This document shows positions 1 to 64,000 of a DNA stretch of 64,000 nt, one piece after another (position 1 is the stretch's first letter; the number at the start of each line of letters is the position of its first letter). The DNA is from Neisseria sp. 83E34 (GTDB lineage: Bacteria; Pseudomonadota; Gammaproteobacteria; Burkholderiales; Neisseriaceae): NCBI RefSeq assembly GCF_001308015.1, contig NZ_LGYH01000003.1:124001-188000 (forward strand). The letters run 5' to 3'. The notes beneath the pieces were generated by a model that ran no database searches, was not told where the DNA came from, and saw only the letters and a list, made by a program, of their open reading frames with translations. A program made the translations under genes and the position numbers.

Positions 1-239
1 GTACCGTTTGGGGTATTTACCATGCCTTGATTAACATCAGCCACAGCGGGCAGATGAGTATTGCTGCGGTGGCCGGCCCGATTGGCGAGGCGTTGGTGGC
101 TACGGCGTTTGGTTTGTTTGTGGCGATTCCTGCGGTTTTGGCGTATAACTTTTTGGTTCGCAGCAATAAAAAATTGGGCCAAGACATGCACGCTTTTGCG
201 CACGAATTGCATGTTCAGATTTTGAATAGCAAGGAGTAA
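1..239 (+). CDS. exbB: ExbB biopolymer transport protein, 3' end only
   Basis: Reading codons from base 3 gives a continuous frame that enters from the left edge and ends at 239. The visible 79 residues carry the end of the MotA/TolQ/ExbB proton-channel domain, including [20 protein letters not shown], the last transmembrane helix of ExbB. The protein sits in the inner membrane and, with ExbD and TonB, passes proton-motive force to TonB-dependent receptors for iron, haem or vitamins. The stop lies 3 bases before exbD, so the two are one operon; tonB would be expected upstream, outside the window. The start and the first two transmembrane segments cannot be seen. Confidence 0.93.
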
Positions 240-242
240 ACG

Positions 243-668
243 GTGAAAGATTTTGGACACGGTTACGGCCAAGATGAATCGCCGATGGCCGATATGAACG
301 TTACCCCGCTGGTTGACGTGATGCTGGTGCTGTTGATTGTGTTTATGATTACCATGCCGGTGTTAACCCACTCGATTCCGATTCAGTTGCCTACGGCTTC
401 AGAAGCGGCCAAACCTAAAGATGAATCGAAAGAGCCTTTACGCTTGGCGATTGATGTGAATGGCAAGTATTTCTTGGGAGAAAAAGAAACGGCTCTTGCT
501 GATTTGGATGATGTTTTGAAAGAAGCCAAAGCTAAAAATACCGATGTGGTTTTAGCGGTTGATGCGGATAAAGATGTGTCTTATGATGCGGTGGTTCAGG
601 CTTTGAATGCCGCTAAAGATGCCGGTGTATCGAAGGTAGGGTTTATTACGGAAGAAAAAGCCAAATAA
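243..668 (+). CDS. exbD: ExbD biopolymer transport protein
   Basis: The product has 141 residues, a normal ExbD length. A short cytoplasmic N-terminus with NVTPLVDVMLVLLIVFMI forms the single transmembrane helix that carries the conserved aspartate of the proton path. A periplasmic domain rich in charged residues follows. ExbD pairs with ExbB to energise TonB. The start is GTG, chosen because AAGGAG lies 8 bases upstream within the end of exbB and because the N-terminus is then family-like. It is cotranscribed with exbB and is followed by an uptake-sequence hairpin that probably ends the operon. Confidence 0.95.
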   Translation: MKDFGHGYGQDESPMADMNVTPLVDVMLVLLIVFMITMPVLTHSIPIQLPTASEAAKPKDESKEPLRLAIDVNGKYFLGEKETALADLDDVLKEAKAKNTDVVLAVDADKDVSYDAVVQALNAAKDAGVSKVGFITEEKAK

Positions 669-690
669 AAGCTTGCCTGAGAGATTAACA

Positions 691-720
691 ATGCCTGTCT
701 GAAACTTTTCAGACAGGCAT
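691..720. terminator. Inverted DUS pair, likely terminator
   Basis: Two TGCCTGTCTGAA copies face each other around a very short loop, giving a stem that could stop transcription from both exbD and the convergent fxsA. Confidence 0.8.
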
Positions 721-742
721 TAGTGTTGAGAGGCATAGAATC

Positions 743-1228
743 TTATTTCGATTTATCTTCCAAATAATCAACCGAATTTTTTTTCTCAGGGCCGTCGGTT
801 ACTGTGTATTCGCCTTCAATCACATCATCTTGATTACCGTGGCGGCTGTGTGCGGTATAAGTAAATCCTTCGTCCATATTGCTGTTGCTGCCGCCCAGAT
901 CGGTCACGGGCTTGCCTTTAAAAGGAAGCATCAGAATGACCGCTGCCAACATCGAAACAAAACCCGGGCTGAGCAGCAAAACCCCGGCCACGGCATAGCG
1001 AATCGGCCAAAGCAGCTGGTAAAGCGAAACTTTGCCGCCGGTGCGCATCGCAGCCGCCGCCAGCAACACGCCCGACGTGCCCATGCGGCGGAGCATGAAA
1101 ATTCCGAGCGCAAAGCTGGCAACCATCAGCAAAAGGGTTATGCCGCCGCCCAGCCAATCAGCCACCCAAACGATGGACATGATTTCCAAAAACAGCATCA
1201 CCAAAAATACGATACCGAAATAGTGCAT
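743..1228 (-). CDS. fxsA: FxsA-family inner-membrane protein
   Basis: 161 residues. The start at 1228 is preferred over an upstream in-frame codon because AAGGAA lies 7 bases before this ATG. The N-terminal two thirds hold hydrophobic segments (residues about 2-25, 27-45 and 75-105), with the pattern LEIMSIVWVADWLGGGITLL typical of FxsA. The tail is polar and acidic. In E. coli, FxsA (suppressor of F exclusion of phage T7) is a cytoplasmic-membrane protein with no known catalytic role. Nothing here adds a function. The gene is convergent with exbD and divergent from the NlpD-like gene. Confidence 0.82.
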   Translation of the reverse strand: MHYFGIVFLVMLFLEIMSIVWVADWLGGGITLLLMVASFALGIFMLRRMGTSGVLLAAAAMRTGGKVSLYQLLWPIRYAVAGVLLLSPGFVSMLAAVILMLPFKGKPVTDLGGSNSNMDEGFTYTAHSRHGNQDDVIEGEYTVTDGPEKKNSVDYLEDKSK

Positions 1229-1367
1229 GTAATATTTCCTTGTTTGCATGAACCCGTAACATAACGCCAAAACCATTTGTTTTCAAGAAACAGTTTTGCA
1301 TTATTTTGCCGTAAAAAAAAGTAAAGCAAGCACCAAAAGCGACGAATTTGTTTATCCTTTGCGCACT

Positions 1368-2048
1368 ATGAAAAAGAATGCCATTTTTATACGATTTTTG
1401 AATACCGCCTTAGCAGGCGTTGTTTTATTAACCGCAGCCTGTGTGGGCGCGCCCAATACCAAAGGCCCGGTGCCGCCCGGCTATTACCGCGTACAAAGCG
1501 GTGATAACCTTTACCGTATCGGCCTGCGTTTTGGTCAGAGCGCCGCCACTTTGGCTAAATGGAATAACCTGGTTGACCCAACCCGCATAGAAGTGGGGCA
1601 AGTGCTGAAAGTCAGCGATAAAGCCGACCAGAGTGGCAGCAGTGTGGTACCTGCCGCTAAAGAAGTGAAGCCCACCAATACGGTTATGCCCATGAAATGG
1701 CCGGTGGATAACCGCCAAATCATTGCCAACTACAACGGCACCACCAACAAAGGCATTGATTTTGCAGGCGAACGCGGCACGCCGGTGCGTGCGGCCGAAG
1801 CAGGCAAAGTATTGTTTGCAGGAGAGGGCGTGCGCGGCTACGGCAAACTGATTTTAATCAGCCACAACCGCAGCACCTTAACGGCCTATGCCCACAACGA
1901 TCAGATTCTGGTTAAGAAAGACCAAACTGTAAAAGCCGGCGAGCAAATCGCCACCATGGGCGACAGCGAAACCGACCGCGTGAAGCTGCATTTTGAAGTG
2001 CGCGTGGGCGGCAAAGCCGTGAATCCTTTATCTTATCTAAATCAATAA
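1368..2048 (+). CDS. nlpD: NlpD-like lipoprotein with LysM and M23 domains
   Basis: 226 residues. The start at 1368 gives a lipoprotein signal with lipobox LTAAC (Cys25). A LysM domain (YRVQSGDNLYRIGLRFG, about residues 44-90) should bind peptidoglycan. The C-terminus is an M23 (LytM) domain (about 120-220). The first zinc-ligand position is not histidine (NKGIDFAG in place of the usual HxGxD), while the last motif KLHFEVR is kept. This matches NlpD/EnvC-type proteins, which activate amidases such as AmiC rather than cutting the wall themselves. It probably acts at the outer-membrane inner face during cell separation. The amidase is not in this window. Confidence 0.82.
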   Translation: MKKNAIFIRFLNTALAGVVLLTAACVGAPNTKGPVPPGYYRVQSGDNLYRIGLRFGQSAATLAKWNNLVDPTRIEVGQVLKVSDKADQSGSSVVPAAKEVKPTNTVMPMKWPVDNRQIIANYNGTTNKGIDFAGERGTPVRAAEAGKVLFAGEGVRGYGKLILISHNRSTLTAYAHNDQILVKKDQTVKAGEQIATMGDSETDRVKLHFEVRVGGKAVNPLSYLNQ

Positions 2049-2094
2049 GCAACTTTGTTTAAGCCCGAGGCTTGAGCAAATTTTAAATAATCCG

Positions 2095-2149
2095 ATAACT
2101 GAATCACCGGATAGCTTCAGCATAAACAGCCATCCGGTGATTCAGTTAT
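2095..2149. terminator. Long perfect inverted repeat, likely terminator
   Basis: An 18-base arm (2095-2112) is exactly complementary to 2132-2149, around a 19-base loop, followed by a T-rich stretch. It lies just after the NlpD-like gene. It is not built from uptake sequences, unlike most hairpins in this window. Confidence 0.6.
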
Positions 2150-2192
2150 TTGGTTATATAATGCCGTTATTCTTCATATGCCTGTCTGAAAC

Positions 2193-3830
2193 ATGAAATC
2201 CACCCGCCGCCAGTTTCTCGGCTATACCACCGCGCTCACCGCCGCCGCGTCCGCTTCATGGCTGATACACCGCCGCCTCAACCCGATGCCGAGCATACAG
2301 GTCAACCGTGTCGGCCTGCCGCTGGGGCATTTGCTGCGCGACGGTGCCTTGCTTCAAACACCGGCCAAAACCTATCATTGCAACACACTGATTCTCGGCA
2401 GCGGCGCGGCGGCTTTAAGCGCCTTGTGGTATTTGGAAAAAAACGGGCACCGCAATATTTTGCTGGCCGAAGGCTTTGAGCGAAACGGCAACAACGCAGG
2501 CTATTACACCGGGCAAAAACTCGGTGCACCCACCGGCGCGCACTATCTTGCACTGCCATCCCAAGAAAGCGTTTATGTGTGCGAAATGCTGGCCGACTTG
2601 GGCATCATCGAAGGCTTCAATCAAGCCGGCAAGCCGGTTTACCGCGAAACCGATTTGGTTTACGCCCCGCAAGAGCGCTTACTTTACCAAGGCAAATGGC
2701 AGGAGCACCTGATTCCGAAAGACGATGCCGACACCCGCCGCTTTTTCGGCTTTATCCGCCAAATCAAAACCGCCCGCGGCAGCGACGGGCGCAAACTCTT
2801 CGCCATCCCCATAGCCTTGTCTTCGGCAGACGAAAACTGGCGCCAGCTCGACCGCCTCACTTTCGCCCAATGGCTGGCGCAGCAAAACTATCGCTCGCCC
2901 ACGCTGCTGTGGTATCTCGATTATTGCTGCCGCGACGATTACGGGCAGGGCATCGCGCAAGTTTCCGCCTTTGCCGGATTGCACTATTTTGCCGCGCGCG
3001 GCAACGAAGATGATGCCGTGCTTACCTGGCCCGACGGCTTGGCGCACCTTTCCGAAGCCCTGCGCAAACACACCAAGCTGCAACCCTTGCCGCGTTTGCC
3101 CGATACCCCGACGATGATATTTCCCCAACCCGTTTCATTCGATGCCTCCGCAGTGAAAATCAAAGAAACCGAACACCATGCGGAAGTGTGGCTGCGGCAT
3201 AACCAAAGTGGCGAAACCGTTGCCGTGTATGCCAAGCGCGTCATCAGCGCCATGCCCTTAATGGTAGCAGCCAGAATATTGGAGCGGGCGGCCGATTACG
3301 GTTTTCAGACAGGCCTGTCTGAATACGCCCCGTGGCTGGTGGCCAATTTCGTGATGCGCCGCTTCCCGCAGGAAACAGGCGGGTGCGAACTTGCTTGGGA
3401 TAACGTGGTTTACGGCAGCAAAGGCTTGGGCTATGTGGTGGCGACCAATCAGTTTATCCGCACCGCCAAGCCCGAGGAAACCGTGTTCACCACTTACGAT
3501 GCGCTCAACCACGAAACCCCGCAACGCATCCGCCAATGGCTGCTCGAAGCATCCGATCAAACCCTGCTCGACTATGCCGCAAAAGACTTAACCGCAGCCT
3601 ACGGCAAACGCGTTTTAAACCATGTGAAGCATGCAGACATCACCGTGCGCGGCCACGGCATGAGCGTGCCCCAACCCGGCTACCTCAACCGCCCGCTGCT
3701 GCACGTCCTGCGCAGCCACCGCTCGCGGATTGTGTTTGCCCACAGCGATTTGAGCGGCTATTCGGTGTTTGAAGAAGCCGCTTACTGGGGCGTGGAAGCA
3801 GCCAAAAGCGTATTGGAAATGCCTGTCTGA
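2193..3830 (+). CDS. Tat-exported FAD-dependent amine-oxidase-like oxidoreductase
   Basis: 545 residues. The N-terminus TRRQFLGYT followed by an alanine-rich stretch is a twin-arginine signal, so the protein probably folds with its cofactor before export. A Rossmann FAD motif (LILGSGAAALSALWYL, about residues 66-81) and an acidic end to the second strand (LLAEG) follow. The C-terminal half has the flavin amine-oxidase style ISAMPLMVAA. Similar proteins are called FAD/NAD(P)-binding oxidoreductases; the substrate is unknown. An uptake sequence ends 2 bases before the ATG. Another supplies the last three codons and the stop (Met-Pro-Val-TGA), so both ends of the gene are set by uptake sequences. 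Confidence 0.72.
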   Translation: MKSTRRQFLGYTTALTAAASASWLIHRRLNPMPSIQVNRVGLPLGHLLRDGALLQTPAKTYHCNTLILGSGAAALSALWYLEKNGHRNILLAEGFERNGNNAGYYTGQKLGAPTGAHYLALPSQESVYVCEMLADLGIIEGFNQAGKPVYRETDLVYAPQERLLYQGKWQEHLIPKDDADTRRFFGFIRQIKTARGSDGRKLFAIPIALSSADENWRQLDRLTFAQWLAQQNYRSPTLLWYLDYCCRDDYGQGIAQVSAFAGLHYFAARGNEDDAVLTWPDGLAHLSEALRKHTKLQPLPRLPDTPTMIFPQPVSFDASAVKIKETEHHAEVWLRHNQSGETVAVYAKRVISAMPLMVAARILERAADYGFQTGLSEYAPWLVANFVMRRFPQETGGCELAWDNVVYGSKGLGYVVATNQFIRTAKPEETVFTTYDALNHETPQRIRQWLLEASDQTLLDYAAKDLTAAYGKRVLNHVKHADITVRGHGMSVPQPGYLNRPLLHVLRSHRSRIVFAHSDLSGYSVFEEAAYWGVEAAKSVLEMPV

Positions 3831-3850
3831 AAACCTTTTCAGACAGGCAT
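3819..3850. terminator. Inverted DUS pair overlapping a stop codon
   Basis: The left copy reads ATGCCTGTCTGA in the frame of the oxidoreductase gene and provides its stop. The right copy completes a 12-bp stem with an 8-base loop. Confidence 0.8.
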
Positions 3851-3900
3851 TGATGATATTCGGTTGAACTTAAAAATGCTTGGCAATTTATAGCGTTTGT

Positions 3901-4043
3901 GCCAATTGATGCGCAAAAAGAAAGGTTCGAGAATGCACGCCAATCAGATTCGGCAAAAAGCCGTTGTTTTACAGAGCCGTTTCCACACGGGCTTTTGCCG
4001 CCTCAGGCGCGGACTCCACACTATGCATAGTTAAACAGGCCAT
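3901..4043 (-). pseudogene. Remnant of a carboxymuconolactone decarboxylase / AhpD-like gene
   Basis: Read on the minus strand from the ATG at 4043, with AGAGAGG just upstream, the frame gives MACLTMHSVESAPEAAKARV and then ETAL, a TAA stop, and NNGFLPNLIGV in the same frame. The two pieces together match the start of carboxymuconolactone decarboxylase / alkylhydroperoxidase-like proteins, in which a lysine codon would stand where TAA is. After NLIGV the similarity stops and the CxxC active-site part is missing. So this is a dead 5' fragment with a nonsense mutation and a deletion. Its loss may be linked to the repeat-rich DNA next to it. Confidence 0.6.
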
Positions 4044-4089
4044 AGTTCCTCTCTTATTGTTCCAATTAATCAAAAGCACCATTCTAGCC

Positions 4090-4132
4090 AGGCCGTCTGA
4101 AAACTTGATGTACAAGCATTTTCAGACGGCCT
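4090..4132. repeat. Inverted pair of AG-dialect uptake sequences
   Basis: AGGCCGTCTGAA and its reverse complement face each other around a 17-base spacer. This is the dialect of most other Neisseria, not the TGCCTGTCTGAA form that dominates this genome. Confidence 0.85.
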
Positions 4133-4167
4133 TAATTCCCACAGATCAACTACTGTATCATGACTGG

Positions 4168-4258
4168 TAGGGTGTGTGGCGCAAGCCACGCACGCAGTTG
4201 CTGGAAATCCAAACAACGCGTGTGTGCCGATGGCACACACCCTACATACAGGCTACGC
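4168..4258. repeat. Palindromic MITE-like repeat, copy A
   Basis: Bases 4168-4244 are bounded by inverted ends TAGGGTGTGTGGC / GGCACACACCCTA (12 of 13 match). Each end also folds on itself (GTGTGGC with GCCACGC; GTGTGTGCC with GGCACACAC). The middle arms GCACGCAGTTG and CAACGCGTGT pair, so a cross-shaped fold is possible. A diverged copy lies at 60731-60825; both share a 3' extension around CATACAGGC. Copy A ends just before the stop of the GHKL-nuclease gene. Confidence 0.65.
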
Positions 4259-4266
4259 TGGCTATA

Positions 4267-6264
4267 TTATAGGGATTCTTGATGTAAATCTGTAATTAGG
4301 TCTTTTGCAGAAAAATTACCAAGATTTTCTCGCCGAGTTTTGAGATTTTCTAATAAATAACCATTTATTAAATCAAATTCATCTAATAATGAATACCAAT
4401 TTTTTACGTAGCACTTAAATCTATCGTCATCCGTTACCAAACCGGGCTCTAGTTTATTTTTTAAAGAATTAATGCGTCCACGAATTTCAGTATCTGAACT
4501 TGATATTTTTCTACCAATAAGAATTAATTCAAAATATAAATTTTCACTACTAAACTCAGGGTGATTTTGTAGTATCCTTTTATAGTCATCTAACTGTCTT
4601 AGATGAGTATAGTTTAAAGCAATTGAGGGACGCTTAATTTCTATAATAATACATCTAAAAAATTTTTTTCCTGTTGGCGATACAAATGGAACCTTTCGTG
4701 CTAAAAATAAATCTACTTGCCTTTGAATTCCTTCTAGTTCTTCTGTATCAAGATTTTCACCATCTAAATCCTCTTGAGTTACTTTCCTAAAAATATCTGG
4801 TACCTTATTCCTCAAAGAATAAGCATTTTTTGTAAAATTATCTTCTTCTGCCCCAATAGTTTCATAGGCATTTCCAAACAACCAGGTATTATTTTCTATA
4901 ATTCCTTGAAGGTCAGGAGTTTCCAAAACTTCTTTATAATGAAGATTCATAATTTCTCTTAATTTATGAACAACATTTTCTCTACGTTGCAAAATTTCTA
5001 TTGTGCTAATAATATGCTCTAGTTTAGATTTGGAAATTTGTTGCGCTAGTTTTTTAGTGTTCTCTTGATCTAAGTTTAAAACATTTTCAATAATATCAAT
5101 TAATCCATCATTTTCATTTGAAATGGATAATCTATCAAGTAATTGAATAATAATTTTTTGCTGCTTTTTATTTAAATTACTGAAAATTTTAGGATCTGCC
5201 AAATATAATTCACGTACCAAATGTTTAGTGTTTTCTTTACGCCATTCTTTTTGTTCAATACTTAAAATATCTTTATAGTCGGGAAAGATACCATTCTTTT
5301 CGAATTGGGCAATTTTTTCCTCAACAATAGATTTTAGAAAATCATTGTATATTTTCCTTGTAAATTCAGTACATTCACTCTCTACTTTTTTCCATGTCTC
5401 TGACAATGGAGTGTAAATAGGTTTTTCTGATAATAAATCATTATCGTGAGTCGAGAAGTTATCAGCCCATTTTGAAATAATATATATACTGATGTAAAAG
5501 TCAGGTTTTTTATTAAAACTACTCAACTTTTTATAAACAACTTTATCGTAACTATTCAAAAGGTAAATATATGACTTCTCTGATGTAGGCTTCTTATCCC
5601 ATAAAAAAAGTTTAACCTCAAATTTATGTCCATCAATTAAGATTTGATGAGTAAATAATTCATGTGAAGGCGCTTTAATTACATTAGAGCCAAGCTTTAG
5701 GGTATGTGTATCATGTAGCGCAAGGAACCAACCAAACTCAATAGACAGTTTCTCTATTAATTGTTTATTATCTATACTAATCTTCGGAAATATTTCATTT
5801 AATTCAACACATGTTCCAGTATTTTTATTTTTTAAAGATAAATGTTGAGTAGTATCTTGTAATTCAATCCAAGGACATTGGATAAGGTCGATACTATTAA
5901 TGCTAATCCTAGCTTGCTTACCAAATTTATTCTTTGTGTACCAATCAGCCTTGTTTGCAAGCTTATGAAAAGCCAAGCGTCCTCTACCACGAGACCCATG
6001 TTGTTCAACATTGTCTTTTTTGGAAGAATCATTAAATTTACCAAAATTATCCTGAATGTTATCTATATCGATACCAGTCCCATCGTCAAGCACTGTTACT
6101 GCCTGTAAAGCATCCAGTTCACTTCTAGTTAAAATAATATCAACATTTTTAGCTTTGGCATCGAAACCGTTCCAAGCTAGTTCAATTATAGCTTGTTCAG
6201 GCTCTGTATTTTTGAAATGATTTTGTACTCCCGAATGAGTAATTTTCGTTTCTAACTTGTTCAT
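4267..6264 (-). CDS. GHKL ATPase with C-terminal Shedu-like (DUF4263) nuclease domain
   Basis: 665 residues from the ATG at 6264; an in-frame start at 6342 would overlap hrpA and lacks a better ribosome site. The N-terminus has the ATP-binding motifs of the GHKL (Hsp90/MutL/MORC) fold: E28-LAW-N32-GF-D35, DDGTG at 60-64 and GSRGRG at 90-95. A helical middle follows. Near residues 475-500 there is a TWLFG segment. Then D518 and E542-I-K544 form a PD-(D/E)XK pattern, with KVPDIF and IIIEIKRPS resembling Shedu (SduA, DUF4263). I infer an ATP-gated nuclease, probably anti-phage. The gene is clearly more AT-rich than its neighbours, carries no uptake sequence, and ends at a MITE-like repeat: signs of horizontal transfer. 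Function is untested. Confidence 0.62.
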   Translation of the reverse strand: MNKLETKITHSGVQNHFKNTEPEQAIIELAWNGFDAKAKNVDIILTRSELDALQAVTVLDDGTGIDIDNIQDNFGKFNDSSKKDNVEQHGSRGRGRLAFHKLANKADWYTKNKFGKQARISINSIDLIQCPWIELQDTTQHLSLKNKNTGTCVELNEIFPKISIDNKQLIEKLSIEFGWFLALHDTHTLKLGSNVIKAPSHELFTHQILIDGHKFEVKLFLWDKKPTSEKSYIYLLNSYDKVVYKKLSSFNKKPDFYISIYIISKWADNFSTHDNDLLSEKPIYTPLSETWKKVESECTEFTRKIYNDFLKSIVEEKIAQFEKNGIFPDYKDILSIEQKEWRKENTKHLVRELYLADPKIFSNLNKKQQKIIIQLLDRLSISNENDGLIDIIENVLNLDQENTKKLAQQISKSKLEHIISTIEILQRRENVVHKLREIMNLHYKEVLETPDLQGIIENNTWLFGNAYETIGAEEDNFTKNAYSLRNKVPDIFRKVTQEDLDGENLDTEELEGIQRQVDLFLARKVPFVSPTGKKFFRCIIIEIKRPSIALNYTHLRQLDDYKRILQNHPEFSSENLYFELILIGRKISSSDTEIRGRINSLKNKLEPGLVTDDDRFKCYVKNWYSLLDEFDLINGYLLENLKTRRENLGNFSAKDLITDLHQESL

Positions 6265-6323
6265 GGGTGTTGTCCTAGTGATTTTAAATCTATGAGATTC
6301 TACCTTTAAAAAGTTGTCAGTGT

Positions 6324-9227
6324 TTATTTGACATTCTCCCACTCCTTCAATAACCTCTTCACCGACACCGGACTAGGCGTCTTCAACTCCTGTGCAAACA
6401 ACGACACGCGCAGTTCTTCTATTTGCCATTTGAACATCTTCAGGCCGTCTGAAACGGGTTGGTTTTGTTTCAGCAAGCCGTCTGTTTTTTCTTGCCACAT
6501 CTGTTCCAACTCTTGAATATCGGCTTCGCGTGCGGCATCTCGTGCGGGGTTGGCGCTGTATTTTTCCATGCGCAGGGTCATGGCTTTGAGGTAGACGGGT
6601 AGGCGCGGCCATTGGCTCCAGGGGGTGCTGTTGGCGAATCCGGCGGACAGCAGGGTTTGGGTGCGTTCGCGCAGTAGGTGGGTAAGCGGGTGTTTGCCGA
6701 GTTTGCCGTTGAGTTCGGCGTAGGCAGCGGCGGTGTCTTGCAGATAGCGGCTCAGTGCCTCTTTAACGGCGGGCAGGCGGCTGCGGGCGCGTTTAATTTG
6801 TTCTTTAAAGGCTTTTTCACTGCGGGGCAATTCATCATCGCCGATAAAGGCGCGGTCGCAGACGGCGGCGGTAAGGTCGTCGCGCAGGGTGTCGGCGCTG
6901 ATATGTTTGAGCAGCATGGCGGCTTGGGTGAAGCCCGGTATGCCTTTGTTTAAATCTTTCATGTGCTCTTTGAGCTGGAGCTGCATGAGGGCGATCACGC
7001 CTTGGCGGTGGGCTTGTTCGGCGGCCTCGGGGGTGTCGAACAGGCGCAGGGCGATGGTGTTGTTTTTTTCTTTTTGCAGGGCGAGGTAGCCGGTGAGCTG
7101 TTGTTTGCCGCGGGCGAATTTGATGCTTTCAGGTAGCGTGCCGATGTCCCAGTTGGTGAGGTTGTCGCGCTCGAATTCTTGGGTGTTGTCGCGGAAGGTT
7201 ACGGCGGCCGCTTGGCCGAGCTCTTGTTGGAGTTTGGCTAAATCGCGGCCGGTGGCAAGCTCTTGGCCGCCGTCGTCGATGATGCGCAGGTTGAAATAGC
7301 AATGTTCGGGCAGTTTGAATGCGCTCCATTCGTCTTGGTCAATTTGTTCGAGCAGGCGCATGTCGCCGGCGGTTTTGGCGATAAAGCGGGCAAGCTGGGG
7401 AATCATCGGCTCTTGGCGGTTGGGGTTGCTTTCTAGAAATTTTGTGATGAAGTCGGGCACGGGCACGCAGATGCGGCGGATTTGTTTGGGCAGGGCTTTG
7501 ATGAGCAGTTGCAGTTTTTCGCGCAACATGCCGGGCACGAGCCATTCGAGCGCGGGCGCGTGGAGGCGGTTGAGCACGGTGAGCGGCAGGGTGAGGGTGA
7601 CGCCGTCGAGCGGGTGGTGCGGTTCGAAGCGGTAGCTGAGTTTGAATTTGCCGTCTGCGTTTTGCCAATGGTGGGGAAACTGGGCTTCGGTGATGTGCGC
7701 GGCGGCGTGCTGCATGAGGTCTTCGCGGGTGAGGAAGAGCAGGCGCGGGTTGTCGCGCTCGGCGGTTTTGAGCCAGCTTTGGAAGGTGCGGATGTCGGCG
7801 ATGGGGAGTGGTTTTTTCAGACGGCCTGTGTGCTTCGGGCTGCCTGAAAGGCCGTCTGAAACGGGGGTGGAGTTGTCGGGCTGGCATGTTCGACTTACGG
7901 TTTTGGTTTTGTCGGATACGGGAATCTGGCTTGTGTTTTCAGACAGGCCTGTATTGTCGGGCAGGGATACCCGACCTACGGTTTCCGACGGCTCGTAAAA
8001 CTGTGGCAAGCGCTGGTTGTAAAACTCAAACAAGGCCTCTTCGTCCACCAACACGTCCTGCTTGCGCGATTTGTGTTCCAACTCGCTGATTTCTTTAATC
8101 AGTTTTTTGTTGTGGATAAAAAAGGCTGTCTGAAGATTGCACTCCTGCGCCACGAGTGCGCCGCGGATAAAGATTTCGCGGGCTTCTTCGGGGGCGACTT
8201 TGCCATAGGCGACGGGGCGGCGCGGCAGCACGGTGAGGCCGTAGAGGGTAACGCGCTCGCTGGCGACAACTTCGCCGCGCTTCTGCTCCCAATGCGGCTC
8301 GAAATAGTGGTAGCGCACCAGGTGCGGGGCTTCCTGCTCGATCCATTCGGGCTGGATGGCGGCCACATCGCGGGCATAAAGGCGGGTAGTTTCGGTGAGT
8401 TCGGCGGCCATCACCCATTTGGGTTTGGATTTGAACAGGGCGGAGGCGGGGAACAAATGAAAGTGCGAACCGCGCGCGCCGGTGTAGTCGTGGCCGTCGG
8501 GCGATTTCATGCCGACATTGGCAATCAGGCCGGTCAGCAGGGTGCGGTGGATTTGTTCGTAGCCTGCTTCTTTGGCTGCGCGGATATGGGCGCGGTGCTG
8601 TTTTTTATCCAGTTGTTTTTGTTTGAGTTTGGCAGATAAATCTTGGTCGCCGGTATTTTCAGACGGCCTCAGTTGCTCTTGTGCAGGAGGCCGTCTGAAA
8701 GCCTGTTCTTTGGTGGTCAAACCCATTTCCACAGCGATGTCGGCAAGCTGGTGGTGCAGCTCGCGCCACTCGCGCATCCGCAGGTGGGAGAGGAAATATT
8801 GACGGCACCATTGCACCAGTTGTTTGTTGGACAAACCTTTATCGCGCTCGCGCTGGAAGCTGTCCCAAATATTCAGGTAGGCGAGAAAGTCGGACTGTTT
8901 GTCGGTAAAGCGTTCGTGCGCCTTTTGGGCGGCTTCGCGGGCTTCGAGCGGGCGTTCGCGCGGGTCTTGGATCGACAGAGCGGACACGATAACGAGTATT
9001 TCCGCCATACAGTCGTGCTTTTGCGCCGCCAGCAGAATGCGGGCGACTTTCGGGTCGATGGGCAAACGCGCCATTTGCTCGCCGAGTTTGGTTAGGCGGT
9101 AGCGGTTGCGGGGTTCAGGCAGGCTTGGTTTATCTGAGTGGAGGGGCAGGCTGCCTGAAAGGGGTTCAGACGGCATGTTGTAGTGGATTTTGGTGTTTTG
9201 CATATACTGAAAATTTTTAGACGGCAT
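6324..9227 (-). CDS. hrpA: HrpA RNA helicase, C-terminal part of a split gene
   Basis: 967 residues matching HrpA from the end of the winged-helix/ratchet region (RYRLTKLGEQMARLPIDPKV) through the OB-fold to the long DUF3418 tail. It lacks the helicase motors, which are encoded at 11228-12625. The first 45 or so residues are DUS-derived (MPSKNF, MPSEPLSGSLP). The ATG follows the reverse-transcriptase stop by one base (TAACATG), so translation could be coupled to that gene. Residues about 415-480 are a linker built from uptake sequences and other repeats. Whether the two halves make a working helicase is unknown; I treat the gene as interrupted. Confidence 0.85.
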   Translation of the reverse strand: MPSKNFQYMQNTKIHYNMPSEPLSGSLPLHSDKPSLPEPRNRYRLTKLGEQMARLPIDPKVARILLAAQKHDCMAEILVIVSALSIQDPRERPLEAREAAQKAHERFTDKQSDFLAYLNIWDSFQRERDKGLSNKQLVQWCRQYFLSHLRMREWRELHHQLADIAVEMGLTTKEQAFRRPPAQEQLRPSENTGDQDLSAKLKQKQLDKKQHRAHIRAAKEAGYEQIHRTLLTGLIANVGMKSPDGHDYTGARGSHFHLFPASALFKSKPKWVMAAELTETTRLYARDVAAIQPEWIEQEAPHLVRYHYFEPHWEQKRGEVVASERVTLYGLTVLPRRPVAYGKVAPEEAREIFIRGALVAQECNLQTAFFIHNKKLIKEISELEHKSRKQDVLVDEEALFEFYNQRLPQFYEPSETVGRVSLPDNTGLSENTSQIPVSDKTKTVSRTCQPDNSTPVSDGLSGSPKHTGRLKKPLPIADIRTFQSWLKTAERDNPRLLFLTREDLMQHAAAHITEAQFPHHWQNADGKFKLSYRFEPHHPLDGVTLTLPLTVLNRLHAPALEWLVPGMLREKLQLLIKALPKQIRRICVPVPDFITKFLESNPNRQEPMIPQLARFIAKTAGDMRLLEQIDQDEWSAFKLPEHCYFNLRIIDDGGQELATGRDLAKLQQELGQAAAVTFRDNTQEFERDNLTNWDIGTLPESIKFARGKQQLTGYLALQKEKNNTIALRLFDTPEAAEQAHRQGVIALMQLQLKEHMKDLNKGIPGFTQAAMLLKHISADTLRDDLTAAVCDRAFIGDDELPRSEKAFKEQIKRARSRLPAVKEALSRYLQDTAAAYAELNGKLGKHPLTHLLRERTQTLLSAGFANSTPWSQWPRLPVYLKAMTLRMEKYSANPARDAAREADIQELEQMWQEKTDGLLKQNQPVSDGLKMFKWQIEELRVSLFAQELKTPSPVSVKRLLKEWENVK
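7810..7985. repeat. Intragenic block of mixed uptake sequences in hrpA
   Basis: Within about 175 bases there are two AG-dialect cores (about 7817 and 7852), a GGCTGCCTGAA (about 7839), a TTCAGACAGGC (about 7938), and two copies of a GTCGGG...CGACxTACGGTTT repeat (about 7876 and 7958). All stay in frame and encode a low-complexity linker. Such elements are normally intergenic. Confidence 0.7.
8656..8699. repeat. Inverted AG-dialect uptake pair inside hrpA
   Basis: TTCAGACGGCCT and AGGCCGTCTGAA lie 18 bases apart within the coding sequence, in the region after the ratchet domain. Confidence 0.8.
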
Positions 9228-9228
9228 G

Positions 9229-10203
9229 TTATTTTTCAGGCTGTTGAAAGTATCTCGGCTGTATATTATCCAATCGTTGTAGCAACTGTTCAGCTTGTAC
9301 TGTATGGAATTGTTTTAAATGAAATACCTTGCCTTTGGCTGAATTAAACAGTTTCTCATAAGCAGTAACATGTATTTCCTTATTTTGAAAGGCCTGTTCG
9401 CATTTAAAAACTATGGCGCGAATTTCTTTTCGTTTTTCTTTTGGAAGTGTTGGCTTGCCTACTGAAACATTTATATTATTCACAGTTTGCTGATGGCCTT
9501 TATGCATAACCTTGTGCTTTTTTCGATTGGATTTTGCATCAACACTATGAAAGAGTGAATAAATTTTGCCGATAATTTTTTGTGTTTCTGCTTTGCTTAA
9601 ATTCCTTTTAGCAGAAACCGTTACATCGTCAACAAACCTTGTATAAACAAGTCCTTGCTTTTGAAATTCAGTAACCAAATCTGCTTCACGCTGCCACCAA
9701 ATCAAATTACATAAAAAGCCACTAACCTTACTTCCCTGTACCAAGTATCCTTGATAAGTTACCAATTCAGCTAAGCAATCGGCAACATCATGAGGAAAGT
9801 GGAAAAATCCAGTCCATACTTGATGAACTATTTTTTTGCTGATGCTTGGGAAAAAATTAGAAATGTCTTCTTTAATGAGAATGTTCATTCCGATGTGTTG
9901 TTTAGCATTAGTTATACTGCTGCGTTTGTGAATTCCGCCTTGCAAATATTCGGGGTAATCCAATATTTTGAAAAATTTTTTAGCAATTTTTTCGTGAATA
10001 ATTTTTAATCTATGATGAACGTTATAGGTATCCCGAAAAGTACCATCAGCTTTTTCTTTACGCTCATGCAGGAAATAGAATGAATTAGAATATTGCCGTA
10101 AATAAAGCAACTCTTTTAATGTAATACCTAAGCAAATAGCCAGTTTTTCTAAACTGGCTATGGGTTTGTGTGGATAACAAAAAGAAACAGGTTTATTCAT
10201 CAT
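9229..10203 (-). CDS. Retron-like reverse transcriptase
   Basis: 324 residues from the ATG at 10203, which overlaps the end of the XRE gene (GGTGG lies just upstream; a TTG at 10212 is a weaker choice). Motifs in order: N99-AKQ-H103, the NxxH motif of retron reverse transcriptases; D113-ISNFFPSI with the first catalytic aspartate; QGSKVSGFLCNL at 156-167, where most retrons have QGxPTSP; FVDD at 190-193 with the catalytic pair; and VNNINVSVGK at 241-250, where retrons have VTG. The order and spacing are those of bacterial retron/group-II-type enzymes. The changed RT4 and VTG motifs make it divergent. It is the last gene of the cassette and its stop abuts the hrpA fragment. Confidence 0.8.
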   Translation of the reverse strand: MMNKPVSFCYPHKPIASLEKLAICLGITLKELLYLRQYSNSFYFLHERKEKADGTFRDTYNVHHRLKIIHEKIAKKFFKILDYPEYLQGGIHKRSSITNAKQHIGMNILIKEDISNFFPSISKKIVHQVWTGFFHFPHDVADCLAELVTYQGYLVQGSKVSGFLCNLIWWQREADLVTEFQKQGLVYTRFVDDVTVSAKRNLSKAETQKIIGKIYSLFHSVDAKSNRKKHKVMHKGHQQTVNNINVSVGKPTLPKEKRKEIRAIVFKCEQAFQNKEIHVTAYEKLFNSAKGKVFHLKQFHTVQAEQLLQRLDNIQPRYFQQPEK

Positions 10204-10480
10204 TGCCACCAATTGCAGATAAAGCCAATGCCGATAATTTTTCTGATAATTCTGTACTCATACCGGCTTTTTCATCTGCATCTGCTGCCAAAAACATTAA
10301 AACCGTTGATGGAATTTGTAAAGCTAGGCAGATTTTTTCAAGTGTAGATAAATTTGGGTCTCGCTTACCCTGTTCTAACAGTGTTAAATAAGAAACTGAT
10401 AATCCAGAATTTTCTGCCAGTTTAGTTTTGGTAAATCCTTTTTGGTTGCGACATAATTTAATCGCTCTACCAATATTCAT
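10193..10480 (-). CDS. XRE-family HTH regulator of the reverse-transcriptase cassette
   Basis: 95 residues. The Cro/C1-type helix-turn-helix fills residues about 6-60: KTKLAENSGLSVSYLTLLEQ is the HTH, followed by GKRDPNLSTLEKICLALQIP. The short tail is acidic. Its 3' end overlaps the reverse-transcriptase start by about 10 bases, so the two proteins are probably made in fixed proportion. HTH proteins are the accessory partner in one class of retrons; by family knowledge it may act as toxin, repressor or both. No operator was identified. Confidence 0.82.
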   Translation of the reverse strand: MNIGRAIKLCRNQKGFTKTKLAENSGLSVSYLTLLEQGKRDPNLSTLEKICLALQIPSTVLMFLAADADEKAGMSTELSEKLSALALSAIGGNDE

Positions 10481-10534
10481 TATCTAGCTCCTTATCATAG
10501 AATAATAAAAAGCAACCTGTTGCACCCAAGCCCA

Positions 10535-10753
10535 TTATTTATCCAGTAATTGCATAATGCCGCGAATTACTGGCAAACATTCCAAGACTGCTCCCAAAAT
10601 TTGCAGCAACTTAGATTTTGTCAAATCATCATGCTGTTCCAAATCCTGAATAACTTGGTCTAGTTTTGCTTGTGTGCTGCTATCCATATCATCATGCATT
10701 TCCATTTTCAACTGTTTTAAAGTATCAATGGTATTTTTCAAAAGAATTTTCAT
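10535..10753 (-). CDS. Small helical protein of unknown function, first gene of the cassette
   Basis: 72 residues. I do not recognise the family. Residues 1-40 are predicted to be amphipathic helix rich in Lys, Asp and Gln (TIDTLKQLKMEMHDDMDSST). Residues 50-72 are hydrophobic (LLQILGAVLECLPVIRGIMQ) and could insert in a membrane or bury in an oligomer. GAAAG lies 7 bases before the ATG. It is in the same direction as, and 54 bases before, the XRE gene, so it belongs to the same unit. A hydrophobic small effector is possible but unproven. Confidence 0.55.
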   Translation of the reverse strand: MKILLKNTIDTLKQLKMEMHDDMDSSTQAKLDQVIQDLEQHDDLTKSKLLQILGAVLECLPVIRGIMQLLDK

Positions 10754-11078
10754 AATAAATCTTTCATTTAACAGGGCGACATTGCCCAGTCGTCAAACAA
10801 TACCGAACCGTTAAGAAATGGTATGGATAGCACAGGTTGCTTTCGTATTACTGCTTATTGCATTGCTTTCAATGCAATAAGCAGCTTCCAGTCGTTTATG
10901 TGATTTAACTAGGCTTCAGGTTGCTTAGCTTTACTTCGGCTACCCATTCCTAATCAGAACGCGGAAGTAGTTTACCTTTTAGGGTAAACGACACGAAAGT
11001 GCCACTGTCATGTTCGGTACATCAGATTATTATCTTTTGAAATGCATCGAGCCGATTGCAGCTCGTCCATAGGTTGGC
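10754..11078 (-). ncRNA. Structured untranslated region, candidate retron msr-msd RNA
   Basis: No gene lies between hrpA-N (ends 11228) and the 72-residue gene. On the minus strand a strong promoter (11079-11107) would start RNA near 11072. The transcript contains three clear hairpins: CGAGC/GCTCG at 11048-11065, GTTTACC/GGTAAAC at 10970-10989, and a perfect 15-bp stem with a 4-base loop at 10851-10884. The last is flanked by direct repeats AAGCAACCTG (10833-10842 and 10917-10926, plus coordinates). Position directly upstream of the cassette and its fold fit an msr-msd RNA. I could not find a convincing a1/a2 end pairing, so the limits are guesses. Confidence 0.42.
10851..10884. repeat. Perfect 15-bp hairpin in the cassette leader
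   Basis: CTGCTTATTGCATTG pairs exactly with CAATGCAATAAGCAG around the loop CTTT. There is no T-run, so it is not a normal terminator. It is the best candidate for the msd stem. Confidence 0.7.
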
Positions 11079-11107
11079 ATAATAGCAGATACTCTTTTAA
11101 AGTGCAA
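11079..11107 (-). promoter_or_regulatory. Sigma-70 promoter of the reverse-transcriptase cassette
   Basis: On the minus strand TTGCAC (11107-11102) and TATTAT (11084-11079) are 17 bases apart, close to consensus. It lies inside the inserted cassette and points toward the small ORF, the XRE gene and the reverse transcriptase. Confidence 0.65.
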
Positions 11108-11227
11108 TATTTTTTGACTGGAAGTTAAAAAATATTCATTTTCGAGTAAATCTTTTGAGATTTGATACAAAACCCAATACTGTCTGAGATATTTGGGTTT
11201 ATCAATGCAAGCTAAGGGTTTTGCTTT

Positions 11228-12625
11228 TCAGACGGCTTCTTCCACCGCCCCCAGTTCCAACAACACCTGAAACCCATCATTAATATATCGCTGATCCGGC
11301 GCTTCGAGGAACGGAAACGCGGCCACATCGCCCAGTTTCAGCGCAGCCATGCGAAGGATGACGGCGGCCAGATTGCTGCGGATGATTTCGGGGTCGGTGA
11401 AGGCGGGGCGGGTGTTGAAATCGTCTTCGCTGTACAGGCGCACGGCTACGCCTGCCGACACGCGTCCGCAGCGGCCGGAACGCTGGCGTGCGGCGGCTTG
11501 GGAGATTTTTTCCACATGAAGCTGCTCCACTTTGGCGCGTGCGGAATAGCGTTTGACCCGCGCCAAGCCGGTGTCGATCACATACCGAATGCCCGGTACG
11601 GTGAGCGAGGTTTCGGCCACGTTGGTTGCCAACACGATGCGCCGTTTGTTGCCGCTGGGGTGGAAAATTTTGTGTTGTTCGGCGTTCGACAAACGGGCAA
11701 ACAGCGGCAGGATTTCATCGTCGCGGCGCAGCGGCGATTTGCGCAGGGCTTCGGCGGCTTCGCGGATTTCGCGCTCGCCGGGCAGGAACACCAGAATATC
11801 GCCGTCGCCCAGCCGCGCCAGTTCGTCGGCGGCATCGACAATCGCGTCGGTCAGCTCGATTTCCGCTTCGTCTTCGTTTTGCGAATGCAGCGGGCGGTAG
11901 AGAATGTCCACGGGGAAGGTGCGTCCGCTCACTTCCAGCACGGGCGCATTGTTGAAATGCTTGGAAAAGCGTTCGGCATCAATGGTGGCCGAGGTGATGA
12001 TAACTTTCAAATCGGGGCGGCGCGGCAAAAGCTGTTTCAGGTAGCCGAGCAGAAAATCAATGTTAAGGCTGCGTTCGTGGGCTTCGTCAATAATAATCGT
12101 GTCGTAGGCGGTGAGGAAGCGGTCGGTTTGCGTTTCGGCAAGCAGAATGCCGTCGGTCATCAGCTTCACATAGGCATCGCGCGAGGTGTTGTCGTTGAAG
12201 CGCACTTTATAGCCTACGGTTTGGCCGATGCTGCTGCCCAATTCTTCGGCAATCCGCTCCGCTACCGAACGCGCCGCCAACCGCCGCGGCTGCGTGTGCC
12301 CGATCAAACCGGCCGCACCGCGCCCCAACTCCAAGCAGATTTTTGGCAGTTGGGTGGTTTTGCCCGAACCGGTTTCGCCGCAAATAATGGTTACTTGGTG
12401 GTTTTGAATGGCTGCTTTGATGTCGTCCAAACGTTCGTGCACCGGCAGCGTGCCGTCATACTGCGGCTTGGGCAGCGCGGTTTGGCGTTTTAAAAACGTG
12501 TCGTGCGATTTTTGGTATTTTTTCTGCACGGCTTCGATGCCGCCGAAGCGTTTGGGGTTTTTGAAGGCGTTTTGCAGGAAATGGCGGTCGCGGGAGAGCG
12601 TTTGGGTGAAGTCGGGCTGCTGCAT
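11228..12625 (-). CDS. hrpA: HrpA RNA helicase, N-terminal motor part of a split gene
   Basis: 465 residues from the ATG at 12625; a TTG at 12637 is an alternative. It holds the whole DEAH-box core: Walker [31 protein letters not shown] and motif [12 protein letters not shown], then the start of the winged helix. Intact HrpA is about 1,300 residues. Here it stops at [11 protein letters not shown], where the last codons and TGA are an uptake-sequence core (GCC GTC TGA). The rest of the protein is encoded at 6324-9227, beyond a 2-kb insert. HrpA is a 3'-5' RNA helicase that rescues stalled ribosomes. The core alone might keep ATPase activity. Confidence 0.88.
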
Positions 12626-12671
12626 GGTGTGTATCAATAATGAGGGAACTAAAGGTTGTGATTATAACAAA

Positions 12672-12701
12672 ATGCCTGTCTGAAAGTTTTCAGACAGGCA
12701 T
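12672..12701. terminator. Inverted DUS pair between phhB and hrpA
   Basis: Two facing TGCCTGTCTGAA copies with a short loop end the phhAB transcript (minus strand). They lie just upstream of hrpA, next to a TATAAT-like hexamer (12666-12661, minus). Confidence 0.78.
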
Positions 12702-12716
12702 TGGTGGTGATGGTGT

Positions 12717-13058
12717 TTATGCTTCTAAAAGGGCGTCTGTTTTGGCGGCCATGATGAAATCATTGCGATGCAGACCTTTGATGCTGTGCGACCACCAGGT
12801 TATGGTTACTTTGCCCCATTCGGTGAAAATGCCGGGATGGTGGCCTTCGGCTTCGGCTAAGTCGGCCAGCCGGTTGCTGAAGGCCATGGCTTGTTTGAAG
12901 TTTTTGAAAGTAAATACGCGCTTCAGCTGCAATATCCCGTCGATTACAACCGGCTGCCATTCCGGAATCATGCGTATCAGTTCGGCCAGCTCTTCATTGC
13001 TGACTTTAGGTGCGTCGGCACGGCAGGCTTCGCATGGTTGTTTGGCTAGTTCGTTCAT
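12717..13058 (-). CDS. phhB: Pterin-4a-carbinolamine dehydratase
   Basis: 113 residues, normal length. The active-site motif [20 protein letters not shown], with the third histidine in WWSH, is complete. The enzyme removes water from the 4a-hydroxy-tetrahydrobiopterin made by PhhA, so the cofactor can be reduced again. The gene starts 10 bases after phhA on the same strand, so they form an operon. The N-terminus has two extra cysteines (CEAC) not needed for catalysis. Confidence 0.95.
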
Positions 13059-13068
13059 GTGGTTTCTC

Positions 13069-13917
13069 CTAGTTTAGTTTGGGTTTGGTGCGGTGGTTTT
13101 CAGACAGGCATGGTTTTGGCGGATGCTGATCCAGCAGGCTGGGATGCGGAGTAAACAAACCTTTTGCCATCGCCGAGCGCATGGCTTCCATGATGTTGGT
13201 TTGTGCAATGTCAAACAGTGTGTCGATGCTGTCGATTACATAATAAATCGGCTGGATACGGTCGATGCGGTAAGGGGTGCGCAACACATCGATAATATTG
13301 AATTCGCGGTATTCGGGTTGGCCGCTTAGCGCGTATTCGGTTTCGGCGGGCGAGCTGAGTATGCCGCCGCCGTAGATACGGCGTTCGGTAGGATTGCGGC
13401 CGACCAAACCGAATTCGATGGTAAACCAATACAGCCTTGCCAGAAACACGCGCTCGGTTTTGTCGGCATTTAGACCGAGCTTGCCGTAGGTTTCGTTAAA
13501 AGCGGCAAAAGCAGGGTGCGTGAGCAAAGGGCAATGTCCGACAATTTCATGAAAAATATCAGGTTCTTGAATGTAGTCGAAATCTTCCCTGCACCGGATA
13601 AATGTGGCCACCGGAAACGCTTTGTCTGCCAGCAAGCCGAAAAAACGCCTGAAAGAGATCAGTGCGGGTACGGCAGCGGTGCGCCAGCCGGTGGTTTCCT
13701 GCAAAACGGAGTCGATGTCGCCTAATTGGGGAATGTTGTGGTGCGGTAAATCCAGATTGGCTAGCCCGTTAAGATATTCCGGGCACGCGCGGTTGGGCAG
13801 GACAGCTTGCTGGCGGGCAATCAAATCCTGCCAAACAGCATGTTCTTCGGGTGGATAGTGTATAAAACCTTGTGTGTCCGGCTCGCGGGCCAGATAGCTG
13901 TGTGCATGATGCTCCAT
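13069..13917 (-). CDS. phhA: Phenylalanine 4-monooxygenase
   Basis: 282 residues. The non-haem iron site HEIVGH and the downstream glutamate region ([11 protein letters not shown]) are intact. The protein is a single catalytic domain with no regulatory ACT domain, as in other bacterial PhhA. It makes tyrosine from phenylalanine with a reduced pterin and oxygen. AGGAG lies close before the ATG at 13917. The last 14 residues ([14 protein letters not shown]) come from an uptake sequence that has become coding, so the protein ends in a tail not seen in relatives. Upstream DNA is AT-rich. Confidence 0.95.
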
Positions 13918-14284
13918 GATGTTTCTCCTGCGTTCGGGCGGTATATTTGTGGTTGATTTTTTTTGAAACGAAAATACCGTTGTTGTTTTATTTATATATT
14001 AAAAATATCAATATTTTTTTAAATTTAGGCATAAGGTTTGATATTTTTAAGTTAGTTTGGCATTTTTCTATTTTTAAAGCAAGAGGGGCGTGATGAGATT
14101 TTTCTTTGTGATTTTATGATATAGCTGCGGCTAAAATTTACTCTAGTCTTAAGCCTTTTGCATGGCTGGGTTATTTAATCTTGTTTGTTAGCGGACAAAA
14201 AATGTCATACATAGGATTTTGGAGTTGATGATCCTAATTGATTCTATTGTCAATATATGCTAATGAATCCAAAGCGAAAATTAT
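13918..14284. other. AT-rich intergenic region upstream of phhA
   Basis: No gene, RNA gene or convincing operator was found. It is rich in A/T runs and probably carries the phhA promoter, which I could not place. Confidence 0.5.
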
Positions 14285-14321
14285 GCATGCCTGTCTGAAA
14301 CCATTTTTCAGGCAGGCATGC
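14285..14321. repeat. Imperfect inverted DUS pair
   Basis: GCATGCCTGTCTGAAA faces a copy with one change (CAGGCAGGCAT in place of CAGACAGGCAT). Confidence 0.75.
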
Positions 14322-14348
14322 ATACGGTTGATAATTTATGGATAGGGG

Positions 14349-14377
14349 TTGACAAGTTTATAGATAGGGAATATATT
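14349..14377 (+). promoter_or_regulatory. Promoter of the initiator tRNA
   Basis: TTGACA (14349-14354) and TATATT (14372-14377) are 17 bases apart and end 13 bases before the tRNA. Confidence 0.8.
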
Positions 14378-14390
14378 TACATCCTTCAGA

Positions 14391-14467
<77 letters not shown>

Positions 14468-14475
14468 GATTTATA

Positions 14476-14505
14476 AAAAGCCCTGCTTAATTGCGGGGCT
14501 TTTTC
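14476..14505 (+). terminator. Intrinsic terminator of the initiator tRNA
   Basis: AAAAGCCC and GGGGCTTTT pair around a short loop and are followed by T residues. Confidence 0.8.
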
Positions 14506-14540
14506 TTTGGTTTTGACGCACCATCTTCAGATTTTAAAAT

Positions 14541-14554
14541 TTGATTTAAATCAA
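14541..14554. promoter_or_regulatory. FNR/CRP-type palindrome
   Basis: TTGATTTAAATCAA matches the FNR pattern TTGATnnnnATCAA exactly. It lies about 40 bases before a TAGTAA -10-like hexamer (14581) and about 200 bases before the LytTR regulator. The same 14-mer recurs at 42326. The assignment rests on pattern only. Confidence 0.45.
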
Positions 14555-14752
14555 ACAAAGTTCATCTTCTTGCAAAGTTGTAGTAATGTCGGTAATTGTC
14601 GCGTAAAATGCTTACATATTCAGCAGATTGTTGCGGTATTTCCGCACATGAAAGTATCCTATACGGATACAATGATAACTAATTAAATATTGATATCCGT
14701 AGTTTCCCGCGGTACGATATTATTATTCCAACTAACAACCAAAAAGAATATT

Positions 14753-15484
14753 ATGCCCAGCGCGATTATTGTAGAAGATGAAATTTTGGCCGCAGAGCGT
14801 TTGCGTGTGTTGCTTGAGGAATGCCAAGTTGTATTGTTGAAAACATTCCATCATGCCCAACCCGCTTTGGAATGGTTGAGTGTGCATGAGGTGGATATTG
14901 TTTTTGCAGACATCGGCTTGCCTGAGATGGACGGCTTGGAGTTTGCCGAGCGGATTAAGCGCGTTGCGAAAAAACAGCCTCATGTGATTTTCACAACGGC
15001 TTATGAAGAGCATGCGTTGCGTGCGTTTGAGCTGGCGGTGGCGGATTATCTGCTCAAGCCGATCAAACTCAGCCGCTTGCAAACGGCTTTGGCGCGTGTG
15101 AGTGAAAAAGAAGAGGAAGAGGGCGGCGGATTTACGCATTTCAAAGTGTTTAGCCGCGACCGTATGGTGGAGATTCCTTGGCAGCAGGCGCGCTATTTAT
15201 TGGCTGAGCATAAAACGGTATTTTTGTTTACGGGTGACGGTAAGAGCTATGATCTGCCGAAAACGCTGGTGCACTGGGAAGAAGTGTTGGGCGACAAGGT
15301 TATCCGTGTGCACCGCAATGCGCTGGTGTTCCGCCACACGCTGGATTGCCTGATCCGCTTGGATGATGACGATGATGAGGGTAATGCAAGCTGGGGGGCG
15401 CAAGTTTTGGATATACCCGACCCGCTGCCTATCAGCCGCCGACAGCTTTCTGCGATACGCCGTATTCTGCGTGATAACGGTTGA
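14753..15484 (+). CDS. LytTR-family response regulator
   Basis: 243 residues from the ATG at 14753; an earlier in-frame start at 14690 would add a non-family N-terminus. The receiver domain (1-115) has the acidic pair E8-D9, phosphoacceptor D53 (FADIGLPEMDG), and the switch region (TTAYEEHALRAF, LLKPI). The C-terminus (about 130-240) is a LytTR DNA-binding domain. The set resembles AlgR/LytR. No histidine kinase is adjacent, so its partner must be elsewhere. A 14-base FNR-like palindrome lies upstream and may make it respond to oxygen. Confidence 0.88.
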   Translation: MPSAIIVEDEILAAERLRVLLEECQVVLLKTFHHAQPALEWLSVHEVDIVFADIGLPEMDGLEFAERIKRVAKKQPHVIFTTAYEEHALRAFELAVADYLLKPIKLSRLQTALARVSEKEEEEGGGFTHFKVFSRDRMVEIPWQQARYLLAEHKTVFLFTGDGKSYDLPKTLVHWEEVLGDKVIRVHRNALVFRHTLDCLIRLDDDDDEGNASWGAQVLDIPDPLPISRRQLSAIRRILRDNG

Positions 15485-15498
15485 TTGAGAATGATTGG

Positions 15499-15529
15499 AT
15501 GCCTGTCTGAAATTTTTTCAGACAGGCAT
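15499..15529. terminator. Inverted DUS pair after the response regulator
   Basis: Facing uptake sequences around a T-rich loop separate the regulator from waaA. Confidence 0.8.
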
Positions 15530-15607
15530 TTTGTTTGAAATTGCAATGAATGATGGTTGATTAAAGGGTACAATAACAAGTTGTTGTGTGCGATTGTGTC
15601 TGCGCCT

Positions 15608-16879
15608 ATGAATATCAGAAGTTTTTATACACGCTTATGGGACATTGCCCCGTTTTTTATCCGCCGCTATTTGAAAAAGCGGGGGCAGAAGAATGCTGCT
15701 TACTTGGCGCATTGGGGCGAGCGTTTCGGTGAACCTTATGTCAAACCTGTGAAAGGTGCAATTTGGGTGCATGCCGTGTCGGTAGGGGAAACGAGGGCGG
15801 CGGAGCCGCTTTTGCAGGTTTTGCGCAAGCATTTTCCTGATTTGCCGATTCTGATGACGCAGATGACACCCACCGGCCGGGAAACCGCGCAAAAATTGCT
15901 GCCGGATGCGCAATGTCGTTATCTGCCTTATGACAAGCCGGCTTATATCCGGCAGTTTTTGAAAGAACACAAGCCGTGTTTCGGCATTTTGATGGAAACC
16001 GAAATCTGGCCGAATTTGATGCATGAGTGCGCTAACGCCGGTGTGCCTTTGTTTTTGGCGAATGCACGCCTGTCTGAAAAATCGCAGCGGGGTTATTTGA
16101 AAATCCGCTCGCTGGTCGAGCCTGCCATGCAGACGCTCAGCGGCTGCTATGCGCAAACGGCTGCCGATGCGGAGCGGCTGCATCTAATCGGGGCATCCAA
16201 TGTGCACGTGTGCGGCAATTCCAAATACGATATTGCGCCGCCGCCTTCGGCCAAGCAAACTGCGTCGGCGTTTAAGGCGCGCATTGGCGAGCGGCCGGTC
16301 GTGGTGTGCGGCAGCACCCGGGTTTATAAAGAGCAGAACGAAGCGGAAATGCTGCTCAAGGCATGGCAAGGTTATCACGGCGATGCGCTTTTGGTGTTGG
16401 TACCGCGCCATCCAGAGCGTTTCGACGAAGTGTATGAAACGGCGCGAGCATTAGGGTTTAAAACGCAAAAACGCAGCGACGGGCAGCCGGTGGCGCCGGA
16501 TACGCAAGTGTGGGTGGGCGACAGTATGGGCGAGATGTTTGCTTATTATCTGTGCGCCGATGTAGCATTTGTGGGCGGCAGCTTGGTGGATGCGGGTTGC
16601 CAGAATATTATCGAACCGATTGCCTGCAAAGTGCCCACTTTGTTCGGCGCATCTATTTATAATTTTGCCGATACCTGCAAAGGCGCGGAAGCGGCGGGCG
16701 CAGCCAAACAGATATTCAGTGCGCAGGAATGGCATGCCGTGGTGAGCCGTTGGCTGCTGAATGAAGAAGAGCGCAAAAGCTACGCTGATGCGGCTGAGGC
16801 CTTCGTGGGCAGGCACAGGGGCGCCAGCAGCAAAATGGCAGACTTGATTGCCGAGTCTATCAGGCGCCAAATCAGATAG
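15608..16879 (+). CDS. waaA: 3-deoxy-D-manno-octulosonic acid (Kdo) transferase
   Basis: 423 residues from the ATG at 15608, which gives the usual WaaA N-terminus with one membrane anchor. GT30-family motifs include GETRAAEPL near residue 60, the METEIWPNL segment and an AFVGGSLVDAGCQNIIEPI donor-sugar (CMP-Kdo) site. The enzyme adds Kdo to lipid IVA on the cytoplasmic face of the inner membrane, the step that starts the LOS core. An uptake sequence within the gene encodes RLSEKS without breaking the frame. It stands alone, bounded by repeats on both sides. Confidence 0.95.
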   Translation: MNIRSFYTRLWDIAPFFIRRYLKKRGQKNAAYLAHWGERFGEPYVKPVKGAIWVHAVSVGETRAAEPLLQVLRKHFPDLPILMTQMTPTGRETAQKLLPDAQCRYLPYDKPAYIRQFLKEHKPCFGILMETEIWPNLMHECANAGVPLFLANARLSEKSQRGYLKIRSLVEPAMQTLSGCYAQTAADAERLHLIGASNVHVCGNSKYDIAPPPSAKQTASAFKARIGERPVVVCGSTRVYKEQNEAEMLLKAWQGYHGDALLVLVPRHPERFDEVYETARALGFKTQKRSDGQPVAPDTQVWVGDSMGEMFAYYLCADVAFVGGSLVDAGCQNIIEPIACKVPTLFGASIYNFADTCKGAEAAGAAKQIFSAQEWHAVVSRWLLNEEERKSYADAAEAFVGRHRGASSKMADLIAESIRRQIR

Positions 16880-16949
16880 TTAATTTATAGAATGGGATAA
16901 TGTCACCTCTGTCTGAAAAAGTTGAATCCGCATGAAGGGTTCGGTTGTA

Positions 16950-17041
16950 TGTAGAGAATCAACTTAAAAATAGTACACTCGTCATACTCGGGGCAAGCCC
17001 GAGTATGACGGTGTTGTTATTATGTAAGTTGGTTGACTATA
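16950..17041. repeat. Correia-like MITE with a dRS3-like palindrome
   Basis: The ends are TGTAGAGAATCAACTTAAA and, inverted, TATAGTCAACCAACTTA. The centre holds a 13-bp perfect palindrome, CGTCATACTCGGG / CCCGAGTATGACG (16980-17010). Related copies lie at 25316, 46232, 47188 and 51600. The ends resemble Correia element ends (TATAGTGGATTAAC) but differ in sequence. Confidence 0.6.
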
Positions 17042-17082
17042 GCTCAATGTTTTCAGACAGGCATTTTGAGTGCTTATAATTT

Positions 17083-19245
17083 ATGAGGTTAATGGTTAAA
17101 ACGCCGCCGGTAAACGCCAAAGTGATTGCCACGTTGCCGGTTTTTTTGAGCGTGTGCGTCGCCGCGCTGGCAATACGTTATTTTAATCTGAGTATAGAAG
17201 CGATTCCGCTGGTACTCGGTGTGATTGCGGGCGGACTGGTGGATTTGGATAACCGGCTCACAGGCCGCATCAAAAATATTTTCATCACACTTTTGGCGTT
17301 TACCGTGTCCACGCTGGCCACGCAGCTTTCCGTGGGTAAGCCGTGGGCGCTGGTGCCGGTGATGACGCTTTTGGCGTTTTCGTTCACCTTTATCGGCGCG
17401 GCAGGTGTGCGCTATCGTACGATTGCATTCGGCACGCTGGCGGTGGCGGTTTATACCTTGCTCACTTACGAACCGGAGCAGCCGCTTTACATTAATTCGC
17501 TGATGATTTTGATCGGCACGCTGCTGTATAGCGGCATGACGCTGCTTTGCCATGTGGTGTTCCCACACCGCCCCGTGCAGGAAAATATGGCTGCCGCGTA
17601 TTCTGCGCTGGCGGATTATCTGGATGGCAAAGCCGATTTTTTCGACCCCGACGAAGTGTGGCAGATCGAGCAGAAGCAAATCCGGCTGGCGATGAAAAAC
17701 AGCCGCGTGATTCAGGCTTTCAACCAGTGCCGAAGCGCGTTGTTTTACCGTATGCGCGGCCAGCACCGCCATCCGCGCACCAGCCGCATGCTGCGCTATT
17801 ATTTTGCCGCGCAGGATATTCACGAGCGTGCCAGCTCCAGCCATGTTCAGTATCAGGAAATGGCCGAAAAGCTGAAAAACAGCGATTTGATTTTCCGCTT
17901 CCAGCGTTTGCTCGAATTACAGGCGCAAGCGTGCCGCGATGTGGCTGCCGCCCTACGCAATAATACTGCTTATACTTACGACGAACGCTTGGCACGCTCT
18001 GCAAAAGGCCTGACTCAATCGCTGCAATATTACGCGGCAAGTCACGAGGAAAGCGAAGTGCATCCTTTGCAAAGGCTGGCGGCCAACCTCAACGGTGTGA
18101 ACCTCCAGCTCGGCAATCTGGAAAACAATCCCGAGCAGGAGCAGAGCGGCGACGCCACCCGAATCGCGCACCACGAAACCAGCGGGTTGCGCAATATTCT
18201 GAAGGCTTTATCCGGTCAGTTTAATTTGGAATCGGCTACGTTCCGCCATGCCGTACGCATGGCACTGATTACGCTGGTGTGCTGCGCTTTGGTGGAAATT
18301 ACTCATTTGCATTTGGGCTATTGGGTGTTGCTGACTGCCGTATTCGTGTGCCAGCCCAACTATTCGGCCACGCAAAAGCGGCTCAAGCAGCGCATTATCG
18401 GCACGCTGGCGGGCGTGCTGATAGGCTCTATTTTGCCTTATTTCACGCCTTCGCTGGAAACCAAGCTGATTGTGGTGGTGGCATCAACCACGCTGTTTTA
18501 TTTCTTCCGCACCAATAAATACAGCTATTCTACGTTTTTCATCACGATACAGGCGCTTACCAGCTTTTCGATTGCCGGCTTTGATACTGTTAGCGCGATT
18601 CCCTGGCGGATGGTCGACACCATTATCGGCGCGATGCTGGCTTGGGCTGCCGTGTCCTACCTCTGGCCGGACTGGCATTATCTGGCTTTGAATAAAACCG
18701 GTGTGCAGGCGGTGAAAGGCAATGCCGGCTATTTGAAAAGCATTTTGGAGCAGTTGAAAAACGGCGGCGGCGACCATGTGCTCTACCGCACAGCCCGCCG
18801 CAACGCACACGAACGTGCGGCTGCTTTGTCGAGCACTTTGTCGGATATGTCGGGCGAGCCGGAAAAATATGGTGATTGTTTGCAACAAGGTTTCAGCCTG
18901 TTGAAAATCAATTATTCGCTGATCGGCTATATTTCTGCGCTGGGTGCCTACCGCAATCAAATTCATAAAAACGAAACCGACCAAGCGTTTCTCGGCGTTT
19001 TCTTTGAAGTAGCCGATCAGCTGGCCGACATGCTGGAGCGCATCAGCGATTTGAAGCCGGAAGACTTTGCCGAGCGTATGGCGGCCATCCGCCGGCAGTT
19101 GGATGTTTTGCATAACATCGAATACCACGATGAGCAGAGCAATGTTTTGTGGCAGCAGCTTGTGATGATTACCAACCTGCTCGAACCTTGCTATCGAGCC
19201 TTGAGCCGGGTTGAGGAGGAATTTTCCGTGCAGGCCGCTGCGTAA
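17083..19245 (+). CDS. yccS: YccS/YhfK-family (FUSC) inner-membrane protein
   Basis: 720 residues, a typical length. Two blocks of transmembrane helices (about residues 10-165 and 390-520) are separated and followed by long soluble helical regions. This two-block layout and segments such as GLVDLDNRLTGRIKN and LGYWVLLTAVFVCQPNYSAT are those of YccS, a fusaric-acid-resistance-like (FUSC) protein. The family is thought to be an exporter or a channel for aromatic acids; its substrate here is unknown. A second ATG at 17092 is possible. A single uptake sequence and a MITE lie just upstream. Confidence 0.87.
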   Translation: MRLMVKTPPVNAKVIATLPVFLSVCVAALAIRYFNLSIEAIPLVLGVIAGGLVDLDNRLTGRIKNIFITLLAFTVSTLATQLSVGKPWALVPVMTLLAFSFTFIGAAGVRYRTIAFGTLAVAVYTLLTYEPEQPLYINSLMILIGTLLYSGMTLLCHVVFPHRPVQENMAAAYSALADYLDGKADFFDPDEVWQIEQKQIRLAMKNSRVIQAFNQCRSALFYRMRGQHRHPRTSRMLRYYFAAQDIHERASSSHVQYQEMAEKLKNSDLIFRFQRLLELQAQACRDVAAALRNNTAYTYDERLARSAKGLTQSLQYYAASHEESEVHPLQRLAANLNGVNLQLGNLENNPEQEQSGDATRIAHHETSGLRNILKALSGQFNLESATFRHAVRMALITLVCCALVEITHLHLGYWVLLTAVFVCQPNYSATQKRLKQRIIGTLAGVLIGSILPYFTPSLETKLIVVVASTTLFYFFRTNKYSYSTFFITIQALTSFSIAGFDTVSAIPWRMVDTIIGAMLAWAAVSYLWPDWHYLALNKTGVQAVKGNAGYLKSILEQLKNGGGDHVLYRTARRNAHERAAALSSTLSDMSGEPEKYGDCLQQGFSLLKINYSLIGYISALGAYRNQIHKNETDQAFLGVFFEVADQLADMLERISDLKPEDFAERMAAIRRQLDVLHNIEYHDEQSNVLWQQLVMITNLLEPCYRALSRVEEEFSVQAAA

Positions 19246-19279
19246 GTGCGCACCGGCCGGAAGCCGCCGCCGACAAACC

Positions 19280-19342
19280 ATGCCTGTCTGAAAACAGTTT
19301 TAGCTTCGCAGAAACCCGCGTTGCCCGTTTTCAGACAGGCAT
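19280..19342. repeat. DUS pair with a conserved spacer
   Basis: Facing uptake sequences flank a 39-base spacer (AGCTTCGCAGAAACCCGC). Similar spacers lie between uptake sequences at 41416-41476 and 48841-48897, so spacer and ends travel as a unit. It may also terminate the yccS transcript. Confidence 0.65.
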
Positions 19343-19656
19343 TCATTATTCTGATTGCTTCCTGTCATGATTGTGTTAAAACCGAGTACGACGCTCTTGT
19401 TGCAAAACAAGTGGTTTAGCCGCATATTTTCGCCCAGTTTGCTTTCTCAGCCGAACCGCTTCCTAACCTTTCAGACAGGCATTGCCATACATCAAAATAA
19501 CTAGATACTAAATACAAGGCAGCATCAACAATCTTTGCAAATCAGCATAGAATCAAACATATAGTTGATAACTAACTTTGGCGCCACGGCTGGCAAAGCC
19601 GATGTTTCCGCAGCTTCAGCTACGACCGGAGCACCAACACACCAAGCGAGCACACC
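19343..19656. other. Intergenic leader of moaA
   Basis: No gene is seen. A lone uptake sequence (reverse) lies near 19470. The last 80 bases are GC-rich and could fold, with CGGCTGGCAAAGCCG (19587-19601) and GCAGCTTCAGC (19610-19620). A molybdenum-cofactor riboswitch often precedes moaA, but I cannot match its consensus with confidence. Confidence 0.3.
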
Positions 19657-20631
19657 ATGTTAACCGACGCATTTGGCCGCACCGTAGATTACCTGCGCAT
19701 ATCCGTAACCGACCGTTGCGATTTGCGCTGCACCTACTGCCTACCTAAAGGTTTCAAAGGTTTCGCCGTTCCCAAAGACTGGCTGACTATCGAAGAAATC
19801 GGCCGCGTAGCCGCAGCGTTTGCCCGGCTGGGTACCAAGCGTTTCCGCTTAACCGGCGGCGAGCCGCTGCTGCGCAAAGGTTTAACCGACTTGGTGGCCG
19901 AGATTAACCGCCAAAGCGGTGTGGAAGATATCTCGCTTACCACCAACGGCACACAGCTTCACAAACACGCGCACGCGCTGCATCAAGCCGGCGTGCGCCG
20001 CCTCAATATCAGCCTCGACAGCCTGCGCCGCGACTGCGTGCAAAGCATCACCGGCACCGATTGTCTGCTGCAAGTGCTTGAAGGCATCAAAGCCGCCAAA
20101 GCAGAAGGGTTCGAGCGTATCAAAATCAACATGGTGCCGTTGCAAGGCATTAACGACCAAGATTTGGACGATATGGTTGCGTTTTGCATCAAACACGGCT
20201 TCATCCTCAACCTGATTGAGGCTATGCCCATGGGCGAAACCGGGCAGGCGCAGGCCAAAGTGAACCTCCAGCCCGTATTGGCCGATTTGCAGCAGCGATT
20301 TGACTTAATACCGTTTGAAGGCAAAATCGGCGGCGGCCCGGCCCGTTATTGGCAAAGCCGCAGCGGCGGTTTTACCCTCGGCTTGATTACGCCAATGAGC
20401 CAGCATTTTTGCGCCACCTGCAACCGTGTACGCCTTTCCGCCACCGGCAATATCCATTTGTGCTTAGGGCAGGAAGACAAAGTAGCCCTGCGCCCGATGC
20501 TGCGCGAGGGCTGCACCGATGCCGAATTGGAACAGGCGATACGCTATGCTGTGCTGAAAAAGCCGGAGAAACATGAGTTTGTAGAAAACCCCAAAAAAAT
20601 CATCCGCGTGATGGCGCTGACCGGCGGCTAG
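19657..20631 (+). CDS. moaA: GTP 3',8-cyclase (molybdenum cofactor biosynthesis protein A)
   Basis: 324 residues. The radical-SAM cluster motif CDLRCTYC is at residues 22-29. The second 4Fe-4S cluster uses FCATCNRVRLS and a further cysteine (HLCL). The C-terminus ends in a GG pair that activates the enzyme. It turns GTP into 3',8-cyclo-GTP, the first step of molybdopterin synthesis. No other moa gene is adjacent, so the pathway is scattered in this genome. Alternative functions are unlikely. Confidence 0.96.
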   Translation: MLTDAFGRTVDYLRISVTDRCDLRCTYCLPKGFKGFAVPKDWLTIEEIGRVAAAFARLGTKRFRLTGGEPLLRKGLTDLVAEINRQSGVEDISLTTNGTQLHKHAHALHQAGVRRLNISLDSLRRDCVQSITGTDCLLQVLEGIKAAKAEGFERIKINMVPLQGINDQDLDDMVAFCIKHGFILNLIEAMPMGETGQAQAKVNLQPVLADLQQRFDLIPFEGKIGGGPARYWQSRSGGFTLGLITPMSQHFCATCNRVRLSATGNIHLCLGQEDKVALRPMLREGCTDAELEQAIRYAVLKKPEKHEFVENPKKIIRVMALTGG

Positions 20632-20665
20632 CGGGTGGCGCTTCAATAAGCTAAACACAATATTG

Positions 20666-20698
20666 ATGCCTGTCTGAAAATAATTTTCAGACAGGCAT
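20666..20698. terminator. Inverted DUS pair after moaA
   Basis: Two exact uptake sequences face each other around a 7-8-base loop. Confidence 0.8.
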
Positions 20699-20774
20699 GC
20701 TTTATTTGCAATCATTTGCATGTCAGTATGAATTATTTTAATATAGGCCTTCGTTTATGCCAGTCTGAAAAGCT

Positions 20775-21728
20775 ATGGAATCCATTATCGAATTGCGCCA
20801 CCTCAAAACCCTGCTGGCTTTGGAAGAAACCGGCAGCGTGTCGCTGGCGGCCAAGCGCGTATTTTTAACGCAGTCGGCGCTGTCGCACCAAATCAGGGCG
20901 TTGGAAAATTATTACGAAACGCCGCTGTTCGAGCGCAAGTCCAGCCCGCTGCGTTTCACACCGGCGGGCGAGCGGCTGCTGAAACTGGCGCGCGACCTGC
21001 TGCCGCAAGTGGCTGCTGCAGAGCGTGATATGGCGCAGATTATCGAAGGCGAAGCGGGCGAATTGCGGCTCGCGGTGGAATGCCATACCTGTTTCGATTG
21101 GCTGATGCCCGCAATGGGCGTGTTCCGCCCCTTGTGGCCGCAGGTGGAATTGGATATTGTGTCGGGCTTTCAGGCTGATCCGGTGGGGCTTTTGCTCACG
21201 CACCGCGCCGATTTGGCCATTGTTTCCGAAGCGGTGCCGCAAACCGGCATTGCCTACCAGCCTTTGTTTGCTTACGAAATGGTGGGCATTTGCGCGCCCG
21301 ATCATCCTTTGGCAGAAAAAGAAGTGTGGGAGGCGCAAGATTGGGCCGGTGAAACGTTGATTACTTACCCTGTGCCCGACGATATGCTGGATTTGTTGCG
21401 TAAAGTGCTGCTGCCGGAAGGCATCAACCCGCCGCGCCGCCACAGCGAATTAACGATTGCCATCGTGCAATTGGTGGCAAGCCGCCGCGGGATTGCCGCA
21501 TTGCCTTATTGGACGGTGATGCCGTATCTGGAAAAAGGCTATGTGATTTCGCGCAAAATCACCCGCAACGGCCTGCAAAGCGAGCTTTATGCTGCGATGC
21601 GTGCGGAAGACGCGGGCAAAAGCTATCTGGAAAACTTCTGCCAGATTGTGCGCGACAAAGGTTTTGCCGACCTGCCGGGGCTCAGCGTGTTGGAAATGGC
21701 AGATTGGCCGGAGCAATCGGCTTCATGA
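20775..21728 (+). CDS. metR: LysR-family regulator of methionine biosynthesis
   Basis: 317 residues. The N-terminal winged HTH (residues 5-65) contains TQSALSHQIRALE. The effector domain has the MetR signature AVECHTCFDWLMPAMGVFRP. MetR activates metE and metF with homocysteine as co-inducer. Here metE is far away (52002-54278, other strand), so regulation would be in trans. A variant uptake sequence (GCCAGTCTGAA) touches the start. The stop overlaps the start of the next gene as ATGA, so metR leads a small operon. Confidence 0.9.
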   Translation: MESIIELRHLKTLLALEETGSVSLAAKRVFLTQSALSHQIRALENYYETPLFERKSSPLRFTPAGERLLKLARDLLPQVAAAERDMAQIIEGEAGELRLAVECHTCFDWLMPAMGVFRPLWPQVELDIVSGFQADPVGLLLTHRADLAIVSEAVPQTGIAYQPLFAYEMVGICAPDHPLAEKEVWEAQDWAGETLITYPVPDDMLDLLRKVLLPEGINPPRRHSELTIAIVQLVASRRGIAALPYWTVMPYLEKGYVISRKITRNGLQSELYAAMRAEDAGKSYLENFCQIVRDKGFADLPGLSVLEMADWPEQSAS

Positions 21729-22090
21729 GGCTGTGGCATCAGGATTTGATTGAAAAGCTGCCCCGCGCCCAATTGCTGGGGCAGCATAGGGAATGCGCGG
21801 CTTTGCGCGGCGGCGGCTGGCGTAAGCCGCATGCCACGGTAAATTATGTGTTTGCACATTCCCCTTATTTATTGTTTCTGTATCATCAATTGGTGATGCA
21901 GGAAATGTTGCGGCGGGGATATCGGCCCGACGAGCGCTGGTTCGACCCTTTGTATCGGGGGAAAAACGAGCCGCCCTATACCGAGTTGGCGCCTGTGCCG
22001 CAGCACACGCCGCTGTATCCGGAACATGATGATGCCTATCTGGCGGAATGTTTGGATAATCTGCGCGGCAAAAACATTATTTTGGAATGA
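21725..22090 (+). CDS. Pyrimidine-dimer DNA glycosylase family protein
   Basis: 121 residues starting at the ATG inside the metR stop (ATGA). The N-terminus MRLWHQDLIEKLPRAQLLGQ and then HRECAALRG match the Pyr_excise / T4 endonuclease V-like family (TIGR02328 type). These small single-domain enzymes are proposed to cut at pyrimidine dimers, but few have been tested. It overlaps thiO downstream, also as ATGA, so three unrelated proteins are translated in a chain. The RNA-level coupling is seen in sequence; the repair role is by family only. Confidence 0.75.
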   Translation: MRLWHQDLIEKLPRAQLLGQHRECAALRGGGWRKPHATVNYVFAHSPYLLFLYHQLVMQEMLRRGYRPDERWFDPLYRGKNEPPYTELAPVPQHTPLYPEHDDAYLAECLDNLRGKNIILE

Positions 22091-23247
22091 GGTTGTTTGA
22101 GATGAAAACAGAATCGCCTGCCTTCGAGCGTGACAAAGTTGCTGAAATCGCCGTATTGGGCGGCGGGCTGGTAGGCCGTTTGGTGGCTTGGCAGCTGATG
22201 CAGCAGGGCATTAAGGCGGATGTATTCGACAAAGGTTCGCGCGAAGGCAGCGATGCTGCGGCGTTTGTGGCGGCAGCCATGCTGGCGCCTTCGGCGGAAT
22301 CGGTGGAGGCCACGCCTTTGGTGGTGCAGCTGGGCAGGCAGAGCATTCCTTTATGGCGCGATATTTTAAGCCGCTTGGATAAGCCTGTGTTTATGCAGCA
22401 AAACGGCAGCCTGATTGTGTGGCACCCGCAGGATAAGCCGTTGGCGGTTCAGTTTGAGCAGCATTTGCGCCGCGGGGCGGGCGATGTGGCGCAGCATTGG
22501 CAGCGCGCGGACATTGCCGCACACGAGCCGCAGCTTGCCCCGCGTTTTCAGACAGGCATTTACCTGCCCGAAGAAGGGCAGCTCGACGGGCGTCAGGTGC
22601 TGCTGGCTTTGGCCGACTCGCTGGAGCAGCAGCTTACCTGCCATTGGCACACGGAAACCGACGTGCAGACTTTGCAGCAAACCTATCAATGGGTCATCGA
22701 CTGCCGCGGCATCGGCGCGCAAAGTGTGTGGAATCGGGCTGCAGCACCTTCGCATAGCAGGCTGCGCGGCATACGCGGCGAAGTGGCGCGTGTGTATGCG
22801 CCGGAAATTTCGCTCAACCGCCCCGTGCGGCTGCTGCATCCGCGCTATCCGCTTTATATTGCGCCGAAAGAGCAGCATGTGTTTGTGATCGGCGCCACCC
22901 AGATTGAAAGCGAAAGCCGCGCGCCGGTGAGCGTGCGTTCGGGTTTGGAATTGTTATCGGCGCTGTATGCAGTGCATCCGGCGTTTGGCGAGGCGCAGGT
23001 TTTGGAAATGGCGGTAGGCTTGCGGCCGACCTTAAACCATCATAATCCCGAAATCCGTTTCAACCGCGAAACACGGGTGATGGAAGTGAACGGCCTGTTC
23101 CGCCACGGTTTTATGATTGCGCCGGCTGTAACCGGAGCGGCGGTGCGGCTGGCTTTGGCTTTGATGGCCGGTGAGAGGCCTTTGCCGCAGGATTCTGAAA
23201 CCGCGTTGGCTTATATTGAAATGTCGAACCAAGCCGCAATCTATTAA
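22087..23247 (+). CDS. thiO: Glycine oxidase, thiamine thiazole synthesis
   Basis: 386 residues from the overlapping ATG; a second ATG at 22102 has GAGG 9 bases upstream and may be the true start. The dinucleotide-binding motif VLGGGLVGRLVAWQL is near residue 22. The D-amino-acid-oxidase fold continues to a C-terminal GFMIAPAVTGAAVRLAL that holds FAD. ThiO oxidises glycine to iminoglycine, the nitrogen source for ThiG. An uptake sequence within the gene encodes FQTGIYLP. thiS lies just over 100 bases downstream, thiG about 1.2 kb. Confidence 0.88.
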   Translation: MRLFEMKTESPAFERDKVAEIAVLGGGLVGRLVAWQLMQQGIKADVFDKGSREGSDAAAFVAAAMLAPSAESVEATPLVVQLGRQSIPLWRDILSRLDKPVFMQQNGSLIVWHPQDKPLAVQFEQHLRRGAGDVAQHWQRADIAAHEPQLAPRFQTGIYLPEEGQLDGRQVLLALADSLEQQLTCHWHTETDVQTLQQTYQWVIDCRGIGAQSVWNRAAAPSHSRLRGIRGEVARVYAPEISLNRPVRLLHPRYPLYIAPKEQHVFVIGATQIESESRAPVSVRSGLELLSALYAVHPAFGEAQVLEMAVGLRPTLNHHNPEIRFNRETRVMEVNGLFRHGFMIAPAVTGAAVRLALALMAGERPLPQDSETALAYIEMSNQAAIY

Positions 23248-23365
23248 TTGAGCGGCAAGTGCCGGCTGAAAACCGCATGATAACAAACGGGCGACCGTGT
23301 TTCAGACAGGCATCATGCTGCTATCAGTAGTGTGTAGACGCTCCAATCAATCCCAAGAGGTGGCT

Positions 23366-23560
23366 ATGAAGATTATATTGAACGGCGAATCTGTTGAGTT
23401 TGGCGGGCAAACGGTGGCCGATTTAATCGCGCAAACCGAGCCGGCCAAGCCGTTTGCCGTGGCGGTGAACACAGGGTTTGTGCCGAAAGGCAGTTATGTT
23501 GAAACGGTGTTGAACGAAGGCGACAAAGTCGATATCGTCAAACCCGTCGTGGGCGGTTGA
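23366..23560 (+). CDS. thiS: Sulfur carrier protein ThiS
   Basis: 64 residues, a ubiquitin-like fold ending in the required Gly-Gly (KPVVGG). The start is the ATG at 23366, with AAGAGG 5 bases upstream. ThiF adenylates the C-terminus and ThiI/IscS loads sulfur, which ThiG uses to build the thiazole. thiF is not in this window. An uptake sequence begins at the stop codon (TGATGCCTGTCTGAA). Confidence 0.95.
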   Translation: MKIILNGESVEFGGQTVADLIAQTEPAKPFAVAVNTGFVPKGSYVETVLNEGDKVDIVKPVVGG

Positions 23561-23585
23561 TGCCTGTCTGAAAAGGAGTGCGGTG

Positions 23586-23987
23586 ATGAAAGGAAGCTGT
23601 TTGTGCGACGCGGTGCAGTATGAAGCCGACGAAGTTCAGTTTATCCAATTCTGCCATTGCCGCACCTGTCAGATTCAGCAAGGCGCGCCCTATATCGCAG
23701 GCGGCGCGGTCAAGCGCGAACATTTCCGCTGGATTCAGGGCGAAGACAAATTGTCGGCTTACGAATCCAGCCCCGGAAAACACCGCCGTTTCTGCTCGAT
23801 ATGCGGCACCATGCTCTTGAGCGACCGCACAAGTTTGCCGCACATCGCCCTGCGTGTAACCACATTGCATGAAGACCCGGGCGTGCGACCGTCGTACCAT
23901 ATCTGGACGGAACAAGACTGCCCGTGGACACAAGACAATCACGACCTGCCGCGTTATCAGGCATGGGCGCCGGAAAAGAGAACCTAA
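23586..23987 (+). CDS. GFA/CENP-V-domain zinc protein
   Basis: 133 residues from the ATG at 23586 with AAGGAG upstream. The fold's zinc ligands are visible: GSCLCDAVQYEA, CHCRTCQ and FCSICG. Members are called glutathione-dependent formaldehyde-activating (GFA) enzymes, though most have no proven activity. It sits between thiS and yciA in the same direction with short gaps. Nothing links it to thiamine; it may be a passenger in the thi cluster. Confidence 0.85.
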   Translation: MKGSCLCDAVQYEADEVQFIQFCHCRTCQIQQGAPYIAGGAVKREHFRWIQGEDKLSAYESSPGKHRRFCSICGTMLLSDRTSLPHIALRVTTLHEDPGVRPSYHIWTEQDCPWTQDNHDLPRYQAWAPEKRT

Positions 23988-23989
23988 TA

Positions 23990-24433
23990 ATGAATACAAC
24001 AACCGAACACACCTCCCCAAAAGGCAGCATGCTGCTGCGCAACCTCGCCATGCCGGCCGACACCAATCCCAACGGCGATATTTTCGGCGGCTGGATTATG
24101 TCGCAAATGGACATCGGCGGCGGCATTCTGGCAGCCGAAATCGCTCAGGGACGCGTCGTTACCGTGGCGGTGGAAAAAATGGCGTTTATCCGGCCGGTCA
24201 GCGTCGGAGATGTCGTGTGCTGCTACGGCTATTGTGTGAAGGTAGGGAACACTTCGCTGCAAATCAAAATCGAAGTGTGGATTAAAAAACCCATGCACGA
24301 TAATGTAGACAATGCGCGCAAGCTGGTTACCGAAGCCGTGTTCACCTATGTGGCGATAGACAGTGAAGGCAACCCGCGCCCCGTGCCCAGAGAGAACAAC
24401 CCCGATTTGGAAAGAGCGTTAATCAGCGGATAA
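23990..24433 (+). CDS. yciA: YciA-like acyl-CoA thioesterase
   Basis: 147 residues; the ATG at 23990 lies 2 bases after the GFA stop. The hot-dog fold signature [20 protein letters not shown] is at residues about 27-46, including the catalytic aspartate. It resembles YciA, which hydrolyses many acyl-CoA esters in the cytoplasm. The tight spacing suggests cotranscription with the GFA gene and thiG. Confidence 0.9.
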
Positions 24434-24471
24434 ACCGTTTTCAGACAGGCATCACCCTCGAAAGAATTCCC

Positions 24472-25266
24472 ATGAAAAACTTTATCTTATACGATCAAAC
24501 CTTCCCTTCGCGCCTGCTGCTGGGCACCGCCGCCTATCCCACCACCGAAGTGCTGCGCCGGTCGGTGGCCGTTGCCAAGCCCGCCATGATTACCGTGTCG
24601 CTGCGCCGTGCCGGTTCGGGCGGCGAAACATACGGGCAGAGTTTTTGGGATTTGCTTCAGGAAATGAACATTCCGATTCTGCCGAACACCGCAGGCTGCC
24701 AAAGCGTTCAGGAAGCCGTAACCACAGCCCAAATGGCGCGTGAAGTGTTTGAAACCGATTGGATTAAGCTTGAATTGATTGGCGACGACGACACACTCCA
24801 GCCCGATGTGTTCCAACTCGTCGAGGCCGCCAAAATCCTGATCGATGACGGCTTTAAAGTGCTGCCGTATTGCACGGAAGACCTGATCGCCTGCCGCCGC
24901 CTGCTGGATGCGGGCTGCCAAGCCCTAATGCCGTGGGCAGCGCCGATCGGCACCGGCTTGGGTGTGGTGCATGAATATGCGCTGAAAGTATTGCGCGAAC
25001 GCCTGCCTGAAACACCGCTAATTATTGATGCGGGTTTGGGTTTGCCCTCGCAGGCGGCGCAGGTGATGGAATGGGGTTATGACGGCGTATTGCTCAATAC
25101 CGCCGTATCCCGTTCAGGCTGCCCAACCGATATGGCGTGCGCGTTTGCGTTGGCAGTGGAAGCGGGGCGCTTGGCATACGAAGCCGAACCCGTGCAGCCT
25201 CGTGAACAGGCGCAGGCCAGTACACCCACCGTGGGGCAGCCGTTTTGGCATTCCGCGGAGTATTGA
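24472..25266 (+). CDS. thiG: Thiazole synthase ThiG
   Basis: 264 residues. A TIM barrel with the Schiff-base lysine region ([11 protein letters not shown]), the glycine-rich phosphate loop (APIGTGLG) and the [20 protein letters not shown] segment near the C-terminus. It joins 1-deoxyxylulose 5-phosphate, iminoglycine from ThiO and sulfur from ThiS into the thiazole of thiamine. An uptake sequence lies between yciA and thiG. It is the last gene of the thi cluster. Confidence 0.96.
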
Positions 25267-25276
25267 TAAAGGCAAA

Positions 25277-25307
25277 ATGCCTGTCTGAAAACATTTCAGA
25301 CAGGCAT
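25277..25307. terminator. Inverted DUS pair after thiG
   Basis: Facing uptake sequences followed by TTTTTG end the thi transcript. Confidence 0.82.
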
Positions 25308-25315
25308 TTTTGTTA

Positions 25316-25407
25316 TATGGCCAATCAATTTAAAAGCAGTACATGCTTCATACTCGGGCTTGCCCCAAGTATGGCGGATATGCTGATTTTAAAGTTTATT
25401 GGCTATA
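25316..25407. repeat. Correia-like MITE at the edge of a toxin remnant
   Basis: The ends TATGGCCAATCAATTTAAAA and (inverted) TATAGCCAATAAACTTTAAA bracket a diverged CATACTCGGGCTTG core. Its right end is where the toxin-like reading frame begins to look like protein. Confidence 0.6.
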
Positions 25408-25631
25408 CGACCCGGGTATTCGGCAGTAGCAAAATCGGCAACGCGCAGTTGCAGAAAGAAGTATTTGCGTATGCTGGGAAGTTGGGCGGCGGGAAATTAA
25501 CCTCTGTTTCAAATTCACAAGGGCGTTGGTATATCAAAACAGCGGAGGGAGCGACCATTAATGTACGTTCGGTATCCAGCACATTTTTGCCTGACGGCAG
25601 TCAGCCGAGATGGACGATAGAGATATTATAA
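25317..25631 (+). pseudogene. C-terminal tip of a polymorphic (CDI/MafB-type) toxin, truncated
   Basis: An open frame runs from the ATG in the MITE (25317) to 25631. Only the last 75 residues or so look like real protein: VFGSSKIGNAQLQKEVFAYA near its start and INVRSVSST...RWTIEIL at the end. This ending is common at the C-termini of secreted polymorphic toxins in Neisseria. There is no secretion domain, pre-toxin domain or signal, so the gene is a stump, cut at the MITE. An immunity-like gene follows 61 bases later. I cannot name the toxin activity. Confidence 0.5.
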
Positions 25632-25692
25632 AGATAAGAAACTTAACAGTATGATTAATGAAGGTAATTTAAAAAAGGGAGATAAAGTTTAA

Positions 25693-26106
25693 ATGAACCG
25701 GCAAGAAAATATTAAGCACAAATATCAAGCACGTCTTGAAACCGACGTTCGGCGGGCATTGAATAATGCCGGTGTCGCCATGGATGTTTTATGGTGGATT
25801 ATCGAAGATTTTTCCGATGATTTTGAAGAGCAGACGGAAGCCTTTTTTATACTGTTTAAAGAACTGCTCCGCCGAGGCCATCTGAAACTGCAGCGCGAGA
25901 ACAAGATTATCGAACATACGCCCGAAGAGTGGGAGCAGATTTTTAGAGCCGTATGGCCGCCTGCGGCAGAATGGTGGCCTCAAGGACCGCAGTACAAAGA
26001 AACCTACTTGGGAGAAATTGATATGAGCATTTGGTTTGTTCTCGGTGATTGTCCCGCCTACGCCGTTTGGATAGACCCGGAAGACGGCACAGAATACTGG
26101 GCTTGA
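25693..26106 (+). CDS. DUF596-family protein, probable immunity protein
   Basis: 137 residues. The acidic, tryptophan-rich sequence (VLWWIIEDFSDDFEEQTEAF, then FILFKELLRRGHLKL, and WFVLGDCPAYAVWIDPEDG at the end) resembles DUF596 proteins, which in Neisseria often follow toxin tips. GGGAG lies 12 bases before the ATG. It is intact although the toxin is broken, so it may persist as an orphan immunity gene that protects against toxin from relatives. Partner and target are not known. Confidence 0.6.
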   Translation: MNRQENIKHKYQARLETDVRRALNNAGVAMDVLWWIIEDFSDDFEEQTEAFFILFKELLRRGHLKLQRENKIIEHTPEEWEQIFRAVWPPAAEWWPQGPQYKETYLGEIDMSIWFVLGDCPAYAVWIDPEDGTEYWA

Positions 26107-26169
26107 ACGGCTTAAGTGGGATCTAGAGATGCAGAAGTAAGCGTAAGCAGGGCTGAAAGCCCGCCATGC

Positions 26170-26211
26170 AAGGCCGTCTAAAAACGATTGCAGGCGTTTT
26201 CAGACGGCCTT
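26170..26211. repeat. Inverted AG-dialect uptake pair
   Basis: AGGCCGTCTAAA (one change) faces AGGCCGTCTGAA in reverse, 18 bases apart. It may end the immunity-gene transcript. Confidence 0.75.
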
Positions 26212-26491
26212 CTCTTATTCTTCCAATCTGTTGTGTAAACAATGCGACGATTTCTAACATGTACTGTGATTGGCCGTATACAGCAAAGGCGCAAAATATT
26301 TATTTAAACTGTCGCCGGCCCATATCCGAATAGCGGGAAAGTAAGTTTCTGAAAAATATCTTCATGCGCGTATAAAAATCATAGCGTATCTTCTTTGCAC
26401 ACTTTAAAATAATGGATTTTAAAAATTGAATAACATAGGCGTGCGCAGCAATGCGAATGCCTGTCTGAAAAGCGCAGATTGGAACACGGAT
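26212..26491. other. Intergenic region upstream of murC
   Basis: No gene is seen. A single uptake sequence lies at about 26457, 20 bases before the ribosome site of murC. Confidence 0.5.
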
Positions 26492-27889
26492 ATGATGAAA
26501 AACAGAGTGAAAAACATCCATTTTGTCGGTATCGGCGGCTCGGGAATGTGCGGCATTGCCGAAGTGCTGCACAACCTCGGTTTTACCGTTTCAGGCTCCG
26601 ATCAGGCGCAAAGTGCCGTAACACGCCATTTGGCCGGTTTGGGCATTCAGGTTTACCCCGGCCACACGGCAGAGCATGTTAACGGCGCCGATGTGGTGGT
26701 TACTTCCACTGCGGTTAAGCGTGACAATCCTGAAGTGGTGGAAGCGCTGGCGCAGAAAATCCCCGTGATTCCGCGCGCTTTGATGTTGGCCGAGCTGATG
26801 CGCTTCCGCGAAGGCATCGCCGTTGCCGGTACGCACGGTAAAACCACCACCACCAGCCTTACCGCTTCCATTTTGGCAGCGGCAGGCTTGGATCCCACTT
26901 TTGTGATCGGCGGTAAGTTAACCGCTGCGGGTACCAATGCCCAGCTGGGGCATGGTCAATATATCGTGGCTGAGGCAGACGAATCCGATGCCTCTTTTCT
27001 GCATCTGACGCCGGTCATGTCGGTGGTAACCAATATCGACACCGACCATATGGAAACCTACGACCACAGCGTTGAAAAGCTGCATCAGGCGTTTGTGGAT
27101 TTTATTCACCGCATGCCTTTTTACGGCAAAGCGTTTTTGTGTATCGACAGTGAACATGTGCACGCCATCATTCCGAAGGTCAGCAAGCCTTTTGCCACCT
27201 ACGGTTTAGACGAATCGGCCGATATTTATGCAACCGATGTGCGCGCCGAAGGCGCACAGATGCACTTTACCGTGCATGCGCCGAAAAGCGGTATCGAGCC
27301 GTTTGGCGTTGTTTTGAACATGCCCGGCCGCCACAATGTGTTGAATGCGCTGGCTGCTATCGGCGTAGCGCTGGAATGTGGTGCAGGCGTGGACGCCATT
27401 CGGAAAGGCTTGGCCGGTTTTGCCGGAGTGGGCCGCCGTTTCCAAAGTTATGGCGAAATTACCTTGCCGCAAGGCAGCAAAGCTTTGGTGGTTGACGATT
27501 ACGGCCACCATCCGGTTGAAATGGCGGCCACATTGGCAGCGGCGCGCGGTGCTTATCCCGATAAACGTTTGGTGTTGGCGTTCCAGCCGCACCGCTATAC
27601 CCGTACCCGTGATTTGTTTGAAGATTTTGTCGGCGTATTAACTACCGTGGATAGCTTGGTGCTGACTGAAGTGTACGCAGCAGGTGAGGAGCCGATTGTT
27701 GCAGCCGACAGCCGCGCATTGGCCCGCGCCATCCGCGTGTTGGGCAAATTGGAGCCGATGTATTGCGAAGATGTGAACCAGTTGCCGCAAACCTTGCTGA
27801 ATGTGCTGCAAGACGGTGATGTGGTGTTGACTATGGGTGCGGGCAGCATTAACAAAACCGCACAGGCTTTGGTGGACGCTTGCAAATAG
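26492..27889 (+). CDS. murC: UDP-N-acetylmuramate--L-alanine ligase
   Basis: 465 residues from the ATG at 26492 ([19 protein letters not shown]), which matches other Neisseria MurC starts; an open frame reaches further upstream but through an uptake sequence. The ATP-binding loop [10 protein letters not shown], the EADESDASF segment and DYGHHPVEM are all present. The enzyme adds L-alanine to UDP-MurNAc in the cytoplasm. It is the first gene here of the division/cell-wall cluster; murG would be expected upstream in other genomes but the toxin remnant lies there instead. Confidence 0.96.
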
Positions 27890-27899
27890 AGAATGAATA

Positions 27900-27940
27900 A
27901 TGCCTGTCTGAAAACTCGCCGGGCTTTTTCAGACAGGCAT
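27900..27940. terminator. Inverted DUS pair between murC and ddl
   Basis: Two exact uptake sequences with a 15-base loop interrupt the cell-wall cluster. They may attenuate read-through into ddl. Confidence 0.7.
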
Positions 27941-27969
27941 TCTAGAGTATATAAATTAAAGGATGGTAC

Positions 27970-28881
27970 ATGCAGGATTTCGGTAAAGTAGCCGTGTTGA
28001 TGGGCGGTTTTTCCAGTGAGCGCGACGTTTCGTTAAACAGCGGCGGGGCGATTGTGGCGGCCTTGAAAAGCAAAGGCATCGACGCCCATGCGTTTGACCC
28101 GAAAGAAACGCCGCTGGGTGAATTGAAAACTCAGGGATTCGATGTTGCCTTTAATATTCTGCATGGCACTTATGGTGAAGACGGCGTGGTGCAGGGCGCT
28201 TTGGAAATGCTTGGCATACCTTACACCGGTTGCGGCGTTTTGGCTTCCGCTATCGGTATGGACAAATACCGCTGCAAGCTGCTTTGGAAAGCGCTGGATC
28301 TGCCGGTGCCTGATTATGCTGTCTTAACCGATGATACGGATTTCGACGCAGTAGAGCGCGAGCTTGGTTTGCCGCTTTTTGCCAAGCCTGCCGCAGAAGG
28401 CAGCAGCGTCGGCGTGATTAAGGTGAAAGAAGCCGGCAGCCTCAAAGCCGCTTATGAATCCATCAAGCATATGCACGGCGCAATATTGGCGGAAAAATTT
28501 ATCGGCGGCGGCGAATATGCCTGCTCCGTGCTCAACGGCAAAGCCCTGCCCAGTATACGGATTATTCCGCAAAACGAGTTTTACGATAAAGAAGCCAAAT
28601 ACGAGCGTGATGATACGGTTTACCTTTGCCCCTCTGATTTGAGCGAGGCAGACGAAAAATTGATGGGCGAACTGGCCATCCGTGCATTTGAAGCAATAGG
28701 CGGAGAAGGTAACGGGCGTGTCGATTTTTTGAAAGACGAACAAGGCAAGCTCTATTTACTTGAGGTAAACACCCTACCGGGCATGACGGCCACCAGTTTG
28801 GTTCCGAAAGCAGCAGCGCAACAAGGCATATCGTTTGCTGATTTGTGCGTAGAAATACTAAAGAGTGCACATGTCGGATAA
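27970..28881 (+). CDS. ddl: D-alanine--D-alanine ligase
   Basis: 303 residues, normal for the DdlB type. ATP-grasp fold: N-terminal GGFSSERDVSLNSG, the middle FAKPAAEGSSVGV lysine, and the C-terminal GRVDFL...LLEVNTLPGMT metal site. It makes the D-Ala-D-Ala that MurF adds to peptidoglycan precursors. AAGGA precedes the ATG. Its end overlaps ftsQ by 11 bases. Confidence 0.96.
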   Translation: MQDFGKVAVLMGGFSSERDVSLNSGGAIVAALKSKGIDAHAFDPKETPLGELKTQGFDVAFNILHGTYGEDGVVQGALEMLGIPYTGCGVLASAIGMDKYRCKLLWKALDLPVPDYAVLTDDTDFDAVERELGLPLFAKPAAEGSSVGVIKVKEAGSLKAAYESIKHMHGAILAEKFIGGGEYACSVLNGKALPSIRIIPQNEFYDKEAKYERDDTVYLCPSDLSEADEKLMGELAIRAFEAIGGEGNGRVDFLKDEQGKLYLLEVNTLPGMTATSLVPKAAAQQGISFADLCVEILKSAHVG

Positions 28882-29608
28882 ACTCAAACCCTTTCGCCGG
28901 TTCAGAGGCTGGCTGATTTTGCTGGCCGTTGTGCTGTGTTTGGGTGTAATTATTGCGTGGTTATATAATTCCAACTATTTCCCTATTAAACAGGTTAAAA
29001 TAGAAGGCAGTTTGGCACGCACAAATAGCGCGGAATTAGAAAAAATTGCACAAAAATATATGCGTGGCAATATTTTTCAGGCAGATTTAAACGGCGCTCA
29101 GATTGCATTTGAATCCATGCCCTGGATAGATACGGTTGTAGTCAGCCGACGATTGCCCGACACGGTAGAAATCCAGTTGGCAGAGCACCAGCCGGTAGCA
29201 CGTTGGAAAGACGGCAGGCTTGTCAGCAGCAGCGGAAAAATTTTCAAAGCATCCAGCGATGAAGTGTTTCCGGCATTTGAAGGCGAGCCCGGCACAGAAA
29301 AAAATATGGTGGAACATTACGAATTGTTTCAACAGCAGCTTGTTCCGCTAAATTTGAAAATCCAGAAACTGATTTATACCCCCCGTTCCGCTTGGTCGGT
29401 AGAGTTGGACAACCATATTACCGTCCACCTCGGGCGCGAAAAAGAAAAAGAGCGCCTAACCCGATTTACCGAAGTGTGGCGCAGCATATTAAAACCGCAA
29501 CAAACCGTATTGGATTATGTGGATATGCGCTATAAAGACGGCTTTGCCATACGCAAAAAGGCAGCCGGCAACACGGTTGCAGCGAACGAAAACCAACAAG
29601 AAGATTAA
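28871..29608 (+). CDS. ftsQ: Cell division protein FtsQ
   Basis: 245 residues. A short cytoplasmic N-terminus, one transmembrane helix (WLILLAVVLCLGVIIAWL, about residues 13-30), then a periplasmic POTRA domain beginning FPIKQVKIEGSLARTNS and a beta domain. FtsQ links cytosolic and periplasmic divisome parts through FtsL and FtsB. The ATG at 28871 lies inside ddl; a GTG two codons earlier is possible. The overlap suggests coupled translation. Confidence 0.94.
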   Translation: MSDKLKPFRRFRGWLILLAVVLCLGVIIAWLYNSNYFPIKQVKIEGSLARTNSAELEKIAQKYMRGNIFQADLNGAQIAFESMPWIDTVVVSRRLPDTVEIQLAEHQPVARWKDGRLVSSSGKIFKASSDEVFPAFEGEPGTEKNMVEHYELFQQQLVPLNLKIQKLIYTPRSAWSVELDNHITVHLGREKEKERLTRFTEVWRSILKPQQTVLDYVDMRYKDGFAIRKKAAGNTVAANENQQED

Positions 29609-29635
29609 CAAATCGAATTCATCGAATGGAATATT

Positions 29636-30871
29636 ATGATTAACAAACAATACATCAGCGCATTGGATATCGGCACATCTAAAGTGATTGCTCTGATAGG
29701 CGAGATAGGAGATGACAACGAAATCCATATCGTCGGTTTGGGGCAGGCGCCTTCGCGCGGCTTGAAAGCAGGCATGGTAACCAATATCGACGCGACTGCT
29801 CAGGCCATTAAGCAGGCAATGGAAGAAGCCGAACGGATGGCTGATAGCAAGGTTGATAGTGTAACCACCGGTATTGCAGGTAATCATATTCGCAGTATGA
29901 ATTCCCAAGGTGTGGTCAAAATCAAAGACGGTGAAGTAACTCAAGCCGACATCGATCGCGCGATTGAAACTGCCAAAGCCATCAATATCCCGCCTGATCA
30001 CAATATCCTACATACCGTAGTGCAGGAATACATCATTGACAACCAGCCGGGTGTCAAAGAGCCGATAGGCATGAGCGGTGTGCGCTTGGATACCCGTGTG
30101 CACATTATCACCGGTGCCATTACTGCTTTGCAGAATATTCAAAAATGTGTCAACCGCTGCGGCTTGCATATGGAGCAAATCATGCTCCAACCATTGGCGA
30201 GCGGGCAGGCGGTGTTGACTGAGGATGAAAAAGATTTGGGCGTATGCGTGATTGATATCGGTGGCGGTACCACAGATATCGCCGTTTATACCAATGGTGC
30301 CATCCGCCACACTGCTGTGATTCCGGTAGCAGGCGATTTGATTACCAGTGATATTGCTCATGCTTTGAGAACACCTTATGTGCATGCCGAATACATCAAA
30401 ATCCACCATGGTTTGGCGATTGCTGATATGGACATGGAAGATGAAATGGTGGAAGTGCCCAGTGTAGGCGACCGGCCGATGCGTCAAGTGCCCCGCAGTG
30501 TGCTGGCCCAAGTGATCGGTCCGCGTGTAGAAGAAATTTTGGAACTGACGCTTAATGAATTGCGCCGTTCCGGTTTCCCGGAAGAAGTGTTGAATTCAGG
30601 CGTGGTGCTGACCGGCGGAGCATCTTTGTTGCCGGGTATGGTTGAATTGGCAGAAGAAATTTTCCAAGTGCCGGCCCGTATTGGTGTGCCGCAAGATATG
30701 GCTGGCGTGTCGGAGCGCATAAGAAATCCACGCTATGCTACGGCTATCGGTTTGTTGCAGGCGGCTCGCGGAGAGTTGGAAGGTAAGAGTGTGAGTGGTG
30801 CGGTAGCCGTTGGTAACAATAAAGAAAGTTTGTGGACTAAAATCAGAGATTGGTTAAGAAATAACTTTTAA
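29636..30871 (+). CDS. ftsA: Cell division protein FtsA
   Basis: 411 residues. Actin-like ATPase with the phosphate-1 loop ALDIGTSKVIALIGE, phosphate-2 VIDIGGGTTDIAVY and the adenosine motif VVLTGGASLLPGM. The C-terminus KIRDWLRNNF is the amphipathic helix that holds FtsA and therefore FtsZ on the membrane. It follows ftsQ by 27 bases and precedes ftsZ by 152. Confidence 0.97.
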   Translation: MINKQYISALDIGTSKVIALIGEIGDDNEIHIVGLGQAPSRGLKAGMVTNIDATAQAIKQAMEEAERMADSKVDSVTTGIAGNHIRSMNSQGVVKIKDGEVTQADIDRAIETAKAINIPPDHNILHTVVQEYIIDNQPGVKEPIGMSGVRLDTRVHIITGAITALQNIQKCVNRCGLHMEQIMLQPLASGQAVLTEDEKDLGVCVIDIGGGTTDIAVYTNGAIRHTAVIPVAGDLITSDIAHALRTPYVHAEYIKIHHGLAIADMDMEDEMVEVPSVGDRPMRQVPRSVLAQVIGPRVEEILELTLNELRRSGFPEEVLNSGVVLTGGASLLPGMVELAEEIFQVPARIGVPQDMAGVSERIRNPRYATAIGLLQAARGELEGKSVSGAVAVGNNKESLWTKIRDWLRNNF

Positions 30872-31023
30872 TTGAAAGTTGCGTGAAGTAGTTATAACAA
30901 TCGCTCAAGATGCCGAAAAGAACGCTTTTGCCAAGTATACAAGTAATAAAGAGTTCTTTATAATAACACTTATTTGCAAAAATTTTTGTACGTCCTAACG
31001 CAGGGCGCTGAGGAGCATATTAA

Positions 31024-32295
31024 ATGGATTTGGTTTACGACGTAGTAGAGTCTGCCGCAAGCCCTGCGGTAATTAAAGTGATCGGCATTGGCGGCGGCGG
31101 CTGCAATGCGATTAACAATATGATTAACAACACCATTGCCGGTGTTGAATTTATCAGCGCAAATACTGATGCGCAAGCTTTGGGCAAAAACCAAGCACCA
31201 AAACGTATTCAATTGGGTACTAATCTTACTCGCGGTTTGGGAGCGGGTGCCAATCCGGAAGTGGGTCGTGCAGCAGCTCAAGAAGACCGTGAAGCTATCG
31301 CCGATGCCATCCGCGGAGCCAATATGTTGTTTATCACAACAGGTATGGGCGGTGGTACAGGCACCGGTGCGGCACCTGTTGTTGCTGAAATTGCTAAAGA
31401 GCTGGGTATTTTAACAGTTGCTGTTGTTACCCGTCCGTTCGAGCATGAAGGCAAGCGCATCAATATCGCTCACCAAGGTATTGAACAGCTGAAAGGCCAA
31501 GTAGATTCATTGATCGTGATTCCGAATGATAAATTGATGACTGCTTTAGGTGAAGACGTTACTGTGCGCGAAGCGTTCCAAGCGGCAGACAATGTATTGC
31601 ATGCTGCGGTTGCGGGTATTTCTGAAGTGGTAACCCGTCCCGGCTTTATTAACCTTGACTTTGCCGACGTGAAAAATGTGATGAGCATTACCGGTATGGC
31701 TATGATGGGTTCAGGTTCGGCGCAAGGTGTTGATCGTGCACGTTTAGCTACCGAGCAGGCGATTGCAAGCCCTCTGTTGGATAATGTCAGCCTTGATGGC
31801 GCGCGCGGTGTGTTGGTAAATATTACGACTGCTCCGGGCTGCTTAAAAATGTCTGAATACCGCGAGATTATGCGTGTGGTAAATGAATATGCGCACCCTG
31901 ATTCGGAGCGTAAATACGGCACATCGGAAGATGAGGACATGCCGGAAGATGCAATCCGCGTTACCATTATTGCGACCGGTTTGAAAGAAAATTATACACA
32001 GCCTGCTCATCAGGGCGGTTTGCGTCAGAATGCCCGCGGTCAAGCTTTTGGCGCGAGCCATTCAGGTCGTGGCCAAGCAGCGTACTCTTCCAATGAGTTG
32101 GATGAAATGGAGGCGGCTGCAAGAATGATGGGAGAGCGTAGTTATCCAAATCTGGATAATGTGATTCGTTCGGGTCGTGGTACACGGAAAATGGATTTGT
32201 CGGCCGCTGATTTCTCCAATCAAGCCATTTTGGATGACTTAGAAATCCCGGCCATGTTACGCCGCAAGCAGAATCAAAATAATCATAACGATTAA
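31024..32295 (+). CDS. ftsZ: Cell division protein FtsZ
   Basis: 423 residues. The tubulin signature GGGTGTGAAPV binds GTP; the T7 synergy loop (LDFADVKNVMSITGMAMMGS) is intact. A variable linker leads to the conserved C-terminal peptide DDLEIPAMLRRK, which binds FtsA. FtsZ forms the division ring. A TATAAT at 30959-30964 in the 152-base gap may be part of its own promoter, but the only TTGCCA upstream is 25 bases away. An intrinsic terminator follows. Confidence 0.98.
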   Translation: MDLVYDVVESAASPAVIKVIGIGGGGCNAINNMINNTIAGVEFISANTDAQALGKNQAPKRIQLGTNLTRGLGAGANPEVGRAAAQEDREAIADAIRGANMLFITTGMGGGTGTGAAPVVAEIAKELGILTVAVVTRPFEHEGKRINIAHQGIEQLKGQVDSLIVIPNDKLMTALGEDVTVREAFQAADNVLHAAVAGISEVVTRPGFINLDFADVKNVMSITGMAMMGSGSAQGVDRARLATEQAIASPLLDNVSLDGARGVLVNITTAPGCLKMSEYREIMRVVNEYAHPDSERKYGTSEDEDMPEDAIRVTIIATGLKENYTQPAHQGGLRQNARGQAFGASHSGRGQAAYSSNELDEMEAAARMMGERSYPNLDNVIRSGRGTRKMDLSAADFSNQAILDDLEIPAMLRRKQNQNNHND

Positions 32296-32310
32296 ACAGG
32301 TTAATCGGGA

Positions 32311-32340
32311 TAAGCCGGGTGTATGCCCGGCTTATTTTTT
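32311..32340 (+). terminator. Intrinsic terminator of ftsZ
   Basis: TAAGCCGGG and CCCGGCTTA form a 9-bp stem followed by six T residues, ending the division cluster. A lone uptake sequence follows directly. Confidence 0.88.
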
Positions 32341-32526
32341 CAGACAGGCATATATTCAATCAATAGAAAAGAGGTACATTGATCGTGATGCCTGTCTGAA
32401 AAGTGAAGCATTCGGTTATAATGCGAAGTATTCGGCCTTTCATCGGTGTATTAGTCAGAGGATTTTATAGGGCGGTTTAGAAATAGCCGCTTGCTAGTAA
32501 ATCATTAATTTATTTCAGGAAACTAA

Positions 32527-32919
32527 ATGACAGAACAAGAGTTACAAAATTTGCAACGTATGACGGATATTGCTGTAAATGCGTTGGAGGATGTTAAAGC
32601 GAAAGATATCATTGTGTTGGACACCAGTGAGAAGACTTCTTTGTTTTCACGCATGATTATTGCCAGTGGTGACAGCACCCGACAAGTAAGAGCGTTGGCT
32701 AATAATGTGTCGGTGGATTTAAAAGAAGCCGGTTTTGAAATTCTAGGCAGCGAAGGGCAGGATTCAGGTGAGTGGGCATTGGTTGATGCGGGAGACTTGC
32801 TGGTACATGTGATGCTGCCTGCGGTACGTGATTTTTACGATATCGAAGCTTTATGGGGTGGTGAGAAACCATCTTTTCATGCCGGTGCGCAGAAGCCTTG
32901 GCATGCAGCAGATAATTAA
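32527..32919 (+). CDS. rsfS: Ribosome silencing factor RsfS
   Basis: 130 residues with the DUF143 fold: KDIIVLDTSEKTSLFSRMII and the C-terminal GEWALVDAGDLLVHVMLP...FYDIEALWG. RsfS binds L14 on the 50S subunit and blocks subunit joining in starved cells. AGGAAA precedes the ATG. It is 24 bases from rlmH, the usual partner. Confidence 0.96.
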   Translation: MTEQELQNLQRMTDIAVNALEDVKAKDIIVLDTSEKTSLFSRMIIASGDSTRQVRALANNVSVDLKEAGFEILGSEGQDSGEWALVDAGDLLVHVMLPAVRDFYDIEALWGGEKPSFHAGAQKPWHAADN

Positions 32920-32943
32920 CCAATAAAACAGCAGATTTATGCG

Positions 32944-33414
32944 ATGAATATCACGGTTTTAGCAGTAGGCACCAAAATGCCGGGCTGGGTTGATGAAGCG
33001 GTGAAGGAGTATTCCAAAAGATTTGGAAGGGATATTCAATATACAATTAAAGAAATCAAGCCGGAAAAACGGGGTGCCGGTGTGAATGCCGCGCAAGGTA
33101 TGTTGGCTGAAGAGCGCAGAATTTTGGAAGCAATACCGAATGGCGCTTTTGTGGTGGTACTGGATGAGCGCGGAAAAGCACCTACTTCGGTGGAGCTTGC
33201 CGGATATCTGGCTCAATGGAAGCGTGATGGGGAGCATATCTGCTTTGTGATCGGCGGTGCGGACGGTATGACTGATGCTTTGAAGCAAAAAGCCTGTTTG
33301 ATGATGCGTTTGTCTAATATGACCTTGCCGCATGGAATGGTGCGTGTGTTGTTAACTGAACAGCTTTACCGTGCCGAAACCATTTTGAATAACCACCCGT
33401 ATCACCGTGAGTAA
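32944..33414 (+). CDS. rlmH: 23S rRNA pseudouridine-1915 N3-methyltransferase
   Basis: 156 residues. SPOUT-fold methyltransferase with the knot motif VVLDERGK, CFVIGGADG and the C-terminal RVLLTEQLYRAETILNNHPYHR. It methylates pseudouridine 1915 in helix 69 of the assembled 70S ribosome. Both this gene and rsfS act on the ribosome, a common pairing. A variant uptake sequence (GATGCTTGTCTGAAA) follows the stop. Confidence 0.97.
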   Translation: MNITVLAVGTKMPGWVDEAVKEYSKRFGRDIQYTIKEIKPEKRGAGVNAAQGMLAEERRILEAIPNGAFVVVLDERGKAPTSVELAGYLAQWKRDGEHICFVIGGADGMTDALKQKACLMMRLSNMTLPHGMVRVLLTEQLYRAETILNNHPYHRE

Positions 33415-33455
33415 ACGGATGCTTGTCTGAAAAGTAATAGAGATGTGGTTAATGC

Positions 33456-33484
33456 TTGACAGAGTAAAATAGGCGGGTTATAAT
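33456..33484 (+). promoter_or_regulatory. Consensus promoter of tRNA-Asn
   Basis: TTGACA and TATAAT, both perfect, are 17 bases apart and end 10 bases before the tRNA. Confidence 0.9.
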
Positions 33485-33494
33485 TTATTTCTAT

Positions 33495-33570
33495 TCCCCG
33501 ATAGCTCAGTCGGTAGAGCGACGGACTGTTAATCCGCAGGTCCCTGGTTCGAGCCCAGGTCGGGGAGCCA
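33495..33570 (+). tRNA. tRNA-Asn, anticodon GTT
   Basis: 76 bases with encoded CCA. Acceptor arms TCCCCGA and TCGGGGA pair; the anticodon loop reads CTGTTAA; the T arm GGTTCGAGCC is normal. Confidence 0.97.
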
Positions 33571-33575
33571 AATTC

Positions 33576-33602
33576 AGAGCCTGAGTTATATACTCAGGCT
33601 CA
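33576..33602 (+). terminator. Intrinsic terminator of tRNA-Asn
   Basis: A 10-bp stem, GAGCCTGAGT with ACTCAGGCTC, has a 5-base loop and is followed by ATTTTG. Confidence 0.85.
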
Positions 33603-33762
33603 TTTTGTATTCTGCTGTGAAGACCATTTAATTTGTGGTTGCATAATATGCAGCGTTGTCTCGTTTTACCGCCTTGTGTCGAAAATTCAGTTTCATAGCC
33701 GTTAAGCTCATGAAGAAAATAAATGCTTTAACCTGTTTCTAAAAATAGATGAAAGGACAAGA

Positions 33763-35004
33763 ATGTCTGCCAAAAAACCGTCGCTTATTGGTGGCGCTTT
33801 GTTAATTGCCGGCACAGTTATTGGTGCCGGCATGTTTGCGAATCCCACGGCTACTTCCGGTATTTGGTTTATCGGCTCGTTAATAGTGCTGGTATATACA
33901 TGGTTTTCCATGTTGTCGGGTGGTTTGATGATTTTGGAGGTAAACACCCATTATTCGCATGGTTCGAGCTTTGACACGATGGTGAAGGATTTGCTCGGCC
34001 AAGGCTGGAATATTGTGAACGGGTTGGCGGTGGCGTTTGTGCTTTATCTGCTCACTTACGCTTATATTTTTGTGGGGGGTAACCTTACGGCGCAAACAGT
34101 CGGTTCACTTACGGCTTCCGAGCAACCTTTATATGTGGGGCAGCTGCTGTTTACGGTGGTTTTTGCAGGATGTGTGTGGCTTTCGGCACGCTTGGTGGAT
34201 CGTGTGGCGAGCGTGTTATTGGGCGGGATGATTATTGCGTTTTTCTGGGCAACCGGAGGATTGCTCGGTTCGGTGCAAATACCGGTTTTGCTGGATGCTG
34301 CTGCGCCAGCTGATACGCCTTATTGGATTTACATTGCTGCCGCACTGCCTGTTTGTTTGGCTTCGTTCGGTTTTCACGGCAATGTGTCCAGCTTGCTGAA
34401 ATATTTTGATCACGATGCGCCTAAGGTAGCGAAAGCTTTGTGGCTGGGTACGCTGATTGCATTGGTTATTTATATTTTATGGCAGCTGGCGGTTCAAGGT
34501 AATTTGCCGCGTTCGGCTTTTGCGCCGGTTATTGCTGCAGATGGCGATGTGAGTGTATTGATTGAGAATCTGGCGAATTATGTGCAAGTGGGGTCGATGG
34601 CAAAGATTTTGAGTTTTTTTGCTTATATGGCGATTGCTTCTTCCTTTTTGGGCGTGACCCTGGGTTTGTTTGATTATTTGGCCGATATGTTTAAATTTGC
34701 CGACGATTTTGCGGGACGTACCAAAACTGCCGCCATCACTTTTTTACCGCCTTTACTTCTGTGTTTGTGGCTGCCCACCGGCTTTGTAACGGCAATCGGC
34801 TATGTGGGCTTGGCGGCAGCAGTGTGGACTTCTATTGTTCCGGCCATGATGTTGTATAAAGCGCGCAAGAAATTCGGCATTAACGATCATTACCATGTGT
34901 ATGGCGGCGTTTGGCTGATGGTGTGGGTGTTTTTGTTCGGTGTGATTAATATTGCGGCGCAACTGTTTAGCCAGTGGGGGTGGGCGCCGGTGTTTAAAGG
35001 CTGA
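33763..35004 (+). CDS. Aromatic amino-acid permease (Mtr/TnaB/TyrP family)
   Basis: 413 residues with about 11 hydrophobic segments. The N-terminal GGALLIAGTVIGAGMFANP and the internal FHGNVSSLLKYF are signatures of the hydroxy/aromatic amino-acid permease (HAAAP) family. It takes up tryptophan or tyrosine with protons across the inner membrane. I cannot tell which amino acid is preferred. AAAGGA precedes the start. It may feed the same aromatic pool that phhA draws on, but it is not adjacent. Confidence 0.87.
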   Translation: MSAKKPSLIGGALLIAGTVIGAGMFANPTATSGIWFIGSLIVLVYTWFSMLSGGLMILEVNTHYSHGSSFDTMVKDLLGQGWNIVNGLAVAFVLYLLTYAYIFVGGNLTAQTVGSLTASEQPLYVGQLLFTVVFAGCVWLSARLVDRVASVLLGGMIIAFFWATGGLLGSVQIPVLLDAAAPADTPYWIYIAAALPVCLASFGFHGNVSSLLKYFDHDAPKVAKALWLGTLIALVIYILWQLAVQGNLPRSAFAPVIAADGDVSVLIENLANYVQVGSMAKILSFFAYMAIASSFLGVTLGLFDYLADMFKFADDFAGRTKTAAITFLPPLLLCLWLPTGFVTAIGYVGLAAAVWTSIVPAMMLYKARKKFGINDHYHVYGGVWLMVWVFLFGVINIAAQLFSQWGWAPVFKG

Positions 35005-35027
35005 TATGCAGTGATTCTTTAATGACA

Positions 35028-35060
35028 ATGCCTGTCTGAAAATGTTTTTCAGACAGGCAT
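35028..35060. terminator. Inverted DUS pair between convergent genes
   Basis: Facing uptake sequences lie between the permease (plus) and the methyltransferase (minus) and can serve both. Confidence 0.83.
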
Positions 35061-35068
35061 TATTGTAT

Positions 35069-36157
35069 TTAAATTTTTCTACACCTAAGAATCGTATGCC
35101 CCATTCCCAAGCCGTCATGAACGGCTTCGACTTTCAGACAGGCATTGTGGATGCAGCGAATCATGTCCTCGGAATGGTAGATCTTGCTGTTGCCGTTGGC
35201 CAGTGCGGTGAAATAGAGGCTGGTTTGGGTTAAGCAATAGGCTGCGGTTTCGTATTGCTGCCTATCCCAGAACGGTTCCATGATGTATAGGTCAGTGTGG
35301 CTGCTCATCGACTGTGCGGAACGGTGCAAGATGCTGGTAACTTCATCTTCGGAAAAGCAGTCGAGAAACTGGCTCATCCATATAGCATCAAAACCTTTCG
35401 GAAAGGGTACGGAAGCATCGAGCAGGTTGGCAGGGTGGCCGTGAATGCGTTCCGCGCCGGGGCTGCCTGCTACGGCTTCGCGCATTAAGCCCAGCTGTTG
35501 CGGCAGATCCATAATGGTTACTTCTACTTCAGGGTTGTATGCAACGCATTGCTGCGCCCAGCGGCCGGTGTTGCCACCGATATCAAGCAAGCGCTTGACC
35601 GGCTTGGAAAAGATGATTTTCAAAGCTTCGGGGAAGGCACTGTCGGAATAAAAATGATCGAATGCCAGCCATTTTTCCTGCGCTTGAGGCGGAAGCTGGG
35701 ACAAGCCTTCGTAAATCGTCGGCCATTGGCCGAATACTTTCAGCCCTTCAGGTTTGCCGCTCAGCAGCGTGGCTTCCAAATCAAACATGCCTTGATAACA
35801 GATCTCCTGCACAAATTCCATATTGACGCGCGACATTTTGTCTTTAATCAGAAACCAGCCGGCTTTGCTGATGACATATTTATCGTTTTGAATAAGCACG
35901 GTGCCGATAGACAAAGATGCTTCAAGCAATATCTGCGCAGCATAGCGGCTCAGACCGGCGCTTTCGGCGATTTCGTCTAAAGACATGCCGTTTGCTTGCC
36001 GCTCGTTTAAGCGGTCGAGAATGCCGAATTTAACCATCAGCCGTGAAACTTGGAACACGATGGGGCCGAATGCGATTTCCTGAGCCAATCTTTGGGCGGC
36101 TCCGGCAGAGAGTTGTTCGGTGCAGTAGCGTTCTTCTAAAGCAGGGGATAATTTCAT
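35069..36157 (-). CDS. SAM-dependent O-methyltransferase-like protein
   Basis: 362 residues. The N-terminal 110 residues look like a dimerisation/winged-helix domain (MVKFGILDRLNER...SLDEIAESAGLSRYAAQILL), as in type-2 O-methyltransferases. The Rossmann SAM site is LLDIGGNTGRWAQ near residue 191, with DLPQQLGLM at the second strand. The substrate is unknown and no biosynthetic genes are adjacent. An uptake sequence near the 3' end encodes NACLKVEA without disrupting the frame. The ribosome site is weak. Confidence 0.75.
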   Translation of the reverse strand: MKLSPALEERYCTEQLSAGAAQRLAQEIAFGPIVFQVSRLMVKFGILDRLNERQANGMSLDEIAESAGLSRYAAQILLEASLSIGTVLIQNDKYVISKAGWFLIKDKMSRVNMEFVQEICYQGMFDLEATLLSGKPEGLKVFGQWPTIYEGLSQLPPQAQEKWLAFDHFYSDSAFPEALKIIFSKPVKRLLDIGGNTGRWAQQCVAYNPEVEVTIMDLPQQLGLMREAVAGSPGAERIHGHPANLLDASVPFPKGFDAIWMSQFLDCFSEDEVTSILHRSAQSMSSHTDLYIMEPFWDRQQYETAAYCLTQTSLYFTALANGNSKIYHSEDMIRCIHNACLKVEAVHDGLGMGHTILRCRKI

Positions 36158-36347
36158 TATGGTTCCGAGTGAATGTGAATCATGCAGCCAGCATTGTAGC
36201 GTAAATCAAATGTATGGCCGAAAAACTTAATGTTTTACAACGTGGTTCGTCGCTTATACCGAGTATTCAGTTTTGCAGCAATAGCTTTAAGAAAGATAAA
36301 GCCGTTTGAACCCATTGCGTCAAACGGCTTGAGCGGCTGAGCCAAAC

Positions 36348-36869
36348 TTAATGGAGGCTGCCTTTAAGTACCACGCGGCTGTTCCAAGTGCCGATATGGC
36401 ATTCGTATTCGCTGCCGCCTTTGGTTTGCTTGTCGAAATAGCTTACTAAGCGCACGGATTTGGCATTTTGTTTAACCGCGCTGGATTGGAAACGTTTGAC
36501 CGCACTCAAGAATGCGCGTTGGCAGGTTTCATCGGGTGTTTTTCTTACTGCGTTGGCCACTTGGCGTGATACCAAGGTTTGGTTGCCGGTGCTGCCGTAG
36601 CTGACTTTAATCGCCGGATTAAGCACTTCATGGGCTTCTTTGGAATTAAGCGCAGCAGAAGCAGAGCACATATAAGCTTCGTTTTTGCCTTTGTTGTTGA
36701 TTTTACGGCCTTCGCCAATGCTGCGGCATGCGCCGGAAGTTTTGGGCGTGCTTTGTACTTCGGAAGGCCGGGTTTCAGGCTTTTGGCTTTCAGGCTTATT
36801 CTGCCCTGCGCATGCAGACAAAGCCAAAACCGCGCCGAGTGTCAAAAGTGTAGGGAAAGATGGTTTCAT
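36348..36869 (-). CDS. Lipoprotein of unknown function
   Basis: 173 residues from the ATG at 36869, with AAGGAG upstream. The signal ends in a lipobox LSAC (Cys20). The mature part begins with a Pro/Glu/Lys-rich linker (about 21-45). It has four further cysteines that could form two disulfides. I do not recognise the domain. It is probably anchored to the outer membrane facing the periplasm. It stands alone. Confidence 0.72.
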   Translation of the reverse strand: MKPSFPTLLTLGAVLALSACAGQNKPESQKPETRPSEVQSTPKTSGACRSIGEGRKINNKGKNEAYMCSASAALNSKEAHEVLNPAIKVSYGSTGNQTLVSRQVANAVRKTPDETCQRAFLSAVKRFQSSAVKQNAKSVRLVSYFDKQTKGGSEYECHIGTWNSRVVLKGSLH

Positions 36870-37065
36870 AGAAGCTCCTTTGTGATTGGGGTTTGCCGGC
36901 AAACCTAGACTACTTTATGAAAATGGAAACAGAAAATTAATGTAATGAATTGCGTGTATTCTGACACAAGTTTACAGCTTCTCACAAATATATAACTAAA
37001 AAATTTGATATCCCTCAGCATTGGCCCGCCGCTTTGAATGAAATAGGTGTTTCCCAGCCCTATAG
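36870..37065. other. Upstream region of the lipoprotein gene
   Basis: About 200 bases, AT-rich toward the right. No gene or clear regulatory site was found. Confidence 0.4.
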
Positions 37066-37095
37066 ATGCCTGTCTGAATATTTTCAGACAGGCAT
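37066..37095. repeat. Inverted DUS pair upstream of sodA
   Basis: Two exact uptake sequences with a 6-base loop lie 10 bases before the sodA promoter. Confidence 0.82.
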
Positions 37096-37104
37096 CACAA
37101 TATC

Positions 37105-37137
37105 TTGCATTATATATAAATAATAATTATTATCATA
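37105..37137 (+). promoter_or_regulatory. sodA promoter with overlapping Fur-box-like site
   Basis: TTGCAT (37105-37110) and TATTAT (37128-37133) are 17 bases apart. The A/T palindrome at 37119-37137 matches 13 of 19 positions of the Fur box and covers the -10 hexamer. Iron repression of sodA is known in E. coli; here it is inferred. Confidence 0.5.
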
Positions 37138-37178
37138 TATCAAACGTTGTTTACTGATATTTTAGAGAGAGGAAAATT

Positions 37179-37802
37179 ATGGCTTATACCTTACCCGAAC
37201 TCGGTTATGCTTACGATGCACTGGAACCGTATTTCGATGAAATGACCATGAATATCCACCACACCAAACATCATCAGGCTTATGTGAACAATGCCAATGT
37301 TGCATTGGAAAACCTGCCCCAATTTACCGGTTTGCCGGTGGAAGAATTGATTGCACGGTTAAGCGAATTGCCTGCCGACAAGCAAACCGTGTTGCGCAAT
37401 AACGCAGGCGGACATGCCAACCATGCTTTTTTCTGGAAAAATTTGAAACAGGGCACTCAGTTGACAGGCAAATTGAAAGCAGCAATTGAGCGCGATTTCG
37501 GTTCGGTAGAAAATTTCCAAGCCGAATTTGAAAAAGCGGCGGCTAGCCGTTTCGGCTCAGGCTGGGCATGGCTGGTACTGGATGAGGGGCGTTTGAAAGT
37601 GGTGTCTACCGCCAATCAGGATTCCCCGCTGATGGGCGAAGCCGTTGCCGGTTGCAAAGGTTATCCGATTATCGGTTTGGATGTGTGGGAGCATGCCTAT
37701 TATTTGAAATATCAAAACCGCCGGCCCGATTATGTAAAGGCATATTGGCATGTTGTAAATTGGGATGAGGCTGCGCGCAGGTTTGAATCGCAAACAGCGT
37801 AA
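37179..37802 (+). CDS. sodA: Superoxide dismutase, Mn type
   Basis: 207 residues, very like E. coli SodA throughout. Metal ligands: H27 (NIHHTKHH), H82 (GGHANH) and the aspartate and histidine of [10 protein letters not shown]. The cytoplasmic enzyme dismutates superoxide. Residues near the second ligand ([10 protein letters not shown]) fit the manganese form better than the iron form, but family members can be mixed. GAGAGGA precedes the ATG. An iron-responsive operator may overlap the promoter. Confidence 0.95.
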
Positions 37803-37819
37803 TATGCTATAATCGCACC

Positions 37820-37851
37820 ATGCCTGTCTGAAAATGTTTTCAGACAGGCAT
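37820..37851. terminator. Inverted DUS pair after sodA
   Basis: Exact facing uptake sequences followed by TTTTAT. Confidence 0.82.
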
Positions 37852-38034
37852 GGTTTTATTTGTTTGATATAAAATAGAAAAATGCGTATGGTGTTTTGAT
37901 AGAGTGAAATGGCGGCTGAATTGCTAGCGTACCCGGTTTGCGGCCGTGGGTGAAATGAAATGTTGCACAGTGATATGCCGTTTATACCGTATCTTTCACA
38001 TTCAAGGAAATATCTGTCACAATTTTAGTAAATA

Positions 38035-38065
38035 TTGGCATAATTTAATATGCAATTGGTATAAT
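38035..38065 (+). promoter_or_regulatory. Promoter of the dispersin-like gene
   Basis: TTGGCA (38035-38040), a 19-base spacer and TATAAT (38060-38065) preceded by TGG, an extended -10. The expected start gives a leader of about 35 bases. The rest of the gap 37852-38034 shows nothing else. Confidence 0.55.
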
Positions 38066-38107
38066 CTCTGAATATGCCAATAAACCGAGTACAACACAAC
38101 ACATATT

Positions 38108-39634
38108 ATGAGTAAAAACACTTTCAAATTGCTCCGCCTCAAGCGCGCGTTGTCGTTGCTGCTGATACTGGCGGCAGCCGGTACAGTTGGTTTTTCACAA
38201 GCTTCAACCGATCCGGAAAAAATCCTTATGAATGCAGCTGCACAAAGCGTGGCGCCCAAACAAGGCGGCCTGATGCTGGACACGGCCCGCCATTTCTACC
38301 CGACCAATGTCATCAAAGACTTTATCGATACTATCGCCAAATCCGGAGGCAATTTCCTGCATCTGCATTTTTCAGATCACGAAAACTACGCGCTGGAAAG
38401 CCATATCTTAAACCAGCGTGCAGCAGACGCTACGCGCAATGCCGACGGCGTGTATATCAACCCTGTAACGGGCAAACCTTTCTTAAGTTTCGAGCAGCTT
38501 GAAGAAATCAAAGCGTATGCGAAATCAAAAAATATCGAGCTGATTCCCGAAGTGGACAGCCCCAACCACATGACCACGATTTTCACTTTGCTGGAAGCGC
38601 ATCGTGGTAAAGATTTTGTTAACAAAATTAAATCCAAGTATTCCGACGAAGAAATCAACATCACCAGTCCGGAAAGCATTGCGTTTATGAAATCGCTGAT
38701 TGGTGAAGTTGCCGATGCGTTTGGCGACAGCAGCCGCCACTTCCACATTGGCGGCGACGAATTCGGTTACAGCGTTGACAGCAATCATGAATTTATTGCA
38801 TATGCCAATGATTTATCGTCTTTTCTCAAGCAAAAAGGTCTAACCACCCGCATATGGAACGACGGCATCATTAAAGCCACGGTAGATAAGCTTAACCCTG
38901 AAATTCAAGTCACTTATTGGAGCTATGATGGCGATGTGCAAAACAAACAAGCTTCTCAAGAGCGCCGCAAAATCCGCGCCAGCATGCCCGATCTGATTGA
39001 AAAGGGCTTTAATGTGTTGAACTACAATTCTTATTATTTGTATGTCAACCCTAAGCAGGAGTGGGGCACTTCCTACAACAGCGATTTTGCCACGCGCGAT
39101 ATCATCAACCGTTGGAGCCTTGGTGTATGGGATGGAGAAAACCAGCAGAATGCGGTTAAAAACACCGATAAAATCATGGGAGCCGCGCTTGCCATTTGGG
39201 GCGAAAATGCCGGTTCGATGAGCAGCAAGACCATCCAGAAATACACGGCCGGTTTGTTGGAATCAATCATCCGCAAAACCCATGCCGAAGCCGATTCCGG
39301 AGATAAACTGATGCAGAATTTGGCCGTGCTTTCAGGCAACTCGCTCAAGCAGAGCTATATGGATTGGTCGCTGATTCAGGATGGCGAAGCGTTCAATCTT
39401 CAAGATAACGGCACCGAGAGCCTGTATTTATTGCAGGAGCAGGCGCTGCAAGAGCGGAAAAACCTGAATGTTTGGGTGCGTGGTGCGGAAAATAATAAAG
39501 TGGTGTTGAACGGCAATTGGCAGAAAACCGAAGATACTACCGAAAAAGAAGGTGTGAATTACCGTGCCTATAAATATCTTGACAATACTTTGTGGATAGA
39601 TAAAAAAGTGCCGATTGAATTGTTTACCGGTTAA
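38108..39634 (+). CDS. dspB: Dispersin B-like beta-N-acetylhexosaminidase (GH20) with extra C-terminal region
   Basis: 508 residues. A signal peptide (cleavage near FSQA-S) is followed by a GH20 barrel that tracks Aggregatibacter dispersin B closely: GGLMLDTARHFYP, GGNFLHLHFSDHENYA, IPEVDSPNHMT, the catalytic pair D217-E218 in HFHIGGDEFGYS, and TYWSYDGD. Dispersin cuts poly-N-acetylglucosamine (PNAG) in biofilm matrix. Dispersin is about 380 residues; this protein has some 120 more at the C-terminus (after residue 390), ending in a beta-rich region (WVRGAENNKVVLNGNW). The protein is exported and may be released or stay in the periplasm. No PNAG synthesis genes are in the window. No good ribosome site is visible. 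Confidence 0.88.
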   Translation: MSKNTFKLLRLKRALSLLLILAAAGTVGFSQASTDPEKILMNAAAQSVAPKQGGLMLDTARHFYPTNVIKDFIDTIAKSGGNFLHLHFSDHENYALESHILNQRAADATRNADGVYINPVTGKPFLSFEQLEEIKAYAKSKNIELIPEVDSPNHMTTIFTLLEAHRGKDFVNKIKSKYSDEEINITSPESIAFMKSLIGEVADAFGDSSRHFHIGGDEFGYSVDSNHEFIAYANDLSSFLKQKGLTTRIWNDGIIKATVDKLNPEIQVTYWSYDGDVQNKQASQERRKIRASMPDLIEKGFNVLNYNSYYLYVNPKQEWGTSYNSDFATRDIINRWSLGVWDGENQQNAVKNTDKIMGAALAIWGENAGSMSSKTIQKYTAGLLESIIRKTHAEADSGDKLMQNLAVLSGNSLKQSYMDWSLIQDGEAFNLQDNGTESLYLLQEQALQERKNLNVWVRGAENNKVVLNGNWQKTEDTTEKEGVNYRAYKYLDNTLWIDKKVPIELFTG

Positions 39635-39658
39635 TCTTTTTACTTTGTAAGTGACACA

Positions 39659-39691
39659 ATGCCTGTCTGAAAACATTTTTCAGACAGGCAT
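39659..39691. terminator. Inverted DUS pair after the dispersin-like gene
   Basis: Exact facing uptake sequences with a 9-base loop. Confidence 0.82.
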
Positions 39692-39951
39692 TATTCTAAT
39701 CCCCGCGCCATGACATCTTTTTTTAAATATGTTATGGTAAAAAGCCAAATATGGCCGGAAACCGAATATTCACGATAAGTTTTACCGATTGTAAGCTTTT
39801 CACATATCTATTTGCCTGAAATACTCCGTATTTCCGAGCATTTCAAGTTTAAATGTCTTTATAGCTGCCTGGCAGCTGTTCAACACAATTAATCAAAGCG
39901 GCAAGGCTCAATCAACGGGCAATGCCACATATAAATAAAAAAGGAGTACCC
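39692..39951. other. Upstream region of betB
   Basis: No gene is seen. A BetI or other operator could lie here, but no clear palindrome stands out. Confidence 0.4.
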
Positions 39952-41415
39952 ATGCAAACATTAACCGCATACATCAACGGCGCCTATGCCGCCGCCGATT
40001 CACAGGCCGAAACTTTTGAGAATATCAATCCGGCCAATGGCGAAGTGCTCGCAGTGGTGCAGCAAAGCAGCCCGTCGGAAATCGAAACCGCCGTTCAGAC
40101 GGCCATAGCGGGCCAGAAAATCTGGGCGGCGATGACGGCTGTAGAACGCAGCCGCATCCTGCTCAAAGCCGTAGCCATTTTGCGCGAACGCAACGACGAA
40201 TTGGCGCGCATCGAAACCTTGGATACCGGCAAACCCCTGTCTGAAACCTTGTATGTCGATATCGTTACCGGCGCGGATGTGATTGAATATTATGCAGGTT
40301 TGGCGCAAGCCGTCGAAGGACGCCAGATTCCGCTGCGCGACACCGCGTTTGCCTACACCCGCCAAGAGCCGTTGGGCGTGGTGGCGGGCATAGGCGCGTG
40401 GAACTATCCGATTCAGATTGCCATGTGGAAAGCCGCGCCTGCATTGGCGGCGGGTAATGCCATGATTTTCAAACCCAGCGAAGTTACGCCCACCGGCGCG
40501 CTGAAATTGGCGGAAATCTTCACCGAAGCGGGGCTGCCCGATGGCGTGTTCAACGTCGTTCAAGGCGACTGGCGCGTGGGCGAGGCGTTGAGCATCCATC
40601 CGCAGATTGCCAAAGTATCGTTTACCGGCGGCGTGGCAACAGGCAAAAAAGTGATGTCGCAGGCCGCCGCGTCTTCGCTGAAAGAAGTTACGATGGAGCT
40701 GGGCGGCAAATCGCCACTGATTATCTGCGACGATGCCGATTTAAATCTGGCCGCCGATATTGCGCTGATGGCCAATTTTTACAGCTCCGGCCAAGTTTGT
40801 ACCAACGGCACGCGCGTGTTTGTGCCTGTGAACAAAAAAGAAGCGTTTGAAGCCAAAGTGCTGGAACGCGTTGCCCGCATCCGTGCCGGCGACCCGCTCG
40901 ACGAAAACGTGAACTTCGGCCCGTTGGCGAGCTTCCCGCATATGGAAAAAGTGTTGGTCTATATTGAAAAAGGCAAAGCCGAAGGCGCGCGTCTTTTAGC
41001 GGGCGGAGGCCGTCTGAAAGAAAACGGCATGGCAAACGGCGCTTACGTTGCCCCCACCGTGTTCACCGACTGCACCGACGAAATGGCCATCTGCCGCGAA
41101 GAAATCTTCGGCCCCGTGATGAGCATTTTGGCCTACACCACCGAGCCGGAAGTGATCGTGCGCGCCAACAACACCGAATACGGCTTGGCCGCAGGCGTGG
41201 TGACACCCGACGTGAAACGCGCTCACCGCATCATCGGCCAGCTTCAGGCGGGCATCTGTTGGGTTAACGCTTGGGGCGAATCGCCCGCACAAATGCCCGT
41301 GGGCGGCTACAAACAATCCGGCATCGGCCGCGAAAACGGCATCCAAACGCTGATGCACTATACGCAAACCAAATCAGTGTTAGTGGAATTGGGGGATTAT
41401 CAATCGGTATTTTGA
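39952..41415 (+). CDS. betB: Betaine aldehyde dehydrogenase
   Basis: 487 residues from the ATG at 39952, with AAGGAG upstream. It has the family motifs [35 protein letters not shown] and the catalytic cysteine in [14 protein letters not shown]. It oxidises betaine aldehyde to glycine betaine with NAD+, the second step after BetA. Two internal uptake sequences are AG dialect (about 40103 and 41008), although the gap before it is TG dialect, so the gene may have been imported. Its partners betT and betA lie 13 kb downstream on the other strand. Confidence 0.92.
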
Positions 41416-41476
41416 GGCCGTCTGCAGTTTTTAGCTTCTCGGAAACCCGCAGCATTGCTTGTTTTCAGACAGGCAT
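41416..41476. repeat. Mixed-dialect uptake pair with conserved spacer
   Basis: AGGCCGTCTGCA (AG dialect, changed) on the left and TTCAGACAGGCA (TG dialect) on the right flank AGCTTCTCGGAAACCCGC, the spacer also seen at 19280-19342. Confidence 0.6.
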
Positions 41477-41573
41477 TCACGTTGAGTTTTTGAGATTATC
41501 GCAACTTCAACTGCGTCCACAATACGGATAACCATATCTAAAATCCATTCTCAAACCGCCCCATCTCAAACAC

Positions 41574-41612
41574 AGGCCGTCTGAATCTTTGCCATAAGTT
41601 TTTAGACGGCCT
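41574..41612. repeat. Inverted AG-dialect uptake pair
   Basis: AGGCCGTCTGAA faces a one-mismatch copy (TTTAGACGGCCT) 15 bases away, followed by TTTTG; a possible terminator. Confidence 0.7.
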
Positions 41613-41681
41613 TTTGCTATGATGCGCAGTTGCGATACGTTGCTTACTCATTTTTTATAAAACATCAAATAAGGGATAACT

Positions 41682-42158
41682 ATGAATCATCCGAAAAGGC
41701 TGCATTCGCTCCAGCAAAGCCGCAGCTATCACTCGGCAAAAAAAATCAGCTATTGGCTTGATGATAACTACCTCGACGGCGTGATCGGTTTGGTGCCGGT
41801 GGTCGGCGATATCTTGTCGCAGAGTTTTCATGCAGTGTTTTTGTATTTGTCTGCGGTAAAGCTGCGTTCGGCGCGGCTAACGCTGGTCATTTTGTTCAAC
41901 AGCCTGCTGGATATCCTCATCGGCCTGATTCCGTTTCTGGGCGAGGTGTTGGACTTTGTGAATAAATCCTACAAACGCAATCTGGCTTTGATTGAAGGTT
42001 TTGCGTCGGGGGATAAGGCAGTAGTCAGCCGGGTAAACCGCCAGGCGGCGATGGCGGCGGTGGGAATTGTGTTGTTGCTGGTGGGTATTGTGATGCTGGC
42101 GAAATGGACGTTCTCCTTGCTGGTGGCGCTGTATCATTGGCTGCCGGGTTTGTTTTGA
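41682..42158 (+). CDS. DUF4112-family small membrane protein
   Basis: 158 residues. The pattern LDGVIGLVPVVGDILSQSFHA and then IDIL-like LLDILIGLIPFLGEVLDF is that of DUF4112. Three or four hydrophobic segments are expected, with a conserved KSYKRNLALIE after the second. The family has no known role. AAGGGA precedes the ATG. It is not linked to betB by function as far as I can see. Confidence 0.78.
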   Translation: MNHPKRLHSLQQSRSYHSAKKISYWLDDNYLDGVIGLVPVVGDILSQSFHAVFLYLSAVKLRSARLTLVILFNSLLDILIGLIPFLGEVLDFVNKSYKRNLALIEGFASGDKAVVSRVNRQAAMAAVGIVLLLVGIVMLAKWTFSLLVALYHWLPGLF

Positions 42159-42325
42159 TCGATTGCTGTGAAATGCAGCTAAGCGATTGAAACAGGCATC
42201 GAACAATAGGGCGGGATAAAGCCGGTTAGCTTAGTGCTTCGATTATTGTATGGTTATATGAAGGTTTAGCCCGCCACTGTTGTTTTCCTTGAAATGGGTT
42301 GAAATATGTTATGATTTTATGAGGC

Positions 42326-42339
42326 TTGATTTAAATCAA
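42326..42339. promoter_or_regulatory. FNR/CRP-type palindrome before the LEA-like lipoprotein
   Basis: TTGATTTAAATCAA, identical to 14541-14554. It is centred about 38 bases before the ATG. If GATAAT (42343) is the -10, the site would overlap the promoter and suit a repressing role. Confidence 0.4.
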
Positions 42340-42370
42340 GCTGATAATCTAATTTACGAGAGGATCAGAT

Positions 42371-42796
42371 ATGAAAAAATTTTTAGCTATCGCAATGGCT
42401 GTTGCTGCGCTAGGTGCTTGCTCGCAAGAGACCAAACAGGAAACCAAAGAAGCTGCACAGGCGGTTAAAGAAGATGTGAAAGGTGCTAAAGATCAAGCTG
42501 CATCTGCCGTTGATTCAGCAGTACACAATGCAAAAGAAGCGGGTGCGGAAGCGAGTGCAGCGGCTAAAGAGGCGGCAACCGAAGCCAAAGATATGGCCAA
42601 AGAAGCCGCACAAGCAACCAAAGAAGCAGCCCACGATGCCACTCAGGCAACCAAAGAGGCAGCTCACGATGCCACTCAGGCAACTAAAGAAGCAGTTCAC
42701 GATGCTGCGCAAGCAACCAAAGAAGCTGCGCATAAAGCGAAAGATGCTGCCAAAGATGCTGTTAATGCCGCTAAGGAAGCTACCCAAGGCAAGTAA
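42371..42796 (+). CDS. Alanine/lysine-rich lipoprotein with LEA-like 11-residue repeats
   Basis: 141 residues. A lipoprotein signal ends in lipobox LGAC (Cys17). The remainder has almost only Ala, Lys, Glu, Asp, Thr, Gln and His, arranged in 11-residue units such as TKEAAHDATQA, which predicts one long amphipathic helix. This resembles group-3 LEA and apolipoprotein-like repeats, and also other repeat lipoproteins of Neisseria. Function could be envelope stress protection; this is inference. Four 33-base DNA repeats (42614-42745) allow length change by slippage. GAGAGGA is the ribosome site. A good terminator follows. Confidence 0.72.
   Translation: MKKFLAIAMAVAALGACSQETKQETKEAAQAVKEDVKGAKDQAASAVDSAVHNAKEAGAEASAAAKEAATEAKDMAKEAAQATKEAAHDATQATKEAAHDATQATKEAVHDAAQATKEAAHKAKDAAKDAVNAAKEATQGK
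42614..42745 (+). repeat. Four tandem 33-base coding repeats
   Basis: Units begin at 42614, 42647, 42680 and 42713, each starting GCAAC(C/T)AAAG. The first two are nearly identical. Each encodes one 11-residue unit of the lipoprotein. Confidence 0.85.
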
Positions 42797-42827
42797 GTAT
42801 TTATTTGTAAATGAGAGGTTTGATGCG

Positions 42828-42858
42828 AACACAGACTCGATGATTCCGGGTCTGTGTT
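42828..42858 (+). terminator. Intrinsic terminator of the LEA-like lipoprotein gene
   Basis: AACACAGAC pairs with GTCTGTGTT around a 13-base loop and is followed by TATTTTAAA. Confidence 0.75.
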
Positions 42859-43103
42859 TATTTTAAAGATTCAGTTGCATATATGACCAATCAAGTTACT
42901 TTGTGCTACGGTGTTGCTGCGTCTTGACTGAAAGAGACGGCTTGGAATTTTATAGCCGTAAGCAATGCCTGTCTGAAAACCAATGGCTGGACGTTGGGTT
43001 TGACTTGGCGTATTCTTCAATGGAACACAAAAAATAGCGAAGGTGTTCCATTTTTAATGTGTAAAAGCCCGCCGCTTCCGACTAAAAATATTCAATTTCC
43101 GCC
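42859..43103. other. Left boundary region of the hydroxyproline cluster
   Basis: It holds a single MITE-like end (TATGACCAATCAAGTT, about 42882), one uptake sequence (42964) and the left direct repeat at 42985-43020. No gene is seen. Confidence 0.5.
42985..43020 (+). repeat. Left direct repeat flanking the hydroxyproline cluster
   Basis: 36 bases containing TGGGTTTGACTT match 50607-50642 in 31 of 36 positions, in the same orientation. Confidence 0.6.
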
Positions 43104-43856
43104 ATGCCTCCGGTTTTTTTCCCTCCCTCGGTTCAGCCGCAGCATTTAGACGATTTAATCCGCAGCCTGAACATGTTTGCACCTGTGTTGCAGGTGCTGC
43201 CCAGCACGGTGTTTTTCGTGAAAAACACGCGGGCGGAGTATGCTTTTGCCAACGATACGCTGCTGCAACGGCTGCAACTGCCCGATATGGCGGCTTTGAT
43301 TGGTAAAACGTCGGAAGATTTGTTTCAATCGGAGTGGGGGCAGCATTACACGCAGCAGGACAGGGAAGTGTTGAGTGAGGGCAAAACCATCAGCAACAAG
43401 CTGGAGCTGCATACTTATGCTTCGGGCGAATTGGGCTGGTGTATCACGCATAAAATGCCCGTGCGCAATCCGCAGGGCGAGATTATCGCGATGCTTGGTG
43501 TGTCGGTGGACGTGGAAACCAACGACAGCAACCGCCCCGAGCTGAACAAAAAAATCGCGCTGATTGAAAAATACATCGCCGGCCATTTCGACCAAAGCAT
43601 CAAAATGAAAGACTTGGAAGCCGTTTCCCGCCTTTCCACCGCCCAAATCGAGCGGTATTTCAAAAAGATTTTCCACATCACGCCTTCGCAATACATTCAA
43701 AAAGTGCGCATTGAAGCGGCGATGGCGATGCTGGAAACGGGCTTGTCGGTAACGGAAATTTCCGCCCGTTGCGGCTATTCCGACCACAGCGCGTTTACGC
43801 GGCAATTTAAGGCGCTGGTGGGCTTATCGCCGTCTGAATTTAAGAAATCGAGATAA
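43104..43856 (+). CDS. PAS-AraC transcriptional regulator
   Basis: 250 residues. A PAS domain (about residues 25-140: FFVKNTRAEYAFANDTLLQR, ending AMLGVSVDVE) precedes an AraC/XylS double HTH (about 150-250: MKDLEAVSRLSTAQIERYFK, then ARCGYSDHSAFTRQFK). The PAS domain probably senses hydroxyproline or a product. It lies first in the cluster, same direction, so it is the likely activator. The last codons include an AG-dialect uptake core (GCCGTCTGAA). Confidence 0.83.
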   Translation: MPPVFFPPSVQPQHLDDLIRSLNMFAPVLQVLPSTVFFVKNTRAEYAFANDTLLQRLQLPDMAALIGKTSEDLFQSEWGQHYTQQDREVLSEGKTISNKLELHTYASGELGWCITHKMPVRNPQGEIIAMLGVSVDVETNDSNRPELNKKIALIEKYIAGHFDQSIKMKDLEAVSRLSTAQIERYFKKIFHITPSQYIQKVRIEAAMAMLETGLSVTEISARCGYSDHSAFTRQFKALVGLSPSEFKKSR

Positions 43857-43872
43857 CGTCGGAAGTATAGAA

Positions 43873-43906
43873 ATGCCTGTCTGAAAAATGTTTTTCAGAC
43901 AGGCAT
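43873..43906. terminator. Inverted DUS pair after the AraC regulator
   Basis: TG-dialect pair. It separates the regulator from the catabolic genes. Confidence 0.8.
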
Positions 43907-44027
43907 TTCTGTTTTGAGTGCGCCTCAGTATGCCCATTTCTGCAAAAAAATCGGGAAATTCATCAAGACGGCGGCAGCGGCGGTTTTGTAAGGTTAGCGG
44001 AAGTTTGTTTAGCGATAGGATTTTGCC

Positions 44028-44978
44028 ATGCCGCATACCGAATACACTTTTTCCGTGATTGATTCCCATACCGGCGGCGAGCCGACCCGCGTGGTGTACG
44101 GCGGGTTTCCCGAGCTTTCCGGCAGCAGCTTGCAGGAGCAGTGCGCCGATTTTGCCGAACGTTTCGACCATTTGCGCCGCGCGCTGATTTTGGAGCCGCG
44201 CGGTTCGGACGTTTTGGTGGGGGCCTTGTTGTGCAAGCCGCAAGACCCCGCTTCTGCCGCCGGCGTGATTTTCTTCAACAACAGCGGCTATTTGGGCATG
44301 TGCGGCCACGGCACCATCGGCCTGATTAAAACGCTGCAACATCTCAAACGCATTGATGTCGGCACGCACACCATCGAAACGCCTGTCGGCAATGTGCGCT
44401 GCACGCTGCATGAAGACGGTTCGGTCAGCGTGCGCAACGTGCCGGCCTACCGCTACCGCAAAGACGTGCCGCTCAATGTACCCGGCATAGGCAGCATCAC
44501 GGGCGATATTGCGTGGGGCGGCAACTGGTTTTTCTTGGTTAACGACCACGGCTGCACCATCGCCCCCGACAATCTGGAGCAGCTCACCGACGTTTCATGG
44601 CGCATCCGCACTGCGCTGAACGAGCAGGGCATCACCGGCAAAGACGGGCAGGAAATCGACCATATCGAGCTTTTCGGCAAAACCGACACGGCCGACAGCC
44701 GCAGCTTCGTACTCTGCCCGGGCAAAGCCTACGACCGCTCGCCCTGCGGCACGGGCACCAGCGCGAAAATGGCCTGCTTGGCTGCCGACGGCGTGTGGCC
44801 GTCTGAAAAAGAATGGATACAGGAAAGCGTGATCGGCAGCCGCTTTGCCGCGTCTTACGAACTGCTTTCAGACGGCATGATAGTGCCTACCATCAAAGGC
44901 GGGGCGCACATTCATGCCGCGGCGGAGATTTTTGTGAACGCGGACGATCCGTTCCGCTACGGAATCGAAACATCATGA
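44028..44978 (+). CDS. lhpA: 4-hydroxyproline 2-epimerase
   Basis: 316 residues of the proline racemase family. Both catalytic cysteines are present (C92 in MCGHGTIG; C240 in SPCGTGTSA), which separates it from the dehydratases of the same family that have threonine at one site. It converts trans-4-hydroxy-L-proline to cis-4-hydroxy-D-proline. Internal uptake sequences are AG and AT dialect (about 44797 and 44867). Its stop overlaps the next start (ATGA), so it is coupled to the dehydrogenase. Proline racemase is an alternative, but the neighbours favour hydroxyproline. Confidence 0.87.
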
Positions 44979-46228
44979 GCGGGCGGGTTTTTTCTGCAGC
45001 CGTGGTCGGCGGCGGCATCGTCGGTTTGAGCATTGCGCTGGAATTGCAGCGCTGCGGCGAAAGCGTGCTGCTGCTGGAGCGCGATACCGTGTGCGGCGGC
45101 GCGTCTTACGGCAATGCCGGGCATATCGCTACCGAGCAAGTGTTTCCGATTGCATCGCCCGACGTGCTCAAGCAGCTGCCGAAAATGCTGCTCGACCCGC
45201 TCGGCCCGTTGCGGCTGGACTGGAAATATCTGCCCAAAATCACGCCGTGGCTGTTCAGCCTGCTGCGTAACCTCACGCCCGAACGCTTCCAACGCAGCCA
45301 CCGCGCCCTGATGGCGCTCAACAGCCGCGCTTTACCGGCATGGCAGGCGTTTGCGCGCGAATGGGGCGTAGAACGGCATATCCGCATCGAAGGCTCGCTG
45401 CTGGTGTGCGAAACCGAAAGCGGGCAGGCGGCGTTGCAGAAACACGGCAGGGCGTTGAATGAATTGGGCGTGGCCAACGAATGGCTCGACCATGCCCGCC
45501 TGCACGAGCGCGAACCGGCACTGGCCGATACACAGTGCGGCGCGCTGTTTTATCCCGATACCGGCCATGTGGTCGATTTGGCGGGCATGGCGGCCGACTT
45601 GCAGAGCGCATTCATACAGGCGGGCGGCACGGTAAGTGAACATACCGACGTTTCCGACATCCAATTGTTTTCAGACGGCCTGTTCCGCATTATCGGCGGC
45701 GGCAAGGCGTTTGACGCCAAACGGGTGGTAATTGCCGCCGGCGCGTTTTCCAAGCCGTGGCTGAAAAAGCTGTGCGGCGCCGATATTCCGCTTGACACCG
45801 AACGCGGCTACCACCTGATGCTGCCGCAAAGCCGAGATATTTTGAACGTGCCGGTAAGCAGCTTCGAGCGCAAATTCATCATGACGCCCATGAACGCGGG
45901 CTTGCGCTTGGCCGGAACGGTGGAGTTCGCCGGGCTGGACGCGCCGCCGAATATGGAACGGGCGGAGCAACTGTTCCGCTTGGCAGAGCCGATGCTCAAA
46001 GGCCGTCTGAACCGCCAAGGCGCCGTGCCGTGGATGGGTTTCCGCCCGTCGATTGCCGATTCTCTGCCGGTAATCGACCGCAAAGAGAACATTTTGCTGG
46101 CATTCGGGCACCAGCATTTGGGGCTGACCCAAGCACCGTTGACCGCGCAATTGGTAAAAGCCCTGTATTTCGGCGAACAGCCTTTAATTGATTTGAGCCC
46201 TTACCGTTTTAACCGTTTCGGCAGCTAG
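44975..46228 (+). CDS. lhpB: D-hydroxyproline dehydrogenase (DadA-like flavoprotein)
   Basis: 417 residues from the ATG at 44975 inside the epimerase stop. The FAD motif [16 protein letters not shown] is at residues 10-25. The DAO-fold C-terminus ends with [17 protein letters not shown]. It oxidises cis-4-hydroxy-D-proline to a pyrroline hydroxy-carboxylate and passes electrons to the chain. It has AG-dialect uptake sequences within (about 45669 and 46003). D-amino-acid dehydrogenase of broader range is an alternative. Confidence 0.83.
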
Positions 46229-46231
46229 AAA

Positions 46232-46273
46232 GTCCGAGTATGACGGATGTAGTTTTTTAAGTTGATTCACTAT
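46232..46273. repeat. Partial Correia-like MITE
   Basis: Only the right half (CCGAGTATGACG and then TTAAGTTGATTCACTAT) is present, between lhpB and lhpC. Confidence 0.55.
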
Positions 46274-46295
46274 TTATCTCAAGAGGAGAAGCATC

Positions 46296-47159
46296 ATGAA
46301 CATCGAAGGTATTTTAGTTCCCATCGTGACCCCGTTTACCGCCGACAATCAGGTCGATACCGCTTTGCTGGCCGAATTGGTGGATGCGTTTATCGCCAAA
46401 GGCGTGCGCGGCATTGTGGCTTGCGGCACTACGGGCGAGTATTACGCTTTGTCGGAAGCCGAGCGCGAAACCGTGCTGAACACCATTGTGAAAGCCGCCG
46501 CCGGCCGCTGCACGCTGATTGCGGGTGTCAGCGATATGTCGAGCGAAGTGGCCGCACAACGCGCTATCCGCGCCAAAGAGCTGGGATTCGACGGCCTGAT
46601 GCTGTCGGCGCCGCCATACAGCCTGCCGTCGCAACAAGGCATCATCGAGCACTTTGAATATGTGGCTTCCAAAACCGATTTGCCGATTATTCTCTACAAT
46701 TTCCCCGCGCGCATCGGTGTAGAACTCGAATTCGACACCGTGGCGCATTTGGCCAAACATCCCAACATTGTCGGCATCAAAGAAAGCACCGGCAATTTTT
46801 CCAACGCGCTGCGTATGATTCAGGCCAAATTCGATAATTTCCAAGTGGTGTGCGGCTGCGACGACCAGCCTTTGGATTTCTTCTTCTGGGGCGTGAAAAG
46901 CTGGATTGCCGGCGCGGCCAACGTGTTCCCGGGCGAGCAGGTTGCCCTGTTTAACGCCGCTCAAGCCAAAGATTGGGACAAAGCGCGCCAGATTCTCACC
47001 GACCTCTATCCCGCCCTGCATTCGATGGAATCGGGCGACTACAACCAAAAAGCCAAAATCGGCTGCTTAAACGGCACCAAACCCGCCGGCAAAGTGCGCC
47101 TGCCGCTGCACAATCTGACCGCACAAGAAGCCGCCGAATTTACGGCTTTGTTGAAATAA
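46296..47159 (+). CDS. lhpC: Pyrroline-4-hydroxy-2-carboxylate deaminase (DapA superfamily)
   Basis: 287 residues. TIM-barrel of the dihydrodipicolinate synthase / N-acetylneuraminate lyase family with the pyruvate-site loop GTTGEYYALS, the tyrosine in ILYNFPARIG and the Schiff-base lysine in GIKESTGNF. True DapA would be expected in another setting; here the neighbours indicate the deaminase that gives 2-oxoglutarate semialdehyde. RBS AGAGGAG is close to the ATG. Confidence 0.8.
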   Translation: MNIEGILVPIVTPFTADNQVDTALLAELVDAFIAKGVRGIVACGTTGEYYALSEAERETVLNTIVKAAAGRCTLIAGVSDMSSEVAAQRAIRAKELGFDGLMLSAPPYSLPSQQGIIEHFEYVASKTDLPIILYNFPARIGVELEFDTVAHLAKHPNIVGIKESTGNFSNALRMIQAKFDNFQVVCGCDDQPLDFFFWGVKSWIAGAANVFPGEQVALFNAAQAKDWDKARQILTDLYPALHSMESGDYNQKAKIGCLNGTKPAGKVRLPLHNLTAQEAAEFTALLK

Positions 47160-47187
47160 GTTTCGAACCGCTTGCCTTGTTACAGTT

Positions 47188-47295
47188 CGTCATACTCAGG
47201 CTTGACCCGAGTATCTCCTGAATTTACCGGAGCTATAGATACTCGGGTCAAGCCCGAGTATGACGAGCGTACTATGTTTAAGTTGATTCACTATA
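47188..47295. repeat. Double palindrome MITE between lhpC and the aldehyde dehydrogenase
   Basis: A 28-base arm (47189-47216) and its inverted copy (47237-47264) differ at one base. Each also contains the dRS3-like GGGCTTGACCCGAGTAT core. The right end is TTAAGTTGATTCACTATA. The stem may reduce read-through. Confidence 0.7.
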
Positions 47296-47355
47296 AGTGT
47301 GTTCAAAAATATCCAACCTTTCTTGAGAGAGGTTTCCGAACGAAAAGGAGTGTAG

Positions 47356-48825
47356 ATGAAAACCGTTGAACAAATCTTCGAAGCCGCCAAAGCAGGCAGC
47401 CTGTGGGCGGGGCATTTGATTCCGAACCACGCTGATTCGGGCAAGAAGCTGGAAAACCGCACACCCATCGACAATTCCCTCATCGGCTACATCGCCGACG
47501 GCAGCGGGCAAGACATGGATGCAGCCGTGCGCGCTGCGCGTGCCGCGTTTTCAGACGGCCTCTGGGCAGACAAAAGCCCGTCTGAAAAACGCGCCGTGCT
47601 GCTGCGTTGGGCGCAACTGATTGAAGAACACGCCGAAGAGCTGGCCGCGCTGGACTGTATCGACGCGGGCAAGCCCATCAGCGAGTGCATCAACACCGAT
47701 ATGCCCGCCACCATCGAAACCTTTTATTTCTACGCCGAATATGTCGATAAAGCCTTCGGCCGCGTCGCCCCCACCGGCAACGACGCGCTGGGCTTGATTG
47801 TGCACGAGCCGGTCGGCGTGGTGGGCGTGGTGTTGCCGTGGAACTTCCCCGCGCAGATGTTCGCGTGGAAAGTGGCGCCCGCTTTGGCGGCAGGCAATTC
47901 GGTGATTGTGAAACCGGCCGAGCTGACTTCATTGAGCGCTTACCGCATGGTGCAGCTGGCGCATGAAGCGGGTGTGCCCGAAGCGGCGCTGACGCTGGTG
48001 TGCGGCTTGGGCGAAACGGTCGGCAAGGCTTTGGGTATGCATAAAGATGTGGACATGGTGGCCTTTACCGGATCCACCGAAGTCGGCCGCTATTTCTTGG
48101 AGTATTCGGCGCAAAGCAACCTGAAAGAAATCGTGTTGGAATGCGGCGGTAAAAGCCCCCAAATCGTGTTTGCCGATGCGGATTTAGACAAAGCCGTGCC
48201 GTCGATTTTGGCTGCCGCATTCTGGAATATGGGTGAAAACTGCAGCTGCGGTTCGCGTCTGATTGTGGAAGAAAGCATCAAAGACACCTTGCTGGCCAAA
48301 CTTTCAGACGGCCTCAAGCAAGACTGGAAAGTCGGCGACCCACGCCTGTCTGAAACCAACCTCGGCCCGCTGGTGGAAGAGGCGCATTTCGATAAAGTGT
48401 GCCGCTATTTCGATACTGCGCTGAAAGAGGGCGGCAAACTGCTCACCGGCGGCAAAACCGGCGAAGGCTGGTATTTCGAACCGGCGATTATCGACGGCGT
48501 TACCGCGGATATGACCGTGTTTAAAGAAGAAATTTTCGGCCCGGTGCTGGCGGTAACCACGTTTGGCAGCGAAGAAGAAGCCGTTCGTTTGGCCAACCAA
48601 TCCGATTACGGCCTGGCCGCTTCGTTCTACACCTCCAACGTGAGCCGCGCCCACCGCGTTGCACGCAAAATTCAGGCAGGCACGGTATCGGTAAACGGCT
48701 TCTCGGAAGGCAGCATCGCTACGCCGTTCGGCGGCTACAAGCAGTCGGGCTTCGGCGGCCGCGATAAAGGCGTGGAAGCGTTTGAACAGTACACTCAAGC
48801 AAAAACCATTTGGTTTGTGGAATAA
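47356..48825 (+). CDS. lhpG: Aldehyde dehydrogenase, probable 2-oxoglutarate semialdehyde dehydrogenase
   Basis: 489 residues. NAD(P)+ site VVLPWNFPAQMFAWKVAPALA, general base in LECGGKSPQ, and catalytic cysteine in GENCSCGSRL. By sequence it resembles the PuuC type, but its place points to the last step of hydroxyproline breakdown. Uptake sequences are frequent inside: AG dialect at about 47550 and 48302 and near-TG form at 48343. AAAGGAG precedes the ATG at 47356. The exact substrate is inferred from context. Confidence 0.75.
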   Translation: MKTVEQIFEAAKAGSLWAGHLIPNHADSGKKLENRTPIDNSLIGYIADGSGQDMDAAVRAARAAFSDGLWADKSPSEKRAVLLRWAQLIEEHAEELAALDCIDAGKPISECINTDMPATIETFYFYAEYVDKAFGRVAPTGNDALGLIVHEPVGVVGVVLPWNFPAQMFAWKVAPALAAGNSVIVKPAELTSLSAYRMVQLAHEAGVPEAALTLVCGLGETVGKALGMHKDVDMVAFTGSTEVGRYFLEYSAQSNLKEIVLECGGKSPQIVFADADLDKAVPSILAAAFWNMGENCSCGSRLIVEESIKDTLLAKLSDGLKQDWKVGDPRLSETNLGPLVEEAHFDKVCRYFDTALKEGGKLLTGGKTGEGWYFEPAIIDGVTADMTVFKEEIFGPVLAVTTFGSEEEAVRLANQSDYGLAASFYTSNVSRAHRVARKIQAGTVSVNGFSEGSIATPFGGYKQSGFGGRDKGVEAFEQYTQAKTIWFVE

Positions 48826-48840
48826 CAAAAAACAAAACTC

Positions 48841-48897
48841 AGGCCGTCTGAAACCCGTAGGTTTCTGCGAAGCCCAAAGTGTTTTTTCAGACGGCCT
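48841..48897. repeat. AG-dialect DUS pair with conserved spacer
   Basis: Two AGGCCGTCTGAA copies face each other around a spacer (CGTAGGTTTCTGCGAAGCC) like those at 19280 and 41416. Unlike most gaps in this genome, both ends are AG dialect. Confidence 0.75.
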
Positions 48898-48931
48898 CCG
48901 ATAACCGCACATAACCACAAAGGAGAAAGAG

Positions 48932-50383
48932 ATGGAAAAAATCGTCAATACGCTGGTGGACTATATTTGGGGCAACGGCTTGGTATATCTGGCTTTGGCC
49001 GTGGGCCTGTATTTCACCATCGCAACCAAAGGCGTGCAGTTCCGCTATCTGCCGGAAATGATCCGCTTGTTGAAAGAGAAGCAGGAATCCGGTGCGGGCA
49101 TTTCGTCGTTTCAGGCATTCTGTATGTCGCTGTCGGGGCGCATCGGTGTCGGCAACATCGCCGGCGTGGCGACCGCCATCGCAGCGGGCGGCCCGGGCGC
49201 CGTGTTTTGGATGGTGGTGATGGCGCTGTTGGGCGGCGCGAGCGCGTTTGTGGAATCGACTTTGGCGCAGGTTTACAAAACCAAAGTCGGCACGGAATAC
49301 CGCGGCGGCTCGCCTTACTACATTGAGAAGGGCTTGAAGCTGAAAGCCTTTGCCGTGTTGGTGGCCGTGGTCATCTTCTTGAGCTACGGTGTGTTGGTGC
49401 CGGGCATTCAAGCCAATACCATCGCCACTTCGTTTGACAACGCCTTCGGCCTGTCTGCATGGATCACCGGCACGGCGGTTTCCGCGATGCTGGCGTTCCT
49501 GATTTTCGGCGGTACCAAACGCATCGCCCGCGCGGCCGACCGCATCATCCCGTTGATGGCTTTAGGCTATGTCGGCCTGATGCTGATTGTGTTGGTTACC
49601 CATGCCGCGAAAATTCCCGAAACCTTAAGCCTGATTATCGGCAGCGCGTTCGGCACCGACGCGGTATTCGGCGGCATTGTCGGCACCGCCATTTCCTGGG
49701 GCGTGCGCCGCGCCGTGTTCTCCAACGTGGCCGGTGCGGGCGAGGCAACCTTCAGCTCGGCCGCAGCCGAAGTGAGCCACCCTGTGAAACAAGGTTTGGT
49801 ACAGGGCTTTTCGGTGTATATCGACACTGTGATTGTCTGTACCTCAACCGCCATCATGATTCTGATTACCGGCATGTATAACGTGCACCCGCCCGGCATG
49901 GAAACACCGCTGGTCGAAAACATCCCCGGCGTGGCCGCAGGCTCGGCTTACACGCAGGCGGCGTTGGGCACGGTGTTCGGCGATTTCGGCGGCGCATTTG
50001 TGGCTGTGGGCATCTTCTTCTTTGCCTTCACCTGCCTGCTGGCTTATTACTATATCGCCGAAACCGCGCTGCTTTATCTCGATCAAAAGCTGAAATATCC
50101 GATCCTCAGCATGATTTTGCGGGTGGTGTTTTTAGTGGTGGTGTTTTCAGGCAGCGTGCAGTCCGCCGGCCTGATGTGGGGCTTGGGCGACATCGGCTTC
50201 GGCAGCATGTGTTACCTCAACTTGATTGCCATCGTGTTCCTGAGCAAACCCGCCCTGCGTGCGCTGCGTGATTACGACCGCCAGAAAAAAGTCGGCCTCG
50301 ATCCGGTATTCGACCCGCGGGAAGCAGGGATTGAGAATGCCGAGTTTTGGGTAGATTATATGCAGCAACATAATAAGCGTTGA
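48932..50383 (+). CDS. Alanine/glycine:cation symporter (AGCS) family transporter
   Basis: 483 residues with about 11 transmembrane helices. The motifs GRIGVGNIAGVATAIAAGGPG (at about 70-90) and GVRRAVFSNVAGAGEATFSS are signatures of the AGCS family. It co-transports a small amino acid with Na+. Its place at the end of the hydroxyproline genes suggests it imports hydroxyproline or proline, though alanine is the usual substrate. AAGGAG precedes the ATG. Confidence 0.85.
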   Translation: MEKIVNTLVDYIWGNGLVYLALAVGLYFTIATKGVQFRYLPEMIRLLKEKQESGAGISSFQAFCMSLSGRIGVGNIAGVATAIAAGGPGAVFWMVVMALLGGASAFVESTLAQVYKTKVGTEYRGGSPYYIEKGLKLKAFAVLVAVVIFLSYGVLVPGIQANTIATSFDNAFGLSAWITGTAVSAMLAFLIFGGTKRIARAADRIIPLMALGYVGLMLIVLVTHAAKIPETLSLIIGSAFGTDAVFGGIVGTAISWGVRRAVFSNVAGAGEATFSSAAAEVSHPVKQGLVQGFSVYIDTVIVCTSTAIMILITGMYNVHPPGMETPLVENIPGVAAGSAYTQAALGTVFGDFGGAFVAVGIFFFAFTCLLAYYYIAETALLYLDQKLKYPILSMILRVVFLVVVFSGSVQSAGLMWGLGDIGFGSMCYLNLIAIVFLSKPALRALRDYDRQKKVGLDPVFDPREAGIENAEFWVDYMQQHNKR

Positions 50384-50413
50384 GATTGTGCTGCTAGGGT
50401 GTAGCTGTAAAGA

Positions 50414-50445
50414 ATGCCTGTCTGAAAAAGTTTTCAGACGGGCAT
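50414..50445. terminator. Hybrid DUS pair after the transporter
   Basis: The left copy is TG dialect. The right copy, TTCAGACGGGCA, has one base changed toward the AG form. Confidence 0.75.
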
Positions 50446-50675
50446 TCCCGTTTTAAAAACAGGGATGGCAGCATACCTTTTATCTCAATTTCTGCTTCAT
50501 GTGGTTTTAAGGTTGCGCTTCATGGCCGTAGTAAAGGTTTCAAATGGTGTAAGTGTACGATTTTCAGGTTAATTTACTGTATTCCGTTTCCAAGTTTCAA
50601 CCCGACAGCTAGACGCTGGGTTTGACTTGCCGTATGCTTCAACAAGCTATCAACAACAAAATAAAAGGACACACC
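50446..50675. other. Right boundary region of the hydroxyproline cluster
   Basis: It holds the right direct repeat (50607-50642). No gene is seen; the cytochrome promoter is not clear. Confidence 0.4.
50607..50642 (+). repeat. Right direct repeat flanking the hydroxyproline cluster
   Basis: Matches 42985-43020 in 31 of 36 positions. Confidence 0.6.
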
Positions 50676-51113
50676 ATGAAAAAACCTTTCCTAACCACAT
50701 TATGTTTCTGCCTGATTGCAGGTTTGGCACACGCCGATGCGGGCGACATCAAAGCTCGCCAGCAATATATGAAAGAATGGCGCGGCCTGAATAAAAAAAT
50801 GGGCGACATCCTGAAAAAACACAATGCCGCCTCTTTTCCTGCCGATTCTTTTGCCGCTTTGGCAGCGCAGTTGAACGAAACCGCGGGCGAACCGTGGCAA
50901 CATTACAATGCCGGCAGCGACGGCGCAGGTTCCGACGCCTCCGCCGATGTATGGCGCAAACCGCAGGAATTCCAAGCGGCAATCAAGCGTTTCAATACTG
51001 CCGCCGCTGCTTTGGATAAAGCTGCGAAAAGCGGCAACTATGATGCAGTTAAAACCGCGTTTGATAAAGTCGGCCAAAGCTGCAAAGCCTGCCATCAAAG
51101 TTTCAAGCAGTAA
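50676..51113 (+). CDS. cycP: Cytochrome c'
   Basis: 145 residues from the ATG at 50676 with AAAGGA upstream. The signal peptide ends at AHA-DA. The mature protein is a four-helix bundle with the haem motif CKACH near the C-terminus, the position typical of cytochrome c'. In Neisseria the periplasmic (or lipid-attached) form protects against nitric oxide. Here there is no lipobox, so it should be soluble. It is 57 bases before the MAPEG gene. Confidence 0.9.
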   Translation: MKKPFLTTLCFCLIAGLAHADAGDIKARQQYMKEWRGLNKKMGDILKKHNAASFPADSFAALAAQLNETAGEPWQHYNAGSDGAGSDASADVWRKPQEFQAAIKRFNTAAAALDKAAKSGNYDAVKTAFDKVGQSCKACHQSFKQ

Positions 51114-51116
51114 ATA

Positions 51117-51140
51117 TTTTCAGACAGGCCTGTCTGAAAA
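51117..51140. repeat. Loop-free DUS palindrome
   Basis: TTTTCAGACAGGCCTGTCTG and its last bases form a 24-base perfect palindrome: two uptake cores fused head to head, without a loop. Confidence 0.8.
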
Positions 51141-51170
51141 AACCTATGTCAACCCATCAGGAGGAGCGCT

Positions 51171-51551
51171 ATGAACTTTATCCACATCGTCGCCTTGCTT
51201 GCGCTGATTCAGTATTTTTTCTTCGGCTTTATGGTGGGCCGTGCCAGATCCAAATATGGTATCCACGCCCCCGCCGTTTCGGGCAACGAGCATTTCGAAC
51301 GCGCCCTGCGTATCCAGCAAAACACGCTGGAGCAGCTGGTTGTGTTTCTGCCCGCGCTGTTTATCGCCGCTGTTTATTGGTCTGAAGGCATCATCGCCTT
51401 GATTGGCGTGGTGTATCTGGTGGGTCGTTTTGTTTACTGGCGTGCTTACACGGCCGACCCGCAAACCCGTGCGATCGGTTTTCTGCTAACCGTGATCCCT
51501 TCCTTCGTTTTGATAACCGCCGCCTTGATTGGCGCCGTGTTTAAGGCTTGA
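51171..51551 (+). CDS. MAPEG-family membrane protein
   Basis: 126 residues with four hydrophobic segments. The second helix region carries ERALRIQQNTLEQLVVFLPA, the MAPEG signature (the RxQxNxxE-like glutathione site). Members are glutathione S-transferases or peroxidases of the membrane; the substrate is unknown. AGGAGGAGC precedes the ATG. It may be cotranscribed with cycP, which would couple two stress functions. Confidence 0.87.
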   Translation: MNFIHIVALLALIQYFFFGFMVGRARSKYGIHAPAVSGNEHFERALRIQQNTLEQLVVFLPALFIAAVYWSEGIIALIGVVYLVGRFVYWRAYTADPQTRAIGFLLTVIPSFVLITAALIGAVFKA

Positions 51552-51565
51552 TTGTGATTGTGAAA

Positions 51566-51596
51566 TGCCTGTCTGAAAGGTTTTCAGACAGGCATT
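51566..51596. terminator. Inverted DUS pair after the MAPEG gene
   Basis: Exact facing copies followed by six T residues. Confidence 0.85.
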
Positions 51597-51599
51597 TTT

Positions 51600-51662
51600 T
51601 ATGACTAACCAACTTAAAAATAGTATGTTCGTCATACTTCGGTTTTAAGTTGATTGACTATA
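51600..51662. repeat. Shortest complete Correia-like MITE
   Basis: 63 bases with ends TATGACTAACCAACTTAAAA and, inverted, TATAGTCAATCAACTTAAAA around half of a CGTCATACTTCGG core. It best defines the ends of the family. Confidence 0.65.
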
Positions 51663-51675
51663 ATATTCTCGTTGT

Positions 51676-51895
51676 TGAAGATTGCGCTTCATGGCCGCGC
51701 GGCCACTTACTTTCTTTGCTTCGCCAAAGAAAGTAAGCAAAGAAAGGCGACCGCGGTTGCCGGTTTGCTGCGCAAACTGCCCTCACTGCGCGGAATTTTC
51801 GGGGCGGCCGCTAGTCGCTTCGCTCCGGGAGCGGCCTTGCTCCCCCGAAAATCCCGCTCCGTTCGGCGGCGCCGGCGGACAAAGCGGACGTAGTA
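51676..51895. repeat. GC-rich dispersed repeat-like block, non-coding
   Basis: It begins near CTTCATGGCCGCGCGGCC and contains ACTTACTTTCTTTG / CAAAGAAAGTAAG, a 13-bp palindromic pair with short loop. Short open frames cross it in two phases, and it resembles non-coding repeats I know from other beta-proteobacteria. No gene is supported. Confidence 0.5.
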
Positions 51896-51944
51896 AAGAA
51901 ACCAAACAATTTAAGCGCATTCATTTTTGATTATTCCACTAAAA

Positions 51945-51975
51945 ATGCCTGTCTGAAAACTTTTCAGACAGGCAT
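51945..51975. terminator. Inverted DUS pair after metE
   Basis: Exact facing copies 26 bases downstream of the metE stop (minus strand). Confidence 0.83.
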
Positions 51976-52001
51976 TACTTCTCTATTTCACAGACTTGGC
52001 T

Positions 52002-54278
52002 TTATTTGGCAGCTAACTCGCTACGCAGTTTTTTGGTTACTTCCATCATCACTTCCAGCTGCTCGATGGTTTCTTTCCAGCCGCGGGTTTTCAGGCCGCA
52101 GTCGGGGTTGACCCACAAGCGTTCCACCGGCACCACATCCATGGCTTTGCGCAGCAAGTGTTCGATTTCTTTGGCTTGCGGAACGCGCGGGCTGTGGATG
52201 TCGTACACGCCCGGACCGATGTCGTTCGGGTATTTGAAGTCGCCGAACGCAGTCAGCAATTCCATGTCGGAGCGTGAAGTTTCAATGGTAATCACGTCGG
52301 CATCCATAGAAGCGATAGCGGGCAGGATGTCGTTAAACTCGGAGTAGCACATATGGGTGTGGATTTGGGTGCTGTCTTCCGCACCGGTTGAGGACAAGCG
52401 GAAGGCTTCGCAAGCCCAAGCGAGGTATTCGTCCCATTGTGCTTTTTTCAGCGGCATGGCTTCGCGGATAGCAGGCTCGTCGATTTGGATCACTTTGATA
52501 CCGGCTTTTTCCAAATCCAACACTTCGTCGTTCAGAGCCAATGCGATTTGTTTGGCCACTTCGCTCAACGGAATGTCGTCGCGCACAAACGACCATTTGA
52601 ACATGGTTACCGGGCCGGTGAGCATGCCTTTCATCGGGCGTTTGGTCAGGGTTTGGGCGTATGAAGACCAGTAAACGGTCATCGGGTTCGGGCGGGAAAC
52701 GTCGCCGAAGATGATGGGCGGTTTCACGCAGCGCGAGCCGTAGCTTTGTACCCAACCGAATTGTGTGAAGCAGTAGCCGGCCAGTTGCTCGCCGAAGTAT
52801 TCCACCATGTCGTTACGCTCGGCTTCGCCGTGTACCGGCACGTCCAGCTCCAATTTTTCCTGTACTTCCACGCAGTAGGCGATTTCTTTTTTCATCGCCG
52901 CATCGTAATCGGCTTCGCTCAATTCGCCTTTTTTGAAAGCGGCGCGGGCTTGGCGGATTTCGGTGGTTTGCGGGAACGAACCGATGGTGGTGGTCGGCAA
53001 CACAGGCAGGTTCATCCAAGCCTGTTGCGCTTTGATGCGCTCGGCAAACGGTGATTTGCGCTGATCCGCGCCTTTAGGCAGGTTGGCGACGCGCGCTTTT
53101 ACGGCATCGTTGTGGATTTTCTTGTTGGTAGCGCGGTCGGCAGCAGCGGCATCGGAAGCGGCAATCGCGTCTTTCACGCTGTCTTTGCCGTGTGCCAAGG
53201 CTTGCTTCACTACGCCCAGCTCAACCAATTTTTGTGCGGCAAACGCCATCCAAGATTTGATTTCGCTGTCCAGTTTTTCTTCCACGGCCAAATCTTGCGG
53301 GCTGTGCAGCAGCGAGCAAGAAGGTGCAATCCATAAGTTGTTGCCTAGTTTGGCTTTTACCGGCTCCAAAGTGTCAATCACTTTGCTTAAGTTGGCGCGC
53401 CATACGTTGCGGCCGTCGATCAGGCCGACAGACAATACTTTGTTTTCCGGCCATGCGTCGGCAAATATGGAGAGTTGCTCAGGCGCGCGCACGCAGTCGA
53501 TGTGCACGCCGTGTACCGGCAAGGCTTTCAGCAGGTTCAGATGCTCGGCTACGGTAGCGAAGTAGGTGCCGATGATGATGCGCACGCCGGTGTTGGCAAA
53601 TTCTTTGTATGAGGTTTCAACGGCTTTAATCCAGTTGGCGTCGGCATCGGCGGAGAGGATCGGCTCGTCGATTTGAATCCAATCCACACCTTCGGCAGCC
53701 AGTTCGCGCAACAATTGTGCGTAGGCGGGCAGCAGTTTCGGCAACAGGCTGATGCGTTTGAAATTATCGTCTTTGGCTTTACCCAACCACAACAGGGTAA
53801 CGGGGCCGACCAAAGTAGGCTTGATATCGTAGCCTTGAGCTTTGGCTTCTTTGATTTGGGCGACCAGATTTTTCGCGTTAACCTTGAATTCGGTGTCGGC
53901 GTGCCATTCGGGTACGATGTAGTGGTAGTTGGTGTCAAACCATTTGGTCATTTCCATCGCAAACTGGGTGGCATTGCCGCGCGCCAGTTGGAAATATTCA
54001 GGCAGGCTCAGATTGGCTGCGTCAAAACCGAAACGCTTCGGAATCGCGCCCAAAGTGCAGAGCAGGTCTAAAACGTGGTCGTAGAAAGAAAAATCGCCTA
54101 CAGGCAGCAAATCGGCACCGGCGGCTTTTTGGGTCGCCCAGTTCAAACGGCGGATTTCGGCGGCAACTTCTTGCAGCTCGGCTTCGCTTTTCGCGCCTTT
54201 CCAAAAGGCTTCGACGGCAAATTTCAGCTCGCGCTTCGCGCCGATGCGCGGGTAGCCTGATAGATGAAATGTGTTCAT
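52002..54278 (-). CDS. metE: Cobalamin-independent methionine synthase
   Basis: 758 residues from the ATG at 54278, with AGGAG 7 bases upstream; a TTG two codons earlier is less likely. Two barrels: the N-terminal one begins [17 protein letters not shown]; the C-terminal one has the zinc ligands in HMCYSEF and the last cysteine in NPDCGLKTR. It moves a methyl from 5-methyl-tetrahydropteroyl-triglutamate to homocysteine. A near-MetR site (TGAAtgaaaTTCG, one mismatch) lies at 54294-54306. metF, often a neighbour, is not here. Confidence 0.97.
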
Positions 54279-54447
54279 GTCCAACTCCTATATTGAATGA
54301 AATTCGGATGTTTGATGTGATGGTCGTATAGTGAACGGTTTTTGGAAAGGGTGCAAACGATTATTTTGCATGGCAACATGAATGTTTTTAATGTTTGACC
54401 GCCGGAGAATGCGGATAGGGTGGAATGGGTGAAACCGGAGTATTGCA

Positions 54448-54479
54448 ATGCCTGTCTGAAAGCTTTTTCAGACAGGCAT
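54448..54479. terminator. Inverted DUS pair between betT and metE
   Basis: Exact facing copies; it should stop betT read-through into metE (both on the minus strand). Confidence 0.83.
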
Positions 54480-54498
54480 TTGTTGAAATGCGTATTGA

Positions 54499-56511
54499 TC
54501 AACGCTCAAAGTGCAGAAACTGCATGTGCCGTTCGTATTGGTTCAGAATATCGATAATAATCTGCTCTTTCGTATAGCCGACGATATCGTAATCCTGGCT
54601 GCCTTCGCTCAAAAATACTTCGGCGCGGTAGTATTTTTCCTGCTCGCTTTGCGGTGCGATATTGCCGGCCTGGCCAAGAGCGAACACAGGTTTGATGGCC
54701 TCAATCAGCCGCACTTCGTAGAGGAAATCCACTTCTTCGCCGTGCAGCACTTCCAGCTTGAGCACATGGTTTTCTTTATCTTCCGACAATTTGCTTTCGA
54801 TGCCTTTTTCCTGCAATTCGTGCGCCACTTCGAGCAGGGCCGGTTGAAGTTCTTTCATCATAAAGCGCAAAGCGGTTTTGGCATTGGGGAAATCCACCAA
54901 ACGGCTCAGGCGGTTGCGCCAGTTGCGGCCGTCGTCGAGCACCATGGCTTTGTCGATTTGGGTGGCTTTGCGTTTATTGCCTTCCTGGCGCAGGCAGATC
55001 CACATCGAAATCATGTACACCACCAAAATCAGTGAAAACGGCAAACCGGCCACCACCGACACGGATTGCAGCGAGCTGAAGCCGCCGGCAAACAGCAAAC
55101 CGAGCGTAACCAAACCTGTGGCCGCCGCCCAGAATAAACGCAACCAAATGGGCGCGTCGGCGCCGGAAGCCAGATTGCGCGAACTCAGATTGGCCAACAC
55201 CAGCGCGCCCGAGTCGGCGGAAGTGACGAAGAAAATCAAACCGATAATCACCGCCAAAAATGACCACAGCGAGGAGAGCGGATAATGTTCAAACAGTGCA
55301 AACATGCCCATTGCCGGATTTTCCAAGGCGGTTTTGCCCAGTTCGACCGCGCCGTTGTTCACCAGCTCGATTGCGCTGTTGCCGAAAATCGAGAACCACG
55401 CAAAGATAAAACCGAGCGGGATAAACATCACACCGAACACAAATTCGCGCAAGGTGCGGCCGCGCGAGATGCGGGCGATAAACAGGCCGACAAACGGCGC
55501 CCACGCCACCCACCAAGCCCAGAAGAAAATCGTCCAAGCCGATTTCCACTCCGCACCTTTATCGCCGGTGTAGGCATACACTTGGAACGTTTTGCCGAGC
55601 AGGGTTTGGAAATAATCGCCGATGTTTTCAGTGAGCGCGTTCAGCAGAAATACCGACGAACCCATCACCAACAAAGCAATCAGCAAAAAGGTCGCGCCCA
55701 GCATATTGATTTCAGACAGGCGTCGCACGCCGCGTTCCACACCCGACATGGCCGACAAACCGGCGACCACCACCACCGAAATGATGATTACCGCCTGCAC
55801 AAACTGGCTGCTTGCGATGCCGAACACATGGCTCAAGCCCGCATTGGCCTGCAACACGCCGATACCCAAACTGGTGGCGATACCCAACAGCGTACACACC
55901 ACGCCGAACGTATCCACCGTGTTGCCCAGCCAGCCGTCGGTGCGTTTTTGGCCGAACACCGGCACCAGCGCGCTGCGCAACGCCAGCGGCATGTTTTTAC
56001 GGTAGGCAAAATAAGCCAACGCCATGCCGATTAAGGCGTAAATGCCCCAGCCGTGCAAACCCCAGTGCAGAAACGTTTGCGCCAGAGCCGCGCGTGCCGC
56101 TTCGGGCGTGCCGCCTTCGCCGACGTTGGGCGTGAGATAGTGCGTTAGCGGTTCGGACGCACCGAAAAACAGCAAATCAATGCCGATGCCGGCGGAAAAC
56201 AGCATCGCCGCCCACGCCAGAAAAGGAAAATCGGGTTTGTCCTGATCTTTGCCGAGCTTGATATCACCGTAGCGCGACATGCCGACAAACAGCGAAAAAA
56301 TCGAATACGCCGCCACCACCAGCATGTAATACCAGCCGAAATGGTCGGATACCCAGCGCAGCGAGTTACCTAAAATATTTTCACTGAAAGCGGGGAATGC
56401 TGTGGTCAGCACAATCAGCAAAATACTGATGATAGAAGCCTCAGCAAACACGGTTTTATTCAGCAGAAAATTTGTGTTTTTATCTGCAGCAGAAGAGGGC
56501 GGGCTGTTCAT
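54499..56511 (-). CDS. betT: BCCT-family choline/betaine transporter
   Basis: 670 residues. Twelve transmembrane helices, with the BCCT choline cage WTIFFWAWWVAWAPFVGLFI near residue 330 and GASEPLTHYL. It also has a long cytosolic C-terminal domain (from about 520), as in the BetT type that senses osmotic stress. It imports choline with H+ or Na+. AAAGGA lies before the ATG. Its neighbour betA and the distant betB use the choline it brings in. Confidence 0.9.
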   Translation of the reverse strand: MNSPPSSAADKNTNFLLNKTVFAEASIISILLIVLTTAFPAFSENILGNSLRWVSDHFGWYYMLVVAAYSIFSLFVGMSRYGDIKLGKDQDKPDFPFLAWAAMLFSAGIGIDLLFFGASEPLTHYLTPNVGEGGTPEAARAALAQTFLHWGLHGWGIYALIGMALAYFAYRKNMPLALRSALVPVFGQKRTDGWLGNTVDTFGVVCTLLGIATSLGIGVLQANAGLSHVFGIASSQFVQAVIIISVVVVAGLSAMSGVERGVRRLSEINMLGATFLLIALLVMGSSVFLLNALTENIGDYFQTLLGKTFQVYAYTGDKGAEWKSAWTIFFWAWWVAWAPFVGLFIARISRGRTLREFVFGVMFIPLGFIFAWFSIFGNSAIELVNNGAVELGKTALENPAMGMFALFEHYPLSSLWSFLAVIIGLIFFVTSADSGALVLANLSSRNLASGADAPIWLRLFWAAATGLVTLGLLFAGGFSSLQSVSVVAGLPFSLILVVYMISMWICLRQEGNKRKATQIDKAMVLDDGRNWRNRLSRLVDFPNAKTALRFMMKELQPALLEVAHELQEKGIESKLSEDKENHVLKLEVLHGEEVDFLYEVRLIEAIKPVFALGQAGNIAPQSEQEKYYRAEVFLSEGSQDYDIVGYTKEQIIIDILNQYERHMQFLHFER

Positions 56512-56544
56512 GTTTTCATTCCTTTTGATGTACGTGGCGGTTAA

Positions 56545-57063
56545 TTAAAGGCGCGTACAAATGCTTTTTGCCATTTCTTCTGCACCTGTTTCTGCACTGT
56601 CCAATTGAGTTTGCACAATCCGTTTGGGCGTGATTTCATCAATACGGAGAAAATATTGTTCATTGGGTTTGCGTTTACTCAAAATGCTAAATATTGATGC
56701 TTCATAATCGCGGATTGATTCATTTTGTTGAATCAATTGCTTGGTTTGCTTGCCATGAATACGCTGGAGTTTGTCGTCTTTTAAAGTTAAAGTCAGCAGA
56801 TTATCGTTAAGCTGCCACTTGCCGTGTGATTTCGTGCTGTAAAGAAGCTCATGATTAGCAAATTTAAATTCAAAATGCCCTTGGGTACGGGCACTGCCGT
56901 TTGCGCTGTACACACTGACATAACGGGTAACAGCGTCAATTTCAGGATATTCAGTAACACACGACCATTTTCCCAGCAGTTGTCTCGGCGTGGGGCTAGC
57001 TGCTTGTGCCGAGACAGGCAAAAACGTTGCTAAAGCAAGGCTTAAAAACAGATTGGTTTTCAT
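56545..57063 (-). CDS. Exported protein of unknown function in the bet cluster
   Basis: 172 residues with a clear signal peptide (cleavage near AQA-A at 22). The mature part is mostly beta-strand, with a single-domain look (GKWSCVTEYPEIDAVTRYVS). I do not recognise the family. It lies between betA and betT on the same strand with short gaps, so it is probably cotranscribed. A role in choline uptake at the envelope is possible but not shown. AAGGAAAG is the ribosome site. Confidence 0.68.
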   Translation of the reverse strand: MKTNLFLSLALATFLPVSAQAASPTPRQLLGKWSCVTEYPEIDAVTRYVSVYSANGSARTQGHFEFKFANHELLYSTKSHGKWQLNDNLLTLTLKDDKLQRIHGKQTKQLIQQNESIRDYEASIFSILSKRKPNEQYFLRIDEITPKRIVQTQLDSAETGAEEMAKSICTRL

Positions 57064-57089
57064 TGCTTCTTTCCTTGGTAAGTTGTTAA

Positions 57090-58775
57090 TTAAGAACGCT
57101 TCGGCTCACCGCGAACAGGCGCGCCGTGGGCCACATAATAATCCGCCGTCGATTTCGGTAATGGCTGGTGGCCGCGGATTTTATCGGCGATTTTCTCTGC
57201 CAACATAATGGTGGTGGCGTTCAGATTGCCCGTGATGATATTGGGCATAATCGACGCATCCACCACGCGCAGGCCGTCGATGCCGTGTACGCGGCCTTCG
57301 CCGTCCACCACCGCATCGTTGCCCTCGCCCATCGCGCAGGTGCATGAAGGATGGTAAGCCGTTTCGGCGTGTTGGCGCACATATTCGTCGAGCTGCTCGT
57401 CGGTTTGGATATTTTCAGACGGCGTGATCACCGCGCCGCGGTAGCGGTCGAGTGCCGGCTGGTTCATGATTTCGCGCGTGATGCGGATAGCGGCGCGGAA
57501 CTCTTCCCAATCCTGCTCGTGGCTCATGTAGTTGAACAAAATGCTCGGATGATCCGCCGGATTGCGCGATTTCAGCTTGATACGACCGCGGCTGGGCGAA
57601 CGCATGGAGCCGACATGCGCCTGAAAGCTGTGCGACTTGCTGGCGTTGCGGCCGTCGTAGCGCACGGCAATCGGCAAGAAATGATATTGGATATTCGGCC
57701 ATTCAAACTTTTCATGCGAGCGGATAAAGCCGCCGCCTTCAAAATGATTGGTCGCGCCCAAGCCCGTGCCCATCAACAGCCATTCCGCGCCGATGGCAGG
57801 CTTGTTCCACCAATTCGTCGCCGGCGCAATCGACACCGGCTCTTTACACTCATACTGCATATAAAGCTCGAGATGGTCTTGCAGATTGTTGCCCACGCCC
57901 GGCAAATCCAACACCTCGCTCACACCCGCCTCGCGCAACCATTCGCCCGGGCCGACGCCGCTGCGTTGCAGAATCTGTGGCGACGCAATCGCACCCGCAC
58001 ACAGCAGCACTTCGCGGCGCACTTCAATGCTATGCGTTTGGTTTTGATGGGTAAAACGCACACCGCGCGCGCGTTTGCCGTCAAACAAAATGGTGTCGGT
58101 GAGCGCGCCGGTCAGAATCGTGAGCCGCTCGCGGTGTTTCGCCATATCCAAATAACCGCGCGCGGTGGAAGAACGACGGCCGTGCGGCGTCACAAACCTG
58201 TCCATCGGGCCGAAGCCTTCCTGCTGATAGCCATTCAAATCGTCGGTGCGCGGATAGCCCGCATCTACGCCTGCCTGAATCATGGCTTCAAACAGCGGGT
58301 TTACATTCGGCTTGGCGGTGGTTACATGAATCGGGCCGCTGCCGCCGTGGTAATCGTTTTCGCCCGCATCGCGGTGTTCGGCCTTTTTGAAATAGGGCAG
58401 GCAGTCGAGATAAGTCCAATCTTCCAAGCCGGGGATTTTCGCCCAATGATCGAAATCCAGCGCATTGCCGCGGATATAGCACATGCCGTTAATCAGCGAA
58501 GAACCGCCCAAACCCTTACCGCGCCCGCAATCCATACGGCGGTTGTTCATAAACGGCTCGGGGTCGGTTTTGTAACCCCAGTTATACGTCAAGCCTTGCA
58601 GCGGCATCGCCAGTGCCGCCGGCATCTGCGTGCGGAAATCCAAACGGTAGTCGGGCAGGCCGGCTTCCAGCAGCAGCACCGACACATTTTCGTCTTCCGT
58701 CAGCCGCGCCGCCAGCACATTGCCCGCACTGCCCGCGCCGATGATGATGTAGTCGTAAGTGGATTTTAGGGTCAT
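57090..58775 (-). CDS. betA: Choline dehydrogenase (GMC family)
   Basis: 561 residues from the ATG at 58775, with AAAGGAA upstream. FAD-binding motif [17 protein letters not shown] at 9-25; the GMC signatures [19 protein letters not shown] and [15 protein letters not shown]; and a C-terminal histidine pair (HPSCTCAMG...). It oxidises choline to betaine aldehyde at the membrane. It has an AG-type uptake core at 57416. It should work with BetB (39952-41415), although the two genes are separated. Confidence 0.95.
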
Positions 58776-58796
58776 GGGTTTCCTTTTGTGTGTGGT

Positions 58797-58844
58797 TTTC
58801 AGACAGGCATTGCTTGGTGTTAAAGACAAATGCCTGTCTGAAAA
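58797..58844. repeat. Outward-facing DUS pair upstream of betA
   Basis: TTCAGACAGGCA and TGCCTGTCTGAA lie 24 bases apart. The order is opposite to the usual hairpins (reverse copy first), so the stem spans the gap. Confidence 0.78.
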
Positions 58845-58880
58845 GATGGGTACGGTTGATGATATTTAAACCCAATAGGC

Positions 58881-59201
58881 TTAAGGCAGGTGTGGCGCAA
58901 CATTTTGCTCAAGAATGTTGACAAGCGCTTCATCCATATATTGGTAATCGTCAGGAATATCCAGCACCAATATGGTTTTGTGCTGTAAAGCGCGGGGAAA
59001 CATGGCTTGCAGGCGGTTTTTATGTTTGTGTTCCATCACCATGATTTGGTTTGCCCACAAAATATCTTTGATGGAAACGGTGCGTTTGGCATTGGGGCTG
59101 GTGCCGGCCGAGCGAACCGAAATGCTTTGTCGGTTGCGGAACATATGTTCTGCGGTGGGGCTGCGCCATTGGTTGCGGCTGCAAACAAACAATATATTCA
59201 T
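58881..59201 (-). CDS. Low-molecular-weight protein tyrosine phosphatase-like protein
   Basis: 106 residues from the ATG at 59201. The N-terminal strand MNILFVCSRNQWRSPTAEHM carries the CX5R(S/T) P-loop, C8 to R14. Near the C-terminus, DIPDDYQYMDE offers the general acid. The family (COG4551 type) is shorter than classic LMW phosphatases. The substrate is unknown. It is directly after the next small gene on the same strand. Confidence 0.8.
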   Translation of the reverse strand: MNILFVCSRNQWRSPTAEHMFRNRQSISVRSAGTSPNAKRTVSIKDILWANQIMVMEHKHKNRLQAMFPRALQHKTILVLDIPDDYQYMDEALVNILEQNVAPHLP

Positions 59202-59250
59202 ATTCAAGCTTTCTGCATAAAACTTCGGGCAGCCTTGAGGCTGCCCGAAA

Positions 59251-59475
59251 TCAATCAAACCATTCTGCATCGAATGTTTCGCGGTTGAAAGGATAAATCA
59301 AACGCAACTGCTTGGCGCGGCGCATTTTTTCATCGCGGAAATACATCATACTCCAGTTTTTTTCCAAGCAGCGCAGCTCAGTGTTGCGCTTGCGGAACGG
59401 TTCGGCTTTTTTATGTGAAGGCTTTTTATTTTGCCAGCGCCTCCAAGCCCGGCTTCGTGTGCGGAAAGGTTCCAA
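59251..59475 (-). CDS. Small basic conserved protein
   Basis: 74 residues, strongly basic in the first half (RTRSRAWRRWQNKKPSHKKA) and ending DAEWFD. I recall similar short proteins in other Neisseria and beta-proteobacteria but no function. The only start in a good place is a TTG at 59475, adjacent to an uptake sequence; a longer form is blocked by that hairpin. It may be cotranscribed with the phosphatase. Nucleic-acid binding is possible by charge alone. Confidence 0.5.
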   Translation of the reverse strand: MEPFRTRSRAWRRWQNKKPSHKKAEPFRKRNTELRCLEKNWSMMYFRDEKMRRAKQLRLIYPFNRETFDAEWFD

Positions 59476-59480
59476 AGCAA

Positions 59481-59513
59481 ATGCCTGTCTGAAAACCTTT
59501 TTCAGACAGGCAT
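59481..59513. terminator. Inverted DUS pair after the antiporter
   Basis: Exact facing copies 7 bases downstream of the yrbG stop (minus strand). Confidence 0.82.
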
Positions 59514-59520
59514 GGTTATG

Positions 59521-60492
59521 TTATGAAGCAGGAAAGCTGCCCATAACCAAATAAACCGTGTAAGCAATATAAGCCGCCAGCAGCACCAAGCCTTTGGCGC
59601 GGCCGATTTTGCCGAAGCCGCCTTTGCCCAAGCAAAACACAAACAGCAACACCGTCAATGCCGGCATCACCACCATATCACGATTCAGAATTTCCGGCGC
59701 CACGTCCATAGGCGAAATCATGGCCGCCAAACCCACCACCGCCAAAGTGTTGAACAAGTTCGACCCCACCACATTGCCCAGCGCAATATCATGCTCGCCC
59801 TTGCGCGCCGCCACCACAGAAGAAGCCAGCTCTGGTAGGGAAGTGCCGATGGCCACCACCGTCAAGCCGATAACCAAATCGCTCACCCCCAAGCTTTGCG
59901 CCACCGTAACCGCGCCCCACACCAGCAGGCGCGAGCTCAATACCAACACCAGCAAGCCCAAAGCCAGCCAAAACAAGCCCCTTCTTAAAGACATTTGCGT
60001 GTTTTCCAATTCAACCGAAATATCTTCAATCAAGTTATCCGCACCTTTCAGATTCTGCAAAACCGTGCGCGCCATATAAACCACCAAAATCACCAGCAAA
60101 GCCGCACCATTCCACACGCTTAATCTTCCATCCAGCAGCAGCAAAGCCGACAAAGCCGTGATGCCCAGCAAAACCGGCATCTCCTTTTTCACAATCTGCG
60201 GCTGCACCAAAATCGGGCTGATCAGCGCCGTAATCCCCAAAATCAGTGCAATATTCGCAATATTCGAGCCATAAGCATTGCCCAGCGCAATGCCCGGGCT
60301 GCCGTCGAGCGCCGACATCACCGACACCACAATTTCCGGCGCCGACGTGCCGAAGCCCACAATCACCATGCCGATTAACAAAGGCGACATCCCAAAATGA
60401 CGCGCCGTGGCCGCCGAACCGTCAATAAAACGGTCGGCGCTCCAAACCAGCAGCACCAAACCGATAATCACCGCTATGATCGCGTAAAGCAT
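59521..60492 (-). CDS. yrbG: Calcium/sodium antiporter (CaCA family)
   Basis: 323 residues and about 10 helices, in two inverted halves. Each half has an alpha repeat: FGTSAPEIVVSVMSALDGSPGI (first) and IGTSLPELASSVVAARKGE (second), each followed by IALGN(A/V)xGSN. The acidic residues within bind the cation. The family exchanges Ca2+ for Na+ or K+ at the inner membrane. AAGGAAA precedes the ATG. Confidence 0.92.
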   Translation of the reverse strand: MLYAIIAVIIGLVLLVWSADRFIDGSAATARHFGMSPLLIGMVIVGFGTSAPEIVVSVMSALDGSPGIALGNAYGSNIANIALILGITALISPILVQPQIVKKEMPVLLGITALSALLLLDGRLSVWNGAALLVILVVYMARTVLQNLKGADNLIEDISVELENTQMSLRRGLFWLALGLLVLVLSSRLLVWGAVTVAQSLGVSDLVIGLTVVAIGTSLPELASSVVAARKGEHDIALGNVVGSNLFNTLAVVGLAAMISPMDVAPEILNRDMVVMPALTVLLFVFCLGKGGFGKIGRAKGLVLLAAYIAYTVYLVMGSFPAS

Positions 60493-60730
60493 TATTTTCC
60501 TTAAGTTTTAAAAAATGAAAGCCGCGTATTGTAACATTGTTCAACCCTTAAGCGTATGCGGTTTTGTTTTATAGGATGGAATATGAAATGCCTGTCTGAA
60601 AAAGGTTTCAGACAGGCATCGGGTAGGTTTGGTTTTAGTATCATTAATAATGTAAGCAGTAGGTTGGATTTTTGAATCTGATAAAGGATTTCTCAAATGT
60701 CGGATACGAGTATCCGGTTTACGGTAACAG
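60493..60730. other. Intergenic region between the antiporter and a MITE-like repeat
   Basis: It contains a DUS pair (60589-60620) and a short palindrome CGGATACGAGTATCCG (60702-60717). No gene is supported. Confidence 0.45.
60589..60620. repeat. Inverted DUS pair upstream of yrbG
   Basis: Exact facing copies with an 8-base loop. Confidence 0.82.
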
Positions 60731-60825
60731 TAGGGTGTGGTCAAAGACGCGCACGCGGTTTTAGTTTAGATAGACAAACAGCGCGTGCGTGTCAAAGGCA
60801 TACAAACTACATACAGGCCACAGCT
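60731..60825. repeat. Palindromic MITE-like repeat, copy B
   Basis: Diverged relative of 4168-4258: it starts TAGGGTGTGG, has GCGCACGCGG...ACAGCGCGTGCGTG in the middle and shares the extension CTACATACAGGC. It ends 24 bases beyond the stop of the Fic gene. Confidence 0.55.
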
Positions 60826-60848
60826 TGTATAAAAATTTGTTTAGTAAA

Positions 60849-62171
60849 TTATTTTCTTTGATTTAATAAATTAACGATATCTTGCCTAGCAATGTAAATA
60901 GAAGTTCTATCCGAAGTGGATTTCAATAAAATTTTGTGGTCTGACAAATGTTCTAAATATTTTCTTGCCGTATTATCTGTAACTCCTAATGAATTTTTGA
61001 CTTCTTTTGCAGTGAATACTTTACCTGGATTTTTAATAGCTTTTTTCAATAAAATAATTTCTTTTGAATTTAAATCGTGATATACCGATGTCTTAGATAG
61101 CCAAGCTAATGTCTCTGTAAATTCTTTATGTTTTCTATCAAGGAATTTAAATAGTTCTTCAATCGATTTTTTTATTGTATACAATTGGTGTTCGATGAAA
61201 TAAGTTAAATCATTATCATCGGTTTCTGTATATAAATAAGCTCTTGCATATTTAGCAGGTGCTTCTTTTAAGAGCTTACTAATAGAAATATATTCAAACT
61301 CATTGTAATTATTTTTCATCACGAACCAATAAAATAATGCCCTTGCAGTTCTACCGTTTCCATCAAAGAAGGGATGTTCATAACCTAACATAAAATGCAA
61401 AATAATTGCTTTTATTATAGGATGAATAAATTCTTTTTCTTTATGCTCATAATTGGCAAAGTCGCATAGTTTCTGTAACCTTTCTGATAAATCTTGGTGT
61501 GAAGGAGGTAGATGTAAAATTTCATTGTAATAATTACTAACATAGACATCATCCTTATTTCTTAACATTCCAGGAGATATTTTTCTATCATCTATACCTT
61601 GAGTTGCAATCAAATGAAAATTTAAAATTAAATCAATATCTAATTTACAATCTTTTTTTTCAATTACCTGTTTCATTAAAAGGTAATTATTCAAAATCAT
61701 TTTTTCATCGTTACTTTGAGGAGCTCTTTCCTCTTCAAGCATTTGTAAGGCAACAGCTCTAGTAGTAGCTGCACCTTCCAATTGCGAGCTGGAAATAGAT
61801 TCTTCATATTTCAAAGAACTGGACCAAAACTCATGCTTATTTGCTTTATCCATATAAAAATTTAATAACCTAGCTCTTAATTCATCAATTTGATGGAGTA
61901 ACGAGTGGCAATTATTTGGTATATTAAACTTGAAATTTAATCCAGATTTATCTTTTAATCTTACACTGCGAGAAGAACCCTCTCTAACAAGTTTGAGCTT
62001 GAGCCATCTTTTTTCATTAAGATCAGTATCCTTAGATAAACGACGCAATTTATCCCAATGAATATAAGCTTCATCAGATTCAGGCATTTCAACTGACATT
62101 ACCTCATGAAATTGAGCTATATATTTCTGCATTAATTCACTGATATTTTTTGGCTTTTCTACTTTTCTCAT
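60849..62171 (-). CDS. Fic-domain protein (AMP transferase) with winged-helix tail
   Basis: 440 residues. The Fic motif HPFFDGNGRTAR is intact at 266-277. An N-terminal inhibitory motif S128-SQL-E132-G133 ((S/T)xxxE(G/N)) marks class II Fic proteins, which hold themselves off. The C-terminal 80 residues (AKEVKNSLGVTDNTARKYLE) look like a winged helix. The family transfers AMP to tyrosine, serine or threonine on target proteins. AT content is much higher than in neighbours, codon use is different and no uptake sequence is present, as in the GHKL-nuclease gene. It is wedged between polA and yrbG. Confidence 0.87.
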   Translation of the reverse strand: MRKVEKPKNISELMQKYIAQFHEVMSVEMPESDEAYIHWDKLRRLSKDTDLNEKRWLKLKLVREGSSRSVRLKDKSGLNFKFNIPNNCHSLLHQIDELRARLLNFYMDKANKHEFWSSSLKYEESISSSQLEGAATTRAVALQMLEEERAPQSNDEKMILNNYLLMKQVIEKKDCKLDIDLILNFHLIATQGIDDRKISPGMLRNKDDVYVSNYYNEILHLPPSHQDLSERLQKLCDFANYEHKEKEFIHPIIKAIILHFMLGYEHPFFDGNGRTARALFYWFVMKNNYNEFEYISISKLLKEAPAKYARAYLYTETDDNDLTYFIEHQLYTIKKSIEELFKFLDRKHKEFTETLAWLSKTSVYHDLNSKEIILLKKAIKNPGKVFTAKEVKNSLGVTDNTARKYLEHLSDHKILLKSTSDRTSIYIARQDIVNLLNQRK

Positions 62172-62239
62172 AATTCATATCTCAATAATTTATTTTTGAG
62201 ATAAATTCTATACTGAAAGAATAATAGGGTCAAATAAAC

Positions 62240-64000
62240 TCAATGTGCCTCTTCCCAATTCTCCCCCACGCCCACTTCGGCCACCAGCGGCACGCCCAGC
62301 ATGCCTTCTGCCACTCCGGCCATAATCTCGGGCAGTTTTGTTTTCACTAAATCCAACTCCGATTCGGGTACTTCCAGCACCAATTCGTCGTGCACCTGCA
62401 TGATGAGTTTGCTTTGGAGGCCGTCTGAAACGAGCCAGTTGCGGACGGCGATCATGGCGCGTTTGATGAGGTCGGAGGCTGTGCCTTGCATGGGGGCGTT
62501 GATGGCGGCGCGTTCGGCGCCGGCGCGGGCGTTGGCGTTTTTGTTGTGGATGTCGGGCAGGTAGAGGCGGCGGCCGAACAGGGTTTCTACGTAGCCTTGG
62601 GCGGCGGCTTGTTCTTTGGTGCGCTGCATGTAGTCGGCCACGCCGGGGTAGCGGGCGAAGTAGCGGTCAATAAAGTTTTTGGCGGAAAGGTTGTCGATGC
62701 CCAGTGATTTGGCGAGGCCGTATTGGCCCATGCCGTAGATGAGGCCGAAGTTGATGGTTTTGGCGTAGCGTCGCTGTTCGCTGCTCACGCTCTCTTGTGC
62801 GACGCCGAACACTTCGGCGGCGGTGCGGCGGTGGATGTCTTCGCCGTTTTTAAAGGCTTCGATCAGGGTTTTGTCGCCGCTCAAATGCGCCATGATACGC
62901 AACTCGATTTGGGAATAGTCGGCGGACACAATCACGCTGCCTGCGGGTGCGGTAAAGGCGCGGCGCACGCGGCGGCCTTCTTCGGTGCGGATGGGGATGT
63001 TTTGCAGGTTGGGGTTGTTGCTGGCGAGGCGGCCGGTGATGGCGACGGCTTGGGCGTAGGTGGTATGCACGCGGCCGGTGTGCGGGTTGATCATCTCGGG
63101 CAGTTTGTCGGTGTAGGTGGACTTGAGTTTGGCTAGACCACGGTTTTGTAAGATGATTTTGGGCAGCGGGTAGTCGAGCGCGAGTTGCTCGAGCACGGCT
63201 TCGTTGGTGGAAATGCCGCCGGACGCGGTTTTTTTCAACCCTTTGGTGGGAATGCCCATTTTGTCGAACAGGATTTCTTGCAGTTGTTTGGGCGAGTTGA
63301 GGTTGAAGGGCTGGCCTGCGGCTGCGTAGGCTTGCTGCTCCAGCGCCAGCAGTTGGGTACCGATTTCGTGGCTTTGTTGGGCGAGTTCGTTTTTGTCGAT
63401 GAGTACGCCGTTACGCTCCATTTCAAACAGCACTTGGGCCACGGGCAGCTCCATGTTTTGATACATTTCAAGCTGTTTTTCGTCCATTTGTGCTTTCAGC
63501 CAGCCTTCGATACGCAGGGCAAAATCGGCATCTTGGGCGGCGTATTCGGTGGCTTGTTCGAGGCCGACATCGGCAAACGAAATCTGCTTCGCGCCTTTGC
63601 CGCACAGGGATTCGTAGGTAATGGTGGGCAGGCCGAGCCAGCGTTGGGAAAGCTCGTCGAGGCCGTGTCCCAAGTGGCTTTCGATGATGTAGGAAGCGAG
63701 CATGGCATCGCCGGCAATGCCGTTCAGGGCAATGCCGTAGTTAGCAAAAATGTGCTGGTCGTATTTGAGGTTTTGGCCGATTTTTTTGAGTTCCGCATTC
63801 TCCAAATGGGGTTTCAGACGGCCTAATACGTCTTGCAAATCAAGCTGTTCGGGCGCGGCGGTGGGCGTGTGGCCGAGCGGGATATACACGGCTTCTCCTG
63901 CTTTGAAAGCAATGCTGATGCCGACGAGTTGCGCTTCCATCGGATTGAGGCTGGAGGTTTCGGTATCGATGCCGATGGAGTCGGCTTGCGACAATTTGTC
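62240..64000 (-). CDS. polA: DNA polymerase I, C-terminal two thirds (start outside window)
   Basis: 587 residues are visible; the frame runs off the right edge. It begins inside the 3'-5' exonuclease domain, with the metal ligands in GIDTETSSL, so proofreading is probably active. The polymerase domain has motif A DYSQIELRIMAHL, motif B RYAKTINFGLIYGMG and motif C MQVHDELVLEVP. The 5'-3' exonuclease should lie upstream of the window. AG-dialect uptake sequences occur at about 62418 and 63811. The 68-base gap to the Fic gene holds nothing. Confidence 0.96.
   Translation of the reverse strand, partial: DKLSQADSIGIDTETSSLNPMEAQLVGISIAFKAGEAVYIPLGHTPTAAPEQLDLQDVLGRLKPHLENAELKKIGQNLKYDQHIFANYGIALNGIAGDAMLASYIIESHLGHGLDELSQRWLGLPTITYESLCGKGAKQISFADVGLEQATEYAAQDADFALRIEGWLKAQMDEKQLEMYQNMELPVAQVLFEMERNGVLIDKNELAQQSHEIGTQLLALEQQAYAAAGQPFNLNSPKQLQEILFDKMGIPTKGLKKTASGGISTNEAVLEQLALDYPLPKIILQNRGLAKLKSTYTDKLPEMINPHTGRVHTTYAQAVAITGRLASNNPNLQNIPIRTEEGRRVRRAFTAPAGSVIVSADYSQIELRIMAHLSGDKTLIEAFKNGEDIHRRTAAEVFGVAQESVSSEQRRYAKTINFGLIYGMGQYGLAKSLGIDNLSAKNFIDRYFARYPGVADYMQRTKEQAAAQGYVETLFGRRLYLPDIHNKNANARAGAERAAINAPMQGTASDLIKRAMIAVRNWLVSDGLQSKLIMQVHDELVLEVPESELDLVKTKLPEIMAGVAEGMLGVPLVAEVGVGENWEEAH

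Follow-up and report, generated by a model that had tools for sequence, protein, structure and literature searches.

In the majority of the Neisseria species covered here, the core gene hrpA is split into two reading frames, and very probably the gap between these stably kept halves is a site of cassette exchange. In the scenario that we favour, hrpA was presumably split in an ancestor of most of the genus, within a loop of the winged-helix domain. The first half would then end at a stop codon supplied, in most lineages, by a DNA uptake sequence, and the second half would have acquired a start codon of its own, together with a short leader that likewise bears uptake sequences. The two halves are expected to assemble into a two-chain HrpA, and whole-gene cassettes would be swapped in the gap by homologous recombination in the hrpA halves, with natural transformation as the presumed route. 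In the genome studied here, the cassette that occupies the gap is a type VI retron.

The window analysed is a stretch of 64,000 nucleotides from Neisseria sp. 83E34, in which the ORF map places hrpA-N, a 474-nt untranslated stretch, a 72-aa ORF, an XRE gene, a reverse transcriptase (RT) gene and hrpA-C in this order on the minus strand; all features located below lie on that strand. An earlier note on this DNA had described hrpA as lying in two parts around an RT cassette of about 2 kb, all on one strand, and both the ORF map and Pfam agree. hrpA-N (11228..12625), the helicase core of HrpA, ends with GAVEEAV and a stop; its ORF opens at TTG 12637, with an in-frame ATG at 12625. The DNA uptake sequence GCCGTCTGAA is located at 11227..11236, and its TGA terminates hrpA-N. 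It is followed by a probable retron non-coding RNA with uncertain ends (10755..11100), the 72-aa small protein of type VI retrons (SP, 10535..10753), the XRE/HTH protein of type VI retrons (10193..10480) and the retron RT (9229..10203), the start of which overlaps the end of the HTH gene, the listed RT ORF opening at TTG 10212. hrpA-C (6324..9203; listed ORF 6324-9227) encodes the remainder of the winged-helix domain together with HA2_C, the OB fold and DUF3418, and begins with a leader (9108..9203) that combines a conserved start, ATGCAAAAC, with an uptake sequence, GCCGTCTGAA, at 9165..9174; unsplit hrpA does not have this leader. The Pfam models Helicase_C in hrpA-N and HA2_C, OB_NTP_bind and DUF3418 in hrpA-C were matched, and the winged-helix model HA2_N is interrupted by the split, positions 15-29 of 29 being found in hrpA-C at 15.5 bits, under the cut-off of 21. 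The intervening DNA amounts to 2,123 nt between conserved hrpA residues and has 37% GC, next to flanks that are short. hrpA-N has a single match in its own genome, and the intact hrpA elsewhere that the earlier note had considered is absent, as a genome search detected no second or intact copy. A promoter and terminator scan of 9000-11400 was uninformative (8 and 2 predictions vs 6.5 and 2.4 in shuffles). Just downstream of hrpA, at 4267-6342 of the window, lies a gene with a GHKL ATPase domain whose protein is 100% identical in G006, where it is also located beside hrpA, and which is otherwise missing from the genus except for a weak match in G038. The 3' end of hrpA looks like a second exchange site.

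The 46 genus genomes, our own included, were searched with each hrpA half and the loci were then read. In 33 of them hrpA is split after the same codon, with halves that are complete or nearly so and a gap of 999 to 10,575 nt between them; the hrpA-C frame is broken in two of these genomes (G023 and G042). An intact, unbroken hrpA was found in nine genomes, hrpA is interrupted by contig ends in two (G031 and G033), and one genome that is 68% complete (G030) has no match. In G013 (L045 and L046), both halves are located on a single contig, oppositely oriented and separated by about 35 kb. Among the 37 other genomes of the family, 33 are continuous over the site, two are split (G048 and G082), one has the N-half only (G049) and one, 60% complete, is without an hrpA match (G073). 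Named loci are continuous in 73 of 80 cases, and the other seven are labelled Neisseria, Bergeriella or an Eikenella MAG. On the contig of this Eikenella MAG (L080 10001-19864), an hrpA-N 97% identical to that of the window is followed by an NYN-domain gene and other genes, and hrpA-C was not found on the same stretch. One of the 33 continuous hrpA genes of these other family genomes (G066, L187 1753-1850) carries a 96-nt in-frame insert, encoding a repeat-like peptide, in the same loop. When placed on E. coli HrpA structures (PDB 6zww, 9gft and others), the split point falls just after ELGA(I/V), where loop lengths differ; E. coli HrpA is homologous across the split region but forms one chain, whereas two ORFs are found here. 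In an hrpA tree of 51 rows, built by a quick method with no bootstrap, leaving out G042 and G057 for their short C-parts and concerning a gene that may itself recombine, the split or intact state needs four changes and none of 500 shuffles needed as few; a single clade (SH-aLRT 98) comprises 33 split rows and two intact ones (G002 and G036). The simplest account would be a single split and two returns to or retentions of intact hrpA, with the split in G082 either separate or imported.

The leaders of hrpA-C were surveyed at 35 split loci, namely the 33 of the genus together with G048 and G082. hrpA-C starts with ATGCA in 32 of these and with ATGAAC in two; G035 has neither, ATA replacing the conserved ATG. 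The distance from this start to the RYRL codons takes 16 in-frame values between 30 and 123 nt, and 33 of 34 loci are in frame with no internal stop. Leader lengths that vary yet stay in frame match the prediction of a translated leader; inspection of the leaders by eye revealed no clear ribosome-binding site. In G021 (L054, position 3961, just before hrpA-C), the leader is one base off frame beside a run of C, which could be phase-variable or a sequencing error. It is unlikely that hrpA-C is expressed only through the cassette by translational coupling, as might be suggested by the sequence TAAcATG at 9225-9231, where the RT stop and an upstream hrpA-C ATG (9227) are one base apart. Cargo ORFs of at least 150 aa all run in the hrpA direction at 21 of 33 loci, as coupling would have it, but all run in the opposite direction at four and lie on both strands at eight. 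In addition, the retron cassette of G021 is without the one-base spacing, and it is a later ATG, at 9203, that represents the conserved start.

In 22 of the 35 split loci, hrpA-N stops at the TGA within GCCGTCTGAA or GTCGTCTGAA, and in the other 13 its stop lies outside an uptake sequence; a loose pattern finds an uptake-like string in 30 of the 35 leaders; these counts are taken over related loci and hence are not independent. The commonest uptake sequence in the window is CCTGTCTGAA, with 63 copies against 25 of GCCGTCTGAA, whereas the hrpA locus (6324-12637) contains one CCTGTCTGAA and seven GCCGTCTGAA (Fisher p 0.0005). The locus therefore differs in uptake dialect from its surroundings, as if it had been imported. 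Twelve of the 25 GCCGTCTGAA copies in the window are concentrated in 40094-48886, against the commoner CCTGTCTGAA type, and this stretch may be another imported tract. The names of the uptake dialects are those given in excerpts of PMC3630211.

Both hrpA halves are under purifying selection. The median dN/dS is 0.125 for the N half (476 of 528 pairs) and 0.184 for the C half (496 of 528 pairs) among the 33 split genomes, and 0.105 (20 of 136 pairs) and 0.192 (30 of 136 pairs), respectively, among 17 intact genomes; these are pairwise NG86 estimates restricted to dS of 0.05-1.0, with G023, G042 and G057 excluded, and the pairs are not independent. That both halves have stayed under selection argues for a two-chain HrpA, which they probably make. 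It is quite improbable that hrpA is instead dispensable and decaying in Neisseria, the gap being a tolerant landing place and the halves relics: the broken hrpA-C of G023 and G042 and the out-of-frame leader of G021 would fit such decay, but the dN/dS values resemble those of intact genes, and the leader start keeps its frame at all but one of the 34 loci mentioned above. In G012 and G028 (L044 7653-7853 and L061 6245-6499), the final ~70-80 residues of hrpA occur a second time about 0.8 kb downstream of the gene.

The cargo of the 33 genus loci, reduced to overlap-filtered ORFs, comprises 93 proteins and 42 cluster representatives of at least 80 aa, of which the Pfam scans covered 34 and the PADLOC scans 28. 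A PADLOC match at E ≤ 1e-40, to the protein or its cluster representative, was obtained at 16 of the 33 loci, a count that applies to this site alone. Besides the type VI retron, present in the window's genome (G000) and in G021, the defence cargo includes Mokosh (G040, G041 and G045), AriAB (G006), PDC-M01 (G044), DarTG (G010), the TIR system PDC-S35 (G001), SoFic (G003), a GmrSD-like system (G022), and restriction-modification (R-M) or methylase genes (G005, G009, G012, G017 and G025). The other 17 loci yielded no defence match among the ORFs scanned, and they carry a sulfatase-fold protein, PIN7 proteins, thioredoxin and SDR genes, hydrolases and unknown proteins, as well as a cold-shock-domain protein with a Y1 transposase. 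Y1 (IS200-like) transposase genes (L036 2513-3070 and other cargo) and inverted repeats GTCGGGCAT..ATGCCCGAC occur around several of the hrpA cargoes.

Three stacked loci preserve pieces of hrpA inside the gap. In G045, two cargoes are separated by a duplicate of the hrpA-C start joined directly to a duplicate of the hrpA-N end, and between an R-M system and a sulfatase gene there is a decayed hrpA-N end in G005 and a decayed hrpA-C start in G025. Such relics are the expected marks of recombination between hrpA halves, and they count against the proposal that the site is the target of a cargo-carrying transposon of the RAYT/Y1 or IS1595 type. This proposal, for which we see little likelihood, draws on Y1 transposase-like genes in G004 (by Pfam), G011 (same cluster) and G082 (87% identity to the G011 gene), on an IS1595-type transposase in G048 and on the inverted repeats near some cargo ends; at the other loci, the window's included, no transposase family was found in the cargo scanned. 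The transposase genes at four loci do leave room for other entry routes.

Judged by its proteins, the cassette in the window is a type VI retron with the ordinary protein set of that type. All three of its proteins match PADLOC type VI models (RT_VI 3e-75, HTH_VI 3e-28 and SP_VI 7.3e-35), and Pfam assigns RVT_1 to the RT and HTH_3 to the XRE protein. The RT is typed by profile match, with RT_VI as the best model at 251 bits and RT_V close behind at 240, and for the XRE protein HTH_VI is far above the next model; the type VI call stands despite the narrow RT margin because the partner proteins agree. The nearest solved chains by sequence (12 matched) are retron RTs, with Ec86 first (3.9e-19). 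The catalytic DD motif (as FVDD) and the QG motif are kept, and VNN occupies the position of the retron VTG motif, where relatives also have variants. The leader at 10755-11100 folds at -104 kcal/mol vs a shuffle mean of -77.8 (sd 4.7; z -5.5), with 0 of 100 shuffles as good; an Rfam scan of 8000-13000 returned three matches only, every one below its gathering score. An Alteromonas plasmid retron has an RT that is 49.5% identical, the same SP-HTH-RT order, hairpins in the same order and a 3' block in common, and the stem sequences of its hairpins differ, in a comparison made by eye on three sequences. The gene order is also the same on a Pseudomonas plasmid, so that the cassette resembles type VI retrons on both plasmids in its SP-HTH-RT order behind a folded RNA; no feature that would distinguish it was found, its placement in split hrpA belonging to the host site. 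These observations uphold the retron-type identity claimed by the earlier note, through the PADLOC models for three proteins and the nearest solved chains, and replace its adjective "divergent" by an ordinary type VI set. The RT and the RNA presumably produce msDNA, while regulator and effector of an abortive defence against phage would presumably be the XRE protein and the small protein. With the window's genome counted, SP_VI matches were obtained in 5 of 369 genomes of the class and the RT, at E ≤ 1e-40, in 6 of 398 genomes of the phylum, and the same RT occurs in 2 of the 46 genus genomes (G000 and G021). A search of viral contigs for relatives of the RT or of its RNA block found none. Weak RT_VI matches, which probably represent other RTs, were also obtained downstream of split hrpA, at distances of about 2 kb and 8 kb (G028:C59:105319-105744 and G044:C1:1023922-1024368).

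The retron cassettes of G000 and G021 are 93.5% identical over 1,992 nt, in contrast to 85.5% for hrpA-N and 83.0% for hrpA-C, and dS between these genomes is 0.14 for SP, 0.19 for HTH and 0.27 for the RT vs 0.58 and 0.66 for the hrpA halves. The contrast with the flanks in both measures supports the view that the cassette has moved between the two species, and "moved" in the earlier note holds if taken as such a transfer. The opposite pattern is seen for Mokosh in G040 and G041, whose cassettes are 78.3% identical between flanks of 95.2% and 94.3%; as these cassettes are less alike than the flanks, separate histories follow for them too. The other 10 of the 12 cassette pairs are uninformative, with identities that lie between the flank values or at most 3 points from one. 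Close relatives of the window's genome (G006, G027, G040, G041 and G045) have an hrpA-N that is 97% identical, the same split codon and quite different cargo, and the retron therefore occupies an already split site. That its arrival in this lineage disrupted a hitherto intact hrpA, as the earlier note had it, is most improbable: the retron does sit between the halves, its RT is confined in the genus to the two genomes named above and relatives outside the genus are mostly unsplit, but 31 of the 33 genus genomes split at this codon are without the retron and the halves are under purifying selection. Comparison of hrpA among related Neisseria, which the earlier note had suggested, thus revealed the same split without the retron in close relatives, and the retron as the cause of the split is refuted by them.

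By the definition in excerpts of PMC3898611 and PMC3082526, the hrpA site resembles the minimal mobile elements of Neisseria in holding different whole-gene cassettes, R-M systems included, at one place between conserved sequences; here the varied cassettes were observed at 33 genus loci, compared across species and not strains. It differs from these elements, as described in the same excerpts, in that it is flanked by the halves of one gene, each its own ORF, and not by two genes, and in that uptake sequences supply one half with its stop and the other with a portion of its leader. Incorporation by homologous recombination alone, as in minimal mobile elements, would fit the hrpA relics and the contrasts between cassettes and flanks, and the transposase genes at four loci leave room for other routes. 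hrpA does not feature in the literature covered on minimal mobile elements. According to excerpts of PMC5379612, a 23-gene, probably plasmid-derived defence segment lies in an HrpA-like helicase gene, described as disrupted, in one lineage of Propionibacterium acnes, so that hrpA-like genes are hit elsewhere as well. Defence genes within an hrpA-like gene are common to both cases, but the Neisseria site has short cassettes, occurs in many species and keeps its halves. The mentions of hrpA in excerpts of PMC4553322, PMC9998046, PMC3960869 and PMC9072670 mostly refer to an unrelated HrpA adhesin or to a transcript list. The literature covered, in such excerpts, contains no earlier report of the hrpA site; the Snyder 2007 inventory lies outside that scope, and an earlier notice is possible.

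The E. coli relative of HrpA, a DEAH-box RNA helicase, splits stalled ribosomes. As a tentative extension of the exchange-site reading, most Neisseria might possess a two-subunit DEAH-box helicase whose split would maintain itself as a docking site. Whenever a defence cassette is exchanged, both subunit ends would be renewed, as uptake sequences provide one subunit's stop and a portion of the other's leader, and some cassettes would be translationally tied to the second subunit. The distribution of the split constitutes a natural experiment, with a conserved helicase in two parts across most of the genus and intact in nearby species, and two-chain function is directly testable. The site also gives accessory and defence genes in Neisseria a mapped address, and cargo without an assigned defence role thereby becomes a short list of candidates, among them proteins of 400 aa (G042), 271 aa (G035) and 373 aa (G012) and the PIN7 protein of four genomes.
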